Part shown: piece after piece, positions 1-32,198 of the stretch | How the letters are laid out: each line of letters opens with the position of its first letter | Numbering within the stretch: position 1 is the stretch's first letter | Origin: Gemmatimonadaceae bacterium | GTDB taxonomy: Bacteria > Gemmatimonadota > Gemmatimonadetes > Gemmatimonadales > Gemmatimonadaceae | Reading direction: 5' to 3' | Assembly (NCBI GenBank): GCA_022843265.1 | Contig: JALHNZ010000040.1 | Coordinates: 1-32,198, forward strand | Length of the DNA: 32,198 nt | Notes under the pieces: model-generated | Database searches by the model: none | What the model was told of the DNA's origin: nothing | Seen by the model: the letters and a program-made list of their open reading frames with translations, nothing else | Translations under genes and position numbers: made by a program

Positions 1-7
1 CCCCCCT

Positions 8-30
8 GTGTCAGGATAGTTGTCGCATGA
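8..30 (+). repeat. Left terminal inverted repeat of the IS3-family element
   Basis: Bases 8-30 match the reverse complement of 1615-1637 at 21 of 23 positions; the shared core is GATAGTTGTCG. It lies 57 bp before the chosen orfA start and very probably overlaps the element's promoter region. Confidence 0.85.
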
Positions 31-87
31 GCGATGCAACCGCATCGCGCATGGCAATGACATGACGGGGGTACGGAGTTGGTGCAC

Positions 88-594
88 ATGCAGACGTACA
101 GTGCCGCGTTCAAAGCGCGTGTGGTCCAGCGATTGATGGGCCCGCGCGCGGTCAGCGCGAATCGGTTGGCGGAGACGGTGGGCGTGTCCCAAGAAACCCT
201 CTCGCGGTGGCTGCGGCAAGCGCGTAGCGTAGACGGTATGCCATCACCGAAGAAACGGACGCCCCGCTGGACCGGCGCAGAGAAGCTGCGCGTGGTGCTC
301 GCGGCGGAGGGATTGGAGGACGAGGCGCTTGGGGCGCTGCTGCGCCAGGAAGGGCTGCACGCGGCGCAGCTTGCGGAATGGCGCGCCGCTGCGGAAGCGG
401 CGCTGAGCGCCCCCGCCACGCGTCGTCCGTCGGGGCCATCGCCAGAGGCCGCGCGCATCGTCGCGCTGGAGCGCGAGCTGCGGCGCAAAGAGGCGGCGCT
501 CGCGGAAACGGCGGCGCTGCTGGTGCTCAAAAAAAAAGTCCAGGCGATCTGGGCGGACGAGGACGATACCACGGACCCGACGCGCGCACGATGA
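88..594 (+). CDS. IS3-family transposase OrfA (HTH protein)
   Basis: OrfA of the IS; it binds the terminal repeats and forms the N-terminal half of the OrfAB transposase. The 168-residue product has a first helix-turn-helix of the Tnp_1 type (about residues 3-45, AETVGVSQETLSRWLR), a second HTH-like unit (about 60-105), and a C-terminal heptad-rich stretch (about 122-150, VALERELRRKEAALAETAAL) that resembles the leucine zipper of IS3 OrfA proteins. I chose ATG 88 because GGAG at 74-77 sits 10 bases upstream; TTG 79 and GTG 82 lie too close to that site. The frame ends in TGA at 592-594, overlapping the orfB ATG at 591. The A9 run at 529-537 is in this frame as AAA AAA AAA. Confidence 0.88.
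   Translation: MQTYSAAFKARVVQRLMGPRAVSANRLAETVGVSQETLSRWLRQARSVDGMPSPKKRTPRWTGAEKLRVVLAAEGLEDEALGALLRQEGLHAAQLAEWRAAAEAALSAPATRRPSGPSPEAARIVALERELRRKEAALAETAALLVLKKKVQAIWADEDDTTDPTRAR
529..538 (+). promoter_or_regulatory. Probable programmed -1 frameshift site (A9G)
   Basis: Nine adenines followed by G lie in the zero frame as AAA AAA AAA G. Slippage by -1 leads into a frame that stays open and joins the orfB frame at its ATG (591), giving an OrfAB fusion. IS3 elements classically use an A6G-type slippery run at this place. The ATGA overlap downstream gives a second way to make OrfB alone. Confidence 0.7.
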
Positions 595-1610
595 TTGTCA
601 CGCTCATCGAAGAGGCGGTCGAGAGCGGTGCGCGACGCGCACGCGCGTGTGCCGTGGTGGGGCTGAGTGTGCGCACGGTGGAGCGCTGGCGTGGTGCACA
701 TCCGCAGGACGCACGACACGGCCCGCGTGCGACGCCCGCCAACGCGCTGTCGCGCACGGAGCGCGCTGAGGTGTTGGCGCTGGTGAACAGCCCCGCGTAC
801 CGCGACGCGTCGCCGCATCAGATCGTGCCGCAGCTCGCCGACACGGGCGTGTACGTCGCGTCGGAATCGACGATGTATCGCCTGCTGCGGGAGGAGCACC
901 AGCTCACGCATCGCGGCCGCGCGCAGCCACCTGTGCGACGCGAGGTGCCTGTGCATCACGCGACGGGACCGCGCCAAGTGTGGAGCTGGGACATCACGTA
1001 CCTCAAGAGCCCCGTGCGCGGCGTGTTCTGGTATCTGTACCTGATGATGGACATCTGGAGTCGCCGCATCATGGGCTGGGCGGTGCACCCGACGCAGAGC
1101 GACGCGCACGCGGCCACGCTGTTCACGACGGTGTGTCACGCGCACGCGGTCACCACCACCGGCCTCGTGCTGCATGCGGATAACGGCGGCCCGATGAAAG
1201 GGGCCACCATGCTCGCCACCTTGGAACGACTCGGGGTGATTCCATCCTTCAGTCGACCGCGTGTGAGCGATGACAATCCGTATTCCGAAGCGCTGTTTCG
1301 CACGCTCAAGTATTGTCCCGCCTTTCCGACGCAGCCGTTTGTCGATCTCGACGCGGCCCGCGCGTGGGTGACGGCCTTTGTCACGTGGTACAACCATCAG
1401 CATCAGCACAGCGCGATTCAGTTTGTCACGCCGGATGATCGGCACACCGGCCGGGACATTGCGATTTTGCAGCAGCGCGCCGCCGTGTATCAAGCGGCGC
1501 GTGCATACCACCCGGAACGCTGGCGCGGCCCCACGCGCAACTGGTCGCGCCCGACGACGGTGTATTTGAACGACGCACGGTCCGCGACCGCGCTGGTGGT
1601 CACCGGATAG
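591..1610 (+). CDS. IS3-family transposase OrfB (DDE integrase core)
   Basis: Catalytic half of the transposase; it cuts and joins IS ends in the cytoplasm. The 339-residue product starts with an HTH-like segment (GLSVRTVERWR), continues with an IS3 HTH_21-like region (SPHQIVPQLADTGVYVASES) and an rve integrase core. The catalytic triad is visible: D in WSWDITYL, D in HADNGG, and E in NPYSEALFRTLK, with exactly 35 residues between the second D and the E, and a Lys seven residues after the E. All these are intact. ATG 591 overlaps the orfA stop (ATGA); the same frame is open upstream to the A-run, so the main product may be a -1 frameshift fusion. Close in style to many IS3 members with a KGATMLATLERLGV motif. 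Confidence 0.92.
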   Translation: MIVTLIEEAVESGARRARACAVVGLSVRTVERWRGAHPQDARHGPRATPANALSRTERAEVLALVNSPAYRDASPHQIVPQLADTGVYVASESTMYRLLREEHQLTHRGRAQPPVRREVPVHHATGPRQVWSWDITYLKSPVRGVFWYLYLMMDIWSRRIMGWAVHPTQSDAHAATLFTTVCHAHAVTTTGLVLHADNGGPMKGATMLATLERLGVIPSFSRPRVSDDNPYSEALFRTLKYCPAFPTQPFVDLDAARAWVTAFVTWYNHQHQHSAIQFVTPDDRHTGRDIAILQQRAAVYQAARAYHPERWRGPTRNWSRPTTVYLNDARSATALVVTG

Positions 1611-1614
1611 AACT

Positions 1615-1637
1615 TCATACGACAACTATCTTGACAC
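1615..1637 (-). repeat. Right terminal inverted repeat of the IS3-family element
   Basis: The reverse complement of this segment matches 8-30 with two mismatches. It begins 4 bp after the orfB stop, so the transposase reading frame runs almost to the end of the element, as is common for IS3 members. Confidence 0.85.
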
Positions 1638-1705
1638 TCACCGGAAGCACAGGCACTCTACGTTCGCTACGGCAGTTTTATCCGGCAGACGAGGAGGTGC
1701 GTCTG

Positions 1706-2236
1706 GTGAGGTTACAACAACAGCATCGTATACCACAAATGATGTTGGTGTATTCTCATCTGTTGCTTCAAGCTGTTAACGCGGGGATGAAGAAAATAAA
1801 CTTTCGCACAATTTGCTCGCTTGAGCGCGAGCTCCGACCTTTGACAGAACTTCTTTCAATTGTCGACGAGAATGTTGCTTTTCTCCCGGACTGCCTAATT
1901 GACTTAAATCCAATTGATGATGGGCAGCAGCGACGTGCATATGTTGCAATTTGTCGTGCACTACTTCCTCGTAACCAACGCCAGTCACCAGTGTCTCTCG
2001 GTGAGTTATTGCTCAACTACGCTCCGCGAGATCCGGTCGCTCAGATACTATTCTTGAAGAATGTTGCTCGTCGTGTCTCTGGCCGACTAGTTCCTGTACG
2101 GACTCTGCGAACCAGTCGCGCAATGTCAAACTGGCGAACACGACTCCGATCTGCGATCCAACAACGGGTTCTGGGCGCTCTCGACGGCCTCGAACTGGAA
2201 GCGGTATACACACAGTTGGCCGCGCTTGGCCGATAG
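1706..2236 (+). CDS. Hypothetical protein of foreign codon use, probably a truncated remnant beside the IS
   Basis: I do not recognise this product. The frame is open leftward through the IS end (from about 1604), so the original gene may have been cut by the IS; translation could now start at GTG 1706, with GAGGAG at 1691-1696 nine bases upstream, or ATG 1739. The encoded 176 residues look like a soluble, mostly helical protein (QQRRAYVAICRALLPRNQ; QILFLKNVARRVSGRL), with no signal peptide or membrane span. Codon use differs sharply from the neighbours: many T/A-ending codons such as CTT, ATT, GTT, CAA, TTA and TTG where the surrounding genes prefer C/G. This suggests horizontal transfer. 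It ends 150 bp before the next start. Confidence 0.5.
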   Translation: MRLQQQHRIPQMMLVYSHLLLQAVNAGMKKINFRTICSLERELRPLTELLSIVDENVAFLPDCLIDLNPIDDGQQRRAYVAICRALLPRNQRQSPVSLGELLLNYAPRDPVAQILFLKNVARRVSGRLVPVRTLRTSRAMSNWRTRLRSAIQQRVLGALDGLELEAVYTQLAALGR

Positions 2237-2389
2237 CAGCATTTCAGAGCTAACGACTGGCTCGTGTCGAGGCGCGCCAACGTTTTCTGGGAAGGGCGAC
2301 CGATCGCAAGGTCGTACCAAAAGGAGATGGCAAGGTTGATCCAGCGTCTACGAACGAGTGGTGTAGACGTACCACGCACGGAGGCAAAG

Positions 2390-3559
2390 TTGCTGAGATA
2401 TGTACTTCTGACACTCCTCGCCACCTACTCTCCCGCGCTGCTCGCTCAGCCAGTCGACACCGTGCGCATGCAGTCGCTATACGAGATTCGCGAAGGTCGT
2501 CACGCGACAGCAGACTCACTCGGAAAAATCTCCGGCCTTGCCATTGATCGTGTTGGCAACCTGTACGCGTCGGACTTATCCGCGCAGCGCGTGTGGGTGT
2601 TCGCGCGCGATGGACGCTCGCTTCCTGCAATCGGACGCAAAGGACGCGGACCTGGTGAGTTCGAAGCGCCAACGGGCATCGCGATCTCACCCTCCGGCGC
2701 GCTTGCCGTCCGCGATTTTGATCGCGTCAGCAGCTTTGTTGTGGATTCGCGAACGGGTCGCCTCTCACGCTTCGATCGCAGCTTCAACGGACCACCACTT
2801 TCGGAATGGATGCTAAGGCGTGCCGTACGCTTTGCGCCCGACGGTCGCATGTTCTATCCCACACGAGAATCGGTCGACCGAAGCAAGTTCACAGCGCGCT
2901 TTGATGTGTATTCGCCCGCTGGCGTGCGTGTTGATTCACTCATTGTGCCCGCGTTCCCGAACTCACCACCAGGTGTTGCGTTTGTGCGACTCGCCGGCCA
3001 GGACGGACGCATGCTACAGGGTTTGAATCACGTGCCGTTTGCGCCGCTGCCCGTGTGGGACATTTCGCCGCGCGGTACAATCATCTCAGGAAGTGGCGAG
3101 ATCTACGTGCTGCGCGAAACAACGGCCACCGGCCAGGTTGTGCGAGAGTATCGGGGCAGTTCGTCGGCCAATCGCATTCCCGCACGTGAGCGCGCCGACA
3201 GTCTCGCTGCACTTCGTGAACGACTCGACGCCGTGCCGACCGATCTTGCGCGTGTAGAAGGCATGCCGGACAATGTGCGACGTCTTCAGCTGCCAACCGC
3301 GTATCCGCCGTATGCCGCCGTGTACGCCGCGCCGGACGGACTGGTATGGGTCCGACGGTGGCACAAAGGACCAACGGGCGGGACCGTATTTGACGTGTTC
3401 GACGCGACAGGAAAGCTGGCCAGAGTTGTGGTGCTGCCGATGGAGATTGATATCTTTCCCACGCCTCACCTCTCGCTGACTGACATTGCGGCAGTTGCGA
3501 CAGATCCGGAGACGGGTGCGCAGGGCATTGTGCGCCTCACTCCCCGCGGCGGCAGATAG
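2390..3559 (+). CDS. Secreted 6-bladed beta-propeller protein
   Basis: The predicted 389-residue product begins with a Sec signal peptide (LLRYVLLTLLATYSPALLAQ) and then repeated propeller-blade motifs: ISGLAIDRVGNLYASD, VWVFARDGRSLPAIGRKGRGPGEF, PTGIAISPSGALAV, AVRFAPDGRMFYPT. The G-x-GPGEF motif is typical of the 6-bladed beta-propeller (NHL-like/PF17170-type) proteins that are abundant in Bacteroidetes and Gemmatimonadota. Its ligand and role are unknown; scaffold or binding function in the periplasm is likely. I chose TTG 2390 because GGAGG (2380-2384) lies 5 bases upstream and the signal peptide then starts at once; the frame is open further up (ATG 2327, GTG 2264) but those starts put a long polar stretch before the signal. 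It stands alone between the ORF remnant and the methyltransferase gene. Confidence 0.75.
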   Translation: MLRYVLLTLLATYSPALLAQPVDTVRMQSLYEIREGRHATADSLGKISGLAIDRVGNLYASDLSAQRVWVFARDGRSLPAIGRKGRGPGEFEAPTGIAISPSGALAVRDFDRVSSFVVDSRTGRLSRFDRSFNGPPLSEWMLRRAVRFAPDGRMFYPTRESVDRSKFTARFDVYSPAGVRVDSLIVPAFPNSPPGVAFVRLAGQDGRMLQGLNHVPFAPLPVWDISPRGTIISGSGEIYVLRETTATGQVVREYRGSSSANRIPARERADSLAALRERLDAVPTDLARVEGMPDNVRRLQLPTAYPPYAAVYAAPDGLVWVRRWHKGPTGGTVFDVFDATGKLARVVVLPMEIDIFPTPHLSLTDIAAVATDPETGAQGIVRLTPRGGR

Positions 3560-3645
3560 CGGCCTGCTCTTGCATAGCGCGGGTATTCGATCCTCGCAGG
3601 TTCGCTCCGGGTATTGCTCACTACTCACGAATAGCTCGAGAGCGA

Positions 3646-4476
3646 ATGACCGACGCCGAACTCCTGCGGTTCTATTCCTCCGGCGCCGAGTCAGAACGGT
3701 TGCAGCGCGGCGTCGCACAACTCGAAGCCGCGCGCACGCGAAAATTTTTGCAGCAATTACTTCCGGCAGCACCAGCGCGCGTAATCGATGTGGGCGGCGG
3801 CACGGGCGCGTACGCGTTCTGGCTCGCCGAGCGTGGATACACCGTTCATTTGTTGGATCCCGTACCACAACTCATCGACGCGGCACGCGTCAACAATCAG
3901 AACGCAGCGAAGCCGCTCGCGACGATAGTGGTTGGAGATGCACTCGCCTTGCCGTACGAAGATGCGAGTGCCGATGCGCTGCTGTTGTTAGGTCCGCTAT
4001 ACCATCTGACTGCGCAGAGCGAACGCTCTGCAGCACTCGCTGAAGCACGCCGAGTGTTGCGGCCTAGCGGTGTGCTCTTCGCTGGAGCGATCACGCGATG
4101 GGCCGGCGCTCTCTACGGTCTCACACGCGGCCTGTACGCGCAACGTGGGTTTCAAGAGCAAGTAGCTACAACGGTGGAAACCGGCCAGAATGAAAACCCA
4201 GCGGGTCTCTCCGGCGGCTTCACAACCGCGTACTATCACCGCCCCGAAGAGTTAAGCGAGGAGGTTGCGTCAGCGGGCTTTACCGAGACTACAGTGCACG
4301 GACTCGAAGGGCCCGCGTGTCTGCTCACCGACTTCGACGCCCGTTGGAACGATCCTGAGCAGCGGCGGGTCTTGGAGTGGTCAGCAGACGCCTTCGGCGA
4401 CGAGCCGTCTCTCCTTGGCGCAAGCGCACATCTACTCGCAATCGCCCGTGCCCCTCGTGAAGAAACCAGGTCGTAA
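3646..4476 (+). CDS. Class I SAM-dependent methyltransferase
   Basis: A 276-residue cytosolic protein with a Rossmann-type methyltransferase fold. SAM-binding motif I is VIDVGGGTGAY (residues 46-56), the acidic residue closing strand 2 is in VHLLDPVPQ, motif II-like GDALALPYEDASADALLLL follows at about residues 92-110, and post-motif ARRVLRPSGVLF at about residue 140. This is the Methyltransf_11/25 pattern, known for small-molecule methylation; the substrate cannot be read from sequence. The last 20 bases overlap the start of the lipoprotein gene, so the two are probably co-expressed. The upstream ribosome site is weak (GAGAG just before ATG). Confidence 0.85.
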   Translation: MTDAELLRFYSSGAESERLQRGVAQLEAARTRKFLQQLLPAAPARVIDVGGGTGAYAFWLAERGYTVHLLDPVPQLIDAARVNNQNAAKPLATIVVGDALALPYEDASADALLLLGPLYHLTAQSERSAALAEARRVLRPSGVLFAGAITRWAGALYGLTRGLYAQRGFQEQVATTVETGQNENPAGLSGGFTTAYYHRPEELSEEVASAGFTETTVHGLEGPACLLTDFDARWNDPEQRRVLEWSADAFGDEPSLLGASAHLLAIARAPREETRS

Positions 4477-4879
4477 GCTCATCGCAGTCGCACTCGTCAC
4501 ACTCCTGGCTTCCGGCTGCTCGCTCATCACGTCGAGTGATTGCATCGGCATCGGCGTATCAGGACTCTCAATCACAGTGTTGGATCGGCGGACCAGTCAA
4601 ACACCGAGCGGGACAGTGGTGACCGTGACAGACGGCGACTACCGTGAGACGCTGACGAAGGTCGGCGAGGTGTTCCGGGGCGCCATGGAACGACCCGGAT
4701 CATACTCGATCACCGTCGAAGCGCCGGGCTACGTGGCCTGGACGCGAGAAAATGTCCGTGTTGTTCGGAGTGGCGCCTGCGACTATCTCCAGCCTGTGAC
4801 GCTTACGAGCGAGCTTCAGCCGATTGCATCGTCCATCGTGACCGACAACTTGCCTCGACGCGTTCACGCTGCACCATGA
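4457..4879 (+). CDS. Small lipoprotein with a carboxypeptidase-regulatory-like domain
   Basis: The product has a charged start (VKKPGRK), a hydrophobic segment and a lipobox LASGC, so it should be lipidated and held at a membrane. The mature part (about 115 residues) reads like a single prealbumin/carboxypeptidase-regulatory-like beta sandwich: SGTVVTVTDGDYRETLTKVG, then PGSYSITVEAPGYVAWTRENV, the usual pattern of a transthyretin-like fold. GTG 4457 gives a normal signal peptide; GTG 4448 is also possible, and neither has a clear ribosome site, which fits translational coupling to the overlapping methyltransferase gene. Function unknown. Confidence 0.65.
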   Translation: MKKPGRKLIAVALVTLLASGCSLITSSDCIGIGVSGLSITVLDRRTSQTPSGTVVTVTDGDYRETLTKVGEVFRGAMERPGSYSITVEAPGYVAWTRENVRVVRSGACDYLQPVTLTSELQPIASSIVTDNLPRRVHAAP

Positions 4880-4886
4880 TCTCAGA

Positions 4887-5276
4887 ATGAACCCCAGGTA
4901 CAGCGCGAACATCTTTACGGGGCTCGCCGGCGCTGCCACTCTCTTCCAAATCGCGCTTGCGCTCGGCGCACCGTGGGGCGCACTCACGCAAGGCGGACGC
5001 GTTTCCGGCGTCCTTCCCGCGTCGGCACGTGTGCTCGCAATGGTTTCGGCGATCCTGCTCGTCGGCTTCATCTACGTGGTCCGTGCGCGCGCAGCGGCGC
5101 CACCTCGATTCCGCCGCACGAGTTGGGTCGTGGTTGCCTACTGTGCGCTCGGTATCGTCGCGAACGCTATAACGCCAAGCCCTGCCGAGCGGCTCCTGTG
5201 GCTGCCTGTTGTCGCGATCATGTTCGTCACGAGTCTGCACGTCGCGCGCGATGCGGCGCCGTCCCAGTCAGCATGA
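4887..5276 (+). CDS. Small integral membrane protein, four predicted helices
   Basis: A 129-residue protein with four hydrophobic stretches (about residues 9-30, 44-66, 82-98 and 103-119). The segment GGRVSGVLPASARVLAMVSA between helices 1 and 2 is a motif I associate with a widespread unnamed family of small membrane proteins. No catalytic motif is seen. It starts 7 bp after the lipoprotein stop, so it is likely in the same transcript. Function unknown. Confidence 0.65.
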   Translation: MNPRYSANIFTGLAGAATLFQIALALGAPWGALTQGGRVSGVLPASARVLAMVSAILLVGFIYVVRARAAAPPRFRRTSWVVVAYCALGIVANAITPSPAERLLWLPVVAIMFVTSLHVARDAAPSQSA

Positions 5277-5356
5277 AATCGCGTGTTGCGCTCGCGCGTT
5301 CCGCGAGGTTCTCTACAGTAGAAGCGAACGCCACGCAGCTGCTGAACCAATCCTGA

Positions 5357-5779
5357 ATGCGAGACGAACATCAGCTCAGCAGCTCACCACGCACAAAACC
5401 AATGTCACGCGTCGGAGCAACCGCTCTGCTCGCCGGCATCGGCGGCGTCGTGGGCTTGGTACTGGGCACCAGTCTGCTGGTTGCCATACAGGTCATCGAG
5501 GATGGTGCGTTCTCCTGGGACCCCACTGTCCCGTTCGCCCTGCTGTTCGGCGGCACCGTTGGGGCTGCGGTGGGTGCGATCGGAGCGCCGATGATTACAT
5601 GGCTACTGCTTCGACGTGTACCACTGAATCGCGCCATTATCTTCTGCGCGCTTGGCACGATCGCCGGCGAAGCAATCGGCGTCGCAACTTTTGGTCAACT
5701 CGTGCTCGGCGGGTGCGTAGGCTTTGTCGCCTCAGCGATCCTCCTGCGCATAGTCTATCGCACACCAACTGCAGTTTGA
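5357..5779 (+). CDS. Small glycine-rich membrane protein, four predicted helices
   Basis: The 140-residue product shows four hydrophobic spans rich in Gly and Ala (for example GIGGVVGLVLGTSLLVAIQV and LFGGTVGAAVGAIGAPMITW), with the loop RRVPLNRAI between helices 2 and 3. ATG 5357 and ATG 5402 are both possible starts and neither has a clear ribosome site; the second gives a tighter membrane protein. It lies 80 bp after the preceding membrane-protein gene and 32 bp before the Tat-exported HAD gene. I do not recognise a function. Confidence 0.6.
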   Translation: MRDEHQLSSSPRTKPMSRVGATALLAGIGGVVGLVLGTSLLVAIQVIEDGAFSWDPTVPFALLFGGTVGAAVGAIGAPMITWLLLRRVPLNRAIIFCALGTIAGEAIGVATFGQLVLGGCVGFVASAILLRIVYRTPTAV

Positions 5780-5811
5780 ACGTTTGACGCACACCTGAGG
5801 AGGGCTTTCGA

Positions 5812-6579
5812 ATGTCCTGGGATCGACGAACCTTCCTCAAGCTGACCGCCGGTAGCATGATGGCCAGCGTGCTGCCCACGGTCTCCTTCGCCAGCGAACC
5901 AAGGAGCGCGAAGTACAAAGCCGTTGTATTCGACGCCTTCCCGATATTCGATCCGCGGCCGATCGCGGCGTTAGCCGAATCACTGTTTCCCGGCGACGGT
6001 CGCACGCTCATGAACGCGTGGCGTGTCCGACAGTTTGAGTATCAGTGGTTGCGCGCGCTTGGCGGACAGTACGTGAATTTCCTGCAGGCCACGCACGACA
6101 GCCTGATATTCGCGGCCAAAGAAACCAAACTGGACATTGCATCCGCACAGCGCGAACAACTCATGGCGGCGTGGTCCAACTTGCAAGTCTGGCCCGATGC
6201 GGCTGACGCAGTGAAAGCATTGCACGCCGCGGGCGTGCGTTTGTCATTTCTGTCGAACATGACATCGCGCATGCTCAACGATGGCCTCAAGCAGGCCAAG
6301 CTGGATGGAATGTTCGAGGCGGTGATCAGCACAGATAGTATCCGCTCCTACAAACCCGATCCCAAAGCCTATCAGCTCGGCGTTGACACGTTGCGTTTAC
6401 CAAAGGAAGAAATCCTTTTTGTCGCGTTTGCGGGTTGGGACGTTGCCGGTTCAAAATGGTTTGGCTATCCCACGTTCTGGCTCAACCGAATGAACGCACC
6501 CGCCGAGGAACTTGGTGTGGCAGCCGATGCGGTCGGCACTGACCTGGCGGCACTCCTGCGATTTGTTGTGCCCGGCTGA
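5812..6579 (+). CDS. Tat-exported HAD-superfamily protein, haloacid dehalogenase type II-like, with altered active site
   Basis: The first residues carry a twin-arginine motif (DRRTFLK, R5-R6) and a hydrophobic stretch ending near A27, so export of a folded protein is predicted. The body matches L-2-haloacid dehalogenases: nucleophile D41 in VVFDAF, WRVRQFEYQWLR (R71/R73 region), S148-N149, K181 in SYKPDPKAY and D210 in GWDVAGSKWFGYPTFWLNR. However the DxYGT loop is DAFPI, and the family's S-S-N-A-W-D segment reads A-F-A-G-W-D, so the Ser and Asn that in known enzymes line the active site are replaced. It may be a phosphatase-like or inactive relative. A strong ribosome site GAGGAGGG (5797-5804) lies 7 bases before ATG. 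Confidence 0.82.
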   Translation: MSWDRRTFLKLTAGSMMASVLPTVSFASEPRSAKYKAVVFDAFPIFDPRPIAALAESLFPGDGRTLMNAWRVRQFEYQWLRALGGQYVNFLQATHDSLIFAAKETKLDIASAQREQLMAAWSNLQVWPDAADAVKALHAAGVRLSFLSNMTSRMLNDGLKQAKLDGMFEAVISTDSIRSYKPDPKAYQLGVDTLRLPKEEILFVAFAGWDVAGSKWFGYPTFWLNRMNAPAEELGVAADAVGTDLAALLRFVVPG

Positions 6580-6603
6580 CAAGCCGCGATGTTGCGGCTG
6601 TCA
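6577..6603 (+). terminator. Terminator-like hairpin at the end of the HAD gene
   Basis: TGAC-A-AGCCGC, loop GATGTT, GCGGCT-GTCA: a 6-bp GC-rich stem plus a 4-bp outer stem separated by one bulged A. It starts on the stop codon itself. No T tract follows, so it may act as a pause or mRNA 3'-end structure rather than a classical intrinsic terminator. Confidence 0.45.
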
Positions 6604-6683
6604 TGAATGCGCGGTACGCGGCACGCATTGGTCTATGATCGCGTCGCACGTGTATGTCGCATCCAATTGGAGGGCCCTGTGCG

Positions 6684-6854
6684 ATGGATGTGCGAATGGA
6701 ACGTCGTGCATCGCGTCTCGAGTCTGTGACCGCCGGTATCGCTGTGGTTCGCGCGGTCCGTCGCGGCAGTGATCCGCGACTTCGCAAAGCGTTTGGCCCG
6801 AAAGTTCGCGCCCCCGTGAGCTCTTTCGGCGCGTTTTCGCGCGTGTGCTGGTGA
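6684..6854 (+). CDS. Possible small basic protein in the 6580-6907 gap (weak)
   Basis: This is the only candidate coding frame in the 328-bp gap. GGAGGG (6669-6674) lies 9 bases before ATG 6684 and the 56-residue product is arginine-rich (MERRASRLE, AVVRAVRRGSDPRLRK) without signal or membrane span. The rest of the gap shows only the hairpin at 6577-6603 and a weak CCGAAAG/CTTTCGG inverted repeat near 6798-6833. The ribosome site is the main argument; it may well be non-coding leader. Confidence 0.22.
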   Translation: MDVRMERRASRLESVTAGIAVVRAVRRGSDPRLRKAFGPKVRAPVSSFGAFSRVCW

Positions 6855-6907
6855 GCCGTGTCACACACCACGGCATAAGCCATCGGTCCCACCCGCACAC
6901 TCGCCGC

Positions 6908-9900
6908 ATGCGTGCACTCGTAAAGCCCTCCCCGCGCCTGCTGTTGGCCGCGCTCTTCTTCCTTGTCGCCGCCTGCGGTGGCGGTGGTGGAGACGGCGGC
7001 ACACCGCCCATCGTGATCGCCTCCGTGCGCATCACACCGTCCACGCTCGAGCTCGAACCCGGCCAGACCTCCTTACTCACCGCCGTGCCGATCGACGCGG
7101 GCGGCGTTGTTGTCGGCGGGCGCACCGTCAGCTGGGGCTCCTCAGACGCGGCCATTGCGACAGTGAGCAGCTCGGGCCTCGTCACGGCGGTCAGCGACGG
7201 CGTAGCCACACTCACCGCTACGAGCGAAGGTCGCTCGGCCAGTGCACTGGTCACCGTGCGTACACGCGTGGCATCTGTATCGATCGCGCCGACCACGCTC
7301 GAACTGCGCGTCGGTAGCGCTGACGGTCAACTGGTCGCACAGCCGCGCAGCTCGACAGGCGCCCTGCTCGCGCGCACCGTCACGTGGACGTCCGCAACTC
7401 CAACCGTGGCCACGGTTTCGCAAACGGGCGCGGTCACCGCCGTATCGGCCGGTAGCGCCACGATCACCGCCAGCGTGGACGGCGTCATCGGCTCGGCGCA
7501 GGTACAGGTCACGCAGGACCCGTGCTCGGTGCTGCGACGCGTGCAGCTGGGGCAGAATGTGAGCAGCGCCCTGAGTACGAGCGATTGCCGACTGCGCGAC
7601 AACTCGGCGATCCAACTCTACGAGTTCACCATCACCACTCGGCAAAAGGTGGAGATCGAAATGTCGAGCACCGCGCTCGATCCGTATCTCTTGCTCGCCG
7701 ACACCTCGCTCAACGTGATGGACGAAGATGACGACGGCGGCATTGGGCTCAACGCGCGCATTCTGCGTACGCTCGACCCGGGACGCTACATCGTGTTCGC
7801 AAACACCTACGCGGCCAACACCTTCGGCTCGTATCAACTGGCCGTGCGACCCGCGCCCGCAGCATGTGTGAACGGCCGGACAACATTGGTGCCGTCCACC
7901 ACCGATGCGCAGCTCTCGCAACAGTCATGCTTGCAGCGCGACGGCAGCTTTGAGGACCGCTACGACATTCAGCTCTCGCAGGCCGCGGCGCTGCGCCTGC
8001 AGGTATCGAGCAGCGCCATCGCGCCTTTTGTCGTGCTAACCGCGCCCGACGAAGCGGTGATTGACAAAACCAATGCCGCGCGCGGCGCCACGGCCACGCT
8101 CGAGAAGGAGCTGACGGCGGGACGGTACACCGTGCTGGTGCGTGGAAGACGCGACGAAACGGGCCCGTACCGACTGGTTGTGCAGCCGGCGGTGAATCCG
8201 TGTGACGTCACGCGCGTGCTCACGCTGCCGCAAACCATTCAGGAAACGTTCGCTCAAGGCGATTGCGCTTTGTCCGATCAGGCCGGCGGTCCGGTTCGCT
8301 TCTTTGAGCGGTACGCGCTCGTACTCTCCGATCGCACCTCTGTGCAGATCAACATGACGAGCTCTGCGGTGGATGCATACCTGCTCATCCAGAACGCGCA
8401 GACGGGTGAGGTGGTGGCCGAAAATGATGACGTTGCCCAAGGCAACACAAACGCGAGAATCGTGGCCGACTTGCCGGCCGGCCAGTATATCGTGAACGCC
8501 ACCACATACGAGACCGGCGAGACGGGCGCGTTCAGCCTGTCAGTCGCGCGCGTGCAGGTGGCCAATGTCACGCTGAACGTGTCACCATCCACGCTCGCCC
8601 TGCAGCCCGGGCAGACGCAAACGATCACCGCGTCGGTGAGCGGAACGTCGAACACGGCGGTCACCTGGTCGAGCAGCAACACCGGCGTGGCCACGATTAG
8701 TGAAACAGGACTGGTACGCGCGATCACGGCCGGAACCGCCACGATTACCGTGCGTTCGCAGGCCGATCCGGCGCGCACCGCAACAGTGACCGTGACCGTC
8801 TCGGCCAACACCGCTGGCTCCGTAAATCTCGACATCGGCGCCGCGTATCTGGTGCAAACTGTGCAGCAGCTCGACGGCCGTGTGCCCTTGGTGGCCGGAC
8901 GTCAGGCGCTGGCGCGGGTGTTCGTGCGCGGCAGCCGCTCCGGTCTGGCCGCTGTGCCGGTGCGCGTGCGCATTGTCCGAGGCACCACCACACTCGGCAC
9001 CTACACAGGCTCGGCCACGCCGAATACCACTGTGGACCAGGCGTGCTGTTCGGCGAACATCCTTATCCCGCCGGACGTCGTGCAAACGGGCATCAGCTTC
9101 CTCGCGGAAGTGGACCCGGACAACACGGTCGCCGAGACAAACGAGAGCGATAACGCCTTCCCCGTTTCCGGCTCGCCGCGCGCGCTCGATGTGCAAGATG
9201 TCCCGCCTTTCTCGGTACGCCTTGTGCCTGTAGCGCAGAACCGGAACGGACAGGTGGGCGCGGCCAGCGAGACGCTCTTCAACATGTTCCGCAGCATATG
9301 GCCCATGCGCGTGATCAATGCGAGCGTGCGTCAACCGCTCGTGATTGACTACACCATCGGCACGCAGAATTTTGACGACTGGATTCGCCTTGTCACCGAC
9401 ATGGAGATGGTCCGTCAAATGGAAGGCGGCACGGCGTACTACTATGGCCTCGTGCGCACGACGGGACGCAACGGCGTGCTCGGGCTGGCCAATGGCATTC
9501 CAGCGCGTACCGCAATCGGCGTAGATGAAGGATCGGATTTCGGGGCCGAACTGTCCCGCGAAACGTTCGCCCACGAAATGGGGCATACCCTTGGTCTGCG
9601 TCATGCCCCGTGTGGTGGCGCCGCCGGGCCGGATCCGAACTATCCATTCCCCGATGGCACCATGGGCGCGTGGGGGGCCGACATTAGCGGCAACCGGATC
9701 ATTCCGCCCAGTGGTTTTGACATCATGACATACTGCCGTCCCCCGCAGTGGGTGAGCCCGTATCACTTCTCCAAAGTGCTCGACTTCCGGCGGCAGAATC
9801 CGCAAGGAGCGGTGCAGGCGCACGGCCCCACCACCGATGTGCTGCTGGTGGTTGGTACCGTGCGAGGGGGCGCCTTGTCGGTCGATCCCGCTTTCTCCCT

Positions 9901-10405
9901 GCGCATGCCCTCAGCGATCAGCGACCCGGTTGGTCGCTACGTGGTGGAAGCGTTCGACGCCGACAATCGCCTGATGGCCGAGCATCGTTTCACTCCGTTT
10001 GCGGTGAATGACGCGGATGCAGAGACGGAGGCGTTTGTGGTGGCGGTGCCAATGGCGCCGACCGACCAGGCGCGTGTGGCGCGGCTACAGGTGCGTGACC
10101 TTGCTGTCGGCCGTGTGTCGGTGCGTCGCAGCACGCGCGTTGGCGACGCTGTACGCGATGCACGGTCTGCCCTGGAGGCGAAGCGAGACGCGGCGGGTAT
10201 CATGACCGCCACGTGGTCACCGTTGAGCGTGCCGGCGGTGCTGGTGCGCGATCTGGTGTCTGGCGAAGTGCTCGCGATCGCTCGCACCGGTCGGCTCGAC
10301 CTGTCGCAGTTCAGTCGCATGGCGCGCCTTGAGATGCACCTGTCCAGCGGCGTGCGCAGCGAACGCGTGGAAGTCGAAACCTCCACGGGAGTGATTCGCC
10401 GGTGA
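6908..10405 (+). CDS. Large lipoprotein metalloprotease (metzincin) with Ig-like, PPC-like and CARDB-like domains
   Basis: An 1165-residue exported protein. A lipobox VAAC (C23) followed by a Gly run marks it as a lipoprotein. Then, roughly: two Big_2 Ig-like domains (37-118, 121-203), three PPC-like beta domains (204-314, 319-425, 430-550), a third Big_2 domain (551-635), a CARDB-like domain (637-765, ending EVDPDNTVAETNESDNAF), a zinc peptidase domain with HEMGHTLGLRH (H889-H899) and a Met-turn FDIMTYC near 938-942, and a beta-rich C-terminus to 1165. HExxHxxGxxH plus Met-turn defines a metzincin; the layout recalls M66/M43-type enzymes. Probable role: cell-surface degradation of proteins or glycoproteins. 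ATG 6908 is chosen for the signal peptide; no ribosome site is evident. It overlaps the next gene by GTGA. Confidence 0.85.
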   Translation: MRALVKPSPRLLLAALFFLVAACGGGGGDGGTPPIVIASVRITPSTLELEPGQTSLLTAVPIDAGGVVVGGRTVSWGSSDAAIATVSSSGLVTAVSDGVATLTATSEGRSASALVTVRTRVASVSIAPTTLELRVGSADGQLVAQPRSSTGALLARTVTWTSATPTVATVSQTGAVTAVSAGSATITASVDGVIGSAQVQVTQDPCSVLRRVQLGQNVSSALSTSDCRLRDNSAIQLYEFTITTRQKVEIEMSSTALDPYLLLADTSLNVMDEDDDGGIGLNARILRTLDPGRYIVFANTYAANTFGSYQLAVRPAPAACVNGRTTLVPSTTDAQLSQQSCLQRDGSFEDRYDIQLSQAAALRLQVSSSAIAPFVVLTAPDEAVIDKTNAARGATATLEKELTAGRYTVLVRGRRDETGPYRLVVQPAVNPCDVTRVLTLPQTIQETFAQGDCALSDQAGGPVRFFERYALVLSDRTSVQINMTSSAVDAYLLIQNAQTGEVVAENDDVAQGNTNARIVADLPAGQYIVNATTYETGETGAFSLSVARVQVANVTLNVSPSTLALQPGQTQTITASVSGTSNTAVTWSSSNTGVATISETGLVRAITAGTATITVRSQADPARTATVTVTVSANTAGSVNLDIGAAYLVQTVQQLDGRVPLVAGRQALARVFVRGSRSGLAAVPVRVRIVRGTTTLGTYTGSATPNTTVDQACCSANILIPPDVVQTGISFLAEVDPDNTVAETNESDNAFPVSGSPRALDVQDVPPFSVRLVPVAQNRNGQVGAASETLFNMFRSIWPMRVINASVRQPLVIDYTIGTQNFDDWIRLVTDMEMVRQMEGGTAYYYGLVRTTGRNGVLGLANGIPARTAIGVDEGSDFGAELSRETFAHEMGHTLGLRHAPCGGAAGPDPNYPFPDGTMGAWGADISGNRIIPPSGFDIMTYCRPPQWVSPYHFSKVLDFRRQNPQGAVQAHGPTTDVLLVVGTVRGGALSVDPAFSLRMPSAISDPVGRYVVEAFDADNRLMAEHRFTPFAVNDADAETEAFVVAVPMAPTDQARVARLQVRDLAVGRVSVRRSTRVGDAVRDARSALEAKRDAAGIMTATWSPLSVPAVLVRDLVSGEVLAIARTGRLDLSQFSRMARLEMHLSSGVRSERVEVETSTGVIRR

Positions 10406-10968
10406 ACAGTTCACGTAAACTCGAGAGCCCGAGCGGCACACGTACCGTTCAGGCTCGCCAGGCTGCGGCGTTCTTGATGGCCGTGGCGAGCATGCTGCTC
10501 GGCTCCGCCTGCCGAACGGGGGCGGGCGGTGAATCGTCGCCATCGGCTCCGCCAGCGTTGGCGGTATCGCTCGCGCGTGCCGCCTGCTTTGGTTCGTGCC
10601 CGGTCTATACGGTTGAGCTGTTCGACGACGGGGGCGTGCGCTTTGAAGGACGCGCTCACGTGGCGGACACCGGGAGCTTTTCGGCGCGTGTGCCGAGCGA
10701 TTCGGTGCAGTCACTGGTCCGGTCGCTGCGCGCGTCGCCAACGCTCGCCACTGACGGGGCCTGGGTGGAGGGCGCGCCCGCGTGCGGTCGGCATGTCCCG
10801 GACGGGCCGCGCTTCACGCTCGTGGTGCACGCGGGTGGCCCTGCGCGCACCGTTCGGTTCGACGCGGGGTGCACCGATGCGCCCCGCTCGCTCGCTGCAC
10901 TCGCCGAGGCGGTGGACCGCACGGCGAACACTCGGCAATGGATTCTCGGAATAAAGGAGAGCAACTGA
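10402..10968 (+). CDS. DUF6438-type lipoprotein
   Basis: A 188-residue product starting with GTG inside the protease stop (GTGA), so translation is coupled. The signal peptide ends in a lipobox GSAC (C37). The mature part contains SLARAACFGSCPVYTVELFDD, the signature of DUF6438 (a small beta domain often seen alone in exported proteins), and a second half with a possible conserved Cys pair (APACGRH, DAGCTDAP). No enzyme motif is visible. Being coupled to the metalloprotease suggests that it assists, inhibits or anchors it, but that is inference. Confidence 0.72.
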   Translation: MNSSRKLESPSGTRTVQARQAAAFLMAVASMLLGSACRTGAGGESSPSAPPALAVSLARAACFGSCPVYTVELFDDGGVRFEGRAHVADTGSFSARVPSDSVQSLVRSLRASPTLATDGAWVEGAPACGRHVPDGPRFTLVVHAGGPARTVRFDAGCTDAPRSLAALAEAVDRTANTRQWILGIKESN

Positions 10969-11336
10969 TGCGCGTATTGTCACGCGGTACTGCGTTTGTT
11001 GTGGCGCTATTTGCAGTAGTTTCGACTGCGTCGTCGGTCCGGGCGCAGCAGGCGGACGGTTCGGCGGTGCCGCTCCGAGCGTCGGTGAAGGCGCCCACAC
11101 GGACGGACGTGGCGGAAGGCCGCGCCCTCGTGGCGGCGCTCGATGCACGGCTCGCCACGTCTCCCAAGCGCAAGGGCGCCGCGGCCTCCACGCGTGGCGC
11201 TGCCGTGTCAGACGCGCGCATTGCGGCGCCCGCGGCGACCAAGGGCACGTCGACCGCGGCACCACCGCCACCGCCGGTGCGGGCCACGCCCAAGCGGACC
11301 GGTACGCCGCTCAGGGAAGGTTCACCGCGTTTCTGA
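10968..11336 (+). CDS. Small secreted Ala/Pro-rich protein
   Basis: The 122-residue product has a clean Sec signal peptide (ATVALFAVV-type hydrophobic core ending SSVRAQQ) and a low-complexity mature part rich in Ala, Thr, Lys and Pro, including a PPPPP run. It looks disordered, such as a linker or wall/periplasm-spanning peptide. ATG 10968 shares its A with the preceding TGA, and GGAG lies 8 bases upstream, so it is the third gene of the protease unit. No family is recognised. Confidence 0.6.
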   Translation: MRVLSRGTAFVVALFAVVSTASSVRAQQADGSAVPLRASVKAPTRTDVAEGRALVAALDARLATSPKRKGAAASTRGAAVSDARIAAPAATKGTSTAAPPPPPVRATPKRTGTPLREGSPRF

Positions 11337-11396
11337 CAGCTTCGGAGCGATCGAGAGCCGCACTGGCATAAAGGCGCTTCCGTATGTCGTACTCAA

Positions 11397-11730
11397 ATGA
11401 CTGGATCCGATAGCGCCGTCGTTGAGCTTCCGTCGACCGTGCGACGCAACGAGCCGGTGGACGTCTACGTGACCACGTACAGCGGCGGCTGTATTCGTCC
11501 CGATACGACTGTTGCGAATGTCGTTGGTCTACGCGCGACGATCGGGCCGTATCAACGCCAGTACCAACCTCTACACGAACGGGGCATGTACGATGGAGTT
11601 GCGAGTGGAGCGGCGTCCAGTGCGTCTGGTATTTGCCACCGCAAGTGACGCGGTGGTTCGCGTGCTAGGTCGCGGGTGGCCCAACGACAGTTTGGTCGCG
11701 GGGTGAGCGTCGACTCACGGTCGCGCTTCG
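11397..11730 (+). pseudogene. Frameshifted remnant of a small beta-rich protein
   Basis: The reading frame from 11397 encodes a sensible piece (SAVVELPSTVRRNEPVDVYV, then TTYSGGCIRPDTTVANVVG) and then turns to nonsense near 11540. A different frame (+1) then gives CTMELRVERRPVRLVFATAS and DAVVRVLGRGWPNDSLV, and yet another frame after 11700 continues ERRLTVAL. Taken together these look like one beta-rich domain broken by at least two frameshifts. It lies between the protease unit and the S9 peptidase gene; the stretch 11731-11819 holds nothing I can name. Sequencing error is the alternative. Confidence 0.45.
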
Positions 11731-11819
11731 ACCTCGACAACCGAGCAGACACGTCGCAGCTTGGACTGATAGCCGATTGATCGTGGTCGGTATTCCATCA
11801 TGTTCAGCCCGCGCGCAGC

Positions 11820-14801
11820 ATGACACCTCCCCGCGTACCACAACGTCCATCACGCTCGGCGACACGTCTCGCACTTGTCACGCTGTGCGCCACGGTCGTG
11901 TTTCCCACGGCGACACCAGCGCAATCAACTGCACCGGTGCCAACCATTGCGCCGTGGATGTCACCGGCCTCGCCACTCACACTCGTGTCCGCCCGCAAAA
12001 CGGACCGCGTCGCGTTCATGGTCTACGATCGCGGGTTGCGCAATGTGTACACCGCCGCGGCGCCGGCTTTCACGCCGCGTCGCCTGACGAATTTCCTGAA
12101 AGACGACGGCATCGACCTCACCGACGTCAACATCTCGGACGACGGCAGCATCATTGTATTCGTGCGCGGCTCGGCGCCGAATCGCTGGGGCTGGGTTGCC
12201 AACCCGAATCACGATCCGCAAGGCGCCGAGCGTGCGATCTGGGCAGTGCGCAGCAGTGGTGGTGCGCCGTGGCGTGTGGCCGAGGGTGCGGGTCCGGTGT
12301 TGTCACCCGATGGACGTTTTGTGTTGTTCACGCGCGATGGTCAGATCTATCGCGCGCGTGTCTCACGCACGGGGCCAATCAGTGCGATGGATACCGGCGG
12401 TGCACCGCTCATCAAACTGTGGGGACGCAATGAATCCCCGCGCTGGTCGCCCGATGGCAAACGCATTGCGTTTGTAAGTCAACGCGAACATCACTCGTAT
12501 GTGGTGGTGTACGATGTGGCTACGCGCAGCGTGCAATACGTGGCGCCCGGTGTGGACTGCGATGGTACACCGGTGTGGTCACCCGACAGTCGTTACATCG
12601 CATTCTCGCGCCGACCCGGTACACCGTTCGGTCAACAGTTGCGCGTACCGCCTGGCAACGGCAATCCGTTCGGTGGATGCGGTGGTGGCGCACCCGCGTC
12701 AACATCCGTCACTGCCGGACAAAACAATCTCGTGCGATCACCGGGATTCTTTACCTCGCAACTGCCCGGTGGTTACCGACTCGCGCTCATGGTCGCCGAC
12801 GTTGGCAGCGCAAAAGACATTTCGTCGCCGCTCGTATCTGCGCAAATCCCCGCGAAAGAAGTGTGGCACAACGCGGTGGACGATCGTGTGTTCACCTCGC
12901 TCAACGGCATGACCTGGGCCGGCGATCACATCGCGTTTCCGCTCAACATTCCGGGTGACGAGTACGAACGCTGGTACGCCATTCCGGCCACCGGCGGTGA
13001 CACCGTTCGGCTCACCACCACGAACGGATTGATTGAAGACGCCACATCTGTTGCGTGGTCGCGCGACGGTGGGCGCACCATGTTCTACACCACCAATGCG
13101 GGCGACATTGAGCGTCGTCATATCTGGAGTGTGCCGAGTGGAGGTGGCACGCCGGTACAACTGACAACGGGCGACGGTGTAGAGACATATCCGCAGCCGC
13201 TCGCGAGTGGCAAACAGGTGGCCGTGCTCGCATTCGGTGCGCGCACGCCGGCATCCGTTGCACTCGTACCAACAACCGGCGGTGCGCCGCGCATCATCTT
13301 CCCCACACTCGGTGCAGACTTTCCCACCGACGAGCATGTGGTGCCGCAGGTCATCACCACAAAAGCATCAGACGGACTCGAAATCAGCAATCAGTTGTTC
13401 CTGCCAAAGGACATGAAGCCCGGAGAGAAACGTCCCGCGATTGTGTTTGTGCACGGCGGCCCGCGCCGGCAAATGCTGCCCGCGTATCACTACATGCAGT
13501 TCTATCACTGGTCGTACGCGGCGAACCAATGGTTGGCTGATCTGGGTTACGTGGTGCTGAGCGTGAACTATCGCCGAGGTGTTGGCTATGGCAAGAGTTT
13601 TCGTGACGCACCAGGTGCGCGCGCGGCAGGCAACAGTGAGTATCTCGATGTGCTCGCCGGTGCACGCTACCTGCAGCAGCACGCAAACGTAGACACCACG
13701 CGTATTGGCATCTGGGGGCTCTCGTACGGCGGCCTGCTCGCGTCACAGGCACTTGCACGCAACAGCGACATTTTTGTGGCCGGCGTGGACATGGCCGGTG
13801 TGCATCAGTACGACTATGTGCTCGATTCCACGAGTCTCGCGTTCAAGTCATCGGCGATTGGTGCGATTGATGGCTGGAAGAGCCCCGTATTTCTCGTGCA
13901 CGGCGACGATGATCGCAACGTGGACTTTGCACAAACGGTGGGACTCGTGCAGTTGCTACGCGCGCGCAACGTGTATCACGAGCTCATGGTCGTGCCCGAT
14001 GATTTGCACGAGAGCATGCTGCATGCGAACTGGATCGACACGTTCGATCGCATGGGTGCGTTTCTCAAGCGGTTTGTGTGGAATCGGGAGGCGGTGCCGA
14101 GTGCGCCATCGGGCAACTCAGGACAATCGGCTCAGGTTTGGCCGCAGCACTCGAGACAGCGCCCCGCACCACCCGTTCAACGTGCTCCCGCACTCACTGC
14201 GCCCGTTGCACCACCGGCTAACGCTACGGTACTCTCGCTCGCCGCGTTCCACTCCGGCGGAAACCCCGCCCCGTGGCGCACGCTGCCCGACGGAAGTTTT
14301 GAAGTCGTGCCCGGCGCCGGGGGCATTGAAACACGCGAGTCGTTCGGTGACGTGTATCTGCATGTGGAATGGAGCACGGCGAATCCGCCCGTAGGTACGG
14401 ACCAGAACCGCAGCAACAGCGGTGTGTTCCTCATGCGGCAGTACGAAGTGCAGGTGCTCGATTCGTACAACAACGTCACCTACGCCGACGGACAAGCGGG
14501 GGCCATTTATGGTCAGTATCCGCCGGCGGTAAACGTCACCGCGCCGCCCGGCGAATGGAACAGCTTCGACATCGAGTTTCGCGCGCCGCGCTTTGCACCC
14601 GACGGTTCATTGCGTGACTCGGCGCGCATGACCGTGCGACACAACGGCGTGCTGATTCACAACGACCGCGCACTGATGGGCCCAACATCACACAGATCGC
14701 GCACGCCGTACGAAGCACACGAAGGCACGTTGCCAATCGCACTGCAGGATCACAACGAAGTCGTGCGCTTTCGGAACATCTGGGTTCGCCCACTGCCCTG
14801 A
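11820..14801 (+). CDS. S9 family peptidase fused to a 3-keto-disaccharide hydrolase (DUF1080) domain
   Basis: A 993-residue exported protein with a signal peptide ending near TPAQS (about residue 36). Residues about 50-520 form a TolB/PD40-type beta-propeller (LSPDGRFVLFTRDG, PRWSPDGKRIAFVSQ, PVWSPDSRYIAFSRR). The alpha/beta hydrolase follows, with the catalytic triad Ser635 in GLSYGG, Asp698 in HGDDDRNV and His730 in DLHESM, as in acylaminoacyl/dipeptidyl peptidases. After a Pro/Gln-rich linker (about 755-800) a second complete domain (about 803-993) matches DUF1080/PF06439: NSGVFLMRQYEVQVLDS, GQAGAIYGQYPP, EWNSFDIEFRAPRF and PIALQDHNEVVRFRNIWVRP. DUF1080 members hydrolyse 3-keto-glycosides or bind glycans; S9 enzymes cut peptides. 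The fusion could act on glycopeptides. The start lacks a clear ribosome site. Confidence 0.88.
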   Translation: MTPPRVPQRPSRSATRLALVTLCATVVFPTATPAQSTAPVPTIAPWMSPASPLTLVSARKTDRVAFMVYDRGLRNVYTAAAPAFTPRRLTNFLKDDGIDLTDVNISDDGSIIVFVRGSAPNRWGWVANPNHDPQGAERAIWAVRSSGGAPWRVAEGAGPVLSPDGRFVLFTRDGQIYRARVSRTGPISAMDTGGAPLIKLWGRNESPRWSPDGKRIAFVSQREHHSYVVVYDVATRSVQYVAPGVDCDGTPVWSPDSRYIAFSRRPGTPFGQQLRVPPGNGNPFGGCGGGAPASTSVTAGQNNLVRSPGFFTSQLPGGYRLALMVADVGSAKDISSPLVSAQIPAKEVWHNAVDDRVFTSLNGMTWAGDHIAFPLNIPGDEYERWYAIPATGGDTVRLTTTNGLIEDATSVAWSRDGGRTMFYTTNAGDIERRHIWSVPSGGGTPVQLTTGDGVETYPQPLASGKQVAVLAFGARTPASVALVPTTGGAPRIIFPTLGADFPTDEHVVPQVITTKASDGLEISNQLFLPKDMKPGEKRPAIVFVHGGPRRQMLPAYHYMQFYHWSYAANQWLADLGYVVLSVNYRRGVGYGKSFRDAPGARAAGNSEYLDVLAGARYLQQHANVDTTRIGIWGLSYGGLLASQALARNSDIFVAGVDMAGVHQYDYVLDSTSLAFKSSAIGAIDGWKSPVFLVHGDDDRNVDFAQTVGLVQLLRARNVYHELMVVPDDLHESMLHANWIDTFDRMGAFLKRFVWNREAVPSAPSGNSGQSAQVWPQHSRQRPAPPVQRAPALTAPVAPPANATVLSLAAFHSGGNPAPWRTLPDGSFEVVPGAGGIETRESFGDVYLHVEWSTANPPVGTDQNRSNSGVFLMRQYEVQVLDSYNNVTYADGQAGAIYGQYPPAVNVTAPPGEWNSFDIEFRAPRFAPDGSLRDSARMTVRHNGVLIHNDRALMGPTSHRSRTPYEAHEGTLPIALQDHNEVVRFRNIWVRPLP

Positions 14802-14850
14802 CCAACGGCCTGCCCACGTCGGCACTGCATCGCCGCGTCAAGGCACCCAC

Positions 14851-14879
14851 TTGCGCGCAAACATACCATACGGTATGGT
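14851..14879 (+). promoter_or_regulatory. Sigma-70-like promoter for the PNPOx-DUF3995-TetR operon, probably leaderless
   Basis: TTGCGC (14851-14856) and TATGGT (14874-14879) are spaced by 17 bases. Transcription should begin 6-8 bases after the -10 box, that is at or within 2 bases of ATG 14885, and no ribosome site fits in between. The -10 box is one arm of the palindrome at 14864-14880. Confidence 0.55.
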
Positions 14880-14880
14880 A
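14864..14880. promoter_or_regulatory. Palindromic operator, probably for the TetR protein at 15861
   Basis: TACCATA-CGG-TATGGTA is a perfect 7-bp inverted repeat with a 3-base centre. The size and symmetry suit a TetR dimer. It covers the -10 element, and the operon it precedes ends with a TetR gene, so autorepression is the simplest reading. Confidence 0.65.
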
Positions 14881-14884
14881 CGGC

Positions 14885-15427
14885 ATGACGCTTCCCCAGC
14901 CCATTTCCCGGCAGCTCGCGTTGTGGTTCCGCGCCTATGCGCAGCGCCGTCACCGCGCCGGAGCCGCCGCGACAGTAAACGCCGCCCGGGCCACCATCGC
15001 TCGCAAGAAATACTGTCTGCTCACCACCGTTGGCCGGGAAGGTGCGTCGGCGCGCGTGCTGCAGCCGTTTCCTCCCGGACCCGATCTCGATGTGTGGTTC
15101 GGTACCAGTGCAGCGTCTCGAAAAGTCGCCGAGTTGCAGACCGATGCACGGGCCACTCTCGCCTACCAGGATGACAGCAAGGCGGCATGCGTGGTCCTGA
15201 TTGGCCGCATTGACGTGGTGACTGCGCTTGAACAGCGACAACGCCGCTTCATGCCCGCGTGGTACGCCTTCTGGCCGGACGGGCCCGAGTCGGCCGATTA
15301 CGTGCTGCTGCATTTCGTGCCCCACCGACTCGAAGTCTGGGACGCGGCGCGTGCCATCACACCGGAGCCGTTCGGGTTGCGCAGCGCATGCCTGATTCGG
15401 CGCAAAGACGAGTGGGCGGAGGAGTGA
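14885..15427 (+). CDS. Pyridoxamine 5'-phosphate oxidase-like (PNPOx split-barrel) protein
   Basis: A 180-residue cytosolic protein of the general-stress/PNPOx-like group. The visible flavin-binding split-barrel pattern is KKYCLLTTVGREGASARVLQ, then LDVWFGTSAASRKVAELQ, TDARATLAYQDDSKAACVVL, and a C-terminal LLHFVPHRLEVWD. Members bind FMN, F420 or heme and the substrate is not predictable. It is the first gene of a three-gene operon: its TGA overlaps the next GTG. The ATG is only 4 bases after the palindrome at 14864-14880, so expression is probably directly gated by the TetR protein encoded downstream. Confidence 0.82.
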   Translation: MTLPQPISRQLALWFRAYAQRRHRAGAAATVNAARATIARKKYCLLTTVGREGASARVLQPFPPGPDLDVWFGTSAASRKVAELQTDARATLAYQDDSKAACVVLIGRIDVVTALEQRQRRFMPAWYAFWPDGPESADYVLLHFVPHRLEVWDAARAITPEPFGLRSACLIRRKDEWAEE

Positions 15428-15864
15428 GGACGCCGCCGCTGCTCCCCGTCGTTGTGGCGATGGGCTATCTGGCAATCGCCGGGCTGCACGCGTACTGGGC
15501 ACTTGGCGGCTTCTGGCCCGGTACCGATCGCGAGACGCTCCACCGAACCGTGGTTGGAGGTGCGCCTGGGAGGAACTCGCCCGGACCGATCGCGACGTGG
15601 ATCGTGGCGGCGCTCCTTGTGGGCGCGGCGCTCACGGTGCTTGGCGCAGCCGGCCTGCTGCCCTCGCCCGTGTCGCGCGCGTGGCTGCGTTCGGCAGCGC
15701 TGGTGGGCGCTGGGGTGCTCGCCGTGCGCGGGCTCGCAGGATTCTTCGATACGCGACTGCGCCCGGCCACGGTGGGAGGCGACTTCGCTCGACTCAACGT
15801 GCGACTCTATTCGCCGCTGTGTTTGATGCTGGCGTTGTCTACCGCGTTGGCGGTGCGCGCATGA
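15424..15864 (+). CDS. DUF3995 membrane protein
   Basis: A 146-residue protein with four predicted membrane helices. The N-terminal LHAYWALGGFWPG motif is the hallmark of DUF3995, where a His and aromatic residues follow helix 1; LRPATVGGDFARLNVRLYSPLCL in the last third also fits. Function is unknown in the family. It begins with GTG within the PNPOx stop (GTGA), with GGAGGA directly before it, and ends in ATGA with the TetR gene. The coupling suggests that the membrane protein and the PNPOx protein act together, perhaps in a redox or detoxification response. Confidence 0.78.
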   Translation: MRTPPLLPVVVAMGYLAIAGLHAYWALGGFWPGTDRETLHRTVVGGAPGRNSPGPIATWIVAALLVGAALTVLGAAGLLPSPVSRAWLRSAALVGAGVLAVRGLAGFFDTRLRPATVGGDFARLNVRLYSPLCLMLALSTALAVRA

Positions 15865-16376
15865 GCGCGCGTCTTGCACCCATTGATTGGTGTGATGCCG
15901 GGCTTGAACTCTTGCGTGACGAGGGCATGACCTCACTGACTGTTGATCGCATGTGCACGGTGCTGCAACGCACCAAGGGATCGTTCTATCATCACTTTCG
16001 CGATCTCGACGCCTTTCTTTCCACGCTGCTCGCGCGCTGGGAGGACACGCTAACCGAGGCACCCATTGCATTTGCCGGTTCGGCGCCAGAGCCCAAGGAA
16101 CGTTCGGCGCGCTTGGACGATGCTGTGGCGCGACTCGATCACCGGGTGGACCTCGCCGTGCGCGCATGGGCACTGCGCGATGAACGGGCGAGACTCGCGG
16201 TAGCGCGAGTTGATGCGAGGCGCATCGCGTATCTGAGCGAACTCCAGGCCGCCGCAGGTGCGGAGGATGCAACGGCAGCGGCAAAACTGGAGTATGTGCA
16301 CTTTCTCGGACTGCAACAGCTGTGTGCTATGACAGTGCCTGTTCACGCCGCACTCGTGATCGGTAATCAGCGGTAG
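15861..16376 (+). CDS. TetR-family transcriptional regulator
   Basis: A 171-residue regulator. Residues about 10-55 form the TetR helix-turn-helix (LELLRDEGMTSLTVDRM, then LQRTKGSFYHHFRDLDAFLS), where GSFYHHF is the family's DNA-recognition signature. The rest is a helical ligand-binding domain without recognisable ligand residues. Its ATG overlaps the DUF3995 stop. It probably represses its own operon through the palindrome at 14864-14880. The 3' end overlaps the convergent vapC gene by 10 bp. Confidence 0.85.
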   Translation: MSARLAPIDWCDAGLELLRDEGMTSLTVDRMCTVLQRTKGSFYHHFRDLDAFLSTLLARWEDTLTEAPIAFAGSAPEPKERSARLDDAVARLDHRVDLAVRAWALRDERARLAVARVDARRIAYLSELQAAAGAEDATAAAKLEYVHFLGLQQLCAMTVPVHAALVIGNQR

Positions 16377-16771
16377 CCGATCACCTCAAGATCTGGCACG
16401 CGCCGGAAGTGTGCGACATTCGCGGTTACCAGCGGTACGTCGTTCGACACGCAGGTAGCCGCGATCCAGAGATCGTTCGTGCCAATGAGCGCGCCACGTG
16501 CGCGCAACTCGCGTGTGATGTGTCCGTAGCGAAGCGCCGAGGCTTCGTCGACATCGAGGATCGTGTGCAGTTCGCGCACGGCACGCAGCACCGGGTGATC
16601 CGACTGATCAAACCCTTCCGCGAACTCGCCGAGCACGGTGACGGGCAGGACCAGTTCAAGCTCCGGCGCTGAACGCAGGAACTCGTGCGCGGCGCCGTGC
16701 TCCTGTCTCTGCAGACGCTCGCGCTGCAGGTCGATCAGGAACGACGTGTCGAGCGCGACGCGTCCAGCCAC
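16367..16771 (-). CDS. vapC: VapC-family PIN-domain toxin
   Basis: A 134-residue PIN-domain ribonuclease, the toxin of a type II pair; VapC enzymes cleave tRNA or rRNA with Mg2+. The acidic active-site residues are in place: D8 in ALDTSFLIDL, E49 in VLGEFAEGF and D100 in GTNDLWIAA; the fourth position is N118 in TANVAHF. GTG 16771 is preceded by GGAGG (4-5 bases), and this start overlaps the antitoxin gene by 37 bp, which ensures coupled translation. The stop overlaps the end of the TetR gene on the opposite strand. Confidence 0.88.
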   Translation of the reverse strand: MAGRVALDTSFLIDLQRERLQRQEHGAAHEFLRSAPELELVLPVTVLGEFAEGFDQSDHPVLRAVRELHTILDVDEASALRYGHITRELRARGALIGTNDLWIAATCVSNDVPLVTANVAHFRRVPDLEVIGYR

Positions 16772-17001
16772 GGATCCTCCGGTGCCCGGTCGTTGCGCTG
16801 CGCTCGCTCGAGCCGGTCAAGCACGACTTCGTCCACCTGCGGTAGCGCAGCCATGGCTGCGAGCAGCGCGCCAGTGGTTCGCGGTGGTTCCGGCCATGAA
16901 GCACGCTTGATGACCATGGAGAACGACTCATCGCGAGCCCGCCGGGCTCGTCGCAGGCGCTCATACGCTTCGATATCGATGGAGATCGTCTTGGAGGCCA
17001 T
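16735..17001 (-). CDS. vapB: VapB-family antitoxin
   Basis: An 88-residue protein starting MASKTISIDIEAYERLRRAR, the ribbon-helix-helix-type DNA-binding head of the VapB (DUF217-like) antitoxins, with ESFSMVIKRA following. The C-terminal half (LPQVDEVVLDRLERAQRN) should wrap the toxin. ATG 17001 is chosen because the family head starts exactly there; the frame stays open upstream to 17142 but through the promoter. It precedes and overlaps vapC, as in most such pairs, and probably represses its own promoter through the palindrome at 17008-17017. Confidence 0.85.
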   Translation of the reverse strand: MASKTISIDIEAYERLRRARRARDESFSMVIKRASWPEPPRTTGALLAAMAALPQVDEVVLDRLERAQRNDRAPEDPWLDASRSTRRS

Positions 17002-17007
17002 GCATAT

Positions 17008-17036
17008 ATGTATACATGCATGTACTGCAAAGTCAA
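17008..17036 (-). promoter_or_regulatory. vapBC promoter with palindromic operator over the -10 box
   Basis: On the minus strand TTGACT (17036-17031) and TATACA (17014-17009) are separated by 16 bases. The perfect 10-bp palindrome ATGTATACAT (17008-17017) covers the -10 box, and ATGCAT follows next to it. The start codon is 7 bases after the -10 box, so the mRNA is probably leaderless or has one or two untranslated bases. VapB autoregulation at such a site is standard. Confidence 0.6.
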
Positions 17037-17174
17037 CCGTCTTGAGCGCTCCTCGGCGATATCCGAATAGCTGTCTCGAACTCGGGACGCCCCACGATTC
17101 ACACCCATCGCGCCCCCAGTTCGTTGGCGACGTTGGACGCATTGCCTCCGGAATTGACGTGACGCGCTCCTGAG

Positions 17175-18551
17175 CTACACCCGCACCGCCTCCACCGTGC
17201 CCTGCGCACGACTCCGCTCCGCCGCAAACGCCATCAGGTGACTTTCAATCGACTGCGCAATCGTTGACGTGAGTCGCGACGCATCCTGATGTGCGACCGC
17301 CTGCACAAAATCGGCCACCATGCGCCAGTCACCTCCACCGTGACCCGACTGCGCGTCATCGTTGCTCTCTTCAACAACATCACTGATCCACTGCGTGACG
17401 CGCCCAGTGCGGAAATCATGCGCTTCAAGATGCTGCATGTTGCCATCGAGAAACCCGTGTGATCCCATCACACGCGTGCGTCGGCCACTCATTGGTGTGA
17501 ACGCATCCATACTGAACGATGCCGTGACATCATCGTCAAAGCTCAGGTTGACGGTGTAGTGATCACACTGATCGTTGTCCATGCGATACACACAGCGTCC
17601 ATAGTCTGACGTGCGCAGTGCACTGAGAATGTCTTCGCCACGCGCGGGTTCGTCGGCCGCAAGGTTGTTGAACACATACAGTCGCTGACGCTGCTCGTGA
17701 TAAATGCGCACGGCTGAATACGGGCACGAACGCTCCACCGCACAGCCATCAATGCATCGCGGCGTGCTGCCTTCGGGCGCGTTGTCGGACTTGAACCACG
17801 ACAGTGCACCGAACGCCTGCAGCTCACGCGTGGGGCGATCCACCAACCAGCGCAGAATGTCGAGATCGTGACTGGACTTAGCGAGAATGATCGGTGTAGA
17901 CGTGCTGCTCGATCGCCACGTTCCACGCACATACGAATGCGCCATGTGCACATAGCCGATCGGTTCCATGTGCTGAATGTTCACTAGTCGACCAATCGCG
18001 CCGTTGCGAATGAGCTGACGCATGTGTGCAAAGTACGGTGCGTAGCGAAGTACATGACACACGGCCACGATCCTGCCCGTGCTGCGTGCGCGCTCGAGCA
18101 ACGCGCAGCACTCCGCCTCCGTAGGCGCAATCGGTTTTTCGAGCAGCACGTCGTAGCCCGCATCAAGCGCCGCCATGCACGGCGCAAAGTGCAGCTGATC
18201 CGGTGTGCTCACGATGATCGCGTCCGCAAACTTCGGTCGCGCAAACACCTCTTCCCAGTCAACAAACCGCGCGTCGTGTGGCACGCTGTGCCGGTCGCCG
18301 TACCCATCACGGCGCACGTCGGAAGGCTCCGCCACTCCCACGATGTGCAAATGATCCGGGTAGGCGAGCGCAAAGTTGCCGTACACATTGCCGCGAGCTC
18401 CCGCGCCCAGCGTGATCGCGGTAATGGCACGCGGCGGCGGCACGAGTTGTCGCGCGTCGGGCAGGTACAGCGGCTGCCCGCGCTCGTTGGTGGCGTCAGT
18501 GGAAAATGGGAACGACGCGTCGGCGTTGGAATCGTGGGGCGTTGAAGACAT
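17175..18551 (-). CDS. Gfo/Idh/MocA-family oxidoreductase
   Basis: A 458-residue NAD(P)-dependent sugar or inositol dehydrogenase-like protein without signal peptide. The Rossmann motif is ITLGAGARGNVYG (about residues 46-58), followed by VEKP-type motif LLEKPIAPTEAE carrying the catalytic-region Lys, and CHVLRYAPYF. A cysteine-rich insert, CIDGCAVERSCPYSA, is typical of a long subgroup of the family. The C-terminal part is the usual beta-sheet domain ending in SHLMAFAAERSR. The start ATG 18551 is preceded by weak TAGAG. It lies 58 bp after the desaturase gene on the same strand. Substrate unknown; 3-keto sugar formation is one option, given the DUF1080 domain encoded 3 kb away. Confidence 0.85.
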   Translation of the reverse strand: MSSTPHDSNADASFPFSTDATNERGQPLYLPDARQLVPPPRAITAITLGAGARGNVYGNFALAYPDHLHIVGVAEPSDVRRDGYGDRHSVPHDARFVDWEEVFARPKFADAIIVSTPDQLHFAPCMAALDAGYDVLLEKPIAPTEAECCALLERARSTGRIVAVCHVLRYAPYFAHMRQLIRNGAIGRLVNIQHMEPIGYVHMAHSYVRGTWRSSSTSTPIILAKSSHDLDILRWLVDRPTRELQAFGALSWFKSDNAPEGSTPRCIDGCAVERSCPYSAVRIYHEQRQRLYVFNNLAADEPARGEDILSALRTSDYGRCVYRMDNDQCDHYTVNLSFDDDVTASFSMDAFTPMSGRRTRVMGSHGFLDGNMQHLEAHDFRTGRVTQWISDVVEESNDDAQSGHGGGDWRMVADFVQAVAHQDASRLTSTIAQSIESHLMAFAAERSRAQGTVEAVRV

Positions 18552-18609
18552 CTCTACCACTACACCACAACGCGCACGAGCGCAAACGCTGGCGAAAGCC
18601 GAGCCCGTG

Positions 18610-19605
18610 CTAACGCGGCTGCGGCCAGCGCACAAGCCGACGAGTGTCTTCATCCCACAACGCCAGCCGCGCGCACGAAAATCCGTCACGAAATGAGATG
18701 TGTCGCACACTATTGAAGAGCGCGGTGCTCCGATGGCACTCGACCAATCGATATGACGGCACAAGCGGGCTCAAATGATGAATGTGGTGATAGCCGATGT
18801 ATCCGGTGAACCACGCAAGCACATCGGGTAACGCGTAGTACGACGAGCCTTCGAGTGCGGCTCGCGCAAAATCCCACTCGCCGTCGGGCGCCCAGTACGT
18901 GTCTTCGAACTGATGCTGCACGTAAAACATCCACATGCCCACGGTAGACGCGATCACCGTCACGGGCCCCTGCACCAGCAGAAGATCGCGCCAGCCCACC
19001 AGCGTGACCATTGCCCAGACCAACAGCGCGATCGCCACATTCGTCATCAGCATGCTGCGGCGTTCACGCTTCCACTCGGCGCGCGCGAACATCGGCAGCC
19101 GCATCATGATCACGAAGTACAAGACCGGCGCGAGACCGAACATCACGACGGGATGCCGCATCAGGCGATAGCGCCGCTGCGCCCACGCCGACATGGCGCG
19201 GTACTCGCGCACCGTGATCGTTTCAATATCAACGTGTCGTTTGTCGAGATTACCTGATGTGGCGTGATGTGTGCCGTGAAAGTGCCGGAAGTAGCCGTAC
19301 GGCAGCAGTGTAAACGGCGCACAGAGGCGCCCAATGATCGTGCGCCACCGGCGCGATGCGAGAAAACTGCCGTGCCCACAATCGTGCTGCACAATGAATG
19401 TGCGCACCACAAACCCTGCCGCCGGAAACGCCAGCGCGAGCGTGAGTAGATACGACACCGAGAGCGAGCGATACATCAGCCACCACAGCACCAGAAACGG
19501 CGGCAGCGAGGTCGCGAAGGCCCACCACGCTTGCGCGGCATTCGGGTGCTCGTAGAGACTCACGTGCGCGCGTAGCGCATCGGCCGACGGCAGTGATTTC
19601 AGCAT
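18610..19605 (-). CDS. Membrane fatty acid desaturase (DesA-like)
   Basis: A 331-residue integral membrane di-iron desaturase that puts a double bond into membrane lipid acyl chains. The three histidine boxes are intact: HDCGH (74-78), HFHGTHH (108-114) and HHIHH (273-277). Hydrophobic spans flank them (about 30-70, 155-175, 190-235). The pattern is that of the delta-12 type DesA/FADS family. ATG 19605 lacks a ribosome site, but TACACT (a possible -10 box) ends 8 bases before it, so a leaderless mRNA is possible. The Gfo/Idh/MocA gene follows after 58 bp. Confidence 0.88.
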   Translation of the reverse strand: MLKSLPSADALRAHVSLYEHPNAAQAWWAFATSLPPFLVLWWLMYRSLSVSYLLTLALAFPAAGFVVRTFIVQHDCGHGSFLASRRWRTIIGRLCAPFTLLPYGYFRHFHGTHHATSGNLDKRHVDIETITVREYRAMSAWAQRRYRLMRHPVVMFGLAPVLYFVIMMRLPMFARAEWKRERRSMLMTNVAIALLVWAMVTLVGWRDLLLVQGPVTVIASTVGMWMFYVQHQFEDTYWAPDGEWDFARAALEGSSYYALPDVLAWFTGYIGYHHIHHLSPLVPSYRLVECHRSTALFNSVRHISFRDGFSCARLALWDEDTRRLVRWPQPR

Positions 19606-19694
19606 GCGTACGGAGTGTACACCGCCCTCGCGCGCCGAACATCCGTCACATGACGTAGAGCCTGCAACGTTGACGGGGAGCGTTACCCCGACGG

Positions 19695-19717
19695 CGTGTG
19701 CGGGATTCCCGCACGCG
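19695..19717. other. Perfect GC-rich hairpin between desaturase and macro-domain genes
   Basis: GTGCGGG-ATT-CCCGCAC (19698-19714) is a perfect 7-bp stem, extended by CG/CG pairs across one T-G pair to 19695-19717. It lies in the 208-bp divergent intergenic region, 97 bp before the macro-gene start. It has no T tract. It may be a regulator site or leader structure for the macro gene. Confidence 0.35.
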
Positions 19718-19813
19718 CGAGACGTGATGCACACGCCATGCTGTATGAGGCGACGCGACAGACCGCCAGAAATGCGCGCCCCACCATCCCATCATCACCT
19801 CTCGGGAGTCTGA

Positions 19814-20296
19814 ATGATTCATGAAGTCGAAGGCGACATCCTGCTCTCAGGCGCACACGCCATCGCACACGGCGTCTCGCCCAACGATCACTTTGATGTC
19901 GGCCTGGCACTGGCGCTGCGCGAAATGTGGCCGTCGATGGCCAAGGACTTTCGACACTACGCCCATCAGTCACATCCCTCGCCTGGCGAAGTGTGGACGT
20001 ACCCCACGGCCGACGGTCGTGTGATCTACAATCTGATCACACAGGAAGGGGAGCAGCTGCGCGGCGGATCCTCCGGCGCCGCATCGGTTTCAAATGTGCA
20101 CCACGCCCTCAAGGCGCTGCGCGCGCAGCTGGAGAAAGACGGCGTACGCAGCCTCGCGCTTCCGCGTCTCGCCACCGGCGCTGGCCGACTTGACTGGGCG
20201 GATGTCCGGCCGCTCATCGAGCAGCAGCTCGGTGACCTGCAGATCCCCGTCTACCTGTACACCACCTTTCATAAGGGTCAGGCCGCCAACGAGTGA
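19814..20296 (+). CDS. Macro-domain protein (TARG1/DarG-like fold)
   Basis: A 160-residue single macro domain, a fold that binds ADP-ribose and in some members removes it from proteins or DNA. Visible motifs: EVEGDILLSGAHAIAHGVS (first binding loop), GEVWTYPTADGRVIYNLIT, and LALPRLATGAGRLDWADVRP, close to the LPxLGxGxGxLDW signature of TARG1/DarG proteins. By eye the Lys before RDGRYIYYL and the Asp of the G-rich loop that act in human TARG1 are not kept here, so enzymatic activity is uncertain. GGGAG (19804-19808) lies 5 bases before ATG. It stands alone, with no DarT-like toxin next to it. Confidence 0.82.
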   Translation: MIHEVEGDILLSGAHAIAHGVSPNDHFDVGLALALREMWPSMAKDFRHYAHQSHPSPGEVWTYPTADGRVIYNLITQEGEQLRGGSSGAASVSNVHHALKALRAQLEKDGVRSLALPRLATGAGRLDWADVRPLIEQQLGDLQIPVYLYTTFHKGQAANE

Positions 20297-20324
20297 GATC
20301 TTGACACCCTCGCATTCTGGTGCG

Positions 20325-20349
20325 ACTTTGTTTGCCGTCCGAACAAAGT
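20325..20349. promoter_or_regulatory. Candidate operator upstream of the glucan-utilisation genes
   Basis: ACTTTGTT (20325-20332) and AACAAAGT (20342-20349) are perfect inverted 8-bp arms with a 9-base spacer, 61 bp before the fusion-gene start. TTGACA at 20301-20306 may be a -35 box, but the -10 match is poor. A second small hairpin, GGGAC/GTCCC (20356-20373), follows. The ROK protein encoded at 30043 is a natural candidate to bind here; that is inference. Confidence 0.45.
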
Positions 20350-20409
20350 TTGACTGGGACGGCTTTTTGTCCCTCCCACCCGTCTGCTCCCATCCAGGAC
20401 GAGGCCCGT

Positions 20410-23400
20410 ATGAGCCCGACTCGAACGCCCCTGACCCGTTCCCGGGTCAGGCGCCGGTTCGCCCCCGTCACCGCGCTCGCCGCGGCGCTGCTGCTGTCGG
20501 CGACGCCGACGATCTCGGCTCAGACACCTCAGACCATTCGTGTGGTAACCGACGCCTCGGGATCGCGGCTGCAGGTGGACGGCCGAGATTTCATGGTGCT
20601 CGGCATGAACTGGGATTATTTCCCGATCGGCCAGAACTACGCGTATAACTTCTGGGGCCAGTCCGACGAGTTCATTCGCACTGCGCTCGACCGTGAGATG
20701 TCGCTGCTGAAAAGCATGGGCATTAACACCATCCGCCAGTACAACGGCGTCCCGCCCAGATGGGTGCGCTACATCTACGAGAACTACGGCATTTACACCG
20801 TTCTGAACCACGCCGTGGGGCGTTACGGCGTCACCGTGGGCGGTGCGTTCAAGCCGAACACCGATTATTCAGATCCGCGTGTCCGGGAACTGCTCAAAAG
20901 CGAAGTCACAGCGCTGGTCGAGCAGTTCCGCGGTACACCCGGGCTGCTCATGTACATGCTCGGCAACGAAAACAACTACGGGTTGGAGTGGAAGTCGGCG
21001 GAGACGGAGAATCTGCCGGTGGGCGAACGTAACGCAGCCAAGGCCCGATATTTGTATTCGTTGTTCGGCGAGATCATTCGGGAGATCAAAACGCGTGATC
21101 CGGCGGTGCCTGTGGCGATGGCAAACGGTGACCTGCAATACATCGACATCATAGCCCAGGAAACGAAAGGGCTCGATGTGTTCGGCACGAATGTGTATCG
21201 CGGAATTTCCTTCGGCAATCTGTTTGCCGAAGTGCGTGAGAAGCTCGGACTCCCGGTGATGTTCACCGAGTTCGGCGCCGACGCGTACAACGCCAAAGAG
21301 CGTCGCGAAGATCAGCTCACGCAGGCGCGCTATCTGCTTGGTCAGTGGCAGGAGATTTACGCGCAGTCCGCCGGGAAAGGCGGCGTTGGAAACTCGATTG
21401 GTGGCATGACCTTCCAATGGTCAGACGGTTGGTGGAAGGTCGGACAGGAAACCAATCTCGATGTTCAGGACACCGACGCCGGTTGGTCAAATGAGGCGTA
21501 CCGCGAAGATTTCATGCCGGGTGACAACAACATGAATGAAGAGTGGTGGGGCATCATGGCCAAAGGCCCCACCGATGCGAAGGGTCACTTCCAGTTGTAT
21601 CCGCGCGCGGCGTACTACGCGTTGCAACGCGCGTACACCTTGGCGCCCTACGGTCCGGGCACGGACACCGCGCGCATTCGGGCGCATTTCAGTGCGATTG
21701 CGCCGGCGGCCATGGAGTTGCTGGCCAATGGCAACCGCGCGGCGCTCGGCGCAGAGATTGGGGATCGTTATCGCATTGCCGGCATGCGACTTGAACTCTC
21801 GAGCTTCAATACCGGCGGCAGCAACATCAGCACGCCAGCGGAGGGCACCGCTCCAAGCCCTACCGCGCGACCGGCTGTTCGCGGATTCGATCACCTTGAA
21901 TCGTACTTTGTTGATTTTGAGGCACGACCGGCGTCGAATGTGACGGCCATGTTGTCACTCAATGTGACCGGCAACATTCCAGACAATCCGATCAACGAAC
22001 TGTTCTACGAAAATCGCGCCCGTACCCGCACGCTGCTTACCGATGGCGGACCGTCGGTGAGCACGGAAGGACTGGAGCGTTTGCGAGTGTATCGCGCAAG
22101 TCTGCGTTGGGACGAGCGCGACTTCCGCCTCGATGGTTTCTATCGCACCGGGCATTACCACTGGGGTTACGAAGGCGATTTCTTCGGGATGTACCGTGAA
22201 GCCAACTACGGCCCGAATATCGACATCTACGGCGGTGAGGCACCGCTTGGCGTGGAGTTCACCGGAAAGCGCGCGCTGTCGGGCTTGAAGCTGGCGTTGG
22301 GTCCGGAGCTGTGGTGGGGAGCCAATCCCGCGGTGCTCGCGAAGTACCGCAAGCAAGTTGGTCGTTTCACCGTGACCGGTGTGTATCAGGAAGATCTTGC
22401 GCAACGCGGGGCGACGTCGAGCTCGTTCGCTATCCCGCAGCCGCAAGTGCGCGCCACCACCATGCACGTTGCGACCACGGTGGGACCCGCTGGCGTGGAG
22501 CTGGGCGGTATCTGGGGTGGCAATACACGCGTGGGTCGCACGTTCCAGATTGCCGATGGTGAACCCGGCAACTATCGCGTGCTGCAAGATCGTGTGAAAG
22601 ACAGCGACGCGCTTGGTGCGAAAGCGAAGATCACGATTTCCAGCGGCCGGTGGAACTGGTATGCGCAAGGTGCGGCGATGGGCCTTGTTGCTGACGGCGG
22701 ACAAACGTCAACAATGACGTTCACCGGGTGGGGGCTCAAGGACAGCGGCATGGGCAACCAGTGGAATGCGTTGAGCGGCTTCACGTATTCGGTAGGCAAT
22801 CTGCAGATCGCGCCCAACTTCCTGTGGCAGAAGCCGATTGTGGGTCCAGTGCCGAGCGATGTGCCCGCGCCTGGGCGTCCGCGCAACATTCTTGACGATC
22901 CATTCTCGGTGCGATGGAATCGTGAAACCGTGGGCGCGGAGTTGTTGCTGACGTTCGATCCCACACCGGCCACGTACATGCACTTGTGGGACTCCGATAC
23001 GCGCGAAGATGCGCGTCTGGCCGGCACGCTTGGCTTCACGTATCGCCACCTGCCCACCACGCAGGACGCCGCGATTGGTATTCTCGCCGACGGACGCACG
23101 TTCTTCGCGTTTCCCGGCGCCGCACCGGCGCAGGACTTGTGGGAAGTGCGTAGCCGAGTGGTGTCGCGGCTGGGGCAGGACGTGCGTTTGATCGCCAACC
23201 TCTTTGGTGGCACAGCGCAGGCGAATGGCGACAGCGATCGTTTGCTGCGTCGTTACGGCGGTGAGCTGCGCGCGGTGCGCAATCAGATCAAGGTGGCGGC
23301 GTCGGCCAAGTTCAATGATTGGGGTCCGTTCGACTATCACCGCGATTTTAATCTCACGTTCCCCGAGCAGTACATGGCCGATGTGTCGTACGTGCTTGGC

Positions 23401-23595
23401 ATTCCAAACTGGACCGACGCGCCGGCCACCCGCTTTGGTGTGCGCGGTACGTGGCGATCTCTCGACCGGTTCTCGCCGCGCTTCTGTCCGGCCGAAGTGC
23501 CGAATGCGTTGGGAACGCCTACGTGCGATCCCAGCGCACCTGGGTCGCGCGGTTCGGAGTGGGAGATTCGCACGTACCTCACGGTTGGTTGGTGA
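20410..23595 (+). CDS. Exported clan GH-A (GH2-type) glycosidase fused to an outer-membrane beta-barrel
   Basis: A 1061-residue protein with signal peptide (cleavage near ISA-QTP, residue 37). Residues about 42-450 form a TIM-barrel glycosidase: FMVLGMNWDYFP, SMGINTIRQYNG, LGNENNYG with the probable acid/base E187, and VMFTEFGADA with the probable nucleophile E287, the spacing expected for clan GH-A. A Thr/Pro/Ala linker at about 478-490 leads to about 565 residues of alternating beta pattern (LRVYRASLRWDERDFRLDG, FTVTGVYQEDL, GRWNWYAQGAAMG, WEIRTYLTVGW) that ends in Trp, like outer-membrane porins. It is therefore probably barrel-anchored, with the enzyme domain on one side of the outer membrane. 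ATG 20410 has GAGG 5 bases upstream. The stop overlaps the first GH3 start (GTGA). Substrate is inferred from neighbours. Confidence 0.82.
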   Translation: MSPTRTPLTRSRVRRRFAPVTALAAALLLSATPTISAQTPQTIRVVTDASGSRLQVDGRDFMVLGMNWDYFPIGQNYAYNFWGQSDEFIRTALDREMSLLKSMGINTIRQYNGVPPRWVRYIYENYGIYTVLNHAVGRYGVTVGGAFKPNTDYSDPRVRELLKSEVTALVEQFRGTPGLLMYMLGNENNYGLEWKSAETENLPVGERNAAKARYLYSLFGEIIREIKTRDPAVPVAMANGDLQYIDIIAQETKGLDVFGTNVYRGISFGNLFAEVREKLGLPVMFTEFGADAYNAKERREDQLTQARYLLGQWQEIYAQSAGKGGVGNSIGGMTFQWSDGWWKVGQETNLDVQDTDAGWSNEAYREDFMPGDNNMNEEWWGIMAKGPTDAKGHFQLYPRAAYYALQRAYTLAPYGPGTDTARIRAHFSAIAPAAMELLANGNRAALGAEIGDRYRIAGMRLELSSFNTGGSNISTPAEGTAPSPTARPAVRGFDHLESYFVDFEARPASNVTAMLSLNVTGNIPDNPINELFYENRARTRTLLTDGGPSVSTEGLERLRVYRASLRWDERDFRLDGFYRTGHYHWGYEGDFFGMYREANYGPNIDIYGGEAPLGVEFTGKRALSGLKLALGPELWWGANPAVLAKYRKQVGRFTVTGVYQEDLAQRGATSSSFAIPQPQVRATTMHVATTVGPAGVELGGIWGGNTRVGRTFQIADGEPGNYRVLQDRVKDSDALGAKAKITISSGRWNWYAQGAAMGLVADGGQTSTMTFTGWGLKDSGMGNQWNALSGFTYSVGNLQIAPNFLWQKPIVGPVPSDVPAPGRPRNILDDPFSVRWNRETVGAELLLTFDPTPATYMHLWDSDTREDARLAGTLGFTYRHLPTTQDAAIGILADGRTFFAFPGAAPAQDLWEVRSRVVSRLGQDVRLIANLFGGTAQANGDSDRLLRRYGGELRAVRNQIKVAASAKFNDWGPFDYHRDFNLTFPEQYMADVSYVLGIPNWTDAPATRFGVRGTWRSLDRFSPRFCPAEVPNALGTPTCDPSAPGSRGSEWEIRTYLTVGW

Positions 23596-25811
23596 CCACG
23601 CGAAGCGCAGGTCGTTCAGCGTCTGTGGAGCAGCAGATCACCGCTTTACTTGCCCGCATGACGCTGGACGAAAAGATTGGCCAGTTGGCGCAGGTGAATG
23701 CGGCGGGTGGTCACGTTCCCGATCACCTGCGCGATGCGATTCGTGAAGGACGCATTGGTTCGGTGTTGAATGAAGTGCATGTCGACACCGTGAATGAGAT
23801 ACAGCGACTGGCGGTGCACGAAAGCCGACTTGGTATTCCGCTGCTGATCGGGCGGGATGTGATTCACGGCTTTACCACGGTGTTCCCGATACCGCTGGGG
23901 CAAGCGGCGAGCTGGAATCCGACGTTGGTCGAAGAGGGCGCACGCATTGCGGCGCAGGAAGCTGCGGCGTGCGGCGTGAATCTCACGTTCGCCCCGATGA
24001 TCGACATCTCGCGCGATCCGCGGTGGGGACGGGTGGCCGAGTCGCTGGGTGAAGACCCGTATCTCACGGGCGTGCTTGGTGCGGCCATGATTCGCGGCTT
24101 TCAGGGTGATGATCTTGCACGCGATGGCAGTATTGCCGCATGCGCCAAACACTTTGCTGGCTACGGTGCCAGTGAGAGTGGCCGCGACTACAACACCACC
24201 AATATTCCGGAGAACGAGTTACGGAATGTGTATTTGCCGCCGTTCAAGGCCGCGGTAGATGCCGGTGTGGCCAGCCTGATGACCTCGTTTTCTGATCTCG
24301 ATGGCGTACCCGCTTCGGCGAACACTTTTCTGCTCAAGCAGGTTTTGCGCGACGAGTGGCACGCCGATGCCATGGTGATCAGCGACTGGGAGTCCATCAA
24401 ACAGTTGGCCGTGCATGGGTTCACCGAGAATGACCGGGAATCCGCGTATCAGGCAGCCACAGCCGGTGTGGATATGGAAATGGCGAGCACCGCGTACGCC
24501 GATCATCTCGCGTCGCTGGTTCGCGAAGGTCGCATCTCTGAACCGACCGTCGACGCCATGGTGCGTAATGTCTTGCGCGTCAAGTTTCGACTTGGTCTGT
24601 TTGACAACGCACAGACCGATGCCGCTGCGTACGCGCCCGCTGCAAACGCTGATCACTTGCACGCCGCCTACAACGCCGCGGTAGCGAGCGCGGTACTGCT
24701 CAAGAACGATGACTGGGCACTGCCGCTCCATGTGGAGTCACTCGACCGCATTGCCGTGATTGGACCGCTCGCCGATGATCCGTACGAACAGCTGGGCACG
24801 TGGATTTTTGACGGCGATGCGGCGCACAGTCGCACCATATTGCAGAGCATTCGCGAGTTTGTTGGCGAACGGGCCACCGTGGAGTTTGCGCGCGGCGTAC
24901 AGACCACACGTAGCCGCAGCCACGAACACGTGGCAGAGGCCGTCGCACTGGCTGCGCGTAGTGATGTGGTGATTCTGGTGCTTGGTGAAGAAGCGATTCT
25001 GTCTGGCGAAGCCCACTGCCGCGCCGACATCACGTTGCCTGGAGCGCAGCAAGGCCTCCTCGAAGCGGTGAGCGCCACTGGTACCAAGGTGGTGCTGGTG
25101 CTCATGGCGGGTCGACCACTCGCGCTGGAGTTGGCGGTGCCACACGCGTCTGCGATGCTGTACGCGTGGCACCCGGGTACCATGGGCGGACAGGCGATTT
25201 CTGATCTGCTCTTTGGCGTTGTGTCACCGAGCGGCAAGCTGCCCGTCACGTTTCCTCGTGTGACCGGGCAGATTCCCATTTATTACGCGCACAAACACAC
25301 CGGCAAGCCAGCCACGGCTGAGTCGTTCATTCACATGGAGGACATCGAGCCGCGTGCCCATCAGGTCTCGGTGGGCAATACGTCCTTTCATCTCGACGCG
25401 GGCTTTACGCCACTTTTTCCGTTCGGGTTTGGCCTGTCGTATTCGCATGTGGAATACGAGCACATGCAGTGCAGCACAGCTGTACTCACCATGACTGGGC
25501 GGATTACGATCAGCGCTGACGTCGTGAACGTTGGTCCGCGCCCTGTAGAAGAAGTGGTGCAGCTGTATGTACGTGATCTTGTGGGCGATGTCACGCGGCC
25601 AGTGAAAGAGCTGAAGGCGTTCACGCGTGTGCAACTGGCGCGTGGAGAACGACGCCATGTCGCCTTTACGCTGACAGCGCGTGATCTCGCGTTTTACGGA
25701 CGGGCGCAACGCCTCATTGTGGAGCCCGGACGCTTTCATGTCTGGATTGGTGGCAGTTCCAATCCGGAGTTGCGAGCTGAGTTTACGCTGGTCGACGACA
25801 CTGCGCGATGA
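23592..25811 (+). CDS. GH3 beta-glucosidase (BglX-like, cytoplasmic form)
   Basis: A 739-residue family 3 glycoside hydrolase that removes glucose from the non-reducing end of beta-glucan oligosaccharides. The N-terminal barrel (about 10-340) includes KIGQLAQVN, LLIGRDVIHGF, RDPRWGRVAESLGEDPYL, CAKHFAGYG and the nucleophile D265 in VISDWESI. The C-terminal domain (about 375-600) carries LGEEAILSGEAHCRAD with the probable acid/base Glu. A fibronectin-like third domain (about 655-735) ends the chain. Unlike E. coli BglX there is no signal peptide, so it should work in the cytoplasm. GTG 23592 lies in the stop of the fusion gene; the long upstream extension of this frame only overlaps that gene. 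Confidence 0.9.
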   Translation: MTTRSAGRSASVEQQITALLARMTLDEKIGQLAQVNAAGGHVPDHLRDAIREGRIGSVLNEVHVDTVNEIQRLAVHESRLGIPLLIGRDVIHGFTTVFPIPLGQAASWNPTLVEEGARIAAQEAAACGVNLTFAPMIDISRDPRWGRVAESLGEDPYLTGVLGAAMIRGFQGDDLARDGSIAACAKHFAGYGASESGRDYNTTNIPENELRNVYLPPFKAAVDAGVASLMTSFSDLDGVPASANTFLLKQVLRDEWHADAMVISDWESIKQLAVHGFTENDRESAYQAATAGVDMEMASTAYADHLASLVREGRISEPTVDAMVRNVLRVKFRLGLFDNAQTDAAAYAPAANADHLHAAYNAAVASAVLLKNDDWALPLHVESLDRIAVIGPLADDPYEQLGTWIFDGDAAHSRTILQSIREFVGERATVEFARGVQTTRSRSHEHVAEAVALAARSDVVILVLGEEAILSGEAHCRADITLPGAQQGLLEAVSATGTKVVLVLMAGRPLALELAVPHASAMLYAWHPGTMGGQAISDLLFGVVSPSGKLPVTFPRVTGQIPIYYAHKHTGKPATAESFIHMEDIEPRAHQVSVGNTSFHLDAGFTPLFPFGFGLSYSHVEYEHMQCSTAVLTMTGRITISADVVNVGPRPVEEVVQLYVRDLVGDVTRPVKELKAFTRVQLARGERRHVAFTLTARDLAFYGRAQRLIVEPGRFHVWIGGSSNPELRAEFTLVDDTAR

Positions 25812-25842
25812 TGCGCACCACCATCAATTTCTGTTAATCCTC

Positions 25843-27615
25843 ATGACCGCAACACTCGCCAATCGCGAGACGACCGCCTACGTGGAATCGCTGCTCGCCC
25901 GACTCACGCTTGAGCAGAAAGTCGGGCAGATGATACAGCCCGAACGCATGGCGATTACGCCCGATGAAGTCGCTGAATACCACATCGGTTCGGTGCTCAG
26001 TGGTGGTGGATCCGCACCAGGCGCAAACACGGCCGCTGACTGGATTGCGATGAACGATGCGTACTGGATGGCCTCCATGCGCGACGCCCCCAATCGTGTG
26101 CCGATTCCGTTGTTGTATGGCGTAGACGCGGTGCACGGGCACGCCAACGTGCTGGGAGCCACGGTGTTTCCGCATAACATCGGTCTCGGCGCCACACGTG
26201 ATCCGGATCTCATGGAACGCATTGCGCAGATCACCGCCCGCGAGGTGCTGGCCACTGGTGTGGATTGGACGTTTGCGCCGACACTCGCTGTGGCCAAGCA
26301 CATTTACTGGGGGCGTACGTACGAAAGTTTTTCGGATGATCCGCACCTTGTCTCGTCGTATGCCGGCGCGCTGGTGCGCGGATTGCAGCAGGAGTGTGGA
26401 CGTGGCGGCGTGGTGGCGTGCGCAAAACATTGGGTGGGTGATGGTGGAACCACCAATGGCCGCGATCAGGGCAATACCGCGATCTCCGAAGAGGAACTTG
26501 AGCGGACGCATATGGCCCCCTATCTGCCCGCGCTGCAGGAGGGAGTGCTCACGGTGATGGCGTCGTTCAACAGCTGGAACGGCGTGAAGTGTCACGGCAA
26601 CCGCTATTTGCTCACCGAGGTGCTCAAGGAGCGTCTTGGCTTTGGCGGGTTTGTGATTTCCGATTGGGATGGTGTGGACTACTTGTCTGACGATCCTGCA
26701 GAAGCGATGGCGATGGCCGCGAATGCCGGTGTGGACATGTTCATGGTGTCCGTGGAGTGGAAGCGATGCATTACGCACCTCCTGGATCATGTGCGCACGG
26801 GTGTTGTGCCAATGTCGCGCATTGATGATGCGGTGCGTCGTATTCTCACCGTAAAGCATCGCTACGGCTTATTTGATCGGCCGCGTCCGGCCGAGCGGTA
26901 TTGGTCTAGCCAAGACTGTCTCGGCGCACCTGAGCATCGTGAGGTGGCGCGCGAAGCGGTGCGCAAATCGCTGGTGTTGCTGCAGAACACCAACAACATC
27001 TTGCCGCTCGACCGTACGGCACGCCTTCTGGTGGCTGGCAAGAACGCGGACAACCGGGGGCATCAGTGCGGTGGCTTTACCGTGGCGTGGCAGGGTACGA
27101 ATGGCAACGAGCAGATCATTGGTGGCACCTCGATCTGGGAGGGCATCAAAGCGGTGGCGCCGCATGCACAACTCAGCGTCGATGGCAGCGCGGCCAATGC
27201 TTCGGCGCACGACGTCGCGATTGTGGTGATCGGCGAGCGGCCGTACGCCGAAGGGATGGGTGACATCCGGCCTGCCGGTCTGGTGGCGCCGGGCTCGAGT
27301 CCCGAAGGACGCACTGCCAAACTCGATGCGTATGGTCAAACCATTGAACTCGCCGTGTTGCATCCGGAAGATCTGGCCACCATTCGCGCGATCACCAGAC
27401 ACGGTATTCCCGTGGTCGCGGTGCTTGTGTCGGGCCGCCCGCTGATTGTGGATACGGAGCTCACGGAGACCAAAGCGTTTGTGGCCGCGTGGTTGCCGGG
27501 CTCAGAAGGACAGGGCGTCGCCGATGTGCTGTTCGGTGATCATGCATTCACCGGCGTGCTGCCGTTTGCGTGGCCACACATTACAACCCGCTGGCCGCGC
27601 GGTTACGGGCTGTAG
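25843..27615 (+). CDS. GH3 exo-beta-glucanase/beta-glucosidase (ExoP-like, short)
   Basis: A 590-residue GH3 enzyme of the ExoI/ExoP type: LLYGVDAVHGHANVLGATVF, RDPDLMERIAQITAREV, FAPTLAVAKHIYWGRTYESF, ACAKHWVGDGG and the nucleophile D274 in VISDWDGVDY. The C-terminal domain has SLVLLQNTNNILPL, CGGFTVAWQG and LPFAWP ending RGYGL. Known relatives release glucose from beta-1,3/1,4-glucans. It lacks a signal peptide and the FnIII domain. ATG 25843 has no ribosome site; a 9-codon mini-ORF (25808-25837) starting in the previous stop codon ends 5 bases before it and may relay ribosomes. It differs from the first GH3, so the two may split linkages or chain lengths between them. Confidence 0.9.
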   Translation: MTATLANRETTAYVESLLARLTLEQKVGQMIQPERMAITPDEVAEYHIGSVLSGGGSAPGANTAADWIAMNDAYWMASMRDAPNRVPIPLLYGVDAVHGHANVLGATVFPHNIGLGATRDPDLMERIAQITAREVLATGVDWTFAPTLAVAKHIYWGRTYESFSDDPHLVSSYAGALVRGLQQECGRGGVVACAKHWVGDGGTTNGRDQGNTAISEEELERTHMAPYLPALQEGVLTVMASFNSWNGVKCHGNRYLLTEVLKERLGFGGFVISDWDGVDYLSDDPAEAMAMAANAGVDMFMVSVEWKRCITHLLDHVRTGVVPMSRIDDAVRRILTVKHRYGLFDRPRPAERYWSSQDCLGAPEHREVAREAVRKSLVLLQNTNNILPLDRTARLLVAGKNADNRGHQCGGFTVAWQGTNGNEQIIGGTSIWEGIKAVAPHAQLSVDGSAANASAHDVAIVVIGERPYAEGMGDIRPAGLVAPGSSPEGRTAKLDAYGQTIELAVLHPEDLATIRAITRHGIPVVAVLVSGRPLIVDTELTETKAFVAAWLPGSEGQGVADVLFGDHAFTGVLPFAWPHITTRWPRGYGL

Positions 27616-27638
27616 CGCACCAACATCATCGTCGCGAT

Positions 27639-27672
27639 CACACAGGGGACCGTATACGCGGTCCCCTGTGTG
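27639..27672. terminator. Perfect 14-bp hairpin between converging operons
   Basis: CACACAGGGGACCG (27639-27652), loop TATACG, CGGTCCCCTGTGTG (27659-27672). It lies 23 bp after the GH3 stop on the plus strand and 10 bp after the transporter stop on the minus strand. There is no T tract on either side. It is suited to end or protect both transcripts. Confidence 0.7.
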
Positions 27673-27682
27673 CATTGCAACG

Positions 27683-29233
27683 CTACGTCGCCAACGCGGG
27701 ACCGGGACTGCCTCGCCGCGCTTCAAGCTGCTCGCGCACTTCGCGAGCCCGTGCCTCGGTAATCGGATACGTTGCCACGGCCCAGATGGCGAGTCCCGAC
27801 GTGACCATGGGAATCACGACATCGCACAGCCGCATCAGGAAAATGGTGTTCTCGGATTGTGCACCAGCCAGCGCAACATCGAATCCGGTGGCGTTGAGCA
27901 GATAACCGCCAGCGGCCAGCGCGGCGGCCATGCCGAGCTTGACCACCCACCAGAAAATCGATCCGAACATACCTTCGCGCCGCTGATACGTCTCGACTTC
28001 ATCGGCGTCCACCACATCGGCAATCATCGAGCCCATGAGTGTGAACAATCCGCCTAGTCCGAAGGCCATGAGTGGAACCGGAAGCAGCAACAACATCGGA
28101 TACTTCGGATTGTAGCAGAACCATTTGAGTCCGTACCCGACAATTGAGAGTCCGGTGCTCACAAAAAATGCTTTGCGTTTCCCGATACGTGTGCTCAGCC
28201 ACGTAATCAGCATGATCACACCAAATGTGGATGCTGCACCGAGTGTGCCCGCATAGCCCGCGTATCGGGCACCCAATTCCTGATCGCCGCTGAACACGTA
28301 ATAGATGATCACGTACGTCTGAAACGACGAGATCATGATGAAACCGTTGAACACCAGGAACGTGGCGACACACAGCTTGATGAACGGCTTCGATCGCAGT
28401 GTGGTCGCAAACCCTTTGCCAAACTCTTTCATGTTCCGGCCAAGCGCGGCGACACGCGATTCCAGCCGCGGCGGAGCGTTGGGATCGACCGCCGCCATAA
28501 CAAAACGCTCGCGAAGAAAGAGCGCGGGCAGAATACCAATTGCGATGGCGACCACACCGATGCCAATGGCCAGACCTTTCGCACCCGCGATCTGGTCGGG
28601 GAACCATGGTTTGTACGTCATGATCCACAAAAACCACGGCGACACGAGATACGCGAGCTGACCAATAAAGTTCTGCACACCCATGAGGCGCGTGCGCTCG
28701 TGATAATCGGGTGTGAGCTCGTATCCCAGCGCGACCCACGGTGTGGCAAATACGGTGTACGCGAGATAGAAAATGATCGAGCCGGTCAGGAAGTACCAGA
28801 AATAGAAAGACTCCGTGCGACCGATTGGCAACTGCCAGAGCAGCGCGAAGATGATGCCAGCCGAAATCGCGCCGACAAAAATGTATGGACGTCGCCGTCC
28901 CCATCGAGACGACGTGTTATCCGAGATGTAGCCCATCATCGGATCAGTCAGCGCATCGGTAATGCGCGGCAGTGCACCAAGCAGGCCAACAAGCGCCGGG
29001 TTCATGCCCAATCCGAGATTGAGCACAATCGCCATGCCGCCAATTGCGGCGGCGAGGAGATTGTTCACGAACGCGCCCATTCCGTAGGCGAGTTTACGCG
29101 GAAACGAGATACGGTCAGCGAGTGCGGTGGAATACTGTGCGGTAAAGCCCGTGTGCCCCGAGTCGTCGATCCGCGCGTGCCACGCCGAGATCGCCAGCTT
29201 CCAGAAGGCGCGCAAACGCGATGCGATACTCAC
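27683..29233 (-). CDS. GPH-family sugar:cation symporter (MFS)
   Basis: A 516-residue inner-membrane transporter of the glycoside-pentoside-hexuronide family (MelB/XynB-like), importing mono- or oligosaccharides with H+ or Na+. Twelve hydrophobic segments are visible. Family signs are LAYGMGAFVNNL at the first helix, DPMMGYISDNTSSRWGRRRPYI after helix 2 (Asp and Arg-rich loop) and MIADVVDADEVETYQRREGMFGS in the C-terminal half. GTG 29233 lies inside the GH16 stop (GTGA), so the two are translated in tandem. Given the neighbours, glucose or short beta-glucan oligosaccharides are the likely cargo, to be cut by the two cytoplasmic GH3 enzymes. Confidence 0.88.
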   Translation of the reverse strand: MSIASRLRAFWKLAISAWHARIDDSGHTGFTAQYSTALADRISFPRKLAYGMGAFVNNLLAAAIGGMAIVLNLGLGMNPALVGLLGALPRITDALTDPMMGYISDNTSSRWGRRRPYIFVGAISAGIIFALLWQLPIGRTESFYFWYFLTGSIIFYLAYTVFATPWVALGYELTPDYHERTRLMGVQNFIGQLAYLVSPWFLWIMTYKPWFPDQIAGAKGLAIGIGVVAIAIGILPALFLRERFVMAAVDPNAPPRLESRVAALGRNMKEFGKGFATTLRSKPFIKLCVATFLVFNGFIMISSFQTYVIIYYVFSGDQELGARYAGYAGTLGAASTFGVIMLITWLSTRIGKRKAFFVSTGLSIVGYGLKWFCYNPKYPMLLLLPVPLMAFGLGGLFTLMGSMIADVVDADEVETYQRREGMFGSIFWWVVKLGMAAALAAGGYLLNATGFDVALAGAQSENTIFLMRLCDVVIPMVTSGLAIWAVATYPITEARAREVREQLEARRGSPGPALAT

Positions 29234-30021
29234 GGCGTCGACTCGTACACGCGTACCCAGTCCACCAGCATGGTTTGCGGGAAGCGCGTTTGCGCATCGG
29301 GCGCGCCGACGAAAGTACCACCAACCGCTACGTTCAGAATGATGTAGAACGGATGGTCGAACACCCACTCGCCGCGCACATCACCGCGTCGCACGGTGTG
29401 GTAGAGCGTGTTGTCTACGAAAAAATCAATTCGTGCATCAGACCACTCGATGCTGAACTCGTGGAAATCATCATCGAACCGCGCCTGCTGTAACTCGTAG
29501 CGCCGTGTGATGGCGTTACCGCCGGAATAGCCCGGTCCATGCACACTGCCGAGCACGACACGTGGTTCCTGACCACGATATTCCATGACATCGATTTCGC
29601 CGGTTTGCGGCCAGCCTACCACATCGATGTCGGCACCCAACAGCCAGAATGCAGGCCAGATGCCCTGACCCACGGGCAACTTGATGCGCGCGGCGATTCG
29701 ACCGTACTGAAACTCGCGCCGTCCTTTGGTCGTGATGCGCGCCGAGGTGTAGGCACGTCCTTGGAAGGATTCGGCACGCGCGGTGATGGCCAGATTTCCG
29801 TTACCATCGAGCGAGGCGTTGTCTGCGCGATTGGTATCGTACTCGAGTTGTGCGTTGCCCCAATCTGTGCCCACATCGAATCGCCAGTTCGCGGCGCTGG
29901 GCAACGTGCCAGCCGCGCCTTCAAACTCGTCTTCCCACACGAGCGTCCACGACGGACCGGGATCCGTGCACCCGAACAGCGAAGCGGCGAGCGCCGCGAG
30001 AATCACAGCCTGACGGGTCAT
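29230..30021 (-). CDS. GH16 laminarinase-type lipoprotein
   Basis: A 263-residue family 16 endo-beta-1,3-glucanase. The lipobox LFGC (C18) makes it a lipoprotein, so it is held at the outer membrane or in the periplasm. The GH16 body includes LVWEDEFEG at the start, GRIAARIKLPVGQGIWPAFWLLG, the catalytic ExDxxE motif GEIDVMEYRG (E142 nucleophile, D144, E147 acid/base), VLGSVHGPGYSG, and HEFSIEWSDARIDFFVDN ending in LVDWVRVYE. The residues match laminarinase-like GH16_3 enzymes with no extra loop to suggest agarase or carrageenase. It follows the ROK gene by 21 bp and overlaps the transporter gene. Fusion to a CBM is absent, but a repeat protein encoded upstream may supply binding. Confidence 0.92.
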   Translation of the reverse strand: MTRQAVILAALAASLFGCTDPGPSWTLVWEDEFEGAAGTLPSAANWRFDVGTDWGNAQLEYDTNRADNASLDGNGNLAITARAESFQGRAYTSARITTKGRREFQYGRIAARIKLPVGQGIWPAFWLLGADIDVVGWPQTGEIDVMEYRGQEPRVVLGSVHGPGYSGGNAITRRYELQQARFDDDFHEFSIEWSDARIDFFVDNTLYHTVRRGDVRGEWVFDHPFYIILNVAVGGTFVGAPDAQTRFPQTMLVDWVRVYESTP

Positions 30022-30042
30022 GATCGCATGGAGGAGGGCGCG

Positions 30043-31293
30043 CTAACGAGCGCCGATGGTAGGAAAGAGCGTGGGGTCGTTCAGCGCCGCTTCAAGCACC
30101 AGCGTGGCTGCACCAACGGCCACTCCGAGGGGCCCGAGTTCACTGTGCCGGATTTCGGATGCCGCAACAGCACTGACAAACGTCCGGCGAAGCACGACTT
30201 CACGCAGCGGACCAATGAGGCGATGGCCTACCCGAGTGAGACCCCCACCAATAATGACGGCGGCCGGATTCATCAGATTGAGCAGCCCCGCGATGGCGAT
30301 ACCGAGGTATTCGGCGGCTTCGCACACCACCTGGACGGCGAGTGGATCGTCGGTGAGTGCTGCTGCTTCGATCGCTTCAATCGTGAGCAGTGACGTGCCG
30401 TGCAGCGAAGACGCAGGGAAATCAGGCAACAGCGCGCGCGTGCGTTCGACTAACGCGGACGCGCCAACGAAGGTGACGAGGCACCCTCGATTTCCGCAGT
30501 TGCACACGGCACCCCGTGGATCAATTGCCACATGTCCAATCTCACCGGCTACGCCGGTTGCTCCGCGGCGTACGCGTCCATCGATCACATGACCGGAGCC
30601 GATACCGGTCGCGACTTTGATGTACGCGAAGTCGTCGAAGCCGCGGCCTGCTCCCCACCACTGCTCCGCCAGCGCGCCAAGATTTGCGTCATTGTCGATG
30701 AACAGCGGCAGCGAGAACTGTGCGCGCAACGCTTCGAATCCGTTGCGACCGCCCCAGTCTGGCATCGCCAATGCGGAGAGCCGCTCAGGATGGCGCGGGT
30801 CGACGGGGCTTGGTACGGCGATCCCGATACCGAGCAGACGATCAGGGGCGCCGCGCCACTGGGCCACACAGCGCGAAATCAGCTCGGCCGCCAGCGCGCG
30901 CGTTCCCGTGGGATCAGCGCGCACTGGCCATTCGCGGTACTCAGACGCGAGCACGCCGCCGCGCAGATTGGTCAGTACTACCGTGATGTGTGTGGCGCCA
31001 ATATCGACGCCAACGATACCGCAGGCATCATCCTGAAACTCAAGATTGATCGGTCGCCGGCCACCGCGAGATTCGCCAATGCCGGCTTCCGACACGAGCT
31101 CGGTGGCAATCAGGAATCCCACCAACTCCGACACGGTCGAACGTGACAGCTCCTCACGCCGTGCGATTTCGGCGCGGGAGATCGTGCGTTCTTTCCAGAT
31201 CAATCGCAGGACCGCATCCGCCAACGCGGATGGACGCGGTACAACAGTCGGGGCAACACCTGCGTCGGCGCTACTCGGGAAATGCTCAGTCAT
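30043..31293 (-). CDS. ROK-family transcriptional regulator (NagC/XylR type)
   Basis: A 416-residue repressor of the ROK family. Residues about 37-66 form a winged HTH (ISRAEIARREELSRSTVSEL), and the remainder is a sugar-kinase-like domain: VGVDIGATHITVVLTNLRGG, IDNDANLGALAEQW (about 199-212) and the ROK zinc motif GHVAIDPRGAVCNCGNRGC (H254, C264, C266, C271). Family members bind a sugar or sugar phosphate and release DNA. ATG 31293 has GGAG (31302-31299) 5 bases upstream. Its gene heads or sits within the GH16-transporter string, so it likely controls both strings of the locus, possibly through the repeat at 20325-20349. A small GGCACG/CGTGCC hairpin (31308-31326) lies just upstream. Confidence 0.88.
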   Translation of the reverse strand: MTEHFPSSADAGVAPTVVPRPSALADAVLRLIWKERTISRAEIARREELSRSTVSELVGFLIATELVSEAGIGESRGGRRPINLEFQDDACGIVGVDIGATHITVVLTNLRGGVLASEYREWPVRADPTGTRALAAELISRCVAQWRGAPDRLLGIGIAVPSPVDPRHPERLSALAMPDWGGRNGFEALRAQFSLPLFIDNDANLGALAEQWWGAGRGFDDFAYIKVATGIGSGHVIDGRVRRGATGVAGEIGHVAIDPRGAVCNCGNRGCLVTFVGASALVERTRALLPDFPASSLHGTSLLTIEAIEAAALTDDPLAVQVVCEAAEYLGIAIAGLLNLMNPAAVIIGGGLTRVGHRLIGPLREVVLRRTFVSAVAASEIRHSELGPLGVAVGAATLVLEAALNDPTLFPTIGAR

Positions 31294-31336
31294 CGCCACT
31301 CCGTTCAGGCACGGAGAGTGCGTGCCGAGGTCCAGG

Positions 31337-32198
31337 TCATTTGTGCAAGAGCACGTTGTCGACATAGACCGTATTCGGATCGGCCACCAGGATCAACTGT
31401 GCGAGATGTCCACGGGTTGTGAGTCCGGTGAACTGCGAGAGCGGCACATCCAGGCGCGTCCACTGTCCGGTGCGGAGCCCCGGTGTGGTCGCGGCGGTGA
31501 GCGTGATCTCATGCTCGCGGTCATCACCACCGCCGAAGACCCCATTCGCACCAAAATCCACGAGTTTGATTTTGAAGGTAGCCGGGGCCGCGGTTGGATC
31601 AGCCGTCCAGATATCCATGGAGAAGTGCGTCATGGCCGTGGCATTGATCGGGCTTGACGTGAACTCAATGCCAGCGAACACAAGGTTGGTGTACTTCTTC
31701 ACGGCGTTGCCGGCAATCCGCACGTCTTCCACGTCGGCGTTGTCCCACGAAGCCGACCACGTATTCACCGTGACGTTGGTGTAACTGTCACTGAAGAGTG
31801 AAATCACATCTGCGGCGGCGAATGTTGGCGCCGGTGCCGCTGTTGTGGGTGCAGTGGGCACCACGTTGGAATAGAAGTACAGATTATCGAGGTAGACCGT
31901 GTTGGGATCGCTCACGAAAATGAGCTGCGCCAGGTTGCCGCGCGTTACCAGTCCGGTGAATGCGCTGAGCGGAATGTCCAGACTCGTCCACTCACCTGTA
32001 CGAATGCCGGGCGTGGACGCGGCGTTGAGTGTGAGTTCATGCTCAACATCGTCGCCGCCACCAAACGCACCATTGGCGCCAAAGTCGACCAGTTTGATCT
32101 TGAACGTGGCTGGCAATGCGGTGGCGTCGGGCGTCCAGAAGTCCACATGGAATCCCGTCATCGCGGTCGCGTTGATGGTCGGTGCGGTGAACTCGATG
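31337..32198 (-). CDS. Secreted repeat protein with laminarinase-associated beta-sandwich domains (5' end outside window)
   Basis: The gene runs off the right edge; 287 C-terminal residues are present. They consist of two tandem copies of a about 176-residue unit. Shared motifs: IEFT-INATAMT, ATFKIKLVDFGANG, FGGGDD-EHE-TL, LDIPLSAFTGL, RGNLAQLI and DPNTVYLDN. Between them lies a linker (VVPTAPTTAAPAPTF) and the unit start DVISLFSDSYTNVTVNTWSA. Units with ISLFSD-YTNVTV are common beside GH16 laminarinase domains of Flavobacteriia and are thought to be non-catalytic glucan-binding modules. The missing N-terminus could hold a catalytic domain such as another GH16. It ends 43 bp before the ROK start on the same strand. 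No membrane anchor is present in the visible part. Confidence 0.8.
   Translation of the reverse strand, partial: IEFTAPTINATAMTGFHVDFWTPDATALPATFKIKLVDFGANGAFGGGDDVEHELTLNAASTPGIRTGEWTSLDIPLSAFTGLVTRGNLAQLIFVSDPNTVYLDNLYFYSNVVPTAPTTAAPAPTFAAADVISLFSDSYTNVTVNTWSASWDNADVEDVRIAGNAVKKYTNLVFAGIEFTSSPINATAMTHFSMDIWTADPTAAPATFKIKLVDFGANGVFGGGDDREHEITLTAATTPGLRTGQWTRLDVPLSQFTGLTTRGHLAQLILVADPNTVYVDNVLLHK
31356..31670 (-). repeat. Tandem domain repeat, C-terminal copy
   Basis: This 315-bp stretch aligns without gaps to 31884-32198, an offset of exactly 528 bp (176 codons). Many differences are synonymous. It marks an internal duplication of a glucan-binding-type domain. Confidence 0.8.
31884..32198 (-). 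repeat. Tandem domain repeat, N-terminal copy (reaches window edge)
   Basis: Copy of 31356-31670. The edge of the window cuts the repeat, so more copies may follow. The unit boundary appears to lie after the Pro/Thr/Ala linker near 31830-31860. Confidence 0.8.

Follow-up and report, generated by a model that had tools for sequence, protein, structure and literature searches.

A glycosidase fused to a predicted outer-membrane beta-barrel in a beta-1,3-glucan utilisation locus of Gemmatimonadota: a possible import pore with its own enzyme

Gene content of the locus

The window analysed here, a stretch of 32,198 nucleotides from a Gemmatimonadaceae bacterium, contains an open reading frame for a protein of 1061 residues (Table 1). 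From the N-terminus it is predicted to consist of a signal peptide, a TIM barrel of glycoside hydrolase clan GH-A, a linker that is short and helical, and a beta-barrel of the closed, outer-membrane type. The reading frame, described in an earlier note made from the DNA letters only, is confirmed by full-length relatives, which align over residues ~20-1060 at 52-90% identity, and the existence of hundreds of relatives rules out a chance or spurious frame. The GTG start of the first of two GH3 genes overlaps the TGA of the fusion gene (GTGA), which suggests coupled translation of the two proteins; since this GH3 enzyme has no evident signal peptide, it is probably cytoplasmic. The symporter, GH16, ROK and binding-lipoprotein genes are convergent to the fusion gene and the two GH3 genes. 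For the copy of the binding lipoprotein in the window, neither a Pfam family nor a solved structure was matched, and the window contains no Rfam match.

Table 1. Features of the fusion protein and of the genes downstream of it (positions in the window)
Feature	Position	Strand	Basis
GH/outer-membrane-barrel fusion protein, 1061 aa	20410..23595	+	ORF, relatives' alignment, structure models
Signal peptide, residues 1-38	20410..20523	+	by eye; similar hydrophobic N-termini in relatives
GH158-like clan GH-A TIM-barrel domain, residues 43-415	20536..21654	+	model, structure and profile matches
E187, predicted acid/base, aligned with E137 of BuGH158	20968..20970	+	invariance, profile alignment
E287, predicted nucleophile, aligned with E220 of BuGH158	21268..21270	+	invariance, profile alignment
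Helical linker, residues 416-453, near-constant length, weakly conserved	21655..21768	+	models, alignment
Predicted outer-membrane beta-barrel, residues 454-1060, 22-24 strands	21769..23589	+	model, structure matches; no Pfam match at E<=1
Long loop, residues 580-612 (TGHYHWGYEGDFFG..YGPNIDIYGGEAP), 90% mean identity, candidate glycan contact	22147..22245	+	
Loop, residues 971-983 (WGPFDYHRDFNLT), 95% mean identity, candidate glycan contact	23320..23358	+	
GH3 beta-glucosidase (BglX-like), GTG start	23592..25811	+	Pfam/NCBIfam, sequence
Second GH3 beta-glucosidase, no evident signal peptide	25846..27615	+	start chosen by eye
GPH-family sugar:cation symporter, inner-membrane uptake	27683..29368	-	mechanical ORF; true start downstream
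GH16 laminarinase-type endo-beta-1,3-glucanase, lipobox (SLFGC)	29230..30021	-	
ROK-family regulator	30043..31365	-	
Surface glycan-binding-type lipoprotein, C-terminal part, repeated CBM-like units	31337..32161	-	start lost at contig end

Several other genes of the window were noted in passing. A fatty-acid desaturase (18610-19734) and a Gfo/Idh/MocA-type oxidoreductase (17175-18764), both on the reverse strand, are immediate upstream neighbours of the fusion locus; beside the loci of relatives no such desaturase gene was found. An open reading frame of 993 residues (11820-14801, forward strand) combines a PD40/S9 prolyl-oligopeptidase-type part (~197-730) with a C-terminal 3-keto-disaccharide hydrolase domain (PF06439, 818-990), an unexpected pairing in one frame. 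A protein of 1186 residues (6845-10405, forward strand) combines several copies of the Big_2 domain with a metallopeptidase region of M66/reprolysin-like type, and a transposase-like integrase (rve core and HTH; 378-1610, forward strand), possibly part of an insertion element, is located by the start of the contig.

Domain architecture of the fusion protein

The N-terminus of the protein, like that of its relatives, has by eye the n, h and c regions typical of an export signal peptide, with a predicted cleavage site, read from the sequence, at MSPTRTPLTRSRVRRRFAPVTALAAALLLSATPTISA/Q. An AlphaFold2 model of the full-length protein based on a 53-row alignment (mean pLDDT 78) places a TIM barrel at ~43-415, followed by ~600 residues of long antiparallel strands; the models were built on 53 sequences, and loop 338-378 of the TIM barrel has a pLDDT <50. 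The only Pfam match of the whole protein is a sub-threshold one to the GH2 TIM barrel (PF02836, 18.1 bits vs. a cut-off of 21), and NCBIfam returned only weak beta-galactosidase matches.

The earlier proposal of a TIM barrel with two catalytic glutamates is borne out by the alignment and the model. E187 (GNENNYG) and E287 (TEFGAD) are invariant in 53 of 53 relatives, as are N186, which precedes E187, and many active-site-type residues, and in the predicted (beta/alpha)8 barrel E187 is placed at the end of beta-4 and E287 at the end of beta-7, the positions of the acid/base and the nucleophile in clan GH-A. Foldseek ranked GH158 laminarinases on top for this domain (9p26, E 4.5e-13; 6pal, E 2.6e-12). 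In VIA comparisons GH157 scored Z 27.3 (311 residues, rmsd 3.0); the scores of GH2 glucuronidases, GH5 mannanases and GH158 lay within ~2 Z of this value, so that GH157 and GH2 are inseparable from GH158 by VIA Z alone. The profile of the glycosidase part matched BuGH158 best (E 5.6e-9), GH2 beta-galactosidases coming next (E 1e-5), and aligned N186/E187 and E287 with N136/E137 and E220 of BuGH158, the catalytic residues and mechanism of which have been described (PMC7157763). Assignment to GH2 was considered and rejected since PF02836 remains below its cut-off and the TIM barrel is not preceded by sandwich domains. On sequence and model comparisons the domain is therefore closest to beta-1,3-glucanases, although its relation to GH158 is remote (~15-20% identity), and it would be expected to act on beta-1,3-glucan.

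For the C-terminal 644 residues the profile search recommended earlier gave no Pfam family match up to E 1; the fold is indicated by the structure model instead. Residues 418-1061 modelled alone (mean pLDDT 81, pTM 0.78) form a predicted closed, antiparallel barrel, and the PDB matches listed for this model are outer-membrane barrels throughout (PfeA, MOMP, BtuB, AlgE, maltoporin and OmpF). In VIA comparisons AlgE was the best match (Z 16.5; 274 residues, rmsd 4.5), followed by the OprD family (~15) and FimD (~13.5 over model residues 36-644). The strand parse yields 24 strands, two of which are short, i.e., 22-24 strands, with 12 long loops (mean 24 residues) on one side vs. 11 turns (mean 5 residues) on the other. 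The in-out alternation of the strands is 0.68 vs. 0.36 ± 0.05 after shuffling, a value reached by none of 5000 shuffles. Closure, antiparallel strands, alternation and turn/loop asymmetry are thus all those of an outer-membrane beta-barrel, by prediction. Stacked beta-sandwich modules (CBM- or Ig-like), the alternative fold that had been named for this part, are ruled out by the closed barrel of the model, the listed structure matches and the lack of Pfam matches at E<=1.

A glycosidase and an outer-membrane barrel in one polypeptide, the central claim of the earlier note, is consequently upheld by fold models, structure matches and conservation, but some of its details need revision. The barrel is larger than the ~565 residues estimated, as it starts at ~454 and comprises ~607 residues. 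The C-terminal Trp taken as a barrel signature is present in this protein but is not a trait of the family, many relatives ending in Met, Lys or Asn. The proposed flexible Pro/Thr linker did not hold up: the Pro/Thr stretch (472-490) is the predicted first long loop of the barrel, and the true linker (416-453) is helical, with a predicted helix at 432-450 before strand 1 of the barrel. This linker is the least conserved part of the protein (52% identity), yet the spacing between L405 and T468 is 60-64 residues across 53 sequences; its near-constant length indicates a defined spacing between glycosidase and barrel, as opposed to a loose tether. The most conserved stretches of the barrel are the long loops 580-612, 633-639 and 971-983 (90-95% mean identity). 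Trp, Tyr, Asp, Asn and His are abundant in them, a composition that would be expected of a sugar-selective mouth.

Distribution and genomic neighbourhood of the fusion

The same order of glycosidase and barrel, which the earlier note suggested looking for in other genomes, was found in several phyla and was always fused in the samples. At least 587 pattern-matched relatives occur in GTDB genomes; the best 80 of these are nearly all full length and derive from Gemmatimonadota, Bacteroidota, Ignavibacteriota, Calditrichota, KSB1, Zixibacteria, Krumholzibacteriota, Eisenbacteria and others. The barrel profile was present in 36 of 298 Gemmatimonadota and 35 of 395 Bacteroidota genomes sampled, at approximately one copy per genome and with E values either near zero or absent, the few weak or short matches being fragments. 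With the glycosidase profile only the fused form was recovered at E<=1e-10 from 150 Gemmatimonadota genomes. No barrel-only or glycosidase-only relatives were found in the genomes sampled; two short frames considered as single-domain relatives (L106 and L120) were discarded as truncated stretches, their matches running to the end of the locus sequence. Viral contigs yielded no relatives. Relatives from the same genus are 80-90% identical, and the closest named loci come from Gemmatimonas sp. MAGs, which marks the genome of the window as Gemmatimonas-like. The sequence tree of the fusion proteins groups mostly by phylum, so that wholesale recent transfer need not be invoked and an old family fits. 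By these sequence comparisons the fusion is an old, obligate, single-copy family. Carriers include a Bacteroides finegoldii strain and cultured species of Flavobacterium, Epilithonimonas and Cloacibacterium. The B. finegoldii relative is annotated as a “glycoside hydrolase family 2 TIM barrel-domain containing protein”, probably because it passes PF02836 (35.5 bits).

All 49 loci with full flanks contain at least one of GH16, GH149, GH3 and GPH; GH16 is present in 47, a glycan-binding lipoprotein in 46, GH149 in 25 and GPH in 23, which strongly supports the link to glucan uptake made in the earlier note. The GH16 neighbours are closest to beta-1,3-glucanases, and the GH149 neighbour matches the beta-1,3-oligosaccharide phosphorylase 6hq6 over its whole length (1660 bits). 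An unannotated neighbour of ~1150 residues, considered as a further outer-membrane protein, turned out to be this phosphorylase; among the neighbours in other loci, some proteins lack an annotation. With a laminarinase, an exo-acting glucosidase or phosphorylase, a binding lipoprotein, a transporter and a regulator, the locus is, on its gene content, a beta-1,3-glucan (laminarin-type) utilisation locus. Many of the GH16 and binding proteins carry a lipobox followed by acidic residues (e.g., C-ERDxxLEPA), a combination that is associated with surface export in Bacteroidota.

Some components vary. By lineage, GH3 pairs are swapped against the GH149 phosphorylase (L024, 16851-17873; L026, L034, L059 and others) and ROK regulators against Y_Y_Y/Reg_prop types, while the fusion, GH16 and the binding lipoprotein are constant. 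One locus has an additional periplasmic sugar-binding protein. In relatives the binding lipoprotein (e.g., L046:11192-15229) is composed of CBM11/CBM30-like and Big_2 units with repeated segments of ~150 residues.

Neither TonB-dependent receptors nor SusC were found among the large neighbour open reading frames examined. In the 20 carriers checked, the nearest SusD was at least ~24 kb away or on another contig, and in 6 of them SusD was undetected. The genome studied here has 29 TonB-barrel matches. The fusion itself is not a SusC, as it matches neither Plug nor TonB_dep_Rec (whole protein, E<=0.1; barrel alone, E<=1) and has no adjacent SusD.

Possible role in glucan uptake

Laminarin is among the most abundant polysaccharides eaten by bacteria, and uptake through the outer membrane is generally attributed to SusC/SusD. 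Since the loci described here encode a GPH symporter and cytoplasmic GH149 or GH3 enzymes, oligosaccharides must cross the outer membrane, and because the fusion is the sole candidate for an outer-membrane channel recognised in the loci, we infer that its barrel admits beta-1,3-gluco-oligosaccharides. Unlinked SusC/D or general porins could, however, provide transport in genomes that have them.

Outer-membrane barrels generally have their short turns and both termini on the periplasmic side. The even strand number and the loop/turn asymmetry imply that both termini, and hence the N-terminal glycosidase, are periplasmic unless the latter is threaded through the pore. The models thus make a periplasmic glycosidase probable, and the cell surface, where the earlier note had placed the enzyme, is probably the wrong side. 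The interpretation that we favour, with a confidence somewhat above even, is that the fusion serves as the outer-membrane part of a beta-1,3-glucan locus free of SusC/SusD, in which the barrel admits gluco-oligosaccharides and the periplasmic glycosidase trims them. Surface lipoproteins, i.e., the CBM-bearing binder and the GH16 endo-glucanase, would capture and cleave the polysaccharide; the barrel of 22-24 strands would admit gluco-oligosaccharides, its conserved aromatic and polar long loops serving as a selective mouth; and the GH158-like domain, held at the periplasmic mouth by the helical linker, would trim the chains to a size suited to the GPH symporter, after which cytoplasmic GH3 or GH149 would complete the breakdown. 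Cleavage at the periplasmic mouth would also keep the gradient inward. A more far-reaching version, in which the glycosidase replaces the TonB plug/SusD machinery and uptake becomes directional by cutting of the emerging chains, is somewhat less likely than not.

The main competing explanation is that the barrel is an anchor or an autotransporter-like displayer, which threads the glycosidase to the surface as an endo-glucanase and leaves transport to other porins or TonB receptors. An N-terminal enzymatic passenger followed by a C-terminal barrel is indeed the type V order, the helix at 432-450 precedes strand 1, and GH158 is a surface enzyme in the Bacteroides uniformis locus (PMC7157763). 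Type Va autotransporters, however, have a 12-strand barrel of ~300 residues with a pore helix, a class from which the fusion is excluded by a barrel of about twice that size (~607 residues, 22-24 strands) with conserved long loops. Conservation of up to 95% mean identity in these loops, and lowest (52%) in the linker, is unlike what a helix fitted to a pore would show. Moreover, the neighbouring GH16 and binding proteins already bear surface-type lipid anchors, and 6 of the 20 carriers lack a detected SusD. Surface display therefore seems rather unlikely to us.

Still less probable are two other readings. AlgE, the top VIA match (Z 16.5), is an exporter, and the fusion could serve to export a self-made glucan, as an exopolysaccharide channel that contains its own trimming hydrolase, comparable to PgaA/PgaB or AlgE. 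The VIA matches within 1-2 Z below AlgE are uptake porins, though, no glycosyltransferase was recognised among the neighbours examined, and the loci carry a symporter, phosphorylase, beta-glucosidases and sugar regulators, which makes export very improbable. We assign a similarly low likelihood to a glycosidase domain that is dead or specific for another linkage and acts as a glycan-binding gate for the pore; the remote similarity to GH158 (~15-20% identity) and the nearly equal scores of GH2-type enzymes leave some room for it, but all 53 sequences share both glutamates, N186 and many active-site-type residues without variation. Export, an inactive gate and a barrel that acts purely as an anchor are thus the less likely readings.

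The fusion shares features with several known systems. It has the clan GH-A fold and the NE/E pair of BuGH158 (6pal; PMC7157763) at matching positions and, like the 1,3-glucan locus of B. uniformis described in the same paper, it is accompanied by GH16, GH3, glycan-binding lipoproteins and a regulator; BuGH158, however, is a stand-alone enzyme of a SusC/SusD locus, whereas the present domain is fused to a barrel and is only ~15-20% identical. As in SusC/SusD TonB-dependent importers, a large outer-membrane barrel (22-strand class) is part of a glycan-utilisation locus, but neither a plug domain nor a SusD partner was found here and a glycosidase takes the N-terminal place of the plug. AlgE, PgaA and BcsC are likewise polysaccharide-related barrels, although these are exporters in synthase operons with separate or periplasmic helpers, in contrast to a catabolic locus with the enzyme in the same chain. 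The open-licence literature searched contains no description of such a fusion or of a SusC-less glucan locus with such a protein. Bacteroidetes CAZyme clusters that lack susCD-like gene pairs and target beta-1,3-glucan with GH16/GH17 and GH3 have been reported in a paper on GH149 (PMC5827456) and are possibly the same loci; in the available text of that paper no outer-membrane component is proposed for these clusters and no barrel fusion is described. A Maribacter laminarin proteomics paper, as far as its available text goes, mentions only SusC/D and not the fusion system sought there.

Domain architecture, barrel fold, catalytic pair, obligate fusion, the gene content of the locus and the lack of a SusD next to it are supported by sequence and structure prediction. 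Glycan-utilisation loci are already known, but there is a real chance that the fusion represents a distinct class of outer-membrane transporter, and it may be an import pore that carries its own enzyme and has so far had no name. It provides a concrete outer-membrane candidate for SusCD-less glucan loci, occurring in about one-tenth of the genomes sampled from two phyla, and the cultured carriers make it testable. If the enzyme-coupled pore is true, it would clearly exemplify the union of a pore with its processing enzyme in one molecule and provide a further outer-membrane route for polysaccharide fragments in Bacteroidota, Gemmatimonadota and other phyla of the FCB group, by a protein that is now annotated as GH2-like.
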